Of a stretch of DNA of 64,000 bases, positions 1 through 64,000 are shown piece by piece. The translations under genes were made by a program, and so were the position numbers. The number at the start of each line of letters is the position of its first letter. Positions within the stretch are counted from its first letter, which is position 1. The DNA comes from Posidonia oceanica. Its lineage: Eukaryota > Streptophyta > Magnoliopsida > Alismatales > Posidoniaceae. The DNA is taken from positions 103,957,501-104,021,500 of the forward strand of contig JAZBRS010000026.1 in NCBI GenBank assembly GCA_037176725.1, in the 5' to 3' direction. The notes under the pieces are model-generated. The model made no database searches. It was not told the origin of the DNA and worked only from the letters and a program-made list of their open reading frames with translations.

Positions 1-330
1 GTTAATTGGGTGACTGGAAACCAGATGTTTCCTATTTTCAGAATAGTAGCAACCTGACCCTCTACGACCATAGATAGGAGGTTGTCATTGCCTCAAAATG
101 CTAACGAGACTTCTTGCCTTGAGATCAAGGTGGTTGGGTTAGAAAACTGTTCTAATGTTAGAAAAAAACTATGAGGTTTAGCAGTTGTGAAAACCTAAGC
201 ACACGGTCTCCTGAACCGAAAACAATAAAGGAAAACAACTAGATCTAAAGTAATAAATGAAGGAAGGAAGGAAAAAACTCACGTAGCACAGAGGGTTGGC
301 TAAAGCCGGTCCCATCGTGATTGCCAGTTC
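1..330 (-). mobile_element. 5' leader of a minus-strand LTR-A element, cut by the window edge
   Basis: This is the internal untranslated leader just downstream (on the minus strand) of the 5' LTR at 331-1915. Its reverse complement aligns with about 42.15-42.33 kb of element 3, sharing the primer site and a TTTTTTCCTTCCTTCCTTC stretch. It diverges further downstream. The rest of the element lies left of the window. No convincing coding sequence is present. Confidence 0.75.
308..326 (-). other. Primer binding site of the minus-strand LTR-A element
   Basis: On the minus strand the LTR ends ...ATCTACA at 331. Four bases later comes TGGCAATCACGATGGGACC. The same arrangement (LTR end, 5 nt, TGGCGATCACGGTGGGACT) follows the 5' LTR of element 3, which supports it as the tRNA primer site. 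The TGGCRA start fits a tRNA ending in YGCCA. Ogre/Tat elements are known to use tRNA-Arg, but I cannot confirm the tRNA here. Confidence 0.65.
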
Positions 331-1915
331 TGTAGATGTGGATTTGGGGGGTGTTTATGAAGGTAACTGTGCTTCCACATACGTTGTCAACTTTGTTGTG
401 ATCGCCACTTATCAATGGATGGACAAGGCATCTGGGGAGATGATGATGATGTGGGTAGTCGGTTCACTGGATCGACGGTAGGGTATCGTCTAGCGGCTTC
501 CTCGTATTACGTGAGCGGATTCCTTTTCCTTCAAAAAACAAGTAACAGAAGATCTGGATGAGTTTGTGTGTAGTCAATCGATCAAATAAATAGGAGATAA
601 CATAAATAAATGCAACTAATACTAACCGGGGGTTGTTCCCCGCATACATATGCTATGAATATAATCTAAAGAATGCAATAATGAAAATAAAGAGAATGGA
701 AGATGATACTCTCTTCACCCTCGTGCTGTATGCAATGGGATGAGGAAGCGGAGGCACGGTTGGAGCTCCGGGAATCCTTGAGATCTCTAGGATTCAAGGT
801 GGGATTCGATGATCTAGGGTTTCTAGGTTGAAGGTGGAGGTTAGGGTTTCTCTCTTAGAAGATAATGGATTTTGTCTCCTTGAAAACCTAAAAATTGACC
901 ACCCCCTGAGCACTAACTCACGGAGCCTTTTTATAGGTTCGTGGGGCACGGGTGGCTTAGACCTAGGAAGGTTCTAGAAGCTTCTAGAAGGGAACTGATA
1001 TTTAGGATTAGTCATCGCTATTAGGGGCGACTGGTGTAAATATCCCCCGAAAAGATCATGGAAATGCTAGGGAGACACCGCGTGACCAGGTTAGTGGGGA
1101 GTCCACGTCATTCAATCGCCTGTAACACAGGGGCCTAACTGTGGCACTAATCCAGCAACTAAAGATTTGTTTTTGATTTCTAGAAGATAAATCCTAGATT
1201 GGTTTCTGATTTTTAGGAAGATAAATCACAGATTGAAAAACGTATTTTAGAAATATCTAGGTTTTAATTTGGAAGCCACCTAGGATTTTCTAGATTTATT
1301 CCTTTCCTTAATTGATTATATGTGATTTTTATATGATATATCATATATTAAATACTTGGAAACCATGGGAATATTGATAATGTAGAAAAAGTGTTATAAT
1401 AAATTATAAAGCCCCCTCATGTATTATATTAATGTCTAGGATATTAATTATCAAGCTAGAGAGTGAGAGAAATTGCTAGTCGCCTGTCTTGAATGCGCCT
1501 ACACATTCTAGTCGCCCCTTTGAAAGGCGTCTGGATGTGTCGCCGCTCTGGGAGGCAACTAGCTAGGTCTTTTGCGTTTTTAACCCTATCTTTTAAGTTA
1601 ATCAATAGAAACATGATAAAAACTCGGAAAACTTCAGAGATCTCATGAAATCGTAAAAATATCTTCTTTAACTCAAATTTGCCACTGATCTGAGTAGGAA
1701 AAAGGGTGCTCAAGATACTTAGACTTGCCACGATCCTGATTGCGCTAGCTATGCCACAGCTAATAGCCTTGAGCCAAGTAAAATCAAGCGATGCTTTAAA
1801 CAAATCACGGAAAATCTGGAAAAAGTGTTATTAAGTCTTAGTTGTGTGATATGGGGCGCCTAGTTGGTTCCTATCCTTTAAGAACTCTTAAAAATGCGAA
1901 AATGGAATATCTACA
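331..1915 (-). repeat. LTR-A, 5' LTR of a minus-strand element
   Basis: Read on the minus strand it starts TGTAGATATTCCATTTTCGC at 1915 and ends CATCTACA at 331 (1585 bp), matching the 1577-bp LTR-A of element 3. No polypurine tract lies next to 1915 and a primer site follows 331, so it is a 5' LTR. A TATA box (TATAAAAAGG, 926-935 minus) lies upstream of the part corresponding to R/U5. It has GTCGCC-N9-GGCGAC-type modules at 1011-1031, 1479-1499, 1511-1531 and 1539-1559. The adjacent GAACC (1916-1920) is the expected target duplication, but the partner copy is off-window. Confidence 0.8.
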
Positions 1916-4786
1916 GAACCCATTTCTTCCCACACACAGACAGCGACCCAACTCCTTACACAGCAGCACACCACCCACAGAACCACCTCTCCACCTCCCT
2001 TAAACCTCCACGAGTCCACCTGCAAGAGTGAACTCACAATGAGAGCCATAGAGAGGAAAAGAGAACAAAAAATCCACAGAGCACCCACTATTTCAAATCC
2101 GTGAATTGAGAGTGGGAAGCTAGGTCTGAGACGTCCCTAAGCCTCTAGACACCTCCGTCGACTCGCTCCAGTCATGCTTGCAGCTCACCACCGCCTCCAG
2201 TGCCCCCTTTGCCTGCGCCACTATCGGCTGAAACCACCCGAGGTCGATAGACCTCTCCGCATGCTCCCTCAGGTAATGGACACTCTCTTTAGCTTCATTA
2301 CATGCCTCTCTTGCTTCCTAGCCCATCTTTTGTGCATTTCGTGCCCTGTGCTCCATTTTCCACCTCACTGGCCTTCTCCTTCTTCCCTGGCGCCGACCGC
2401 CGTCTACGAGCAAGCTCCGCCGCAGCAGACAGCCCGCCGCTCCTCCGGACCGCCTCCAGGCCCTCTCCAGACCCCCAGTGCCTCAGCCACACACCGCTCG
2501 TGGCTCGCCGCAGCCTCCCTAGCCTCCGTAGCTCGCTGGATCGCCGGAGGCCCGCGTCACCACTGTAGCACTGTACCAGAATATGGTTTTGATTTTAAAT
2601 CGTTAGTACATTGAAATAAAGTCCTTCAGGTTTTTTTCTTTTCATTTCAGTCCAGCTTTTGATTGAAAATCATTTAATTTTTGTTTTAATTCATACTACA
2701 GTGCATTTTAGTCCAGCATTTAAGTTTTATTGCACATCAGTCCTTCATGTATTCATTTAAATCATTTAATTTCGTTTAAATCATACTACATTGCATTTTA
2801 GTCTTGTGATTTATTTTATTTGCATTTAAGTCCAATTTACAATCAATCAATCATTTAAATCACATTTTGAATCTTATTGCATTGCAGAAAAGTCCTGTAA
2901 CTTATTTTATTTGCATTTTAGTCCAACAGGCTTTAATTCAATCATTTAAATCACATTTTAAATCTTATTGTATTGCAGAAAAATCCTGTAACTTATTTTA
3001 ATTGCATTTAAGTCCACTGTGCATTCATACTTTCATTTAAATCACATTTTAAATCTTCTTGCATTGCATGTAAGTCCAGTAACTTATTTTAATTGCACTT
3101 TAGTCCAGCAGGCTTTAAATCATTCATTTAAATCACATTTTTTATCTTATTGCATTGCATTTAAGTCCAGTAACTTATGCTATTTGCATTTTAGTCTTGT
3201 TTGCATTGAATCAATCATTTAAATCATATTTTGAACTATATTACATTGCAGCTTAGTCCAACAATTTGTTTTATTTGCATTTTAAACCATATTACATTGT
3301 AGTAAAATCCAATAGTTTGTTTTAATTACATGTTAATCCTAATTTCAATTGATTGCATGTTTGCATGTTTGTTTTGCATTGCACATAAGTCCAGCATGTT
3401 TTCTAAATTGCATGTAGGTCCTTTCCTTGCTTTATTGCATGCATATCTTTTAATTAATATTGCATTTTGCTCCTGCTTGCTTACATCATTGCATCATTAA
3501 TTTTTACCATACTTTTTCTCTGCTGCACTGCATTTTTCCATGTCATTGCACTTAGGCCCCTGTAGTTTACTTTAATTGCATTTAGGTCCCTATGTTTGCA
3601 CTTTTGCATGCATTGCATTCTCATTTCATTTGCACATTGCCCCTTGCACTTTTCTTAACACCTTTTGCATACAATGCATTTAGGCCCCCATTTAGACCAC
3701 CATTGCATCAGTATAGGTTTTCATCTGGCCCTTGATCCATCTGACTTGATTTCTGAATAACTTTTGATCGGACCGTTGGATCTTCACAATCTAACCATCC
3801 TGGTCTTCCTGGTTGAATGATCTTTCATTCCAACTATTTAGATCAGGCATCAGATCCTCAAGCTATGCCCACCTGAATCACTGCATATCACTCATTGCCT
3901 TGTAACTTGCAATGCATGCATTGTTTTCTCGATCTGTCTTTTTGAGCACATAGATCAGGTTTTATCATCCCTGCTTTGCTTCCCTTTGATTGTCATACTC
4001 CTGCATTGCATGGTTTTCTGCTTCTATTTTGTTTTCTCCTTTGTGTGTCACTATCCGCATTACGTGGTTTTACTTGACATTTTGTTTTTTGCTTGCATTG
4101 CATGGTTTTCCGCCTCTGTTTCGTTTCCCCTTTGCGTGCCGCTATCCGCATTGCGTGGTTTTACTCGATGTTTTGTTTCTTGCCTGCATTGCATTTAGAG
4201 TAGTGATGTTTACTGTCTAGAGTTCTTACAAACCAGGGCATGTCCTGTTCGGAACACTGACAGCACTGCTAAGCACATAGGCTGCACGTTTAATTTCCAT
4301 CACACATCATGACACCCTGAGCACACATTTGAGCATGTAATTAAAGCATACATGGCATTTAGGCATTTAAGGCATGTTTAGAGCATTCATAGCATGGCAT
4401 AGCATTCCTCACCCCTCAGGCGCTCAGTTAAGGCAAGCATTATCGATATTCCTGCATATGTGAGCGAGTTTAGCCTAGAAAGACCGGTTCCAGGTGTATC
4501 GGGGGTGCCTAACACCTTCCCCGTGCGTAATAGGAGTCCTTATCCTTTCTCTGGCCCACAGTGACCATTTTGCCCTCGTCTTTGACACGAGTCATTCATT
4601 TTGCATGGCATTGCATCCATTTGCATGTTTTCATGCATTTCCCCGGTTTTCCTCGTCTCCTGACTTAATAGACTAGGTGGTGACTCCATTTTTTGCTTTA
4701 TCTTTTGTTTTCCTCTTCACGGCTCTTCTAGTGACCTCTCTCTCTCGGGCCCTCGCTGGTCCGAATTTCGAGATGGGATCGCTACA
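1916..4786 (+). repeat. 3' part of an LTR-B copy (subfamily B1)
   Basis: This LTR segment ends GGGATCGCTACA at 4786 and lacks its 5' part, because the minus-strand LTR-A element is inserted at 1915/1916. It contains a C/T-rich part, then about 2620-3700 of degenerate repeats built on TTGCATTTTAGTCC and TCATTTAAATCACATTT. Two units of about 100 bp follow near 3995-4200. The conserved GGGGGTGCCTAACACCTTCC core lies near 4503-4522. The reverse-strand LTR at 57641-60610 is the same subfamily. It was probably inserted in the leader of element 1: the following ACTGT matches element 3's uninterrupted leader. Short ORFs here are not supported as genes. Confidence 0.75.
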
Positions 4787-5670
4787 ACTGTATTTTTAGT
4801 TTTTTTAACAGATTCTAGGCTTGTTTGCGTCTGCCACTAGGGTGGAAACTATTTTTCTAATATTAGAGTTAAAGTTCCTTGAGGGAATCTTTCTCTAACT
4901 AAATCAATCAAATCGAGCGAACCAGGCTAGTGCAAGTCGCTCTCCCTTACTCTGTTTGATTGTGATAGTTAGATTGAGAACTCAAGGTATCCTAAGGTTT
5001 TATTATTGACTCCTTTCTTCTCCCTGAGTCAATAATAATCCTTGGTAGATACTTAATACTCTAGTATTTCGTGTTTATTTACCGCTTTGTGGTTTGTTAG
5101 AATATGAGCCTAAGGACAGAATCCTAGGTTGCGGGTCCCCTCTTTAGGGATACAAACTTGCCACCTAGGCCCTCTTGGTAGACCCTAACGAAGGTCAAAG
5201 AGTGGTACCAAAGTGTCAAAAAAATCTTATTGAGTGACCCTTAGATCCCACAAAGTTGTCCTTACCCCTAGCCTAAGAACCTAATTTCTGAGAGCACGTA
5301 GGTTAAAGTAAACGATTAATTAACTACTTGAACAAGTAAAATCTTGTTTGATTCGTGGTCTGTCAAGGATAGACTCTGGTTGCTAAAAGGACTAGGACTT
5401 TCGTTGCCAGTCTGAGAGGCGACATGTTCTGCTGCCGCCTTAACCGGCAACGAGTTCTATCACCCTATATATAGGCGACACGTCACAGAACACGCCAGTG
5501 TGACTTGTTTGCAGGGTGGTTTGGCTGTTTTCAGTGACATAGATCGCAGAGATGTCAGAACAACAGAACAGTTATTTACATTCCTTTTATTTCATTAAAT
5601 CAAGTCTGTATTAAGTAGTGTTAATAGAGTTTGTACTTTCTTTTTCCCAAACATTTGTAACTATTTCACA
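4787..5670 (+). mobile_element. Leader of gag-only element 1 (LTR-A group)
   Basis: This untranslated leader aligns with 42.54-43.52 kb of element 3 (shared GGTGGAAACTATTT and GTTAAAGTTCCTTGAG stretches). It lies immediately upstream of the gag start at 5671. The 5' LTR and primer site of element 1 would lie left of the LTR-B insertion and outside the window. Three 21-nt dyad modules lie at 5403-5423, 5431-5451 and 5459-5479. No other coding sequence is seen. Confidence 0.65.
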
Positions 5671-6175
5671 ATGGAGCACATTAGTATGTCATCTACCTTG
5701 ACTTCTGCACAAGCAAGCAATTCGATGGGCCAGAACGAGTTCTTATTTAGAACCCCAATTTCACACGCAGAAGAGCTAGAAACCCCTAGCTTCTCACAAC
5801 CAATGGGTCATCTGTCTAAGGAAGCAATTGAGGAAATCTATCGATACCTGGCACAGCACCACCCCTCATTTAAGAGCCCACAAATTCCATCCATCCATGG
5901 ACCTTCTTTCCCAAATTCTTACCAAGGCTCATTAGCCACACCCACTTATGCCCATGCCATACCAAACCACACAGTAAACTTCCCTACCCAAAGTCCATTC
6001 GCACAATACCACGCAACGCCAACCTACCCTTCCACACATCAAACCATGCCATCACCTACAACCAACTACTTCCCACAATATCCAGGGGAATCCCAATCAC
6101 CACAACCATTCTCAAACACACAGTTCTACCACACTCTACCTCAATCCCTACCCTTCTCTCCACCATATATGATAT
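5671..6175 (+). pseudogene. gag: Gag N-terminal part of element 1, split by a solo LTR
   Basis: An ATG at 5671 opens about 168 codons. The N-terminal segment is rich in P, Q, N, Y, S and T and homologous to the ORF at 43523 of element 3 (shared EFLFR, AEELETPSFSQ-like and HHPSF segments). In Ogre/Tat elements this region precedes the Retrotrans_gag domain and is poorly conserved. A solo LTR (6176-8772) is inserted after codon 168, and the GATAT target duplication falls inside the coding sequence. Coding homology resumes at 8773. The gene is therefore inactive here. The start was chosen because it aligns with the ATG of element 3. Confidence 0.7.
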
Positions 6176-8772
6176 TGTGACTGTCCACACTCGGCCACGA
6201 CGGGTCTCGCACCACTACCATAGCTCGCAGTGCGATCGTGCCGTGAGAGAGGGGGAAGCCGTAGTCAACAGTGAATCCAGGGAGAAAACTCGACTCGAAA
6301 ACACCGGAAAAACTGGCGAATAATGCAAAGGAGAATAAATCAAAGACATGGAGTCGCCACCTAATCTATTAAAACGGGAAGACTAGGAAAACCGTATGAA
6401 AACATGCGAGAAAACTCAAACAATATGAAAACATGCCAATCCAGTCCAAATGAATGTGACACAAGGTCGATGTGGTCCAGAGAAAGGGTAAGGACTCCTA
6501 CTACGTGCGGGGAAGGTGTTAGGCACCCCCGACACGCCCGACGAATTGGTCTTTCTTGGCTTTTCCGCTCTTGTGTGACAAATGTTGGTAAATGAATGCC
6601 AGTTTATGTTCATCCTAAGGCGGTATGCAAGATGCAATTATAAACCATGTAAAGTTTAGCTAGATCAAACCAACTTGCTTAATTAAAGCCAAATTGACAT
6701 AAGACAACAACAAGCAAATCAGAGAAGCATGCTTAAGACAAAACAAGCTAAGTAGATGAATGGCAAGGCGACAGGCCATGGGTTCAGGCCACTGCCTGGA
6801 CTCTGAACTGAGTTGCCGGTCACCTGGGCGACCATGCTAGTTGCCTGCATTGGCGGCGTCTGCGCAGTCGCTCTATAGAACGGCGACAGCTTTGGTCGCC
6901 GCTCCTAGAGGCAGCCAAGGCTCCTGCAGGCAGGCCAGACAGCGACCTTCGCCGGCCAAATAAATCATGCAAACATTCATAAGATTTGTAACTAAGCATT
7001 CAAAACGACAGAGGGCATATCAGAGATCACAATCAAACTAACATTGCACAAAAAGGACGCTTGGACCACGAGATGTGGCGGTCCAAAGTTGGCCGAAGGA
7101 TTGCTGGAAGCAACCCAATAGTCCTAGATGGTGACCTTTGGCGCCCATTTTGGCTATGCAAACGATATTGAAAAATCGAAGAAAACATCCACATAGCAAC
7201 ATGTCATATCAGAGAACACATTTATGCAAACAGGAAGCAATATGGGTGCCCAGGTGAAGAGATATATCAGAGCAAAGTCCAGCTCGAGGGCAGCCTGACT
7301 TGCAGTCCAGTCGCCACATGTAGTGGCGCCTAACCTGGCAAACCAACTGCCGGACTTTGCAGCCAAATCCCGTGCCGTCGGCGAGGCTAAAAATACAATT
7401 AAACACCTGGGAAGCACGACGGCATTCCTAGGAGCACACACATGCATTCAAAAGCGAAAATGGCCTTGCAGATCTCTCTCCCCACCTTGTGGGTTTCATC
7501 ACCGACGGTCGAGCTTTCCGGCATCCGTCGAGACGAACGGGGAAGTCTCAGGCCTACACACGGCTCATTGGAGGTTTTAGGGAGCTGAGAGGAAGGCAAG
7601 GAAAGAAATAGAAGAAAAAACCATCAACCGGAGGCCCTCAACCGCTAGGCTCGCTGGCGTTGGCCATCCACGACGGCGTCCGACCATGTAGGAGATGGGG
7701 AGCTCGCATGGAGGCACCTGGAACACCGTTGAGCGACTGGGAAGGTTGGTGGCAGTCTGGCGGAGCTAAAGAGCGAGCCAAATCGGGGCGACCGAGCCTC
7801 CCCGATGCTTCCGTGACTCACTGGAGTCAAGGAAGATGACTCCAAGGTGTGGGAATTAGATACCCAAAAGCGCGGGAAAACATGCAAAAACGGTTCCTTT
7901 CCAACGAGGAACAAGAAGCAAGCAAGGAGGAAGGAGTTACCTGCATGTGGGCGGTTGTCTCCTTTGGCGCCGGCGAGTCCAAGCGGTGGCGAGCTCGGAA
8001 GACGGCGAATGGGGGAGTGGAATTGGGCACTGAATGCTTGGAGGAGTTCTCTCTCACACAAGGTTCGCTCTGGGATGCTCTGGAGTTAGTGGAAGCTCAA
8101 GTAAATGCGTGTGGTGAAGTGTGAGAAGGTTGGGTTCACTGATTTTGTTCGGCGAGGGCACTGGCAAGGAGGGCGGTGGCAGAGGCATGCTCCGGAGTTG
8201 GTGGCCAGAGGTGGCGTGCACGGGAGCGAGCGTAGAGAGACTAGCGTGGTAGGTGAGGAGGTGGCGTGCACGGCATGGAGTAGGTCGGCAAGGAGGCAGC
8301 TGGAAGAGTCCAAACGAGCACACGGTGGGAGAGTTTGAAGCTCTATATCTCACAGTTTAGTCGCCCCTCACGATGGCAACTAACTCAGTCGCCACTAACA
8401 TGGGCGACAACATAGTCGCCATTGCTAAGGGCGACCACATAGTCACCACAGAGAACGGCGACTATGCCTGAGATCCAGTGGGCTGGGCCGGCTGGGCTTG
8501 TGTGTTAGGTTTAAATGAGTTGGTTATTGGGATTAGTTTTGTGGTTTAACAAGGGGTTATGGACTTGTGAAAAAAGGGTTGTGGGCTTTGGTTTTGGAAT
8601 GGGCTTAGGTATGAAATGGGCTTGGGCTTAGTGTTTTGGTTTTAGGATTAGGTTTAAATGGAGTGAAGGATTTGACTAAAATTTTGGATGGGGTTTGAGT
8701 CGAGTTCGCCGCTTTCGAGCATGCTTCCAGAAAGATCCACCGACGATCAGCTACAAAAACGGGGTGTCTACA
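6176..8772 (-). mobile_element. Solo LTR (LTR-B group, 2.6 kb) inserted in gag
   Basis: On the minus strand it starts TGTAGACACCCC at 8772 and ends GGACAGTCACA at 6176 (2597 bp). It is flanked by perfect 5-bp target duplications GATAT (6171-6175 and 8773-8777). No internal element sequence is present, so it is a solo LTR left by LTR-LTR recombination. Removing it with one GATAT restores alignment with the uninterrupted gag of element 3. It carries the TGCCTAACACCTTCCCC core near 6510-6530. It also has nine 21-nt modules: 6812, 6840, 6867, 6895, 7310, 8360, 8388, 8415 and 8442. Short ORFs inside are not supported as genes. Confidence 0.9.
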
Positions 8773-10805
8773 GATATAACCCTCTATCACCACCATACCA
8801 TCAGACTCATGGGCACCTAAGCCAGAGGCAATAGGCCATGCCAGGATTGGACATCAAGAGAATGATCTCGAAGGCACTAGTAGAGGCAAGGGTTACATCT
8901 AAAGTCCCGGTAGGGTTTGACACATCCAAATTTCCTTGTTTCACTCTTCCACCTAGATTCAAAATGCAAAAAATGAGGAAATACAATGGAATGGAAGATC
9001 CAAGAGGTCATCTAGCCACCTTTGCTATGGATGCTCTACCCTACCTTCATGATAATGGACTTACTATCTACCTTTTCTTCAAGAGCCTTGAGGGAGAAGC
9101 ACTGAGATGGTTCAACACACTCACAGCATATGATCTCAGTAACTTCAAGATGATCCAGGAAAAATTTCTACTCCAATACGACCGTCGCATCCAGCATGAG
9201 CCCACAAAAGGCGACCTCCTCGCCGAAAAGATGAAACCTGATGAGGAGTTTGCCACTTTTGCAAGCAGATGGAGGGACATGGTTGCAAGGTCCAAATGCT
9301 ACATTCCTGAAAGCCAAGCAGTTGAAGTCATTGCCCAAAATACTACAGGAGCACTCAGAACGGGGCTACTGATTAGTGACCTCCAAACATACCCTCAACT
9401 GTACGAGTGTGCTGCAAGAGTCCTCTATTACAAAGTGGACCTACCATTCTTAGAGCTTAAGGGGAAGGGCAAGAAGAAGACCTCTGGCTACACACTTGAG
9501 GGCATCACTAGTGACATGGCAAAGGTCTCAACTCAGCAGAGGCAGAAAAGAGGGAGAAATCCCTAATACCGGTCTGAGTACCCAATTCTGGCCCAAGGTC
9601 AATCAATGCAATACCCGGAGCAGCCAATTCAATACCAGTCAGGGTATCAGTATCAAAGGCAACTAGTGCAGTACTAGGGACAGTTAGTGTAGCCAGTACA
9701 GCACCAACAATAGGAGCAATGCCAACAGTGCCAACAACAACAGCCTCCTGATTACCAAGTACATGCCCAACAAGGATGGACAAACAAGGGATACCAAGGG
9801 CAACGGTAGGGGCAGAGGAGCTAAAATAATGTTCCGCCACCACAAAGCTACAAAGGTCCCTAGAGGCAAAACTATCCGCCACTTCCTGAATCAATCCCCG
9901 ACGTATTCAGGATGTTGGTTGAAAGTGGAGATCTACAGCTCCCTGAGCCCAGACCAAGTCCTCCCAATGCCGACATGTCCAAGCACTGCCCTTATCATCA
10001 AAACAATGGGCATACCCTTGAAGAATGCTTCACTGTCAAAGATAAAATACACAATCTAAATGACAAGGGTAAAATCATGTGGTATGAGCTTAAAGATAGA
10101 CTAAAGGCAACTCAAGAAGGACAACAAACGATACAGATACATCAAGATCCTGTGTTCGATCATGCGGTGGCTCACGCAGAAGTAGAGGTCATCCTATCCG
10201 CTGCTCGAGCAGAATTGGCAACCATCCAGCATATAGAAGCACACTGGGAACTCGCTCCACCAGAACACAGAAGACCATCACTAGATGCATGGTACAAGGA
10301 TGGGCCAGACTCTTAGATATCCCAGGATCTAATCCAAGAAGACCTGCCACCCATTTATGATGAGTATGCTGACTCGGACTGGTATGACATGGAGGCTATA
10401 CTCAACTTGCCTCTTCAAGCAGCACAAGCAAAAGTCAATCCTCCACCCAAGCCACTGGATCCTATAGAGGGAAGTAAATACGCTAGGGGCAGTCATGAGC
10501 ATGATAGTCAGGGAGAGGTTAATGTAGGGCCTTATAAAGACATCATCGATTACATTCCAAGAAGTTCCAGTAAAGGTGCACATGAGGACGAAGCCACCAG
10601 GGGCACAGTACAAGAAGCAGGTTACGATGAGTCCGACTCTGACCCTCTGAAAGCAAGGGCTGGGCGCAAGCTGAAAGAAAAACAGAAATATGCGCCACAA
10701 GTATCACCTGACCGCTCAACGCTAGGGGCAAACTTCCACTGTCACCCCTCAGGTAAGCCCCCTCATCTAGGGAGGGAGGTGCGAAATTCCACTGAACCCG
10801 ACTAA
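8773..10805 (+). pseudogene. gag: Gag, main part, of element 1 (Ogre/Tat-like)
   Basis: The best-preserved stretch (8838-9566) carries a Retrotrans_gag domain: RGHLATFAMDAL, then GEALRWFNTL, then EEFATFASRWRDM. A Q-rich linker (9567-9911) has in-frame TAGs at former Gln codons and frame shifts. Further on (9966-10040) is the modified zinc knuckle CPYHQNNGHTLEEC that is typical of Tat-group Gag. A stop at about 10314 separates the acidic tail ending near 10805. Gag packages element RNA in cytoplasmic particles. No protease, reverse transcriptase or integrase follows, so the element was non-autonomous. Fully parallel organisation is seen at 43523-46050. Confidence 0.8.
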
Positions 10806-13227
10806 AGGCAATGGTTAAATCAGCTCAAACTTGTAAATAAAACATTATTTTCAAACTTTTGTTCTTCTTTCCTTTAATTTTGCTTGAATGTTAAGATAAA
10901 ATCCTAAAATAAATAATAAAAATGATTAATGAGTGCGAGTTACACCCAACAACTTAAAGCATTAAGCAGAATTACCAAAACATTACCTAGGGTTCCTAAG
11001 AAGAGACCGTGATACCTAGGGAAGATCCAACCACTGGTTGTGACAACCTGAAGGTATCTTCAGATCCGTGGAAGTTGCATACAATACACCCTTAATTAGC
11101 ATGCCAAAATCTAGAAAGGAATCAAAGACTGAACCCTAGCTAAGGAAAGAAAGTTGTATCCCAAGAAGAAAAGAAGTTGAACAACTAGGATAATCTCAAC
11201 CTTGTCTTGTCTGCACATACACTTGCACGGAGAGGTAAGGAAAAGGCTAACTCAGAGCAGAGGCTAATGGCATGAGCCGTTCGCCGAATAAATTAGAAAG
11301 CGCCCAGAAAAGAAAGAAGTTGTCCAAATAGAGAGGAAAGAAGACAGCAAAGAAGCTATCCAAGTAAGAAAAGAAAAAAAAGGAGGCAGTAAGAGAAACT
11401 GTCCAAATAAAAGAGGATAGCAAAGAGCTGTCCAACGAGTGAAAAGAAGGCAGCAAAGAAAGCTATCCTTAAATCAAGAAAATCCTAGAAAATAAGAGGC
11501 GCATTAGGACCAAACCTGGCAAGCAGAACTCAAACTCGAGCCAAAGTCGAGTGCTTACTGTACTTCAAACCTCCTCCTCCTATTTCACTCATAGGCAAGG
11601 GGAAGGGAATCTTAGAAGTTCGAGAACTGAGTAAATAAAGGAGACAATAATCAAACTAAGGCTAGTCTAAGGTCCTAAGTTCCCAAAAGACCAAGCATGT
11701 TAGAAGGGAAGGTTCTCTTACCCTAGATAATACAAGGTAAAAATGCCAGATCTTTAAGGGAGAAGGTTATGACCCCACTCATCAATCCAAAAGTCCAAAA
11801 ATACCAAAAAAATTAGAAAATCTCAAAATACCAAAAAATCAGAAAATACCAAAAAATCAGAAAATCCCAAAATACAAAAAAAATCAGAAAATCAGAGAAC
11901 CCACAAAAAAAGCAGAAATTCTAAAAATTCAAAAACCAAGAAAAAGACCTAAAGAGAAGTACCATCCACCCTACATACAAGTGAAAACGTAGTAAGTAGG
12001 GAAATTGGAATTAGTCTGACATGTGATGCAAAAATCAATTCATCTCAGATTTAGAGATGACGTCCTACTCAAGTGTGTCTCACGGCTTGAGTGCGTTTTC
12101 TCAACAAAGACATTGCTTCTGCAATAATCTTTAGAGCATCTACGGATGACTCACAATCGGCGTCTATTGGGCTCCGATTTTCCATCTCTATGCTGAGGCC
12201 AAGACTAATTCCCTCTACCTAGTTCCCAAGCAATGTTGATTAAGTGACTACTTTATTTCCTGTACAAGTATAACTTAGTCAATCTCTCTAGGAACTGGGA
12301 AAGGTTCACTTGTGATTACTAACGTGTGTTATCAAGTGTGCAGCTGTAAAGCTTACAATATGAAGAATGAGCTCACTCCTTCGGGGCTCATATGGTGCAT
12401 AAAAGCACATGTACTTTGACTAAAAGGCAAACCCCTATTTGGCAAAGGAAGGGTTTACTCCCTCACTCGATTCTTTAATCATAGAACTCCTTTATTGGCC
12501 AAATCGAGTTGTGGGACGACAGTCCTTTCTCGAGAGTACTGGTCACACTCAAGGACAGAAAACACTTGACCACAATGAATTGCATTCATTCCTTTTGCAT
12601 ATGTCCATATGGTTTGGGACCAACCATACCTCGCCGGCCTAACCTAGCATATGGACTATTCATTGCATTGCGTGTTGACCTTGCATTATCATTGTTTGCT
12701 TGAATCATGCATCCATGCATTATTTCTCATATCATTGGAAGTGGAGCACGAACGGAGCATTGTTCTTCAAGAGTGTTAGAAACCCTTAGAATATGTGATT
12801 CTCCTAGAGCCAATCAATTCTTACCTATCCTTTCTATCAATTCCAATTTGAGTAAAATCTCAAACATGATGCCACAAGAGCACTTCTTTTCGATCGCGAT
12901 AGGGTAAAATCCCCATGATCTCCTCCTTAGTTTTTGCCGCATTGAAGTATATCTCTACATGGTTGACATGGTCGTAACATCGGCTACGACACATAGCTCT
13001 GAAACTGACTTGACCCCTCCATGCCCGAGTCTTCAATATGACGGCATTTAATTGAACCACTCGGTTGTGTGACAATCTCCCAAAACCGAGTCAGTTCACC
13101 CCTTCTTTTTATCTTTCTTTAATTATCCTTAGTGGCGGATTGTTTGAGACGGAGCTCCCCCCTTTAGGAAATGCTCAATGGGACATCGTTCTTACCTTGG
13201 AGCTGATCTTGTTCCAAGATCAACTCC
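10806..13227 (+). other. Long 3' noncoding region of element 1
   Basis: About 2.4 kb between gag and the polypurine tract, with no coding homology. It aligns with 46.05-48.44 kb of element 3 and, from about 11.2 kb, with 28.3-30.44 kb of element 2. It holds purine-rich repeats with CTGTCCAA cores (11.28-11.47 kb) and an A-rich run of AAAAATCAGAAAATACC-like units (11.80-11.95 kb). A TTGCTTCTGCAATAATC segment near 12113 is shared by all three elements. Ogre/Tat elements are known for long, hypervariable 3' regions. Confidence 0.7.
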
Positions 13228-13240
13228 AAGGAGGGGCATC
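13228..13240 (+). other. Polypurine tract of element 1
   Basis: AAGGAGGGGCATC lies directly before the LTR-A start TGTAGATATCCC at 13241. The same tract precedes LTRs at 30456 and 48458, and GGAGGGGCATC precedes 38043 and (minus strand) 53885. It is the expected primer for plus-strand DNA synthesis. Confidence 0.75.
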
Positions 13241-13401
13241 TGTAGATATCCCATTTTCGCATTTCCAAGAGTTCTCTAAGGATAGGAACCTCTGAGGCGC
13301 CCCACATCACATGACTAAGGCCTAATAATACATTTTCAAGATTTTTCATGATTTGTTTAAAAACAATGCTTAATCTTACTTAGCTCAAGGTCGTCAGCTG
13401 T
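13241..13401 (+). repeat. Start of the 3' LTR-A of element 1, truncated by insertion
   Basis: Begins TGTAGATATCCCATTTTCGC after the polypurine tract and matches other LTR-A copies for 161 bp. It is then interrupted by an LTR starting TGTAAACACCCC at 13402. GCTGT (13397-13401) is the expected left target duplication. The remaining LTR-A part is not found downstream and was probably lost in later deletion. Confidence 0.8.
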
Positions 13402-15143
13402 TGTAAACACCCCATTTTGACAGCATGGATGATGGTGGATTTTGCTGCAAGCTCACTCAGACCCTGGGATAGCCAATCTCCTCTTAAACCCCATCTGAAT
13501 CCTAAAACCTCACCTAAAACCACCCAACCATCACCCAAGCCTTCCTAAGCCTCAACTCAACCCTAACCTGAGCCAAAAAACAATTTAGCCTTTTTTAACC
13601 TCCTGGGCTCATTGGACGTAGGCTATGGCAACTGCCTCTGCCACCTCTGGCTTACCGCTCCTGTCCTCTCCTCTGTCAGCCCACTTACTGCTGTGTCCCC
13701 TCGGCCACTTACTCACCACTCCCGGCCACCCACTACGTGCCAAGGCCACTTACTCGGCCTGCCACCGCGTCTCCTCTCCCCCGACGGTCTTCCCGCTCTC
13801 ACCACCACCCACTGCCACCACCACGACTTCCACGGCCTCCCTGACATCCCACTTACTCCTCCTAACATCCCCAGTTCCTTTCCCACTTTCCACAGCCTCT
13901 GCAATGCCGGCCATTTGCCACAGGAACCTAAACAAAACCATTGGAACCCATCATTCCAGCGACCACCACACTCATCCTCCTGAGAATGCAAAGCCTCCAC
14001 AACCTCGAGCGATCTCGCACGAGTGCACCCAAGCCTTGAGCCACCGTCCTCGGCCTTCCCTCGCGTCCCAGGAGCTCGCCGAAGTTCAACTTGCCACCTT
14101 CTTCCTCATCTTCGGCCGACTGCAAACACCTCCTTCCAGCCACGTTTAGGTGAGATTCTCTTCACCCTTGGCTTGCATATGTTTGTAGTAGTGTGATAGG
14201 TTGGTTTTTACGCACTTAGCACTGCACACACATCCCTCCTGCCTTGGCTTGCCGACTGTGAGGAGGAGGAGGTGGGTGGAGCAATCCACCCACCCATTTT
14301 TGGCACCGAGCACATGGACATGCTCGTTGTCACTCAGTCTAGCTTCCTAGCTAGTTAGTTTGAGATTTTTGGTCGATTTGGCCACTGATCTTGCTGTTTC
14401 TCTATGTTGGAGGCTGGAGCACACTGCATCCTATATTGGACACTGGTGTGTCCAGCGTCCTATGCTTCTGCATGCTTACGCATACTTCCATGCTTGAGTG
14501 TTGCTTTTATTTGAGTTGAATACTTGATCCATGCATGGGTGGTTATGTTTGGGCTCTATAGCAACTGCTTTCAAGCTTACAAGTTCTTTATCAAGGTTGC
14601 ATGTTGCTTCTCATGGGTGCATGCTCCTTTGTTTCCTTATACATGCATCTTAAATGTTTTGTTTTTGGATACTTGCTTGATACATGTTGCATGCCTTGGT
14701 TTAGCTTGTTTTCTGTAGCTTGGATGCATGTTTAAATGGTCCTTGAGCTTAGTTCTCCCTACAGTTTGATGTGCCTCTTCTCTGTGTTGGACGCAGCTGC
14801 ACACTGCGTCCTATATTTCTGCATGTCTACCTGTGGCTTAATGCTTGCATGATGATTCTACTTCTTATGTTTGCTTGATCCATGCATGTGTGGTTATGCT
14901 TAGCCCCCATAGCTACTGTTTTCAAGTTTGCAAGGCTTTCTATCTGGGGTTTATGCCGGTTTTTATGTCCATGCATTTCTCTATGTTGGACGTAGATGCT
15001 GCTTGCGTCCTACATAGGACGCAGGTGGTGCTTGCGTCTTACACCCTGGCTGCATGTTTCCTTATGCATGTGTCTTAAATGCTTTGCTTTCAAGATATTC
15101 ATTTGATCCATGTGTGCATGCTTAGCCTCCACTTGTTTACAGT
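13402..15143 (+). repeat. 5' part of another LTR-B-like LTR
   Basis: Starts TGTAAACACCCCATTTTGAC, the LTR-B start, and is cut at 15143/15144 by the Tekay-type LTR. It carries a GC-rich C-rich stretch (13.6-14.15 kb). From 14.4 to 15.04 kb it has five 23-nt dyads of the form GGACGC-N11-GCGTCC (see findings). The open frames at 13612-14149 are in the GC-rich part of the LTR and have no recognisable domain. ACAGT (15139-15143) would be the Tekay target duplication. Confidence 0.65.
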
Positions 15144-17323
15144 TGTCACGCCCCGGCGCGACCAAAATAGCATCAACTACCCAAATGAATTTAAAAGAGA
15201 TAAACAATTAATTACATTTGAGAATAAATTTAAAACTTTTACAAAACTATTAAAATACTCCCAAGATCCCCAGTGTGCGGCTACGTGGCTCCTAAACAAG
15301 CACTAGGCTGGACTGTACCTCGACCCTGCACCTGAAAACCAAAACACAAAACACGTGTGAGTGACATCTAAGTCACTCAGTACGTGCCACCCAAAACCAC
15401 GGCAAATGGAAGCAGAAACATTAACCAAAGCAAAACTACCTATTAGGGTAGTAAATATCCAACACATTGCAAATCACAGTAATCCATGCTATTTAAAAGC
15501 ATAACATTCATTTTTCTTTTTAAAACCACATGCTTTTATAAAGCTATCCACATTTTCTAAAAACATGCATTCTCAAATACATCACAAATCCACACTCACA
15601 CACACATCGATTCCAAATCTAATCGAACACCCTGGCCACAGGTGAACGACACCAGCCACAAGCAATTGCAGATGACACACGCATCTCTTGGCTGCAGTGC
15701 CGCGGAAGACTACCTCGTGTGGGAGAACAATCCGCCCTAGGAACTCAGCCCTCAATTTATAGCAAGATCATTTCCATGATCCACATCATATCAACACGGG
15801 GTTATGCACTCTGGCGCCCCTTTGGTGCCCGAGCGTCTAGGGACTCCAACCCCAGCCCCAGCTAGCACCGGCACAGAGGGTAGACCGTCTGTTTCAAAGG
15901 GGCCTATTGTACCACTAACCTCACCCTAGGCTATCTGACTCTTGAACCTTAGAGTGTATTCAAACACCCCTAGTTACCAGTCAGAAGCTTCAGTCTCTCG
16001 GTCCTTTCAAAACCACGGAAATCATTTGCATCTCTTTTCACAAACATGCATTTCTTTTCCAAAATCATTTGGAAATCTTTTCAAAATCATTCCTCATAAT
16101 CCTCAAAACCATACCAAATCATAATAAAACCAAACGCATTGAAAACCCAAATCTTCCTTCTTTGGAAACCACTTTTCTCCTAAAATGGCACACTGAAAAT
16201 GCCACCGGTCAACCGAAAATCCCTGATTCGGAAGAGCCAAATCAACCGGTTGACCGTTCTGGGTACCGAGTCCAGGTTCCAGACCTAAAACGGCATACCG
16301 AAAAAGCCACCGGTCGACCGAAAATCCCTGATTCGGAAGAGCCAAATCCACCGGTTGACCGATCAGCGCAATAATCGACAGACCGATCGATTTCGACCGA
16401 CCGAAATTAGGTTCTGGTCTAAAACTGACGGCAAAATGGAACACTGAAATTGACCAGTTGTACCGATTCCTACAGAAATCGGCATACCATCCAAAAAAGG
16501 CGTATCGATCTGGGCGATTTCTGAAAACCAAAACAAAATCCAAAACAAATCACCCGAGCTTGGAACCTCAACCGATTCCACCACAAAAATCCATAAATCA
16601 TGAGTAAATACTAGAATCAAAGCCTCACGAGTGCTCTACACTTGGGCACAAAAATCAAACCAATCCATGCATCATGCATCAAGATATAAATCGCAAAGCT
16701 TAAGAGGTCAAAATGAAACCCATTCCACATTCAATCCAAAAACCATTCAAAACCAAATAAAATCTTACAATTATCATGGCATAGCTAGATCACATGCATT
16801 CAAAGCATTTAGGCATGAATTTAGGAAAGGAAATGAAGGAGAGGACACGCACCAACCGGCGAACCCTAACCTCCAACTCCGATCGACCGACGAACAACAC
16901 CGCCTCCTCGAGCCGACGAGCACCACCCTTCTCTCTCCGGCTTGCCTCCGCGCCTCCTCTAGCACCGGTCGCTCCTCCTCTTTCTCCTTTGATCGCCGGT
17001 GATCTCAAGGGCAGCAGCAGCAGTCGACAGCAGTGGCGGAAGAAAATGAGGAAAAGAAAGAAGGGAAGAAAGAAGAGGAAGAGGCACGTGTGGGAAGAAA
17101 AGAGGAAAAATTGCATTTCTCTCCTTTTCTCTCCACAAACCACAAACAAGCCCCTAACTTCCTTCAACCAAGCCCTTACTTTCTCTCGACCACCCCAAAC
17201 AACATCGAGGAGCTAGAAACAAAATCACCAAAGACACACAAACACCAACACACCACAAACAATAAGGAATGATTTTCCAAAATATTTAACTCAAATTATA
17301 TTATGGAAAATCAGGATATTACA
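15144..17323 (-). repeat. 3' LTR of a Tekay/Del-type chromovirus
   Basis: On the minus strand it starts TGTAATATCCTG at 17323 and ends GGGGCGTGACA at 15144 (2180 bp). Upstream on the minus strand lies TTTCTTTTAAGGGTG, the purine-rich tract and the ...GAGGACGAAATTTC end typical of Tekay/Del elements. A 105-bp tandem duplication lies at about 16201-16410, with ACCGGT/CGGTTGACCG motifs. An A/G-rich stretch lies near 17.04-17.1 kb. The 5' LTR of this element is not present in the window. Confidence 0.85.
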
Positions 17324-17365
17324 TTTTAACACCCTTAAAAGAAATTTCGTCCTCGAAATTCACAG

Positions 17366-18489
17366 CTAATGGAACAAATAAGGGTATCTAGAATACATAT
17401 CCGCTTCCCGCTCCCAAGTGGCTTCCTCCATACCATGGTGCTGCCACTGAACCAGTACAAAAGGAATAACCTTATTCCTGAGAACCTACTCCTTACGATC
17501 TAGAATCTGAATAGCGTTCTCCTCCATAGACAAGTCCTGCTGCAGTCCTTCTGGCTGTACTGGTAAGATCTGGGAAACATCAGCAACACACTTCCTCAGC
17601 ATCGACACATGGAAGACGCTATGCACTCCTAAGAGCTCTGGAGGCAAAACCAACTTGTAAGCCACCTCACCAACTCTTCTAGCAATCTCATAGGGGCCAA
17701 TATATCGAGGACTCAACTTGCCTCGCCTCCCAAACCTTGCAACCCCTTTAGTTGGTGACACCTTTAGGAAAATGAAGTCTCCTACCTCGAATTCCAAAGG
17801 CCTACGCCTCCTGTCTGCATAGCTCTTCTGCCTGCTCTATGCAGTCAATAATCTCTTCCTGATCAGATCCACTTTCTCTTGGTATTGCTGTACAATCTCT
17901 GGCCCGACAAGCTGGCGTTCTCCTACATTGCTCCAACAGGTGGGTGTCCGGCACGGTCTCCCATACAATGCCTCAAACGGAGCCATCCCAATGCTGGAGT
18001 GAAAACTATTATTGTAGGCAAACTCTACCAGCGGCAAATGCTCTTCCCAGCAACCCCCAAAATCCAGAGTGCAGGCTCTCAACATGTCTTCCAAAGTCTT
18101 AATAGTCTTCTCTATCTGACCATCCATCTGAGCGTGGAAAGCTGTACTATAATTCAACACAGTACCAAAAGCCTCTTGCAACGCTTTCCAGAACCTCGAG
18201 GTGAAATGGGCATCTCTATCAGACACAATGGAGACTGGCACTCCATGCAACCGAACAATCTCAGACACATACAACTCTGCCAATTGTTGCGAAGGAAGAT
18301 TCACTCTCATAGGTAGGAAATGTGCTGATTTTGTGAGCCTATCAACGATCACCCACATAGAATCATTCTTTCTCCTGCTCCTAGGCAATCTGGTCACAAA
18401 ATCCATAGACACCTGCTCCCATTTTCATACCGAAATATCCAAAGGTTGCAGCAATCCTCCAGGCTTCTGATGCTCAATCTTCACCATCT
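17366..18489 (-). pseudogene. pol: Tekay-type integrase core and chromodomain (3' half of pol)
   Basis: Minus-strand coding sequence continuing from 23823 after removal of the solo LTR at 18495-23817. In order it has the integrase first Asp (SMDFVTRLPRS), the second Asp (SDRDAHFTS) and the Glu region (MDGQIEKTIKTLEDML). Then come the LEFEVGDFIFLKV and IGPYEIARRVG segments of the C-terminal barrel, and a chromodomain end (PFVLVQWQHHG, EEATWE). Chromodomains of this clade are thought to guide integration into heterochromatin. Internal stops interrupt it, for example near 17834 and 17485, and the frame ends at the TAG at 17366-17368. Clade assignment is by motif recall, not by alignment. Confidence 0.85.
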
Positions 18490-18494
18490 GGTAG

Positions 18495-21400
18495 TGTAGA
18501 CACCCCATTTTGACAGGCCGGATCGTTTGGAGCCTTCCGGTGGCTGCTGGACCCGAATCTAGACCCAAATCCACACCTCCCTCTCCTTCTTTCCCCTCAA
18601 AACAGGCCCAAACCTGACCTAGGATTACCCCCCTTTCCCGAACCTGAAAACCAACCAAAATCCATAGGAAAACTCACCCCTGATGACTTAGCAAACCCAC
18701 CGAAAAGCCTGCAAAATTTCAAACCAGAACCCCTCCCAAAAACCCTAGGAAACTTAGGCAAAACTACCCTTTTTCTACACCTCAAAACCCCTCCAAAACT
18801 TCCTCAAAACGAAACCAAAACTTTGGGACCAAAACTAGAAAGCCTAGACCCCACACCCGCCAAATTTTACCCCTTTCCGAGACCTCTAAGACCCCCTTTT
18901 GGCCGAATTATCGTTTTCTCTCTCCGGGATTATCGTTTTCTCTCTCCTCTCTCTCTCCTGATTATCGTCTCTCTTTTCATCCCCTTCTTGCCCTTTTTCT
19001 GGCTTGGCTGTGGGCCCCTTTGTACTCCTATCCCTTCTCTATCTTATTCCTATTTTTATTTTATTTTTAACATTTTCCCTGAATTTTAAAAATCTTTTCC
19101 CTCAAACCTATCTCTTTCCCCTTTTATTCTCTTTTTTTCCTTTTCTTCTTCTTTTTTCTTTTCCTTCTTCTTTCTTTTCCAAAAACCCATAAAAATCCTT
19201 AAAAATCGGTAAAACCCCAAAACATAAGAGAAACAAATCAGAATTCCAAGAAAAGCAACTAAAAAACATTAAACAAGTGATTAAAAACTCAAACTTAACT
19301 AAATCAAGCTAAAAAGAAAACCAAGCATGCAAACTAAAAAATGCAAAACAAACTAAAAGAAAATACTGTAAAATCAAGTAAAAAACTGAAATAAAGTCAG
19401 AACCTACCAAAAGTAAAAACCCCACTAAAAATTAAAAAAAAAAAAACAAACCCTAAAGAGAAGAATTAAAAATCAAACACTAAAACAAGTAATTAAAGGA
19501 GGCAAAAGACTTAACCTAATAAGCATAAGAAAAACAACATAAAAGACTTAATTCAAAAAAAAAGAAAAGAAAAATACATTTGAAAGACTTAAGAACACTT
19601 AATCAAACCAGAAAAATCCAACTAAAAAACATCAAGAAAAATTAACAAATAAAAATAAAAAACATAGTTCAAAAAGACTTAAGGAAGAAAAACATAAAAG
19701 ACTAGAACTAAAAAGCCCAAAACCCTTTTTAATTAATATGAAAATAAATCCTAAAAATCCTAATTAACATCCTAAAATACTTAACAAGAAAACACATTTT
19801 TAAAAACAATTTAAAAAGATTTAACCAACACTTAATCAAGTGGAAAATGAATTAACAACAAAGGAAAGCCCTAGAACCCTAATCAAGCCTAAAACACACT
19901 AATTAACCTAAAAACAGTCATTAAAAAATCCAATTAAACACCTAACCTACAACCCAATTCATCTAATATTATTGTTTATTTTTTCCTATTTTATTTCCCT
20001 CCTTCTTTCCATCTTTCTTTCTTTCTTCCCTTTTATTTTTTCCTTTCTTCCTTACTGGGCTCATCAGCCCGTCTCCCTTTTTTTTCCTTTTTTTCAAACG
20101 CCAGCCCAGCCCACAGCTACAGCACCTTCTTCCTCCTTCCTCTCCCGCGTGCCAGCTGCTACAGTGATCGCTGGCCTGCAGCTCTGCCCGGCCTGCCACC
20201 TCTTGCTCGAGCCGGACTGGCGTGCACTGAAGCGTCGTCCTTGCTCCTGCCATCGCCTCTCCGCAGCATTCAATGGCCGGCAGACCTGCAAAGCCAAGAG
20301 AGGAAGTCGTCAGAATTCAGAGGGAAAAGAGGAGAAATCAGAGCCTAAAACGGGAGGGAAAGAGAGGAGAAAAGATCGAGATTTGATCCCGGAGAGGGAG
20401 GGCTTTCCAGAGTGATCCCGAGCAAGCGAGAGCCCGGATTCTTCCTCAGAAATCCACCAAAAAAAACGCAGGACTTCCGCCTCTTCCTTCCACTGAAAAC
20501 CAACACCCAAACTCCTCCAGAAGAACTCGGAATTCATCCCCGAATCTCACCCACATCTCCTGCAACTCTCCCCTTCCTTCCCATAGCAAAAACAACCCGC
20601 ATTTCGCCCCCGAATCCCTCTGAAAGTCGGCAGAAACCCAACGCCACCTTCCCAGGAATTCCCCCCATCACAGTCCACCAGATCCTCCAAGACTCCGCCC
20701 CGATACTCACCTAACCTCCACCTTCCAGAAGCACCCGGCCATCACCTCCATTTCCCCCCACAGACCGAACCCCCCACTACAAACACCTGCACCCAATTTC
20801 TGTCCGAAATCAACCTAGCAGCTACCTTCCACCTCAGGCCTCCACAACCCAATTCAACCGCCCAGAAACACTCACTAGACCTCCAGAAGCTTGCCGGTGC
20901 CCTCCAGCTGATCCAGAGAGCGGCGGACACCTCCCCCCACCACCAGCGACCTGTAGAGCACCCACTGAAGTCAGATTTCGCGCCGGTCATCGAAACTCCG
21001 CTCCGACCATCCTGGAAGCTCCGGAGCACTCCACTGACCAGTTCCCAGCACTTCCGAGCCGTCGACAGCGCCCGCAGCGACTGGACGACCCCCACCGGCC
21101 ACCTCCGGAACTGCTGAGGTCGGGAGGACACCTCGGCTGCCCAAACAGGTAACCACTAACCTCCTTGGCTCCCTCTCCCTCCTTTGATGCTTCTCCGCCA
21201 GTCAAAGCCAGCCCTCCGGCCCTCCTGCTCCAGCGGCGTCTCACCGGTCAGTTCTTCTTCTCCGGCGCCGGCCGTTTGCCTCCCGGGCGCTCCAGCCGCT
21301 GGAATGCCGCTCCGACGCCTCCCAGAGCTCCGCACGGTCGCCGGCTACGCCCTTCGCCGACCTACGCTTCCTCAGCCTCCCCTGTCGGCGGCCACGAGCG

Positions 21401-23817
21401 CTGCAACCTCTGTTGCTACAGTGTTCGTCGCCGCCGACGAAACACTGTGCATTTATTTTTCGTTTATATGGTTTTTAAGTGAATATTGCATGTTTTAGTT
21501 TAAGTTTTCTTATTATTGCGTTTCAGTCCTTCTGCCATTTATTCTGCTTAGTTTTTAATTAAATACCATGCTGAATTGCAAAATATGTTTCTGTTTTTCT
21601 ATATTTGCCTTTTAGTCTTGTTACTGTGCTGTGCTGTTATAAAATTTTATATTTTGGTCCCTCTACTTTCCATTATTGCATGTAGGTCCTGTCCTAGGTC
21701 AGTTCATTTATTTGCACACATTTTGCCATATTGCATTGCATTTCAGATCCCTATTTTATGTCATTTTTGCATCTTAGTCCACTGCACTGTAGGAACTTAG
21801 CTTTTATTTTCTCATTTTGCATACTGCATTGCATTTTTCACCTTCTGGCTTTGCATATTTGCATTTAGGTCCATTTTAAATGGACAGTAACCATTTGGCA
21901 TGCATTTTAGCTTATTACATTGCATTTTTACCCCTGATTTTTCCAAGTATTGCATTTCAGTCCCCAGATCATGATTCCAGAGCATGTTTTCCATATAAAA
22001 TTGCATTTTCGGACCCTGCATGATTTAAAAATCACACATAGAATCTTGCATCCTTTGGAAACCATGTAAAAAGACTGTTTTGCCCCTAAGTTGCATTTTA
22101 ACTCCCATGCTTGCAAAAATTGCATGTAGGCCCTCCGCTTGCATTCCCGGACTCCCCAGAACCCCCGTTTTCTGGAAAATTTGCATTTTAGCCCCTTTCT
22201 TTCTTCAAAAATGCTTTTGAACTCCTGTTCTTTCCAAATTGCTTTTCCTTATCTTTTCTTGCCTTTTGCATGCATTCTGCATTCATTTAATCTTGCATTT
22301 AAGCACCCCCCTTGCATACACTAGGCACTTTTAACTCCCCTTCACTTGGGAGGACCTTCAGCACACCCCTAGGACCTCCTGAACACTTAGATCTGTTCTT
22401 CTCTCCTGTTCTGGCCCTTCTGCTCCGAAACTGCGATATCTTTCAATTCGACCGTCGGATCTCCTCGAGTAAGCTGCCCAGGCGACCGCAACGAAGCGCT
22501 CTTCAGCATGGACCAAGCAGATCTCCGATCAGACTCCCGGATCTCCAGGTATGTCCTCCTGAACCCCTGCACTGCATTCATTTGCATGCCATTTGCTCCA
22601 TTTTGTGTGCTGCTTCTTTGTCTTGCACCGTTTTGCGTGCCCTTTAGTTTTTTTCGACTCGTTTTGCGTGCAGTCTTGTTTTCTCGCACCGTTTTGTGTG
22701 CCGCTTCTTTGTCTTGCCTCGTTTTGCATGCCGCCTCTTTGTCTTGCACCGTTTTGCGTGCTCTTTAGTTTTTTTCGCTCCATTTTGCGTGCAGTCTTGT
22801 TTTCTCGCACCGTTTTGCGCGCCCTTTAGTTTTCTCGCTCCGTTTTGCGTGCTTTCAAGTTTTCTCGCACCGTTTTGCGTGTCGCTTCTTTGTCTTGCCT
22901 TGTTTTGCGTGCAGTCTTGTTTTCTTGCACCGTTTTGCGTGCCCTTTCGTTTTCTCGTCTCGTCTTGCGTGCCCTTGTTTTTCTTGCCCGGTTTTGCGCC
23001 CTTCTTTCGTTTTCCACACCGTTTTGCGTCCTCGTTCCGTTCCTTGCATCATTTTGCATGTCAACCTTGTTTTCGCATCTTTTCGCATTCTTGTTTCGTT
23101 CCTCGCACTGTTTTACGCTGTTTCCTCTTGCATGTCGCTTGCATTGCCTGTTTCGCCGCTGTTTTGTTTTATCACCCGCATTTGCATATAGGGCAGTGAT
23201 GCTTACTGTCCGGAGTTCTCACGAGCCAGGTTCCGCCCGGTTCGGAACACAGACAGCGTTGCTGAGCGCTTAGATTGCACGTTTACTTTCTTGCATTGTC
23301 TTTCATCACTTAGAGCACACCTTTGAGCATTTAGACAGGCATTCATTGGCACTTAGGCATTCAAAATCTGCATTTCCCTGCATATGCGAGCGTAAGCCTA
23401 GAAAGACCGATTCTCGGGCGTGTCGGGGGTGCCTAACACCTTCCCCGCGCGTAACAGGAGTCCTTACCCTCTCTTGGCCCGCAATGACCATATCGCCCTT
23501 ATCCTAGGCACGAGTCACATCATTTGCATTCATTTGCATCTCATTTCTTTTGCATTGCCCTGCATTGCATCTTTTGCTTGGTTTTGCACGATTATTCACG
23601 CATTTCCCCGATTTTCCTCGTCTTCCGATTTAATAGACTTGGTGGCGACTCCGATTTTGTCTTGTCTTCTTCTTTTCTTCCCTTTTTTCCCTCTTTTAAA
23701 TGTTTTCGAGTTAGGTCTTCCTTCTTGGACATAGCCGCTAATAGTGAGCCTGATTCCGATCTGTGCACGCGAGCTTTGGCAACGTGCATGGACGATCCGA
23801 ACACTGGGATTACTACA
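18495..23817 (+). mobile_element. 5.3-kb solo LTR (subfamily B2) inside the Tekay integrase
   Basis: Starts TGTAGACACCCC at 18495 and ends GGGATTACTACA at 23817 (5323 bp). Perfect target duplications GGTAG flank it (18490-18494 and 23818-23822). Removing it with one GGTAG rejoins the integrase zinc-binding region in frame. It contains an A-rich stretch (19.2-19.97 kb), GC-rich sequence (20.1-21.45 kb) and degenerate TTGCATTTTAGTCC repeats (21.5-22.3 kb). An array of CGTTTTGCGTGC units follows at 22.59-23.14 kb, then the TGCCTAACACCTTCCCC core near 23430. A primer-site-like TGGCGACTCC lies at 23643-23652. The open frames inside follow these repeats and have no recognisable domain. Its size fits the very long LTRs known for Ogre elements. 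Confidence 0.9.
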
Positions 23818-23822
23818 GGTAG

Positions 23823-26098
23823 GTTGTACACTTAGCCACATGCTCAGCTATCTCCTTCTTCATTCTAGGCCACTAGAAATTCCTCTTCTGATCCTTATAC
23901 ATCTTGGTGCTCTCGGGATGATTGGTATACCTGGATCGGTGAGCCTCATCCAGCAAGCTCTGCTTCACCTCCTCCACTTGAGGTACATACAGACACAAGT
24001 CAAATCTAAGCCCACCATCTACCCCAACAGAGAAGTGGGGTGCCTCACCTGCCTCCATCTTCTTCCAGATTCCAGGTACAAAAGGATGAAACTGCTGAGC
24101 TGCTACCACTGCTTCCACCATCCTCGGGCGAGCTGACAAGATAGCCAAACACACTCTACCTGAATCTCGAGACTACCTCTGTGGCTTGCACTCGACCAAC
24201 CCCTCAAGAAGATGCCATTCTTTAATCATCAGGTTGGCCACCGAGTAGGCACGCCTACTCAAAGCATCAACAACCACATTAGCCTTCCCTAGGTGGTAGG
24301 ATAGACTAAAATCATAGTCCTTCAGATACTCCACCCACCTCCTCTGTCTCAGGTTCAAATCCTTCTGAGTGAAAATGTATTTCAGGCTCTTGTGATCTGT
24401 GAAGATCTCAAACTGTTCGCCATAGAGGTAGTGCCTCCAAATCTTCAAGGCAAAAACCACAGCAGCAAGCTCCAAATCATGAGTGGGGTAATTCTTCTCA
24501 TGGTCTTTGAGTTGTCGAGATGCATAAGCCACAACTCTACCATGCTGCATCAGAACATACCCCAACCCAGTTCCACAGGCATCACTAAAGACTGTGAAAC
24601 CACCACTCCCTGAGGGCAAAGTTAAGATAGGAGATGAGACCAGGCGAGTCTTCAACTCAAGGAAGTTCTTTTCACACTGCCAATCCCACACAAAAGAGAC
24701 TTCCTTCCGGGTCAATCTGGTCAAAGGTTCAGCAATCTTAGAGAAATCCTGAATAAACCTCCGATAATATCCTGCCAAACCCAGAAAACTTCTGATCTCA
24801 GAGACTGTCTTCAGCCTGACCCAACTACTCACAGCCTCAACCTTGGCTGGATCAACCTTGATTCCAGCACCAGAGATGACGTGGCCAAGAAAAGCAACCT
24901 CCTCAAGCCAAAACTCACACTTGGAGAACTTTGCAAAGAGCTGATTCTGCCTTAAAGTCTCCAAAACTGCCTTCAAATGCATCCGGTGAGTCTCTACAAC
25001 AGGAGAGTATACTAGCACGTCATCCACAAAAACTACCACAAACTGATCCAGATAGGGCTTGAACACCCTATTCATCAGGTCCATGAAAGCTACTGGTGCA
25101 TTGGTCAACCCAAATGGCATGACCCTGAACTCAAAGTGGCCATACCGAGTCTGAAAAGCTGTCTTCTAAACATCAGACTCCCAAATTCGGAGCTGGTGAT
25201 AACCTGACCTCAAGTCTACCTTGGAGAAGACAGACGCTCCCTGCAACTGGTCAAACAGGTCATAAATCCTAGGCAAAGGGTATTTGTTCTTGATGGTAAT
25301 CTGATTCAGCATTCTATAATCAATGCACAATCTGAGAGTACCATCCTTCTTCTTGACAAACAAAACCGGTGCTCCCCAAGGAGAAACACTGGGCCGAATG
25401 AACCCTCTGTCTAGCAGTTCTTGCAACTGACAACTGAGCTCCCTCAATTCGGCAGGCGCCATTCTATACGGGGCCTTCGAAATAGCACTAGAACCAGGCA
25501 CCAAATCTATTTGGAACTCCACCTCCCTATGTGGCGGCAGACCAGGTAGATCCTCTGGAAACACATCTAGATACCCACTAACCACTGGTATGTCCTGTAT
25601 CCTCACAGTTGATGAAGAGGACACAGTCACATTGGCCAGGTAGCCCACACTGCCTCTTGCTAAATGGCGGTAGGCCTTCATTGTTGAAATGATCTTCTTT
25701 GGCCCTCCAGGTCTAACCCCTTGGACCAAACACCATCCCTGGCCGGGACAATCCGCCACCACAGTCTTCTTGGCATAGTCAATTACAGCTGAATACTATG
25801 CCAGCCAGTCCATTCCCAGTATGACATCATACTCCCGCATGTCCACAACTATCAGACTGGCCTCATAGTCCATCTCTCCCAACTTCACACCAATGGACCT
25901 CAGAAACTTCCATGCCAGGCTGTGCTCCCCTAAAGGAGTCACCACATCAAGATGAAATGCTAATCTTGCTGGTCTCAGGCCAAGCTCAGTAGCAAATGAC
26001 TCAGATATAAATGAGTAAGAACTCCCTGAGTCAAACAAAACTCTGGCCATGTTACCAGCCACAAGAAAAGAACCTGGTAAAGGACAACACAACAACAA
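23823..26098 (-). pseudogene. pol: Tekay-type protease, reverse transcriptase, RNase H and integrase zinc region
   Basis: Minus-strand, read from 26098 down. The protease has LFDSGSSYSFIS and ends near YDVILGMDWLA. The reverse transcriptase has [30 protein letters not shown] and [13 protein letters not shown] (an FVDD version of the YVDD catalytic box). RNase H has [36 protein letters not shown] and ending VVDALSR. The integrase zinc region then runs to the solo LTR, with the second zinc-binding Cys position read as Tyr across the junction. In-frame stops lie after the protease, after LRIWESDV, after VECKPQR and before the integrase zinc region. Otherwise the frame is well preserved, suggesting a fairly young copy. 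Function would be replication and integration of the element. Confidence 0.9.
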
Positions 26099-26164
26099 AC
26101 CACACCTACATTAATAGGGAAAAGTACTAGATACATATTACAACACAGAGGTCCACAATACAAA

Positions 26165-27292
26165 TCACTCTCGCTCCTTATCCTCAACAACATCCCCCGA
26201 GGGTCCAGCATTAGGAGCGGCTATGGAAAACACTCGTCCCCTAGTCGGCTGACGAGGTGCATCCCCAGTAGGCCTTGGAGGCTCAGGACAGCTCCATTGA
26301 ATATGCCCAGTCTTCTTGCAATTATAACATCTCACGGGGCCTGGGTTCTGTGGTTTACTGGCGCAATACAAAGCTACATGTCCTGGCTTCCCACACTTGA
26401 AACAGGTTCTTGGACCTCCACTCGAGCCTATCTGGCTGTATCCAGAACTCCCTCTTCCAAAAGAACTACATCCTTCCTCAGCAACAGAATCTGAGCACTC
26501 CTTCCTCTTCTTCCATGAGCTCCCAGAACTACCAGAGCTCAACCCTCCAGAAACAGAAGGCCGCTGAGAGGATGACTCCCCCTTCCCTTTGGGGTGTTCT
26601 TCCAGAAGCAGCTTGTGGTCATCTTCATACCTGGCCGTGAGCTCCATAGCATCAGCCAAGGTCGGGCATCTGAAACCCAAAACCCTTGATCGAAGAGCTG
26701 GCACCAACCCTTCCACAAACTTCTTTGCTCGGCGTCTTTCCATGTCAAACACCTGAGCAAACTGCTCCAACCGAGTGAAAGTTGCCTCGTACTCCGCCAC
26801 AGACATGCTTCTCTGCTTCAAATTTCGGAAGTCCCTATCCAAGCAATCCCTCTCATACTCGGGGAAATACCTCTCATAGAACACCTCCCGGAACTCCTCC
26901 TAGGGTATAGCTAGCAGATTTGTATCAGGAAACTTGAGACGGCGCGCAGACTTCCACCATTGGCTGGCTTCACCCTTGAACTGGAAGGTTGCCAGACGAA
27001 CCCACTTCTCCTTTGGACACTCCAAACTCTCTAGGATCTTCTCAACCTTCGAGAGCCAAGACTCTGCATCCTTTGGCTTGCCCTTGCCATCGAAGTTCGG
27101 CTCACCAAGCTTACGAAACTGGGAAATCCACGGGTTACTTTTAGCCTCACTGGAACTGCTCTTTCCAAGCGATTGCACGACTCCCCGCACCATTTCCCCC
27201 AACTCTTGCCGAACTCCCTTCCAACCGCCCTCATCCTCCAAGTCAGAACTAGATGCAGAAACCTTCCCCTTGCCTTTGCCCTTAAGTGCCAT
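26165..27292 (-). pseudogene. gag: Tekay-type Gag with one nonsense codon
   Basis: Starts at ATG 27292-27290 (MALKGKGKGK). A Retrotrans_gag region follows (SWLSKVEKILESL, then FKGEASQWWKSARRL, then FYERYFPEYERD, then DREF-like NLKQRSMSVAEYEATF). Two CCHC zinc knuckles follow: CFKCGKPGHVALYC and CYNCKKTGHIQWSC. A TAG at about 26900 stands where a Trp would be expected (AIP*EEFREVFYE), which splits it into two open frames. About 375 codons, a normal length for chromovirus Gag. Degenerate sequence with stops separates it from the protease. The element's sequence ends soon after the start codon, at the 27.3 kb junction, with no 5' LTR. Confidence 0.85.
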
Positions 27293-27329
27293 CTTGCTAT
27301 AGCCACAAACAAAGACATGAAAATGTGGT

Positions 27330-28187
27330 GCCATCACGCTTTATCAGCACCATGACCCTTCTATATGTGGGCCTTTGATGTTGTCGAGCCTATTCAATAA
27401 GGAAAAGGCAGCACATTTATCCTCATAGTAATGGAGTACTTCACCAAATGGGCTGAAGCAGAGGCATTTGTGAACATCAACGCTACAACCCTATGCCAAT
27501 TTGTCCAACGGAACATCATCGCAAGGTTCCAGGTTCCTAAAGCATTAGTAGCAGACAACGGACCAATCTTCATCTCAGAGGAGTTCAACAGGTTATGCAA
27601 AAGATTCGGTATCACTCTACACCACTCCTCTCCGTATTAGCCACAAGGGAATGGTCAAGCTGAAGCTACTAATAAGACTTTAATAAAAATCATTAAAAAG
27701 ACAATAGAAGACACCAAGGGATCAGATTGGTCAGATAAACTAGTAAATGGCAACAAGCCAAACACCCTATGCCTTAGCTTTCGAGATGGAGGAGGTAGTC
27801 CCATATGAGATCTTGATCCCCTCATTAAGAGTCCAAATTGACAGAGGAATGTCGGCTGAGGAAAAGAGGCAGGCATTACTCCTTCACTTGGAACTCCTTG
27901 ATAAGAAACGGCTGGCAGCAGCCGAACATGCATGCGTCTACCGACAAAGAATAACTAAGGCCTACCAAAAGAAAGTAATCGAACACAAGATTAATATAGG
28001 TGACCTAGTACTCAAGGAGGTGTTGCCTTACAATAAACCCCACCCAAAGGGAAAGCTGAAGCCAAACTGGGAGGGACCTTACATAGTGGTTGCTTCATAT
28101 CCAGGGAATGCTTATCGATTGTCCCAAAACAGGACAAATCTCCCTGACCCTTGGAATGCAATGCACCTGAAAAGGTATTATCCTTGA
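27330..28187 (+). pseudogene. pol: Ogre/Tat-like integrase end (element 2)
   Basis: Plus-strand remnant starting abruptly near 27330. It shows the integrase first Asp (FYMWAFDVVEPI), EYFTKWAEAEA, the second Asp (VADNGPIFIS) and the catalytic Glu region (NGQAEATNKT). After a frame shift near 27750 comes TPYALAFEMEEVVPYE, and then the C-terminal segment ending HLKRYYP at 28187, a typical Tat-group ending. In-frame stops lie at about 27350, 27400 and 27638. Upstream protease, reverse transcriptase and RNase H are missing. The adjacent, oppositely oriented Tekay Gag shows this is a deletion or rearrangement junction. It shows that the LTR-A group once had pol-bearing members. Confidence 0.8.
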
Positions 28188-30442
28188 TCATCATGCCTAC
28201 ACCCATAAAAGACCTAAGGCCTAACTGGAAGGGGGTGTCGTTCCCAAAGCCTAATAGGAAGAGGAATACCTAGGGGGACCCATACTTTGTCCTGTCTACA
28301 CATACACTTGCACAGGGAGGTAAGAGAAAGGCAGGCTCGGAGCTAAGGCATATCATAAAATCCACTTGCCCTAAATAGCGCTACATCCTAGCGTAAATCC
28401 AAGAGGGTGGTGATGGATGAGAGCACCTAACCCAACCTAGAAAGCACCCAAAAGAGGGGAGTGCACAAAAATGCGAGTACACCATCATAGCATAAGCCCG
28501 GAAGGTAGTGATGGGCGGGTACTTGAAATGGGGTGAGACAACTGATGAAGTAAGTGTGTCGTCATAACATAAGCCCGAAAGGCAGTGATGGGTGGGCACT
28601 TACAGGAAATAACTAGAGAGAAAAACCCCAAAAGAAAGAAAAGCATGAACAGAAAAGCCAAAAGAAAAAGAGAAAAGAAACCTTTGGGAATATAGAAGGT
28701 GCACTAGGACCAAACCTGGCAAGCAGAACCTAAAAGCTCAAGCCAACGTTGAGAGCTTGCTGTATTTCAAACCTCCCCCATCTCACTCATAGGCGAAGAG
28801 TAAGCAACCTTGGGTAGTCAAAGACTGAAAAAAGGCCAAGGGAATGGCAAACCCATAAGGATTAGTGAGTGGACCAAAGTCTCTAAAAGGCACGGGCATG
28901 ACACAAGGGACATGCCCACGATTGTAGGGACCACTCAAATAGCCAAGGCAAACCCTAAGGTTAAAGCTTAAAGTAGGTACTCATCTTTCTCCATTGGAAA
29001 ACCCAAAAAAAATCAGAAAATCTCCAAAAAAAAAAATCAGAAAATCCAAAAATCCAAAAAAAAGATAAAAAAATCCTAAGGGAAAAAAAACCAAAAAAAA
29101 TTAGAAAATCTGAAAATTCATAATAAAATAAAATTAGAAAACCTAAAAAGAAGTACCATCCACCCTACATGTAAGTGAGAACTTAGTAAGTAGGGAAAAC
29201 TGGAATTAGTTTGGTCGGTGATGCAACAATCGATTCACTTCAGATTTGGAGATATCATCCTACTCAAGCGTGTCTCACGGCTTGAGTGCGTTCTCTCAAC
29301 AAAGACATTGCTTCTGCAATGATCTTTAGAGCATCCACGGATGACTCACAATCGGCATCCACTAGGCTCCGATTTTTCATCTCTCAGCTAAGGCCAAGAC
29401 TAATTCCCTCCACCTAGTTCCCAAGTATATAAAAAAGCAAGTAATGTTGATTAAGTGACTACTTTATTTCCTGTGCAAGTATAACTTAGTCAATCTCCCT
29501 AGCAACTGGGAAACGTCCACCTATGATTACTAACATACGTTATTAAGTGTGCAGGTGCAAAGCTTACAACATGAAGAATGAGCTCACGCCTTGGGGGGCT
29601 CATATAGTGTTCACAGACACAACTACTTCGACTAAAAGGCAAACTATGGTTTGGCAAATGAAGGGTTCACTCCCTCGCTCAGTTCTTTATTCATAGAACC
29701 TCTTTACTTGCCAAATCGAGTTGTGGGACGACGATCCTTTCTCGAGAGTGTTGGTCACAATCGAGGATGGAAAACACTTGACTACAACGAATTGCATTCA
29801 TTCATTTTGCATATGTCCATATAGTTTGGGACCAACCGTACCCTGCCGGCCTAACCTTGCATATGGACCATTCATTGCATTGTGTGTTGACCTTGCATTA
29901 TCATTGTTTTCTTGAATCATGCATCCTTGCATTATTTCTCATATCATTGGAAGTGGAGCACGAACGGAGCATTGTTCTTCAAGAGTGTTAGAATTCCTTA
30001 GAATATGTAATCCTCCAGAACCAACCAATTCCTACCTATCCTCTATCAATTCCAATCTGAGTAAAATCTCAAACATGATGCCAAAAATCCTTCCTTTTGA
30101 TCGGCGATAAGGTAAATTCCCATGATCTTCTCCTTAGTTTTTGCCTCGTTGAAGTACATCTCTAAATGGTTGACATGGTCTCGACACCGGCTATGACACA
30201 TAGCTCCGAAACCGACTTGACCTCTCTATGCCTGAGCCTTCAATATGATGGCATTTAATCGAACAATTCGGCTGTGTGACCTGCTCTCGAAACCGAATTA
30301 GTTCACCATTTCTTTTTTTTCCTTTTCTTTTAAGTTAGTTATCCTAGCAGCAGATTGTTTGAGACAGAGCTCCCCTTTTCAGGAAATGCTCAATGGGACA
30401 TCATTCTTACCTTGGAGCTGATCTTATTCCAAGATCAACTCC
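28188..30442 (+). other. 3' noncoding region of element 2
   Basis: About 2.25 kb without coding homology between integrase and polypurine tract. It aligns with the 3' regions of elements 1 and 3 (for example the GCACAGGGAGGTAAGAGAAA stretch). It contains three imperfect units with GGCAGTGATGGGTGGG-like cores (28.38-28.60 kb). A-rich TCAGAAAATCC-like sequence lies at 28.98-29.14 kb. Confidence 0.65.
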
Positions 30443-30455
30443 AAGGAGGGGCATC
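30443..30455 (+). other. Polypurine tract of element 2
   Basis: AAGGAGGGGCATC directly before the LTR-A start TGTAAATATCCC at 30456, identical to the tracts of elements 1 and 3. Confidence 0.7.
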
Positions 30456-32077
30456 TGTAAATATCCCATTTTCGCATTTCCAAAAGTCCATTAAGGATAG
30501 GAAACCCTTGAGGCGTCCTAAATTACATGACTAAGGACTAATAACACATTTTCCAGATTTTCCAAGATTTAATTAAAAGCATCACTTGATTTTACTTGGT
30601 TCAAGGTTGTTAGCTGTGGTAGAGCTGACTCGCTCAAACTAGTGGCAAGTTTGAGCAACCTAAACACCTTTATTCTACTCAAACTAGTGGCAAGTTTGAG
30701 TCCCCTTTAGCCTTATTTAATGAGAGTTTATTAGCTGTGGCAGAGTTAATGCTCTCATTTCACTTGAATCAGTGGCAGATTTGAGTATCTTAATGTTAAA
30801 GAAGATGTCTTTATGATTTCATGGAATTTCTAAAGTTTTCTGGGTTTTTAGCATGTTTCTTTGGATTAATATAAAAGACAAGGTTGAAAATGCAAAAAAA
30901 CCATCCTGTGGCCACTTTATAAGGCAACACTGCTAGTCGCCATTCATACAGGCAACTGGAGTTGTCACTGTGAAGACAGGCGACGACTAGCCTACCTCTG
31001 TCTCCCGACAGATTTTGTCATCCTGGGCATTGATATAATATATGGGATTTATATAATGTATTACAACATTTTTCCCATAATTAATATTATTTCTACTATT
31101 TTTCTATGTACATAAATATATGATATACCATATATCATATCAATTAATTAGGGAAAGTCCTAAGAAAATGGATGATAATCTTATTCAAATTAAGATAGTA
31201 TTTTTTTGAATTAATTATCTCATTTTAATATATATATCATATGTTTTTAATTCAAAAACTGAGTTCAAAATTAAAGATAAGAATCTAGGTTGTTTCGGCA
31301 GTTACGAGCTTGGACCAGGTCAAGGGATAAGACCCCTAGACTCGTAGCTAATCAGTTAGGATTTTATTTTAGAAAAATAAAGATCTTTGTGTCTAGGTGC
31401 CACTTTAACTGGCAACTAGCTGACGTGGAATTTGCTGTTATCAGTTGCGCTATCTAGCACGCCATTCTCGCGCTAAGATATCTGCAGCCTGCCGCCACTT
31501 CAACCGGCGACTTGTTGACGTGGACCATTCTGTTACCCGATCAGCGGACTTCCACGTCATTAAAATAAGATATTTCGATCTGTCATCTATCCTTGCGGCG
31601 ACTTGAAAAATATCTATTTTAATTTTAAAATTCGTCTTTAAAAAATTCCTAGATCCTATCTACTCGAGCCCCACAACTCTATAAAAAGACCCCGAGAGCT
31701 ACAGCTCAAGGGGAGGCATTTTCAAGAGTTAAGAGATATTTCTGAGTATTAGGAGCTACTTTCTAGATTGAGAGAGAGAGATCCCTAGCCTCCACTCTGT
31801 CAAAACCCTAAGAGAAACCATAGATCCTTGAGATCTTCCTTAGCCGGAGCTCCGTCCGTGCCTCCACTTCCTCACTCCACGCCACAAGAGCATGAGGGTG
31901 AAGAGAGTACTTCATTCCAATCTATTTTTCTTTTCATTATTGCATTCCTTAGATAGGACCCATAGCATATGCATGCCGGGAACCACCCTGGTTAGTATTA
32001 GTCGCATTTATTACATTATTTCTTCTTTATTTGATCTATTTACTACACCCGGACTTACCTAGATCTATTTTGTTTAT
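30456..32077 (+). repeat. 3' LTR-A of element 2, truncated at its 3' end
   Basis: Starts TGTAAATATCCCATTTTCGC and follows LTR-A up to about CTAGATCTATTTTGTTT near 32077. It then switches to LTR-B sequence instead of the expected last 200 bp of LTR-A. ATAAAAAGACCCC at about 31681 is in the TATA position. It is more diverged than the element 3 LTRs. 21-nt dyad modules lie at 30908, 30936, 31396 and 31491. Confidence 0.75.
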
Positions 32078-35000
32078 CCTTCTCTTTCTTCTTCTCTCTC
32101 CTCTTTCTCCTCTATCTTTTTCCCCTTATTTTTCTTTCTTTCTTCTTTTCTTATTCTCCATGGGCCCAATGGGCCCAGCCCGCTCATCCTCCTCCTCACT
32201 TCTTTCCTTTTCCTTATTTTTATTTTACTTTATTTTATTCTGTTTTATTTAATTTTTTACTTTCTTTCTTCTTCTTCTTCTTCTTCTTCTTCTCCTCTCC
32301 TTTTTCTTCTTCCCCATTTTCCTCCTTTTCCTCTTTTTCTCCACAAGCCCATTAGGCCCAACCTAACTCTTCCCCCTTTCCTTTCTCTCTTTCTTTCCCC
32401 TGTTCCTTTCCACCCTTCCAGCCCAACCCAATTGCCCTTTTTTTTTTCTTTCTTTTCTTTTGCTAAGCCCAGCCCAACTGCCCCTCTTTTTCTTTCTTTT
32501 CTTTTGCCAAGCCTAGCCCACCATCTCCTCCCTTCTTCCTTTTTTCTCCCTTTTTTCCTTTTTCCAGCCAAGTCTAGCCCATAGCCCCCTCCTCTTTTTT
32601 TTCTTTTTTTTCCTTTCTTTTCCATGCACCAGCCCGACCCAGCAGCCCTCTCCTCTTTCCATTTTTTCTTTTTCCTTTCTTTTCTTTTGCCAAGCCCAGC
32701 CTGTTTCCCTCCTCTCTTCTCCTTTCTTCTTTTTCTCTATTTTTTTTTTCTTTCGGTCCAGCCCATGATCCCTCTCCTCTTTTTCTCCTTTCTCCCGTCT
32801 GCTTCGAATTTTGCAGGACACTCCACCCTCTACACACACAGCCCCTCACAGCCTTTGCTCCACGCCGCACAACTGCCGACACGCCTCCTCTGCACCACTT
32901 ACTACTAGAGACGTCCACGCCATCGTCCGGTGGTGCTCCCTCATAGAACCACCTCGTGCCGACCTCCCCAGAGACTGCCAGACCTGCACAACCCATCCCC
33001 TTTCCATTCTGCACACCCATTCCCACTCAAGCACCTGGCCTAGAACAAAACCAAGTTTTTCCATGCACTAGGGGTCGGAATTTTCACTCGCACGCACGCA
33101 CAGCAATCCTAGCAACCCATTTTCTCCTCCCTTACGCACAGTAGCTCCCCTTCTTCTCCCAAGCACCCCAGCAACCTGAGACCATCCCACTGCCCACCAT
33201 CTTCTTCCTTGCATCCCCACGACCCCAGAAACCAATTCACAGCAGACCAGAGAGCCACCCAGCCAGAGAGAGCCAGCATGGTCAAAGGTCAACTCGAAAT
33301 CCCCATTTCGTGCTAGTGCAGCGCAGCCTCCTTCTAAGCAGCTCCGGAGCTCCCTCGCAACACAAGGAACCCCCTCTAATCGCCGCGTGCCTCCGTCGCC
33401 CTTCGCGGTATCGCAGCAGATGCTCGCCGAACTGTCAAACGTAACTCGACGTTGCCAACACGCATCGGCCATCGTCACAGGTAACCGAAGTCATTTCCGA
33501 GCTCCATGCATGCCTATCCTGCTTTCTAGATAGTTAGAAGTAGGATTAGTGCCGTAGGTTAGGATTTAGCCTCCGCCGCTGCAGCGTCGTCTTCCCCGAC
33601 GAGTACTGAGCTTTGCCGCCCCACGACGTGCGTTCTAGGCCCGCTCTGTTCCTCTGGAACCTCCCCCGAGCTTCACTAGGACGTCCCCGTCCTTCGTACA
33701 TTCATTTAAAATCACTAAAATGTTAGTTTAAAACATGCATTGCATTTAGGTCCCTAGGTTTAGTTTATTTGCATTCCAGTCCTGTGCCAGTTGATCATAT
33801 CATTTAATCTACATTTAAACTATATTGCATTGCATCTAAATACTATGCTTCAGTTTATTTGCATCTTAGTCCAGTTGCAGTTCCAGCATCTCATTTAAAT
33901 TTGATTTTTACCTTATTGCATTGTATAAAAAACCCTAAAAATGTTTTAATTGCATCTGAGTCCTGTCTATTGTGAATCATGCATTTAATTTGCATTTTTA
34001 CCATATTGCATTGCATTTTAAATCCTGTGATTTGCTATTATTGCATCTAGGTCCTCTGATCAATCAGATTTCATTTAAATCATGTTTTAAACTATATTGC
34101 ATTGTTGCTTAGTCCAGAAACATGTTTAAATTGCAAGTCAGTCCCTAGAGCATGCATTCATTCATTTAAATGTGATTTTTAACCTTATTGCATTGTAATA
34201 AAGCCCTCAGGGTTTTAATATTTGCATTTAGGTCTAGTCTGGTTTCAGCTGTGATTTAAATGTGAATTTTAAACCTTATTACATTGCAATAAAATCCTAC
34301 AAGTTTCAATTATTACATTTAAGTCCAGTTTGCTTTGAATTGTGATTTAAATGTGATTTTTAAACCTTATTACATTGTAATAAAGTCCTGTGGTTTCAGA
34401 TTATTGCATTTAGATCCAATTTGCTTCCAACTGTGATTTAAATGTGATTTTAAACTTTATTACATTGCAATAAAGTCCTGCAACTTGTTGTATTTGCATT
34501 TAAGTCCTTTTTGCATACATGCATCATTTAAATGGCATTTTTTAAAAATATTACATTGCATTAAAGCCCAACTGTTTTTGCAAATTGCATGTCAGTCCAT
34601 ATTTTCCAACTTTTGCATGCTTGCATGTTTCCTTTGCTTTGCACTTAGCCCTGCATGTTTTCAAGACTACATGTAAGTCCATTTCTTGCATTATTGCATG
34701 CACATCTTTCAATTAATGCTGCATCCTGCCATGCTTTCCTGTTGCATTGCTACATTACCATTTTTGCATGCATTTACCATGTTGCATTTGCATTTTGCCA
34801 TATTTTGTACATAGGCCCCTGTATTTATTTTAATTGCACATAGGTCTCTGCATTTGCATTCTTGCATGCATTGCATCCCCATATCATTGCATATAGTTGC
34901 CATGCACCCATTCAGGCATTGTTAGTCTCCTAACATGTAAGACACCTTGCATTTGCACACACTTAGTGCTAATTTTGCACTTAGATCCCTATTTAACCCA

Positions 35001-36102
35001 CTTTTGTTGGCCCTTGAGCCATCTGACTTGCGATCTGAATAACTTTTGATCGGACCGTTGGATCTTCATGATCTAACTATCTAGGTCTTCTTGGTTGAAT
35101 GATCTTTCATTCTAACCAAAGTTATCTCAGATTGGGCTTCAGATCCTCAAGATAAGCTCATCTGAAGCACTGCATAGCATTCATTGCCCTCTCATTTGCA
35201 TTGCAAGCATCGTTTTCCGCACCCGCATTTGTTTTCTCTGCATATCGCTTGCATGCGCACCATTTTGCGTGCCCGCATTCATTTTCACTTGCATTTGCAT
35301 CGTTTTGCGTGTCCGCATTCGTTTTCTTTTGCATTTGCACCGTTTTGCGCGCCAGCATTTCTTTTCTTTCGCTTATTGCCTGCATTTGCACCATTTTCCG
35401 TGCCAACTTTCGTTTTCCCCTACATGTCGTTTGCATTGCTTTGTTTCCATCGTTGTTTTGCTTTATCGCCTGCATTTGCATTAGGGCAATGATACTTACT
35501 GCCTAGGAGTTCTCACAAAGCAGGGCTTGCCCGTTCGGAACACTAGCAGCGTTGCTGAGTACATAGCTTGCACGTTTAATTCCCTGCACACATATTAGCA
35601 CTTAAAGCACACATTAGAGCCTGCATTCAGACAGTCATTGCATTTAGGCATTAGGCAAGCATCTTCCTACATTCGTGAGCGAGATAGCCTAAGAAAGACC
35701 GATTCTCGGACGTATCGGGGGTGCCTAACACCTTCCCCGTGCGTAACAGGAGTCCCTGCCCTTTCTCTTGGCCTGCAATGACCATTTCCTTCATCCTAGG
35801 CATAAGTCATAGCTTAGCATAGCATTGCATTGCATTGCATTGAGTCGCATCTCTTTGCATCCTCTTTGCATCCGGTTTTGTATGTCTTTTCATGCATTGC
35901 CCTCGATTTTCCTTGTCTCCCAACTTAATAGACATGGTGGTGACTCTGATTTGTCTTATCATTTCTTTTTCCTCTTTTTGCCAGTGTTTCCAAGTCAAGT
36001 TTCCTTTCTCGGATTTCGTCACATATAGTGAACCTAATGTCGATCGGTGCACGCGAGCTTTGGCATCGTGCATGGACGATTCAATATTTCAGGATTACTA
36101 CA
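32078..36102 (+). repeat. LTR-B (subfamily B2), 5' end missing, inserted in copia pol
   Basis: Ends GGATTACTACA at 36102, like the 5.3-kb solo LTR. Next comes copia reverse transcriptase sequence. GCAAC (36103-36107) is the expected right target duplication, with the left partner lost. It contains C/T-rich sequence with a CTT microsatellite (32.26-32.29 kb) and GC-rich sequence (32.8-33.65 kb). Degenerate TTGCATTTAAGTCC repeats follow (33.7-34.95 kb), then TTTTGCGTGCC repeats (35.2-35.4 kb). The TGCCTAACACCTTCCCC core is near 35723-35745. The K/E/R-rich and other open frames in the C/T-rich part are composition artefacts. Confidence 0.75.
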
Positions 36103-37409
36103 GCAACCAATCTTGCTTTGTGCTTATTTAAGCTACCATCAACATTCAGCTTTGTGCGATACAACCATTTATAGCCAATCACATTCATTCCAGGAAGACA
36201 TGGAACTAGCATCCATGTAAACTCCAAATCCATGGCATGCCTCCACTTAGCTACTTTAGATGCTTGTGTATAAGAAGTGGGTGTTGAAATGAAATTTGAG
36301 ACAAGAGCCAAAGGTAGCTTATGTTTTGTACTGAAAAACACTTTCTTTTTAGAAATGCCAGACTTAGCACGAGTTTGCATAGGATGAGAGTTGACAATAG
36401 GAGTAAGAGGAATAGAAGACAAAGAAGAGGAAGAGACATTGAGATTAGGAGACATTAACACTGGATCATCAGGAGGTAAGGAAGAACAGGTAGGGGCAGG
36501 AGAAGACCCTAGAGTATTAGCTGGAGAAGAAGAAGAAGAATAAGATAGAGAACTGTCCTTAGAAGACTGGGATGAAAAGGGTGACATGAACCATGAAGTA
36601 GAAGACTCTGGTAGAATGTGCAAATTAGTACCAGAAGTAGAAGCAGCTGAAACCAAGGAATATGGAAAGTCATGCTCATCAAATCGAACACTCCTTGACA
36701 AATAAACTTTTCCAGAAGAAGGATGCCAACACTTATATCCTTTTTGATGTTGACAGTAACCAATGAAGGCACATTCAACACTTCTAAACAGAAGCTTATA
36801 TGAGGTGTAAGGTCGAAGCCAAGGATAGCATTTGTAGTCAAAAGGTCTGAGGAAGAAGTAGACTAGTTGTTTGTTGAATAACACTTGAAGCGGGGTAGTC
36901 TGATTTGCAACAATTGGCAGGCGATTAATGAGGAATATAGCAATACTAAATGCCTCTAGCCACAAGGATGAAGGAAGATGAGACTAAGCAAGCAAAGTGA
37001 GACCAGTCTCAACCAAATGGCAACGCTTTCTTTCTACGACGCTATTTTGCTCAGGAGTGTAAGGACAGGATTTTTGATGAAGAATACCCTTGTTTTTAAG
37101 AAAATCAACAAGTAATTTGCTAGAGAACTCACCTCCACCATCAGTTCTAATAGTTTTAATAGAGAGATTAAACTGATTTTCAACAAGAGTGGAAAAATCA
37201 ACAAACACTCTATAAAACTCAAATTTCTGTCGAATTGGATACAACCAACTATATCAAGAAAAATTGTCAATTATTAAAATGTAATAACAAAAGCCAACAG
37301 TGCTAAGAACAGGTGAGGGTCCCCACAAGTCACAATGCAGGAGCTGAAGAGGAGCACTGGTGGAAGGTGTTGCAGGCAAGAAGGGTAGACGACAAGAATG
37401 GCTCAGTTT
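36103..37409 (-). pseudogene. pol: Ty1/copia integrase and start of reverse transcriptase
   Basis: Minus-strand, read from 37409 down. It has the end of the pre-integrase region (LHCDLWGPSP), the integrase core (FCYYILIIDN, IRTDGGGEFSS, PYTPEQNSVVERK) and AFSIAIFLINRLP. Next are the linker HPMQTRAKSGI and the reverse transcriptase start (WRHAMDLEFTWMLV, GYKWLYRTKLN, HKARLVA). The LTR-B end at 36102 then interrupts it. In-frame stops occur, for example near 37250 and 36983. Gag lies next to it in the opposite orientation, so this is a rearranged fragment and not a gene. Confidence 0.85.
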
Positions 37410-38005
37410 CCACATCGATGGATCATCTTCTCCTCCGAGTTGCGACTCAACAGACTATCATCGCTGGTATGTTACTGATCAGGCGCTTCTCTCATGGATT
37501 AATGCTACTCTCTCTATATTTGCTCTTCCCTATACTATTGGAATGAAATCTGCTAAAGAAGCTTGGGATAAGCTGGCTAATCGCTTTGGTCAAGTTACTG
37601 TTGCTCATGTGCTTTCTTTGCACAAGCAACTGCACACTGTTAAAAAGGGCTCATTATCCATGAGTGATTATCTGTAGCGATTCAAGACTATTACTGATCA
37701 GCTTGCTACGAGCAATTCTCCTATTTATGATGATGATTTGCAAGTGTGTATCTTGAATGGTCTGTCATCTGATTATTGGTCATTTGCTTCTTCTATTCGT
37801 ACTAGTTCAACATCTGTTAACATTGAGGAGCTTCACTCTCTATTAGTTGCTGAGGAGCTCTGTTTGCTTGATGAGAGCTCTTCTGAGACAATTCTGGCTA
37901 TGGCTGCTCAGAATCAATTCAAGAAATCTTTTCGAAATAGCAAAAGCACTCAAGGTTTCAAAAATTTTCAGCACAAGAATGGCTCTAAAATCATCAATTA
38001 TTAAA
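37410..38005 (+). pseudogene. gag: Ty1/copia Gag fragment, copy 1
   Basis: Plus-strand, UBN2/Retrotran_gag_2-type Gag without its N-terminus. It shows DYHRWYVTDQALLSWINATL, AKEAWDKLANRFGQV, KKGSLSMSDYL and then a TAG at about 37677. It continues FKTITDQLATSNSPIYDDD and NIEELHSLLVAEELCLLDE. It closely matches 52.22-52.82 kb. At about 37985 it switches into inverted integrase sequence (see findings). The C-terminal zinc knuckle is missing. Confidence 0.85.
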
Positions 38006-38030
38006 ATGTAATAACTAAATGATTTCTTGT

Positions 38031-38042
38031 GGGAGGGGCATC
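38031..38042 (+). other. Polypurine tract orphaned next to an LTR-B
   Basis: GGGAGGGGCATC directly precedes the LTR-B start at 38043. The element interior that should lie to its left has been replaced by copia sequence, so only the tract survives. This implies that 38043 was a 3' LTR. Confidence 0.6.
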
Positions 38043-40570
38043 TGTAGACACCCTATTTTGACAGACTTTTAGTTGGAAGATCTCTGGAGACTTGCTCAAA
38101 CTATGGCATGGCAAATCCAAATTCCAAACCTAATCCCAATCCAGCCAAACCCTATTCGTCACCTAAACCCTACCCTAAACCAACCTTGACCTAGACCTAA
38201 TATCACTTAAACTTCCTTCACACCCTAAACCAACCCAAACACCACCTAAAACAACCCAAAACATTCAAATTACCCAAAACCTAACACCACAAGCCCTCAC
38301 AAAGCCCAAAACTCATTGGTGGTTCAAGGACAAGGAAGTGGGTTTGGATTTCACTGTACAGGCCCAGTCCACTGGGTTACACGCTCTGTCGCCACTCTCA
38401 GCGGTGACTAGATTCTGTCGCCACTCTAAGCAGCGACTGAGTTTGGCGCCACATGGAGCAGCAACTTTCTGCAACTCAGGCCACCGCTGGTCACCACTGG
38501 CCGTCCTCTCCTGCTACCCTGTCCACTCCCCACTTACTACCACACTACCTCCACCCAGTAGACGCCAACTGCCACTTACTTCTTGGCACTGCGTCTCCTC
38601 CTTACCGACGTCTTTCCCGCTCTCACCACCATCACTGACCGGCTGCCTACCACCTGACGACGGCCATGACCTTCGACGTCCTCTCTTGCCCCGTACTTAC
38701 TTCCCTCATTTACTCACCTGCAAATCCAGCACAGAATTCGCTCTCTCCCCCCTTTCACTGCCACAACCTTCCACTTGTGCCGCCCTTGCCAGAACAAAAT
38801 CGGCAACCCAACAGTGAACCCATTCACCAAACACACAATTCAGAGCCTCCAAGTGAGAATTCAAGCATCCCAGAGCATTTCCCATTCTCCCTTGTGCGAT
38901 TGAAAGCCTTCTCGAGCGATCCCAAGCCTCCCACACCTTGTCGTGCCACACGAACCCATCTCCGGTCACCTTCTCCACCTCTGTTCGTCACTCTGGCGAG
39001 CCATAGAGGTGAAACACCTCAGCCTTTTGCATGCTTGAGGATCCGGGAACGTTCCCGGACCTCCTCCCCTCGCGGCTGGATAACCCAGCCATCCTCTTGC
39101 ACTCCCGGCCGACCCAACGGCCGACGACGCGTGGCAATGCTGGTGAGCACCGGCGGAGGCGGGAAAGAGGCGCCTGCCTCTTCTCTCACCCTGCCAACGT
39201 TCCCTCACGTCCTCCTCATCCTCACGACACTTCCTAGCTACCTCCTTGGGTCACTAGCCGTGCATGTGGTCGGAACTCAACGAGCTCCGGCGACGCAAAG
39301 TGGAGGAGGTGGGTGGAGCGATTCAAGTCACCATTTCCCACACCGAAGGTGTGCCTATGATCGTGGGACTGCTGTGAAGCTTCCCTAATCAACCCTGGCC
39401 TTTTCGGCTTCACCGGGAGTGCACAATACGGCGTTGAAGTTCGATCATCGGACTGCCAAGTTCGTCGCCTCTCCTAGCGGCGACTGGTCTGCAACTTCGG
39501 ACTGCCATCAGCCAAACTTTGGGTCGATGCTCTGGGCAATCCAGACCTCTGTTTTTCTTGATTTTTGTATGCCTGTGATCGTGGATGAATGCTCTTTAAT
39601 GACATGTATTTAGATGTTTACTTTGCATCGCATGTGGTGCAAGATTTGGCGCTAAAGTCCACTGTTTGGATTGCCTAGACTGTAGGGGTGTCGCCTGTTC
39701 CACCGACGACTAACCTGCAAATTTGGCAGTCCTCCGGCCCGACTTTGAGCTGATGTAGCTCATGACCCAGGCATCCATTTTAAGTGATTTTTGCTTCCAT
39801 GTAATCGTGGTTGATTGGTCTTCAATTCCTTGCCTTTAGTTTTTAATCGTGTATAGCCTTGGGTGCGGGATTTGGTGATGAAGTTCGGCCCTGGACTACC
39901 AATTTGGTCGCCGCTCACACCGGTGACTCGACTGTATTTTTAACAGTCCATCGGTCGAACTTTAGGCCATCGTATCTCGTGATCTATGTTTCCATTTTAC
40001 AAAGTGATTGCATAGTTTTAATCTTGGATATGCCATCTTCATTTCTATGATTTTAGTTTTAAGTTTAGCATTGTTTACATAGCCTTTTTATGGCAATGAA
40101 TGTCGCTGTCTGGGAGTTGTGTGTGCGCTTGTGTCGCCTGTGATACCGGCAACTTTCTCCGGCGCCCTTCACAACGGCAACTTGTGTTGTCGCTGCACTG
40201 AGAGGTGGCATGTGTCTCGTCGATCTCATCGGTGACATGTGCTGCCACCGATCAGGGTGGTGACCCAGTCCAGACAGTGGACAAAGCCACTCATTTGCCA
40301 CTTTTCGCTTTGTCCACTCGACTCATTGTAATCTTAGTTTTAACCTTGGATATGCTATCCTTAATGCCATGTTTCTAGTTTTCTGTTTCGTATGGTTTTC
40401 TTAGCCATTTTTTTTGGCAATGATCGTCGCTGTTTGGAAGCAAGGTATTTGTCTCTGCCGCCTGTGCTACCGGCAGTAGGCACTGCTGCCGCTCATGCCG
40501 ACGACCCATGCAGTAGTCTAGGCAGTGGACAAAGCCACCCATCTGTCGGCTTGTTTTGTTTACTCGACTT
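38043..40570 (+). repeat. LTR-B (subfamily B3), first 2.5 kb
   Basis: Starts TGTAGACACCCTATTTTGAC. Element 3 is inserted after 40570, and the LTR resumes at 50041 and ends at 50599, giving about 3.09 kb when rejoined. Its first 1.0 kb occurs again inverted at 52853-53885. An 18-bp perfect palindrome TCCGGGAACGTTCCCGGA lies at 39042-39059. 21-nt modules lie at 38388, 38417, 39464, 39690, 39907 and 40133. The GC-rich open frames at 38338-39388 show no domain. Confidence 0.8.
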
Positions 40571-42147
40571 TGTAGATATCCCATTTTCGCATTTCCCAGA
40601 GTTCATAGAGGACAGGGACTTCTAAGGCACCAAAGATCACATGTCTAAGGCTTAACAACACATTTTCCAGATCTTCCTTGATTTCTTCAAGCATCACTTG
40701 ATCCTACCTTGACTCAGGTTGTTAGCTGTGGCAGAGCCAACTCACTCAAACTCGTGGCAAGTCCGAGTACCCTGAATATCCTTTATTTCTACTCAGATTC
40801 GTGGTAGATTTGAGTTAACAGAGATGCCTTCTTGATTTCATAGACTATCTGTAGTTTCCCGACCTTCTATCTTGTTTCTCTGGCCAAAACCTGGAAAATA
40901 GGGTTGGAAATGACCTAAGCTTATTAGTTGCCAGCTGAGGAGGCGACCATCCTAGGCACCATTTAAGGAGGCAACTAAGAAGGATGTCCCTACAACAGGC
41001 GAGCTACCTTGTAGCCAACTGAGGAGGTGACCCACATAGGTGCCACATCATCAGGCGACTGAACTAAGCATCGACCAAAGGGGCGACTAACAGTCATAAC
41101 CGCTCTGGCAGTTGCTTTTCCACGGTCAATTCCCACTAACCCCTCAACCTTTAGGCGCCATCTCAACAGGCGACTAGACGGTTGTGGAACTGCCTCGGTC
41201 TCCCCCACGATCCTTAACCATTAGACGCTGCTCCCTGCGGTGACTAGCAATCGTGGCCTCCTTTGAACCGCTTTTCCACGGTTATTTTACACGATCACCT
41301 TGACTGTTAGACGCCAGCTCTATCGGCGACTAACTATCGTGCCTCATTCCCGGGTCTTCCACACTTTGACCAAGTAGTTGCTAGGTTTAGGCGCCACTTC
41401 AACCGGCAACTCAAACTAACTGCCACTTTTCTAGAATTTTCTGAACTCCAACTATCCCTACACCCCTTGGAGTCTATAAATAGACCCCGTGGGTCAGTGT
41501 TTGAACCCCCGGTCATTCTTGGAGAGAGAGCCCCCTCAGTTAGGTCAAAAAGAGATCTTTTGTAGATTTTAGGTTTCTGAGCTTCCACTTTCAAACAGCT
41601 AGAGTTTCCAAACCAGAAACCCTAGTCTCCACCCTCTATCCAGAGAGAAACCCAAGATCCCAGAGATCACTACAACCCCAACTACGATCCCAGAGATCTC
41701 GAACCTAGCCGGAGCTCCGATTGTACCTCCACTTCTACTCCACTGCAAACAGCACAAGGGTGAAGGGAGTATCTTCCAATCTTTTTATTTCATATTGCAT
41801 TCCTTAAAATAGGACCCATAGCATATGCATGCGGGGAACAACCCCCGGTTAGTATTAGATTCGTTTGTTAATATTGTTCTTTGTTTGTTTTTTATTAACA
41901 GTTACTACACGAACTAATCTAGATCTTTGATTTTTATTTGTTTTGAAGGAAAGGAAAACGCTTGCGTAGCACGAGGAGGCCGCTAGATGACACCCAGCCG
42001 TCGATCTAGTGGTCCGAGAACCCACATTTTCACAATCTCCCCCCAGGTGTCTTGTCTACCCAAAGGCGAGTGGCGATCACAACAAAGCTGTTGACGTCGT
42101 GGAAGCGCCAGCATCTTCATCTTCAACACCCCAAAAATCCATCCACA
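40571..42147 (+). repeat. 5' LTR-A of element 3
   Basis: Begins TGTAGATATCCC after GACTT and ends AATCCATCCACA. It is the template for defining LTR-A in this window. It is rich in 21-nt dyads: 40927, 40955, 41011, 41039, 41067, 41154, 41224, 41310 and 41390, all upstream of the TATA box. U3 by this reading runs to about 41500. Confidence 0.9.
41475..41482 (+). promoter_or_regulatory. TATA box of element 3 5' LTR
   Basis: TATAAATA, followed by GACCCCGTGGG. It is conserved in the 3' LTR at 49363-49370. Comparable TATAAAAAGG and ATAAAAAGACCCC motifs occur at the same place in the other LTR-A copies. Transcription would start about 30 bp downstream. Confidence 0.6.
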
Positions 42148-42152
42148 GTCAG

Positions 42153-42172
42153 TGGCGATCACGGTGGGACTC
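42153..42172 (+). other. Primer binding site of element 3
   Basis: TGGCGATCACGGTGGGACTC lies 5 nt after the LTR end. It starts with TGG (complement of tRNA CCA), and its GGGACTC end resembles the complement of a T-arm. The copy at 308-326 is homologous. Ogre/Tat elements typically use tRNA-Arg. The actual tRNA is not verified. Confidence 0.65.
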
Positions 42173-43522
42173 GGCTTTAGCCAACCCTTCGTGCTATGTG
42201 AGCTTTTTTCCTTCCTTCCTTCATTTACATTTTAGATCTAGTTGTGTTTCTTTATTTTCGGTTTAGGAGGCCGTGCACCTAGGTTTTCACAAATCCTAAA
42301 CCCTTTAGTTCTTTTTCCTACTAAAAAAAAAAAAACAACAGAAATCCATCTAGCCGCCCAGTAAAGAGGCGCCTGATTGAGTCGCAATTCTTTGCGACGA
42401 CTATAACAGGCGCACCCTTGAGAGGCGACTGGACCTGGATTTCTTTTTACTGCAGATCATTTATTTTCAGTAACTTGCGTTATTTATTCTAGATCTACGG
42501 CAGCTTAAAAAAAAACTGATTAAAAATCCTATTCACTGTCTTTTAGTTTTTTTTTCGGTTTCTAGGATTGTATGTGTCCACCCTTAAGGTGGAAACTATT
42601 TTATTGATATCAAAGTTAAAGTTCCTTGAGATCTCTTTCTCTAACTAAAACAACCAAGTAGAGCGAACCCGGGCCAGTGCAAGTCGCTCTCCCATACTCT
42701 ACTTGATCGGGATAGTTAGATTAAGAACTCAAGGTGTCCTAGGGTTTTATTTTGACTCCTCCTCTTCCTTGAGTCAAAATAATCCTTAGTAGATACTTGA
42801 CACTTTGATATTCTTTGTTTATTTATTATTTTGTGGTTTGGATAGGGCCGATCTTAAGGATAGAATCCTAGGTGGTGGGTCCCTCTTTAGAGAGACAAGC
42901 CCGCCATCTAGGCCCTCTTGGTGGACCCTAAGGAAGGTCAAGGAGGAGTACCTATAAGCCAACAAATCCCATTCAGTATAAACAAACAGGTTTAACTAAT
43001 TAATTAACTAACTAACCACCTAAACAGTAAAAACAGCGATCTGCCTGCAACTTGCATTCTTTTCTTTCCTGACTGTTGCGTGGTCTGTCCAAGACAGACC
43101 CGGTTTGCTGACTGAACAAGAGGCATAGCCGCCTATTCAGAAGGTGCCTCGATCAGTTGCCAGGGCAAACGACGACTTGTTTGGCCGCCTGTGCTACAGG
43201 CGACTGCAGGAAAAACGCTTCGTTTCCGTGCCTTGATTGCAGGGATTTTATATATTACTGTTCACAAGGTTGCAGGCACAGACTGTCTCTTTTCCTGTTT
43301 ATCTTCCCTTTATTTAATCAAGTCTATATTAACTAGTGTATCGAGTCTGTAATTTCTTCTTCTTCGATCTCTTGTAATAGTTTGTAATAGTCTGAGAAGA
43401 AAAGAAGAAAAAAAAAGAAGAGAAAAAAGAGAAAAAAAGAAAAGCAAAAGCAAAAGCAAAGAAGAAAAAAAAAGGAGAAAAGAAAAGAAAAGAAAAAAGA
43501 AAAAGAAAAAGACAATCTTGCA
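42173..43522 (+). other. Leader of element 3
   Basis: Noncoding stretch between primer site and gag. It has 21-nt dyad modules at 42353, 42381, 42409, 43128, 43156 and 43184. An almost pure A/G tract (43391-43514) lies directly before the gag ATG. The second half aligns with 4787-5670 of element 1, but the A/G tract is not present there and appears to be an expansion. Confidence 0.7.
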
Positions 43523-46050
43523 ATGGAAGCTTATCAACAAAATCGCGAGCACATCAACATGACCTCTGCCTCCGCTTCTACCTCCATGGCACAACAAAGT
43601 CAAGGCCCACATGGGTTCTTATTTAGAGCTTCAACTTCACAAACAGAGGAGCCAGAGACCCCTAATTTCTCGCAAGCGATGGGCCAATCATTTGAAGAAG
43701 AAAGAGAAATAAGCCACTCCCGACCTCGGAGTACCCCGTTTGAGCATACAATTCCCGAGGTGACCTCCCAAATAGTGCCTACAACGACCGCTTCCTATCT
43801 ATCTGAGGAAGCGGCTAATGAGATCTATCGACCTTTGGCACACCACCACCCCTCGTTTAGGAGCCCGCAAATTCCATTCTCCCACCAACCTTCTTTCCTA
43901 AACCCTCATCAAAACCCATTAACCACGCCCACTCACGCCTACACATGCACCATGCCATTAAACCCCACTCCATACTTCCCTACTCAAAATTCATTCACAC
44001 CATACCACACAGCACAAACCTATCCTTCCATGCAGCAAACCATGCCATCATACACGACCTACCAACAACCACAATATCCTAGGACATCGTACCAACCCTA
44101 GTATCTTGGCATAACACACTCACCACAACCTCCCGCTAACACACATTCATACCACACTCCACATCAAACCCAACCCTTCTTTCCACCATACGACCCTCTA
44201 TCACCACCCTTCCACCAAACACATGGGCACCTAAACTAGGGACAATATGCCATACCAAGGACAGATCTCAAAAGGATGATCGCCGAAGCACTCACTGAGG
44301 CGGGAGTTACATCTAAAGCACCGATAGGGTTCGACACGATGAAATTTCCTCATTTTGTTCTTCCACCTGAGTTCAAAATGCCAAAAATGAGGAAATACAG
44401 TGGAACAGAGGATCCAAGGGGCCATCTAGCCACATTTGCCATGGATGCTCTGCCCTATCAATACGACAACGGGCTTATAATCTATCTCTTCTTCAAAAGC
44501 TTGGAAGGAGAAGCACTGGGATGGTTCAACATGCTCACAGCATATGATCTCAGTGACTTCAAGATGGTCCAGGAGAAATTTCTGCGCCAATATGTCCATC
44601 GCATCCAGCACGAGCCTACAATGAGCGACCTCCTCGCTGAAAAGATGAAACCTAATGAGGAGTTCGCCACTTTTGCAAGTAGATGGAGAGATATGGCTGC
44701 AAGATCTAAATGCTATATTCCTGAAAGCCAAGCAGTTGAGATCATCGCCTGAAACGCTACAGGAGCACTTAGAATGGGGCTACTGATGAGTGACCTCCAA
44801 ACATACCCTCAGCTACACGAACGCGCTGCAAGGATCCTTCGTCACAAAGAGGATCTACCATTCTTAGAGCTCGAGGGAAGGGGCAAAAAGAAGGGCACTG
44901 GCTATACGCTCGAAGGGATCACTGGAGACATGGCCCAGGTCTCAATTCAACAAAAGTGGAAGGGGCAAGGGAACCCCCAATCCTTTTTGGCCAGAAATCA
45001 ACCGAAGTAGTATCTAAGCCAACCTGCGTAGTACCAAGGACAGTTAGTGCAACCAGCGCAGCACCAACAACAACAGCTTCCTGATTACCCGGTACATGCC
45101 TGGCGAGGATGGACGGGCAATGCACAGCAGGGACAACAACAAGGGCAAGGGAACTACCACCAGGTTCCTCCTCCACGAAGCTACAAAGGCCCTCAGAGGC
45201 AAAACTATCCCCCGCTTCCTGAACCAATCTCCAATACATTCAGGATGCTGGTTAAGAGTGGAGATCTGTAGCTCCCCGAGCCCAGTCCAAGCTATCCAAG
45301 CGCTGATATGGCCAAGCACTGCCCTTATCATCAAAACAATGGGCACACCCATGAAGAATGCTTCACTGTCAAAGACAAGATACACAATCTTAACGACAAG
45401 GGTGAGATCATGTGGCCTGAGCTCAAAGCCAGACTAAAGGCGGCTCAACAAGGGGACCAACAAGTGATGCAGATACATCAAGAGCCCTTGTTCAACTACC
45501 GAGTAGATCATGCAAATGCAGAGATCATCTTATTAGCTGCTCGGACTAAGTTCGCGTCCATCCAGTGCATACCAACAGATCCAAGAAAACCAGTTGCCCA
45601 TCTACGATGAATATGCAGATTCAGACTGGTATAAAGCAGAAGCTGCACTCAGCTCACTCTGCCAAGCTCTCCAAGCAGCACAAGCAAGAACTGATCCTCC
45701 TTGCAAACCGCCCGATCCTACAAACAGACACACTAGGGGCAGTCATGAGCATTGTGTTCATGAGGGAGAGATTACTACAGAGCATATCGGCCACTACACG
45801 TCAAGAGGAGGAGGACATCTGATAGCCTCACTCCCAAGCAAAGCCACCAGGGGCACACTGCCTGGAACGGGTCAGAACGAGTCCGACTCTGACCCTCTGA
45901 AAGCAAGGACAGGGCGCAAACCAAAAGAACGACAAGAACATGCGCCACATGCACCTGACTACTACACGCCAAGGGCAGACTTCCACAGTCGCCCCTCAGG
46001 TAAACCCCTTCATCTGGGAAGGGAGGTGCAAAGTTCCACTGAACCCGACT
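43523..46050 (+). pseudogene. gag: Gag of element 3 (Ogre/Tat-like), multiply interrupted
   Basis: ATG at 43523 opens a P/Q/T/Y-rich N-terminal region (to the TAG at 44101). It then has the Retrotrans_gag domain (44276-44752: RGHLATFAMDAL, GEALGWFNML, EEFATFASRWRDM). The linker is Q-rich (44774-45268), and the knuckle CPYHQNNGHTHEEC lies near 45317-45358. An acidic tail ends with STEPD at about 46050. Several stops stand where element 1 retains Gln codons (IIA*NAT versus IAQNT near 44750; TAG near 45269 versus CAG), which fits C-to-T changes. The frame also shifts near 45600. No pol follows. Confidence 0.85.
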
Positions 46051-48444
46051 GAGGGCAGTGGTTAATTCAAGTAAAACTTGTAAATAAGACACTTTCTTTT
46101 AGTACTCTGTTTTTATTTATCACTAATGCTAAGTTAGACTATAAAAATAAATACAAAAATGATTGATGAGTGTGGACTGTACCTAACAACTTAAGGCATT
46201 AAGCAAAATTGCCAAAATATTACCTAAGGTTCCTAAGCAGAGACCGTCACACCCAGGGAAGGTCCAACGATTGGTTGTGACAGCCTAAAGGCATCTTTAG
46301 ATCCGTGGGAGTTACATATAGTACACCCTTAATTAGCATGCCAAAATCTAGAAGGAACCAAAGACCAAGTCCTAGCCAAGGAAAGAAAGTTGCATTCTAA
46401 ATAGAAAAGGAACTGAACAAATAGGGTAACCTCAACCTTGTCCTGTCTGCACGTACATCTGCACGGGGAGGTAAGAGAAAGGCAAGCTCGGAGCAGAGGC
46501 TTATGGTATGAATTGCTTGCCAAATAACTTAGAAAGCGTCCAGAAAAGATGGCAGCAAAAAAAACTGCCCAAATAGAGAGGAAAGAAGGCAGCAAAGAAG
46601 TTGTCCAAGTGAGGAACAAATGAAAAGAGACAGTAAAAGAAACTGTCCAACTAAAAGAGGTCAGCAAAGAGCTGTCCAAAGAGCGGAAAAGGAACGTGGC
46701 AAAAGCTGTCCATGAATCTAAAGCATAAATTCTAGAAAGACGCATTAAGGGCCAAGGAAAGGCAAGTGGAATTCAAGACCTAAGCCAAAGTTGAGAGCTT
46801 ACTGCACTTCAAGCCTCCTCCACCTATCTCACTCACAGACAAGGGGCAGGGAATCCTAGAAGTTTAGGGACTGATTAAACGAAGGAAACAACAATCAAAC
46901 TAAGGCTAGTATGAGGTCCTAAGTTCTCAAAAGACGAGACATGTTAGAAGGGAAGTTCACTCACCCCAGGTAATATGAGGCAATACTGCAAGATCTTTAA
47001 GTAAGAAGGCTATGACCACACTCATCAAACTCGAAATACAAAAAAAATCAGAAAAGCCCAAAATACAAAGAAAATAGAAAATCCAAAAACTACCAAAAAT
47101 CAGAAAATACAAAGAAAAAAATCAAAAAAAATAGAAAATTCAAAAAATTAGAAAATCCAAAGAAAACCAAAAAGAAGTACCATCCACCCTACATACAAGT
47201 GAAAACTTAGTAAGTAGGAAAACTGGAATTATTCTGGCCTGTGATGCAACAATCATTCACCTCAGATTTGGAGATAACGTCCTACTCAAGCGTGTCTCAC
47301 AGCTTGGGTGCGTTTCCTCAACAAAGACATTGCTTCTGCAATAATCTTTAGAGCATCTATGGATGACTCACAATCGGCATCTAATGGGCTCCGATTTTCC
47401 ATCTCTCAGCTGAGGCCAAGACTAATTCCCTCCACCTAGTTCTCAAGTAGTATTGATTAAGGGATTACTTTGCCCCCTAACAAGTATAACTTAGTCAAAT
47501 CGCCCTAGGAACTGGGAAAGGTTCACCTGTGATTACTAACGTCTTTTGTTAAGTGTGCAGGCACCAAAGCTTACAACGTAAAGACTGAGCTCACGCCTAA
47601 GGGGCTCATATAGTGTGCAAAGGCACACCCACTTTGACTAAAAGGCAAACCCCGGTTTGGCAAAGGAAGGATTCACTCCCTCACCCAGTTCTCTAATCAT
47701 AGAACTCCTTTATTTGCCAAGTCGAGCTGTGGGACGACAGTCCTTTCCCGAGAGTACCGGTCACACTCAAGGACGGAAAACACTTGACCACAACAAATTG
47801 CATTAATTCATCTTGCATATGTCCATATGGTTTGAGACCAACCGTACCCTACCGGCCTAACCTAGCATATGGACCATTCATTGCATCGTATGTTGCATTT
47901 GCATTTGTTTGCTTGAATCATGCATCCATGCATTTTCTCAAATCATTGGAAGTGGAGCATGGACGGAGCCAAATGACCTTCAAGAGTGTTAGAAACCCTT
48001 AGGACATGTGATTCTCCTAGAGCCAACCCAGTTCCTACCAATCCTTCTATCAATTCCAATCCGAGTAAAATCTCAAACATGACGCCACAAGAGCACTCCT
48101 TTTCGATCATGTAAGGGTCACGTCCCACGGTTTTCTCCCTAGCTTCTGCCCCATTGAAGTACATCTCTACATGGTTGACAGGTCTCGACATCGGCTGCGA
48201 CACATAGTTCCGAAACCGACTTGACCCCTCCATGCCTGAGCCTTCAATATGATGGCAATTAATCGAACCACCTGGTCGTTCGGCAATCTCCCGACACCGA
48301 GTCCGTTCACCCCTTCTTCTTTTTTTATTATTATCTTCCTTCATCCCTTGTGGCGAATTGTTTGAGGTGGAGCTCCCCTTTTCAGGAAATGCTCAATGGG
48401 ACATCGTTCTTACCTTGGACTCGATCTTGTTCCAAGATCAACTC
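46051..48444 (+). other. 3' noncoding region of element 3
   Basis: 2.4 kb without coding homology, parallel to 10806-13227. It has purine-rich units with CTGTCCAA cores (46.53-46.71 kb) and an A-rich tract (47.03-47.17 kb). Confidence 0.7.
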
Positions 48445-48457
48445 CAAGGAGGGGCAT
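48445..48457 (+). other. Polypurine tract of element 3
   Basis: AAGGAGGGGCATC directly before the 3' LTR start at 48458. Confidence 0.8.
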
Positions 48458-50035
48458 CTGTAGATATCCCATTTTTGCATTTCCCAGAGTTCATAGAGGA
48501 CAGGGACTTCTGAGGCACCAAAGATCACATGTCTAAGGCTTAACAACACATTTTCCAGATCTTCCTTGATTTCTTCAAGCATCACTTGATCCTACCTTGA
48601 CTCAGGTTGTTAGCTGTGGCAGAGCCAACTCACTCAGACTCGTGGCAAGTCCGAGTACCCTGAATATCCTTTATTTCTACTCAGATTCATGGTAGATTTG
48701 AGTTAACAGAGATGCCTTCTTGATTTCATAGACTATCTGTAGTTTCCCGACCTTCTATCTTGTTTCTCTGGCCAAAACCTGGAAAATAGGGTTGGAAATG
48801 ACCTGAGCTTATTAGTTGCCAGCTGAGGAGGCGACCATCCTAGGCACCATTTAAGGAGGCGACTAAGAAGGATGTCCCTACAACAGGCGAGCTACCTTGT
48901 AGCCAACTGAGGAGGTGACCCACATAGGTGCCACATCATCAGGCGACTGAACTAAGCATCGACCAAAGGGGCGACTAACAGTCATAACCGCTCTGGCAGT
49001 TGCTTTTCCACGGTCAATTCCCACTAACCCCTCAACCTTTAGGCGCCATCTCAACAGGCGACTAGACGGTTGTGGAACTGCCTCGGTCTCCCCCACGATC
49101 CTTAACCATTAGACGCCGCTCCCTGCGGTGACTAACAATCGTGGCCTCCTTTGAACCGCTTTTCCACGGTTATTTCACACGATCACTTTGACTGTTAGAT
49201 GCCAGCTTTATCGGCGACTAACTATCGTGCCTCATTCCCGGGTCTTCCACACTTTGACCAAGTAGTTGCTAGGTTTAGGCGCCACTTCAACCGGCAACTC
49301 AAACTAACTGCCACTTTTCTAGAATTTTCTGAACTCCAACTATCCCTACACCCCTTGGAGTCTATAAATAGACCCCGTGGGTCAGTGTTTGAACCCCCGG
49401 TCATTCTTGGAGAGAGAGCCCCCTCAGTTAGGTCAAAAAGAGATCTTTTGTAGATTTTAGGTTTCTGAGCTTCCACTTTCAAACAGCTAGAGTTTCCAAA
49501 CCAGAAACCCTAGTCTCCACCCTCTATCCAGAGAGAAACCCAAGATCCCAGAGATCACTACAACCCCAACTACGATCCCAGAGATCTCGAACCTAGCCGG
49601 AGCTCCGATTGTACCTCCACTTCTACTCCACTGCAAACAGCACAAGGGTGAAGGGAGTATCTTCCAATCTTTTTATTTCATATTGCATTCCTTAAAATAG
49701 GACCCATAGCATATGCATGCGGGGAACAACCCCCGGTTAGTATTAGATTCGTTTGTTAATATTGTTCTTTGTTTGTTTTTTATTAACAGTTACTACACGA
49801 ACTAATCTAGATCTTTGATTTTTATTTGTTTTGAAGGAAAGGAAAACGCTTGCGTAGCACGAGGAGGCCGCTAGACGACACCCAGCCGTCGATCTAGTGG
49901 TCCGAGGACCCACATTTTCACAATCTCCCCCCAGGTGTCTTGTCTACCCAAAGGTGAGTGGCGATCACAACAAAGCTGTTGACGTCGTGGAAGCGCCGGC
50001 ATCTTCATCTTCAACACCCCAAAAATCCATCCATA
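48458..50035 (+). repeat. 3' LTR-A of element 3
   Basis: Matches the 5' LTR throughout, with about 17 substitutions and one 1-bp length difference in a T run. It ends AATCCATCCATA (the terminal CA has become TA) and is followed by the GACTT target duplication. Confidence 0.9.
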
Positions 50036-50040
50036 GACTT

Positions 50041-50599
50041 GTTTAGTTTCGGTTTCGCTTTCCTCGCTTGTTTATTGCCTCTCTACGATGTTTTAGCTTT
50101 AATTAATCGCTTTTAAACAAGGTCTACTAAGCTTTGCATGGTATATAATTGCATACTGCATACCGCCTTAGGGCGAACATAAATCGGTATTTATTTGCCA
50201 ACATTTGCCACACAATAGCAGATCAGTTTAGAAAGACCGATTCCTCAGGTGTGTCGGAGGTGCCTAACACTTTCCCCACGCGTAACAGGAGTCCGTACCC
50301 TTTCTCTGGACCGCATTGACTTTGTGTCATGCACTTGGATCAGATTTTGCATGTTTCTTAAAATACATATGTTTTCTTTGCATGTTCCCTACGGTTTTTC
50401 TAGTCTTTCCGTTTTAATAGATTAGGTGGCGATTCCTTGTCTTTTCTTTTATTTACCTTTTGTGTTCGTCCCTGTTTTTCTAGTGTTTTTCGAGTCGAAT
50501 ATCCCTCCTCAGATCCATCGCTATCAGTGGCCTCTCATCGGTCGGTGCACGCGAGCTCTAGCAGTGTGCTTGGACGTGCCGATTTTGCGGGTTACTACA
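50041..50599 (+). repeat. 3' end of the LTR-B interrupted by element 3
   Basis: Continues the LTR-B of 38043-40570 after the second GACTT copy. It has the TGCCTAACACTTTCCCC core near 50260-50280 and a TGGCGATTCC motif near 50427. It ends GGGTTACTACA at 50599 and is followed by gypsy pol sequence. Confidence 0.8.
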
Positions 50600-51780
50600 A
50601 CTGCATCATCAAGAATAAAATGCTCTGTTAAAGAAAAATGCTTTTGTCTGGTCAGATGAGGCAGAGTTCGTTTTTCAGAAACTCAAGGAGATTTTAACTA
50701 GTGCTCGTGTATTGGCATTACCAACTTTGAGAAGACATTTATTGTGGAACGGGACTCTTCAGGGGCTAGAATAGGCACAGTGTTACTACAAGAAGGTCAC
50801 CCTATTATCTATATGAGCAAACCATTTAAGGGTAGACAATTTCACAGACACCTATGAGAAGGAGATGTTGGCAGTCCTTAACACCATTAAGAAGTGGAGA
50901 CCCTTGTTGTTGGGTAGATAATTTGTGATTAGAATTGATGAAATCAACCTTAAATACTTAATGGAACAACAAATACACACACTAGCCTAGGACCAATGGC
51001 TTGCTAAATTGTTGGGATTTGACTATAAGATTGAATATAAGATAGGAATTACCAACAAAGTGGTTGATGCCCTATCTAGAAGAGAAGAGATGGAAACTGG
51101 TCGGTTAGATGCTATTACAGTCCTGCAGCCTAACTAGTTCCAGTTGGTCAAAGAGGCTTATCAGAATACTCATTTCAGGACTTACTGTCTGAGTGGAATG
51201 ATGGCAAGATTGGACCACCCAATTATAAACTTATTGACACTTGTTCTTATTATATATTTTAGTTTACTTCATCAAAATTTTCTTGTCTGGCCACATGGGT
51301 TCCTGCACTCAAATCTACATAGAAGCTTAGATAAATATTTAAAGTTGCTAATGGGAGTTTGCCTTCCTCAGATACTAGGGAAAGCATTGGGTGCTGGAGT
51401 GATACCTGTCAGTGCAGTGCTTGCTGACAAGGACGTCATGCTATGCTTTAAACCAGGAGAACATGGGAGGTATTTGTTTTTTTCTCAGTTGTCGAGTATT
51501 TGTTTTTATCTCCATTTTTACAAATGTCAATGCTTTGGCAGTAATTTATGCCAGCCAACTTGCCTCCACATGATACAAATTAATAAATAAGGTGAAATGA
51601 CTACAACCTGGGGAAGCCACATTTTCTACATACCATCTGTAAACAGATGACGAGCAATTCCACATGACATTCATGGATTTTGTTATGGCCTAGAGAAAGG
51701 AAGGATCAGGGTGATGGAAAGGGACTGCCTTTGCCACCATCACCTTGATGAATGGGTTGTCCGAGCTTGTTATTGTGTTT
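50600..51780 (+). pseudogene. pol: Degenerate gypsy pol (Reina-like RNase H and integrase start)
   Basis: Plus-strand remnant with frame shifts and stops. It reads KNAFVWSDEAEFVFQKLKE and ILTSARVLALPT. In another frame it reads YEKEMLAVLNTIKKWRPLLL, LKYLMEQQ, LAKLLGFDYKIEYK and [11 protein letters not shown]. Near 51.66-51.69 kb a weak HMTFMDFVM match to the integrase SMDF segment appears. This is the end of reverse transcriptase and RNase H of a chromovirus, probably Reina-like. The part at 51.2-51.6 kb is unrecognised, and the copia LTR at 51791 is inserted downstream. Confidence 0.7.
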
Positions 51781-51790
51781 GTTAAGAGTC

Positions 51791-51988
51791 TGTTAGAGTT
51801 GTTATATTTGTTACTAGTGTTTGATTGTATTGTTGCCACGTCAGCTGATGAGTTGGTTGGATGTATGGTTTAACTCAGCTTTTTAAACCCATATAAACTC
51901 CTGTGTAATTGTAAGCTCAGATTTTTCCTCCTTTCTCTCTTGCCGCTCATTCCCTCTTCTTCTTCTCTACACCTGTTCTCTGCTTTCA
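51791..51988 (+). repeat. Short Ty1/copia 5' LTR
   Basis: TGTTAGAGTTG...CTGCTTTCA, 198 bp, immediately followed by an initiator-Met-type primer site. It contains CATATAAAC (about 51889) as a TATA-like box and C/T-rich sequence at its end. No matching 3' LTR is in the window. Confidence 0.75.
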
Positions 51989-52002
51989 TGGTATTAGTCG
52001 CC
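51989..52002 (+). other. Copia primer binding site (initiator Met tRNA type)
   Basis: TGGTATTAGTCGCC directly abuts the LTR. Plant copia elements typically have TGGTATCAGAGC here, complementary to initiator Met tRNA, so this copy has drifted. Confidence 0.7.
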
Positions 52003-52038
52003 TACCTGCGTTGTTGCATTTGATCCGGATCTGTGTCC

Positions 52039-52823
52039 ATGGCGTTCGTCTCATCTTGCGGTGGCATTGCTACCGGAACATCGTCCAATCAAGTTCTGTC
52101 GGTTGCTTCCCCTCTTGTGATCAACAACATTGCCGGTTTGATTCCAATCAAGCATGATGGAACGAACTACTTGATGTGGCGATCGTCGTTTGAGCCTGTT
52201 CTTCGTGGTCAGAATCTCATGTACCACATCAATGGATCATCTTCTCCTCCGAGTTGCAACTCACTAGACTATCATCGCTGGTATGTTGCTGATCAGGCGC
52301 TTCTCTCATGGATTAATGCTACTCTCTCTATATCTTCTCTTCCCTACACTATTGGAACGAAATCTGCTAAAGAAGCTTGGGATAAGCTGGCTAATCGCTT
52401 TGGTCAAGTTACTACTACTCATGTGCTTTCTTTGTGCAAGCAACTGCACACTGTTAAAAAGGGCTCGTTATCCATGAGTGATTATCTGTAGCGATTCAAG
52501 ACTATTACTGATCAGCTTGCTACGAGCAATTCTCCTATTTCTGATGATGATTTGCAAGTGTGTATCTTGAATGGTGTGTCATCTAATTATCAGTCATTTG
52601 CTTCTTCTATTCGTACTAGTTCAACATCTGTTAACATTGAGGAGCTTCACTTTTTGTTAGTTGCTGAGGAGCTCTGTTTGCTTGATGAGAGCTCTTTCGA
52701 GACAATTCTGGCTATGGCTGCTTAGAATCAGTTCAAGAAATCTTTTCGAAATAGCAAAAGCACTCAAGGTTTCAAAAAATTTTAGCACAAGAATGGCTCT
52801 AAAATCGTCAATTATTAAAATTT
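52039..52823 (+). pseudogene. gag: Ty1/copia Gag, copy 2
   Basis: Starts at ATG 52039 (MAFVSSCGG). It has the Gag N-terminal HDGTNYLMWRSSFEPVLRG, DYHRWYVADQALLSWINATL, AKEAWDKLANRFGQV and SMSDYL, then a TAG at about 52489 at the same site as in copy 1. It continues NIEELHFLLVAEELCLLDE and a TAG near 52724. The end of the frame runs into inverted integrase sequence at about 52805. The rest of the element is missing. Confidence 0.85.
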
Positions 52824-52852
52824 TCAGCACAAGAAATCATTTAGTTATTACA

Positions 52853-53885
52853 TTCCCGGATCCTCAAGCATGCAAAAAGCTGAGGTGTTTCACCTCTATG
52901 GCTCGCTAGAGTGACGAACGGAGGTGGAGAAGGTGACCAGAGATGGGTTCGTGTGGCACGACGAGGTGTGGGAGGCTTCGGATCGCTCGAGAAGGCTTTC
53001 AATTGCACAAGGGAGAATGGGAAATGCTCTGGGATGCTTGAATTCTCACTTGGAGGCTCTAAATTATGTGTTTGGTGAATGGGTTCACTGTTGGGTTGCC
53101 GATTTTGTTCTGGCAAGGGCAGCACAAGTGGAAGGCTGTGGCAGTGAAAGAGGGGAGAGAGCGAATTCTGTGTTGGATTTGCAGGCGAGTAAATGAGGGA
53201 AGTAAGTACAGGGCAAGAGAGGACATCGAAGGTCATGGCCGTCGTCAGGTGGTAGGCAGCCGGTCAGTGACGGTGGTGAGAGCGGGAAGGACGTCGATAA
53301 GGAGGAGACGCAGTGCCAAGAAGTAAGTGGCGGTTGGCGTCAACTGGGTGGAGGTAGTGTGGTAGTAAGTGGGGAGTGGATAGGGTAGCAGGAGAGGACG
53401 GCCAGCGGTGACCAGCGGTGGCCACGCGGGAAAAATTCAAGCGGTGGCCTGAGTTGCAGAAAGTTGCTGCTCCATGTGGCGCCAAACTCAGTCGCCGCTT
53501 AGAGTGGCGACAGAATCTAGTCACCGCTGAGAGTGGCGACAGAGCATGTAACCCAGTGGACTGGGCCTGTACAGTGAAATCCAAATCCACTTCCTTGTCC
53601 TTGAACCACCAATGAGTTTTGGGCTTTGTGAGGGCTTGTGGTGTTAGGTTTTGGGTAATTTGAATGTTTTGGGTTGTTTTAGGTGGTGTTTGGGTTGGTT
53701 TAGGGTGTGAAGGAAGTTTAAGTGATATTAGGTCTAGGTCAAGGTTGGTTTAGGGTAGGGTTTAGGTGAGGAATAGGGTTTGGCTGGATTGGGATTAGGT
53801 TTGGAATTTGGATTTGCCATGTCATAGTTTGAGCAAGTCTCCAGAGATCTTCCAACTAAAAGTCTGTCAAAATAGGGTGTCTACA
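52853..53885 (-). repeat. Inverted copy of the first 1 kb of the LTR-B at 38043
   Basis: On the minus strand it starts TGTAGACACCCTATTTTGAC at 53885 and ends at 52853 inside the half-palindrome TCCCGGA. It is nearly identical to 38043-39049, apart from a 26-bp duplication near 53420-53450. It is the 3' LTR of the minus-strand element whose interior is 53886-57640. 21-nt modules lie at 53491 and 53520. Confidence 0.85.
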
Positions 53886-53897
53886 GATGCCCCTCCC
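53886..53897 (-). other. Polypurine tract of the minus-strand LTR-B element
   Basis: GGGAGGGGCATC on the minus strand, directly before the LTR start at 53885. Confidence 0.7.
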
Positions 53898-54227
53898 TGA
53901 GCGAGGTCAAGCGTAGCGAGACCGTGGCTCAGGGTACCTGACACCGGCAGGGGCACAAATGCTATTGGTGTGAGTCACTTATTCGGTGGATGCACTAAAA
54001 GTCATGACTCGCTGCTGTAATGCGAATGCAAATGTGGGTGCAAATGCTGATGCAATGTATACACTAATGCTAGCCGTGCTGAATCCTGCTAGGGGAGACA
54101 CGGGCGATACATGCGTGTGCGGATATTGTGAATAAGGAAATGCAGTATTGATGTATGTGGAAACAGTGTAAGATGCGATCCTGCTGGGGATGCATGTAAA
54201 ATATGCGGTGCGAGTATGCATGCGATG

Positions 54228-54460
54228 CTGGTGCAAAGAACCTATGTGCGTTGCTTGGTGCAAAGGGACTTAATGCATGATGTGAATGCAAAGAACCTAT
54301 GCGCGTTGCTTGGCGCAAAGGGACTTAATGCATGATGCGAATGCAAAGAACCTATGCACGTTGCTTGGTGCAAAGGGACTTAATGCATGATGCGGGTGCA
54401 AAGAACCTATGCATGTTGCTTGGTGCAAAGGGACTTAATGCATGATGTGAATGCAAAGGA
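54228..54460. repeat. 55-bp tandem repeat, about 4 units
   Basis: CCTATG recurs at 54241, 54296, 54351 and 54406, an exact 55-bp period. Units contain TTGCTTGGTGCAAAGGGACT and TTAATGCATGATG. TGCATGATGCGAATGCA-type segments are themselves short near-palindromes. Confidence 0.85.
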
Positions 54461-54464
54461 TTAC

Positions 54465-54599
54465 GAGTTGATAGGCTCATCACTAGATAGTTTGGGCTAT
54501 CGGCCCGAGGAGTTGACGGACTCGTCATCGGATAGTTTGGGTTATCGGCTCGAGGAGTTGACAGACTCGTCATCGGATAGTTTGGGTTATCGGCCCAAG
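54465..54599. repeat. 45-bp tandem repeat, 3 units
   Basis: GAGTTG recurs at 54465, 54510 and 54555. Units read GATAGTTTGGGYTATCGGC, with a GATAG/CTATC-like inverted pair similar in layout to the hairpins of the next array. The period is a multiple of three, so the plus-strand reading stays open, but nothing else suggests a protein. Confidence 0.8.
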
Positions 54600-54939
54600 A
54601 AACGACGCCTAACATTATGACAGATGTCGTCTGGGTAGTTAGGGCTACCAGCCTGAAAGAGAAAAAAGGTAACTTGTCCTCGCCCAAGGATGCAAGGAGA
54701 CAGCTAGAGTCGTGCAAAATAACAAAGGGGCAAAATTCCCGAGAACGCACGAAAGAAGAGGGGGGCATCTCTTCCTGCTGAGCAAGAAAGCAAGCAAGAA
54801 AAGCAAGCAAGAAAAGGGGCATCTTTTCCTACCGAGAAAGAAAGCAAGAGAAGGGGGCATCTTCTCTTTTGCTAAGGAAGCAAAGCAAGCGGGACTCCGT
54901 CCGCCCGGAGCGAAGTCGCACAAAAGATGATAATTGGCA

Positions 54940-56560
54940 AGTTTTAGACTTACCGGCCGAAAGGGGCACAATGATAGACGATATGTTTCGGACCTATCAA
55001 CCGCAAAAGGAGGGAAAAAAGTGATAAGTTTCAGACTTATCAACCGAAAAGGATGAGTTTCAGATCATCAGTCGAGAAAAAGAAAACAAAGTGATAAGTT
55101 TCGAACTTAACGACTGGAAGGATGAGTTTCGGATCATCAGTCTAGAAAAAGAAGAAAACCAAATGATAAGTTTTCGGACTTATCGACTGGAAGGATAAGT
55201 TTCAGAATCATCAGCCAAGGAGGTTGCAAATGCAGATGATAAGTTTTCGGACTTATCGACCGGAAGGATGAGTTTCGGAATCATCAGCTGAGGAAAGGAA
55301 AAAAGTGATAAGTTTCGGACTTATCGACCAGAAGGATGAGTTTCAGATCATCAGCCGAGAATGCAAATGATAAGTTTCAAACTTATCCCCCGGAAGGATG
55401 AGTTTCGGATCATCGGCCGAGGATGCAAATGCAAATGATAAGTTTCAGACTTATCGACCGAAAGGATGAGCTTCGGATCATCAGCCGAGGAAAAGGAAAA
55501 GTGCAAATGATAAGTTTCGGACTTATTAACCGGAAGGATGAGTTTTGGATCATCAGCTAAGGATGCAAATGCAAATGATAAGTTTCGGACTTATCGACCG
55601 GAAGGATGAGTTTCGGATCATTAGCCAAGGATGCAAATGCAAATGATAAGTTTCAGACTTATCGACCGGAAGGATGAGTTTCAGATCATCAGTCTAGAAA
55701 AAGAAGAAAACCAAATGATAAGTTTTCGGACTTATCGACTGGAAGGATAAGTTTCAGAATCATCAGCCAAGGAGGTTGCAAATGCAGATGATAAGTTTTC
55801 GAACTTATCGACCGGAAGGATGAGTTTCAGAATCATCAGCTGAGGAAAGGAAAAAAGTGATAAGTTTCGGACTTATCGACCAGAAGGATGAGTTTCAGAT
55901 CATCAACCGAGAATGCAAATGATAAGTTTCAAACTTATCCCCCGGAAGGATGAGTTTCGGATCATCGGCCAAGGATGCAAATGCAAATGATAAGTTTCAG
56001 ACTTATCGACCGAAAGGATGAGCTTCGGATCATCAGCTGAGGAAAAGGAAAAGTGCAAATGATAAGTTTCAGACTTATTAACTGGAAGGATGAGTTTTGG
56101 ATCATCAGCTAAGGATGCAAATGCAAATGATAAGTTTCGGACTTATCGACCGGAAGGATGAGTTTCGGATCATTAGCCAAGGATGCAAATGCAAATGATA
56201 AGTTTCAGACTTATCGACCGGAAGGATGAGTTTCAGATCATCAACCGAGGAAAAGGAAAAGAGTGATAAGTTTCAGACTTATCGACCAGAATGATGAGTT
56301 TCAGATCATTAGCCAAGAAAAATAAAAATGCAAATGATAAGTTTCAGACTTATCGACCAGAAGGATGAGTTTCGGATCATCAACGGAGGAAAAGCAAAAG
56401 TGCAAATGATAAGTTTCGGACTTATCGACCAGAAGGATGAGTTTTGGATCATCAGCCGAGGATACAAATGCAAATGATAAGTTGCGGACTTATCGATCGG
56501 AAGGATGAGTTTCGGATCATCAGCTGAGGAAAAGGAAAAGTAAAAGTGATAGAAAAAGAA
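54940..56560. repeat. Array of about 22 hairpin-forming units, 67 to 70 bp
   Basis: Each unit alternates two dyads. One is GATAAGTTTCGGACTTATC (7-bp stem, 5-nt loop). The other is GATGAGTTTCGGATCATC (5-bp stem, 8-nt loop). They are joined by GACCGGAAG-like and GCCGAGG-like linkers plus ATGCAAATGCAAAT or GAAAAGGAAAA. The first dyad starts at 55022, 55091, 55163, 55239, 55305, 55367 and so on to 56475 (22 counted). A higher-order repeat of 552 bp is present (55139-55690 and 55691-56242). The array lies in the 3' noncoding part of a minus-strand element. Confidence 0.9.
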
Positions 56561-57159
56561 AAGAAAAGGAAAGGGACATCAGCAGATGAACCCGTGATAG
56601 TTAGGTATGTCAATAGGAGAAAGATGGGAGAGTGATACCACAGGGCAGCCAAAAAAGATGCCCGTGGTATCAGGAATGATACCAGGGGATAGTCGAAGCG
56701 CCCTTGGCATGGAAATGCGAAGGATGGAGACAAAACTAACGTGTTTGCCAAACGAGTAGTTAGGGGTACCAGCCCGGTGATGAGATGACGAACTCATCAC
56801 TGGATGGTTAGGGGTATCAGCCTGGATGAAGATCCAGTTGAGGGCGCTCTGCGGCCTTGCTTGATTTGATGGCGTTGGTCTGCAGAGATTCTAGCATCTG
56901 GATAGTGTGCGGGGGCTTTCTTGCAACTCCCTTGTGCTGAGAGTCCAGGTCGCTACTCCTGACTCCATGAACTACTCAATGCGTCCTATGCAGTATTCTG
57001 GCAACAAACCTGGCTAGAGGCTCAAGGCATGATTGGCAAGACATATATGCATCAAGCAAACTTGAAACACAAGCAGATGGCACAAAACATCCTTGCATTG
57101 ATTAAGTCCTGATTACATGCCTATAGCAAGCCATACAAGATACAGCATGACTCAAAACA

Positions 57160-57640
57160 GAACATGCAATTGCGCAAACGCCCTAATTGATTCGGGCTTT
57201 CTTTGACCTCCTGATATTAGGGAAAAGAGGTGTGTCAGGTGGGATCTTGCTGGTGGGCCAGAGTCCCTGCACCTCAGTCACACACTCAAGGGTGCACCTT
57301 GAGCCTTTTGCAGCCACGATGTCCATCGACTGCACTCCACAAACGCCCTAATTGATTCGGGCTTTCTTTGACCTCCTGATATCAAGGAATAGAGGTGTGC
57401 CAGGTGGGATCTCATTGATGGGCCAGAGTCCCTGCACCTCAATCACATACTCAGGGGTACACCCTAAGGCTTTCATAGCCGCGATGTCCATCGACTACAC
57501 TCCATGGCACATCAGGTTGGAAAGTTCTATTATAGCAGCAGTTGAACTGAGAGGGTAGGGCTGAAGAAGCCTAGGCATTGTGCTGTCGACAAAGGCGCCT
57601 TGCTGGAAGCCGAATTGCCGCATGACCCGAATAGGGTGGT
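57160..57640 (-). pseudogene. Short ORF remnant resembling the end of a plant mobile domain
   Basis: Minus-strand frame beginning directly at the LTR boundary: HPIRVMRQFGFQQGAFVDST, then PRLLQPYPLSS, a stop, then AAMKALGCTPEYVIEVQGLW and PPGTPLF. The PxRVxRQFGxxQ pattern recalls the end of the plant mobile (aminotransferase-like) domain found in many plant transposable elements and in extra ORFs of some Tat/Ogre elements. This is family recall, not a search. The upstream part is cut off by the LTR-B at 57641. A 165-bp in-frame tandem duplication covers its 3' half. Confidence 0.4.
57176..57505 (-). repeat. 165-bp tandem duplication, two units
   Basis: Units 57176-57340 and 57341-57505 share AAACGCCCTAATTGATTCGG and GGGCCAGAGTCCCTGCACCT. 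The period is exactly 165 bp (55 codons), so the reading frame of the mobile-domain-like ORF is kept through the duplication. Confidence 0.85.
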
Positions 57641-60610
57641 TGTAGCGATCCCATCTCGAAATCCGGACCGACGAGGGGCTCGAGAGAGAGAGATCACTAG
57701 AAGAGCCACAAAGAGGAAAACAAATGATAAAGTAAAAACACAGAGTCGCTACCTAGTCTATTAAGTCGAGAGACGAGGAAAATCAGGAAAATACATGAAA
57801 ACATGCAAATGGATGCAATACTATGCAAAATAAATGACTCATGCCAAGGACAAGGGCAAAATGGTTACTACAGGCCAGAGAAAGGGTAAGGACTCCTGTT
57901 ACGCACGGGGAAGGTGTTAGGCACCCCCGATGCGCCAGAAATCAATCTTTCTTGGCTAAACTCGCTCATATATGCAGGATTATCGATAATGCTTGCCTTA
58001 ACCGCACGCCCGAGGAGCGAGGAATGCTATGCCATACTATGAATGCTCTAAACATGCCTTAAATGCCTAAATGCCATGTATGCTTTAATTACATGCTCAA
58101 ATGTGTGCTCAAAGTGCCATGATGTGTGATGGAAAGTAAACGTGCAGCCTATGTGCTCAACAGTGTTATCAATCTTTTGAACAGGGCGTGCCCTGATTCA
58201 TAAGAACTCCAGATAGTAAGCATCACTGCTCTAAATGCAATGCAAACGAGAAACAAAACATCAGGTAAAACCACGCAATGCGGATAGCGACACGCAAAGG
58301 GGAAACAAAACAGAAGCAGCAAACCATGCAATGCAAGTGAGAAACAAAACATCGGGTAAAACCACGCAATGCGGATAGCGACACGCAAAGCGGAAACAAA
58401 GCAGAAGCAGAAAATCATGCAATGCAGGAGTACGACAAACAAAGAGAAGCAAAATAGGGGCGATAAAACCTGATCCATGTGCTTAAGAAGACAGATCGAG
58501 AAAACAATGCATGCGATGCAAGTTACAGGGCAATGAGTGATATGCAGTGATTCAGGTGGGCATAGCTTGAGGATCTGATGCCTGATCTGAATAAACTTAG
58601 GTTGGAATGAAAGATCATTCAACCAGGAAGACCAGGATGGTTAGATCGTGAAGATCCAACGGTCCGATCAAAAGTTATTCAGAAATCAAGTCAGATGGAT
58701 CAAGGGCCAGATGAAAACCTATGCTGATGCAATAGTGGTCTAAATGGGGGCCTAAATGTAAAATGCCCATGTATGCGTGCAATGTAATGAATTCTACATG
58801 CAATGAGGCTAAAAGTGCAAGGGATAATGTGCAAATGCAATGAGAATGCAATGCATGCAAAAGTGCAAACATAGGGACCTAAATGCAATTAAAGTAAACT
58901 GCAAGGGCCTAAGTGCAATGACATGGAAAAATGCAGTGCAATAGGGTTAAAGTGTGCTAAAAACTAATGCAGCAATGTAGAAGGCCAGTAGGAGCAAAAT
59001 GCAACATCAATTAAAGGATATGCATGCAATTGTGCAAGAACGGACTTACATGCAGTTTTGAAAACATGCTTGACCTAAGTGCGATGTAAAAGAAACATGC
59101 GAACATGCAACAGTTGAAATTTAGGACTAACATGCAATTAGACCTAACTGTTGGGTTTTATTGCAAATGCAAAGCAAACATGAAAGTAAGCAACAGTTAA
59201 ACATAAGGACTAACATGCAAATATGATAAACTGTTGAATTTTATTGCAATGCAAAGCAAGATGTGTAAGCATGCAGAAATAAAGCATTTGGACCTACATG
59301 CAATTAGAATAAACTGCAAGGTTTGAAATGCAAAGCAAAACAGGTATGAAAACAAGCAACAGTTTAAAATTAGGACTCATATGCAATTTAAAAAACTATT
59401 GGACTTTATTACAATGCAATATGGTTAAAAATGCAACTTAAATGATATTTTGAATGCAACTAGGACTTAAATGCAAATAAACATAATTATAGGACTTTTC
59501 AATAATGCAATATGGTTTAAATATGCATTTAAATGATGGATGAATGCAAATTGGACTAAAGTGCAAATAAACTAGATCACAGGACTTTTCAGTAATGCAA
59601 TATGGTTTAAATATGCATTTAAATGATGGATGAATGCAAATTGGACTAAAGTGCAAATAAACTAGATCATAGGACTTTTTAGCAATGTAATATAGTCTAA
59701 AACATGCATTTAAATGACTGATGGATGTAAATTGGACTGATGTGCAAATAAAATAAACTGCAAGACTAAAATGCAATGCAATATGATTTTTAAAAGCAGT
59801 TAAATGATTGATTTAAATGCACTGGACTTGAATGCAAATACAATTAACTGCTGGGCTTTTATTCAATGTAATATGATTTAAAACAAGAATTAAATGATGT
59901 GAATGAATGCATGAAGGATTGATGTGCAATTAAACTAAAATGATGGACTAAAATATAATGCAGTAATATTTAAAACAAAAATTAAATAACTTTTAAACGA
60001 AAGTTGAACCTAAAACTAAATAAAATAACTTGCAGTACTTTATTTCAATGCACTAATGAAATAAAAATCAAAACATTATCCAGCTACAGTGCTACAGTGT
60101 CGCTTGACACTGAAGCACTGCGCCGGAGAAGAGGAAGCTGCTACGGCGGTGCTGGCGGGTGGCTGGCCGTGCTGAGTTTTCGGGGAGCCGGAGGGTGTCC
60201 GCCCGAAGGTACCGGTGGTCTCAGCAGCACGTGACGGTGGCAGAGCTGCTCTACCGACCTCGGCGACTTGTTGCAGAGGCTGTTGCAGGTGGACCAGTCG
60301 CTGGAGGCAGCGGAAGGGATCGGTCGGGTGCTGGCTAAGCTGCTGGAGCTCTGGCGGTGCTCCAGGTGCTGTCCGAGGCAGCGGGGCTAGTCGGAGCGAC
60401 ACGGCACTCGGTTGTAGCTTCTGGTCGGCGTCGGAGAAGAAGGTGGCCGCAGCGGAGCTCAAAAAGCAAGGAGCGATCCGAATTCCAAAACAAAACAGCT
60501 ACAAAGCATAAATGGCACACAAGGAAGCTAAAGATGGCATCCATTACCTGTGTGAGCGGTCGGAGCGTGCTGCCGTTGTTGGGTGCACTGCTGTGACTGG
60601 AGGTCGCGGC
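57641..60610 (-). repeat. LTR-B (subfamily B1) on the minus strand, 5' end missing
   Basis: Ends (minus) GAGATGGGATCGCTACA at 57641, as does the copy at 1916-4786. It contains the TGCCTAACACCTTCCCC core (about 57910-57925), two roughly 110-bp units (58.25-58.45 kb) and degenerate GGACTAAAATGCAA-type repeats (58.75-60.06 kb). GC-rich sequence follows (60.1-60.6 kb). The LTR start is not reached: near 60610 the sequence changes to unrelated gene-like DNA. ACCAC (57636-57640) may be its target duplication. Open frames inside have no domain. Confidence 0.75.
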
Positions 60611-61120
60611 GGCGCGATCTAGGGAAGTCGCAAGATCAATTGCTACTGAGATAGATGTCTACATACTAAGTGCAACGCCTCTACCTGAGAAGTCTTTTGA
60701 TCAGTTAGGTGACCTATCAGGTTTTTCTAGACTTATGGGTAACTCTGCCAGATCCACAACACTTGGTGGAGGCTGCTCGGGGTTGAAAAACACAGAAACT
60801 GATTGTTCTTCTCCAACTCGAGGTAGGAAACAACAGAAATTAACAGCAATTACAAGATTGGAGAAGAGCATTGAAAGGGTTGCAGCAGCATATGAGAGGA
60901 AGAATGAGTTGCTCCATTTCATAAAGGTAGAAGTGGATAAGTATTCTCTTGCAGCGTGTATTGAACTCTAGAATGAAACTGACATCATAGATGGTTCAGA
61001 TGAGTGGGACTTTGCATATGGACAACTCGCATCTCAATCAACAAGGCAGTTGTTTGTTGGTCTTCCTGATGCTAACAGAAGGGCCAGGTGGATTCTTAGG
61101 GAATTTTCGAAAATGTAGTC
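60611..61120 (+). pseudogene. Myb/SANT-like protein remnant (C-terminal part)
   Basis: Reads REVARSIATEIDVYILSA and later MGNSARSTTLGGG. Next come RGRKQQKLTAITRLEKSIER and FIKVEVDKYSLAACIEL. A TAG follows near 60969, then EWDFAYGQLASQSTRQLFVG and ANRRARWILREFSKM, and then a TAG. The pattern (Ser-rich linker, helical segment, C-terminal helix pair ending near RxWLxR) recalls the C-terminal half of Myb/SANT-like proteins that accompany PIF/Harbinger transposons and their domesticated relatives. There is no DNA-binding domain in the window, because the left side is cut by the LTR. Identification is tentative. Confidence 0.4.
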
Positions 61121-61189
61121 GTTGTTCAAGATGAATCCTTAGCTCTTCTCTAATGTTATTGGTCTCATTTCAATGTCTGTTGTTGGTGT

Positions 61190-61535
61190 CTATCTGAATT
61201 GATGTTGCTATCTATTTTTATTCTATCTAAATTGATGTTACTGTTTATTTTTATCTGAACTGATGTTGTTCTAGTTGTTCACTAGTGTATATCTCAACTG
61301 ATGTTGCTGTCTATTTTTATTCTATCTAAACTAATGTTGTTTTAGCTTTTCACTAGTATATATCTGAACTGATGTTGCTGTCTATTTTTATTCTATCTAA
61401 ATTGATATTGCCATTTATTTTTATCTGAACTAATGTTGTTCTAGCTCTTTATTAGTGTTACATCTGAACTGATGTTGCTATCTATTTTTATTCTATCTGA
61501 ACTGATGTTGTTGTTTATTTATTTTATTTTTATTG
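61190..61535. repeat. Degenerate short tandem repeats (AT-rich)
   Basis: Irregular units ATCTGAACTGATGTTGCTGT + CTATTTTTATTCTATCTAAA, recurring near 61203, 61301, 61372 and 61462. They follow the Myb-like remnant where a 3' untranslated region would lie. Confidence 0.75.
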
Positions 61536-61539
61536 TCTG

Positions 61540-62060
61540 AACTGATGGTTAAATTGATAGAACTGATGGAATTTTTATTGTCTAAAATTTTGATTGTTAT
61601 ATCTGATGGAAATTTTAGATGTGAATGGTTATATCTAAATTTTTGGAACTGAATGGTGTATATCTGAACTGATGGTTAAATTGATGGAATCGATGGAATT
61701 TTTATTGTCTGAAATTTTGATTGTTATATCTGATGGAAATTTTAGATGTGAATGGTTATATCTAAATTTTTGGAAATTTATGGTGTATATCTGAATTGAT
61801 GGTTAAATTGATGGAACCGATGGAAATTTTATTGTCTGAAATTTTGATTGTTATATCTGATGGAAATTTTAGATGTGAATGGTTATATCTAAATTTTTGG
61901 AACTGAATGGTGTATATCTGAACTGATGATTAAATTGATGGAACCGATGGAAATTTTATTGTTTGAAATTTTGATTGTTATATTTGATGGAAATTTTAGA
62001 TGTGAATGGTTATATCTAAATTTTTGGAACTGAATGGTGTATATCTGCACTTATGGAAAC
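61540..62060. repeat. 127-bp tandem repeat, about 4 units
   Basis: GGTTATATCTAAATTTTTGG recurs at 61627, 61754, 61881 and 62008, exactly 127 bp apart. Units also share GATGGTTAAATTGATGGAA and TGGAAATTTTAGATGTG. Units are over 95% alike by eye, so the array is young. Confidence 0.9.
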
Positions 62061-62595
62061 TTTTGTTTATCACCAACTGAATTATAAGCGTCAGTGTTAC
62101 AATCTAAACTTTTGTTTATGTCTATTTTTAGATGTCTGCCTTGTTGGAGGAATTCATAACCATCGGTGTTAAGATATCGTATGGTGTTAATCTTTCAATT
62201 TATTACCGTCTTTGATGCATCTATTTTTAGATGTGGCAAGTCAAGATCCTTCTACTAGTGCTCATTCTGCTTCAGTGCCTGATGCCTCAAGCACTCCGTC
62301 CTCTGTAGTCAGTTAGTTATCTTTACCTGAATATCCCCAAAGTAAAAGATGTTGCTTTAGCACAAAATGAAGTTGCAGATTTTAAGGATTTAATTGGCCT
62401 TGAATTCAAACCAGAGTCATAAGAAAGCATCAATGCGGAACATGTGGTTTGCAATTCCAACTACAAGACCAGCTCATTGAACACATTGCTTGGCATGATT
62501 CTAGAAAGCTTGATTCAGTTACTTCAAATAGAACTTCTCGGAAATGGTACATAAATTAGAGTGACTGCACTGCTCAAAAGGAAATAAAGCATAGA
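62061..62595. other. Unrecognised AT-rich sequence
   Basis: No complete ORF. A Ser-rich reading (DPSTSAHSASVPDASSTPSS, 62240-62300) and NEVADFKDLIGLEFKPES (about 62364-62418) suggest decayed coding sequence. I cannot assign it to a family. Confidence 0.4.
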
Positions 62596-63108
62596 CCATT
62601 GTATGCAACAACAACTGCTGTTTCCCTTAATCCCATTATGTGGGGTGTCAACATGATCCCTTCTTTCTATGACATATCTATGGTTGCTTCTTCTGTTAAT
62701 TTATACATAATTAAGTTCTTCACCAATTCTAACCAAGTAATTTAAGCACTCATGTGCCTCTTCTAATATACAATTTTTTCAGCAGTAAAGTTGATTTTCT
62801 AAAAATGCTCAAAGTGAAAGGGAAAAACGCAAGAGGCTTACCAGGGAGAGACCATAGTAGCAGGATTAATTAATCATATACTGCAACAACAGTTGTTGTT
62901 TCCCTTAATCCCATTATGTGTGGTGGCAACAAGATCCCTTCTTTCTATTGACTTCTATCTATGGTTGCTTCTTTTGTTAATTTATACATAATTAAGTTCT
63001 TCACCACTTCTAACCAAGTAATTTAAGCACTCGGGTACCTCTTTTTAATTTACTATTTTTTGAGCAGTAAAGTTGATTTTCTAAAAATGCTCAAAGTGAA
63101 ATTACAAA
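62596..63108. repeat. Direct duplication of about 230 bp, two units
   Basis: Units at about 62600-62820 and 62880-63105 share TTTCCCTTAATCCCATTATG, TTAATTTATACATAATTAAG and AAAGTTGATTTTCTAAAAAT. They are preceded by CAACAACA. The CAACAAC...CCCTTAATCCC layout faintly recalls the tail of plant Au-type SINEs, but I would not call it one. Confidence 0.75.
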
Positions 63109-63640
63109 ACACAAGAGGCTTACCAAGGAGATAAGGCCAAGCAATAAAAACAAAAAAAAAAGGAAGACAAAACAAAAACAAAACATGCCACCACAATCCA
63201 AAGAAAAACTCAACCCATGCTACATTAGAAGCATCATCTACTCCGGTACAGTGTAGACAAAATAGGGGAGAAGCACCACTCAATCAACCATTGATTCCAC
63301 TATAATTCATAGAGCATGAGTAAGCAATTCCCAAATTCTGGATATAGATAGAATAAGTAGATCAACTGAATTACATTGAAAATAAACCAGCCTTAAAGCT
63401 AAAGTTTCCATTCAAATAAATTACATTGTCAAAGTATATCCAACTGAATGCATATATAAGAAATAAAAGTAAAAGAAGTATTGCATAATATTAGATAACA
63501 AGAAGAACATTACATACAAGGTAGATACCATTGTTAATAGTTGATACTATTATACTGGTAACAAAGTAGATAACATTAAATAACATTACAACTGAATAAC
63601 AATTTTAATAACCAGAATCGTCATCGGATGAGTCATTCAA
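63109..63640. other. AT-rich sequence without recognised features
   Basis: No coding homology, RNA gene or repeat seen. It lies downstream of the minus-strand zinc-finger remnant and could be its 3' flank. Confidence 0.4.
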
Positions 63641-63971
63641 TTATAAGACCAAAAGTTTCTCAAGTAATTCTGAATCGTAATTACCTACTACTACAACTTT
63701 CTTCTTTGGAATAAATTTTGCATTAGTGTCATCCTCATCTTCGAATTTGACTTCTATTTGAAATTCTTCTTCTTTATTGTCCCATTGGAAGAATCGACAA
63801 TTATTTTTCTTGTACATTATAATTGTAAATGTATAAGAAAGATAGTAATGCTTTGTGCTATAACATATTTAAAGTAATGCTTACATAATTGTAAAACTAA
63901 CGATTGGGATTTCGAGATGTGTGTGACATCAATCTCCTAGCTAGTTCTCCACAATTACAATAATGCAGCAT
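63641..63971 (-). pseudogene. GRF-type zinc-finger protein remnant, two exons
   Basis: Minus-strand ATG at 63971-63969 opens MLHYCNCGELARR..., then MSHTSRNPNR up to about 63902, where a GT (63901-63900) could be a splice donor. The second part reads KKNNCRFFQWDNKEEE, then an acidic and Lys-rich tail to the TAA at 63641-63643. CxCG near the start and NxCxFFxW in the second part match the plant GRF zinc finger, which binds nucleic acids. The acceptor is unclear, and the stretch that should hold the middle Cys is degraded or mis-spliced in my reading. LNDSSDDDSGY continues after the stop. Confidence 0.45.
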
Positions 63972-64000
63972 TCGATAGACAAGGTGATAAATTAAAGTGA

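Follow-up and report, generated by a model that had tools for sequence, protein, structure and literature searches.

A fixed-spacer dyad in the LTRs of Ty3-type retrotransposons of Posidonia oceanica as a putative bipartite DNA-binding site

Plant LTRs are usually too variable for their regulatory logic to show from sequence alone. In the 3-Gb genome of Posidonia oceanica such logic is exposed by a short dyad, GTCGCC-N9-GGCGAC (class 1), whose gap is invariant over tens of thousands of copies, which stands at a set distance from the TATA box, and which is accompanied by a second class, GGACGC-N11-GCGTCC. An initial annotation of one stretch of 64,000 nucleotides (contig JAZBRS010000026.1, positions 103,957,501 to 104,021,500; hereafter the window) had held that no described system matches the dyad. 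This was too strong, since palindromic repeated motifs (RM) upstream of the TATA box have been described in Sirevirus LTRs and are, as far as that account goes, the closest precedent (PMC2829016).

In Sireviruses, which are Ty1/copia elements, the RM are reported to have a CGG-CCG core in 12 of 13 cases, to differ between families and to number at least eight copies per element, with clusters that begin before the TATA box, 200–400 bp into the LTR, and form CpG islands (PMC2829016). The modules of P. oceanica resemble them in the place of the cluster (201–452 bp inside the LTR in 17 of 21 cases and before the TATA box in nine of nine, see below) and, in element E3, in lying in a CpG-rich stretch. 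The lineage is different, with a Ty3-type gag (PF03732) here and copia elements there, as is the core, both GTCGCC/GGCGAC and GGACGC/GCGTCC being without CGG-CCG; moreover, whereas the Sirevirus palindromes are described as having a few intervening bases at most, these being part of the conserved motif (PMC2829016), the gap here is of 9 bases (11 in class 2), mostly variable, and some copies lie, still within the LTR, beyond the TATA box. Set against that account, the Ty3-type lineage, the wide variable spacer and the switch of class look new, and the comparison suggests that copia Sireviruses and Ty3-type elements reached a similar promoter design separately.

The targets of VANC in VANDAL DNA transposons are described as single short words (YAGTATTAY; AGTTGTCC) read by an element-encoded, sequence-specific DNA-binding protein, which removes DNA methylation (PMC5735166). 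Like the modules they are dense, non-coding, of the same orientation, tandem-multiplied and different between related families; the modules are themselves dense, non-coding, variable between families and of one orientation, with a single locus (L001) reversed. The VANC motifs differ in that, as described there, they contain no gapped dyad, belong to DNA transposons and have an identified reader protein (PMC5735166). In tobacco Tnt1, BII boxes that are repeated in U3 upstream of the TATA box bind nuclear factors (PMC3316501), and in this U3 repetition the modules are alike; Tnt1 is, in contrast, a copia element, the boxes concern one family, and that account reports, in its accessible part, no genome-wide fixed-gap dyad. 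By analogy with these partial accounts, if the reader of the modules is element-encoded and coevolves with them, VANC would be its best model, and if it is host-encoded, Tnt1 BII. Retand elements, which are Tat-related Ty3 elements with an antisense TRP28 ORF, are similar in their Ty3 lineage, in the length of their non-coding parts and in that they may encode a DNA-binding protein themselves; they differ in their LTR length of 315–1,194 bp, and LTR dyads are not mentioned in the part of that account available (PMC11963269). GTCGCC-N9-GGCGAC was not found named in the accessible portions of the literature searched.

Number, spacing and setting of the modules

The class-1 module is a 21-nt frame in which the inverted arms GTCGCC and GGCGAC enclose a 9-nt spacer. 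In agreement with the 45 to 50 copies first annotated at this fixed spacer, the window contains 50 with up to two mismatches, two of which (7957 and 21061) look like chance matches. The same scan gives no copies at spacers 8 and 10, and the excess over shuffled sequence on which the annotation's reading depended is present at spacer 9, dinucleotide shuffles of the window (n = 60) having a mean of 0.63 copies and a maximum of 3. The next spacer peak in the window, at 37 (21 copies), arises because 9 + 28 joins the arms of neighbouring modules. All 43 coordinates first annotated hold a 21-nt frame of the module kind, 37 with at most two mismatches and five with three (5431, 31396, 40955, 41224 and 43128), while at 41067 the right arm is exact and the left arm poor. 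Further copies, with two or three mismatches, stand at 30964, 31582, 38445, 40161, 40189, 40216, 40244, 40485 and 53463, and the 3′ LTR of element E3, previously named only in general terms, has eight (48815–49278). That no module lies to the right of 54 kb is true at up to two mismatches.

Across the 2.96-Gb host genome there are 37,261 exact class-1 copies against 29 of a reversed-pattern control; the spacer counts, which cover spacers 0 to 9, give 1,438 exact copies for spacers 0–8 summed (control 912), and over this range the fixed spacer proposed from the window is borne out at genome scale. In 20 systematic, evenly placed 10-kb stretches of the genome, spacer 9 is also the commonest (23 copies, several of which stand alone and may be due to chance), with lesser peaks at spacers 18 (15 copies) and 6 (14) and an excess milder than that of the window; exact copies number 0 against about 2.5 expected. 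When all complementary 6-mer dyads were ranked over 331 kb, made up of the window and 30 further loci (labelled L), GTCGCC at spacer 9 came first. The double-module pattern had no matches in viral contigs.

Orientation relative to transcription is uniform in the window and common to eight of nine loci outside it, the exception being L001. This common orientation is such as tandem copying gives and, together with the tandem steps of 27–29 bp between neighbouring modules, would suit functionless relics of old tandem repeats, spread by unequal exchange and with arms alike by descent. Yet the loops are distinct in 46 of the 50 exact genome copies listed, spacers 8 and 10 are absent from the window, and descent alone would not hold CpG-containing arms at 86% identity with loops at 59% and flanks at 74%; an origin of this kind is scarcely probable at all.

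The module-bearing LTRs are of two kinds, type A (TGTARATATCCCATTTTC) and type F (TGTAGACACCC). The features of the window, including those of class 2, are as follows.

1011 to 1559, minus strand: class-1 modules 1479, 1511 and 1539 and a TATA-proximal one at 1011; LTR start about 1915, TATA box 935
5403 to 5479, plus strand: three class-1 modules at 28-bp steps in the E1 leader
6176 to 8772, minus strand: solo LTR (TGTAGACACCCCG... on this strand), with GATAT on both sides and modules also at 6812, 6840, 6867, 6895 and 7310
8360 to 8462, minus strand: four class-1 modules (8360, 8388, 8415, 8442) in the solo-LTR U3, at +310 to +392
14409 to 15039, plus strand: class-2 modules 14409, 14438, 14789, 14988 and 15017, about 1.0–1.6 kb inside an LTR-like start at 13402
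30908 to 31602, plus strand: class-1 modules 30908, 30936, 30964, 31396, 31491 and 31582 in the U3 of a type-A LTR (start 30456, TATA box about 31680)
38388 to 40505, plus strand: modules of a type-F LTR (start 38043), on the promoter side 38388, 38417 and 38445
39464, 39690, 39907, 40133, 40161, 40189, 40216, 40244 and 40485, plus strand: downstream modules of the same type-F LTR, in steps of 217–226 and 27–28 bp
40927 to 41410, plus strand: U3 modules of the E3 5′ LTR at 40927, 40955, 40983 (degenerate), 41011, 41039, 41067 (left arm poor), 41154, 41224, 41310 and 41390; TATA box at 41475
42353 to 42429, plus strand: three class-1 modules in the E3 leader, directly after the 5′ LTR
43128 to 43204, plus strand: three class-1 modules before gag in the E3 leader, in a place that matches 5403–5479 in E1
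48815 to 49298, plus strand: class-1 modules of the E3 3′ LTR (48459–50035), eight at up to two mismatches
53463 to 53540, minus strand: class-1 modules 53463, 53491 and 53520, an inverted copy of 38388–38465, in a type-F LTR that starts at 53885 on the minus strand

Element E3 is an insertion with GACTT on both sides, and its LTRs (40571–42147 and 48459–50035) are 98.9% identical. E1, whose gag runs from about 8835, is interrupted by the solo LTR at 6176–8772; the copies from 6812 to 8442 are part of this nested, minus-strand solo LTR and not, as had been thought, of a leader. The E1 and E3 gags are related and both match Retrotrans_gag (PF03732), not copia gag families; when other open frames of 150 aa or more from these elements were compared with Pfam, none matched. 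A protein search with gag matched nine proteins, and of 39 candidate gag relatives in viral contigs none was confirmed. With the Tekay-type RT, the named matches among the best 120 of 8,000 scored are nearly all from flowering plants and none exceeds 75% identity, one other match being at 96%. A search of the window for tRNA genes returned none.

Other repeats occupy the same DNA. The stretches 37395–39052 and 52211–53897 share a 0.6-kb part in direct and an adjoining 1.0-kb part in inverted orientation, 94–95% identical. A third repeat family, with 90–91-bp tandem repeats inside (2561–4788, 33690–36100 and 57639–60100), is without class-1 modules at two mismatches. The satellite-like array at 54920–56540 has units with the short dyads GATAAG-TTTCGGA-CTTATC and GATGAG-TTTCGGA-TCATC, in which, by eye, the loop is alike and the arms differ, the reverse of the module with its constant arms and variable loops. 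At 61190–62060 there are 127-bp tandem units about 94% alike, beside a degenerate array of 33–71-bp units.

Place within the LTR and conservation

Across the window and loci TGTARAYAYCCY, which marks LTR starts, has 21 matches, and a module lies 201–452 bp downstream of 17 of them, a proportion that is no genome frequency because the window, L001–L004 and L025–L030 were chosen for their modules. Among the 17, L010 carries class 2, L003 has in range only a weak class-2 match, and position 1035 of the window is probably no LTR start; the four matches without a module are 13241 (a truncated LTR), 13402, 18495 and L014:588. In type F, additional copies follow from +1180 onward. The number of copies per LTR reaches eight in the E3 3′ LTR at up to two mismatches and is lower elsewhere, for example four in the first 1,080 bp of L029.

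In all nine LTRs with a type-A promoter (E3 5′ and 3′, LTR30k, LTRminus, L003, L004, L007, L027 and L029) the modules precede the shared TATA box CTATAAAWAGRCY, which is found 886 to 1286 bp from the LTR start; other TATA-like words occur in six of the nine, and the word common to all was taken. From the start of the last module to this box the distance is 84, 85, 85, 85, 86, 86, 96, 96 and 98 bp, and the two modes, 84–86 and 96–98 bp, are about one helical turn apart. This constancy is partly by descent, because the stretch from module to TATA box is 53–98% identical between LTR pairs and L004 and L027 are near-copies.

In aligned LTRs the arms are 86.0% identical, the flanks 73.6% and the loops 58.8%, as counted over 44 module pairs with a flank identity of at least 0.6, the other 16 of 60 in-register pairs having been dropped before the count, from 12 LTR pairs with members shared between pairs. 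A module-anchored test of 28 pairs gives 82–84% for arms, 41% for loops and 38–41% for linkers. The arms hold CpG, which is expected to decay faster than average, such that their excess of identity points to selection. In this regard, the conservation of the arms above their flanks and the set promoter place support the view that the class-1 modules are under selection, as the annotation had supposed. Loop identity is below that of its own flank in 34 of the 44 pairs, and in the extreme pair, LTRminus/L029, one of nine loop bases is alike in LTRs 88% identical from module to TATA box. That loops change faster than flanks is nevertheless tentative, because alignment on the flanks inflates their identity and the pairs share members.

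The module region of E3 has a CpG observed/expected ratio of 0.75 and a GC content of 0.53, the LTR start before it a CpG ratio of 0.33. Such CpG richness would fit dyads that are targets or by-products of host silencing, either as hairpins feeding small RNAs or as sites of silencing factors, and kept as silenced copies are tolerated; a later paper on the palindromes of maize Sireviruses reportedly connects these with small RNAs. An element should, in contrast, lose a target of this sort, yet the arms are conserved above the flanks and the modules are kept at promoter distance, and silencing as the origin of the dyads is very unlikely.

RNA hairpin or DNA site in class 1

The initial annotation had proposed either a selected RNA hairpin or a paired protein site. 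Inverted arms, a fixed loop length, a single orientation relative to transcription and the copies in leaders are all consistent with hairpins of a 6-bp stem and 9-nt loop that the genomic RNA would carry in its leader and 3′ U3, and that might serve packaging, translation or reverse transcription. Modules that precede the TATA box would be missing from the RNA 5′ end and present only in the 3′ U3. In class 1 the arms tell against this. In a set of 49 non-redundant copies from the window, Watson–Crick pairs make up 218 of the 294 arm pairs, against 221.7 (sd 3.9) with partners shuffled, and the compensated changes by which the arms had been said to vary are close to absent, at 3 of the 294 pair cells, although covariation can be hidden since most copies have decayed since insertion. 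As the choice of copies by total mismatches disfavours doubly compensated ones, a second selection was made on the right arm alone, on both strands: among 54 right arms with exactly one change, and other left-arm bases mostly fitting, the partner is consensus in 44, compensated in 4 and otherwise in 6. Folding shows no advantage of native over swapped halves (−7.05 against −7.13 kcal/mol, 58.5% of 200 swaps being as good), and sense-strand changes that form G-U and A-C are 25 and 21 in the window and 18 and 13 in nine loci outside it. Moreover, about half of the copies have a mismatch at the second arm pair, and many families retain it there while the adjoining outermost G and C stay. Rfam has no matches in the window at gathering score. 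With neither covariation, folding advantage nor G-U bias, the hairpin was rejected as the main reading of class 1, so that this half of the annotation's alternative lacks support there and the protein-site half fits; for the modules at large, the hairpin is an unlikely explanation.

The favoured reading, which is probable if by no means assured, is that the module is a bipartite DNA-binding site, read by a putative dimeric or two-domain protein and used by a group of Ty3-type LTR retrotransposons in their promoters and enhancers. It draws on the excess at N9 (37,261 copies against 1,438 for spacers 0–8), on the place of the modules in the LTR and before the TATA box, on the conservation of their arms and of the outer G and C, on their common orientation, on the lack of arm covariation in class 1, and on the Tnt1 and Sirevirus precedents. 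Of 92 half-sites, 77 have C or G as the second loop base and 55 have T as the third, and the second bases form the combinations G-G and C-C in 11 of 46 loops, a pattern that is read as two extended half-sites seen by a protein, the left being the weaker. Watson–Crick pairing at loop pair 2 (22 of 46 against 16.6 shuffled, P 0.058) is borderline and could be an RNA signal; over the whole loop there are 67 of 184 such pairs against 60.4 shuffled (P 0.14). The second arm pair is lopsided, its left T being changed in 24 of 50 and its right A in 3 of 50 window copies (P 5e-5), and in 28 and 6 of 66 outside the window (P 2e-4), with L001 against the rule (0 left and 4 right changes); this is not expected of a perfect homodimer site and counts against the bipartite reading.

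In the bipartite model, two inverted half-sites of about WGTCGCC-N-S-T each, with arm centres 15 bp apart, would be bound by a dimeric or two-domain DNA-binding protein. Arrays in U3 at 28-bp steps, with the copies in the transcribed LTR and leader, would furnish each element with many sites, of which the last in U3 is held at a set distance from the TATA box, and the bound protein would drive or protect transcription, by activation or by countering silencing. The reader may be encoded by the host or by a partner element. A candidate binding protein for the modules was not found, which also counts against the model. The modules offer, in this respect, a direct way to search for the protein by which a large group of repeats is driven or unsilenced.

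In L007, frames with matches to the plant mobile domain (PF10536) below the Pfam curated cut-off, at 1762–2328 and 5880–6365 on the minus strand, flank a module-bearing LTR on both sides. They were considered as an element-encoded binder and dropped, because no polypurine tract precedes that LTR and the frames are not assignable to it.

The second class

In the ranking of 6-mer dyads over 331 kb, GGACGC at spacer 11 is, shifted forms aside, the next dyad after GTCGCC. With at most one mismatch, GGACGC-N-GCGTCC occurs 25 times at spacer 11 and 6 times at spacer 10 in the window and 30 loci, and 0 times at spacers 9 and 12. The spacing of the core, CGC-N11-GCG, is common to the two classes, and class 2 is found in related LTRs; indeed, L010 has class-2 copies 277 and 306 bp inside a TGTARA-type LTR, where type F has class 1. 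Class-2 copies are often paired exactly 29 bp apart, with the pairs mostly about 200–350 bp apart (L024, L010 and the window).

The halves of class 2 covary, and native folds beat swaps on both strands (−13.0 against −11.9 kcal/mol, 0.5% of swaps being as good), a point in favour of the hairpin. This covariation could fit a stem and, equally, a symmetric protein site with a drifting preference. Under the bipartite-site reading, GGACGC-N11-GCGTCC would be expected if the base preference of the protein changed and the geometry was kept. A wider proposal, offered tentatively and thought rather unlikely as a whole, is that of a clade of Ty3-type plant retrotransposons with a promoter code of its own, in which dyad arrays of fixed geometry (CGC-N11-GCG) would have as readers a single family of coevolving proteins, which the elements themselves might encode and provide in trans to relatives that have only gag; element families would diverge by a switch of the other half-site bases (GTCGCC to GGACGC) with the spacing kept, and loops would outpace neutral flanks.

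In L024:5991-8288 there are fourteen class-2 modules, most of them paired at a distance of 29 bp, and several of these pairs are about 200–211 bp from one another, close to nucleosome spacing.
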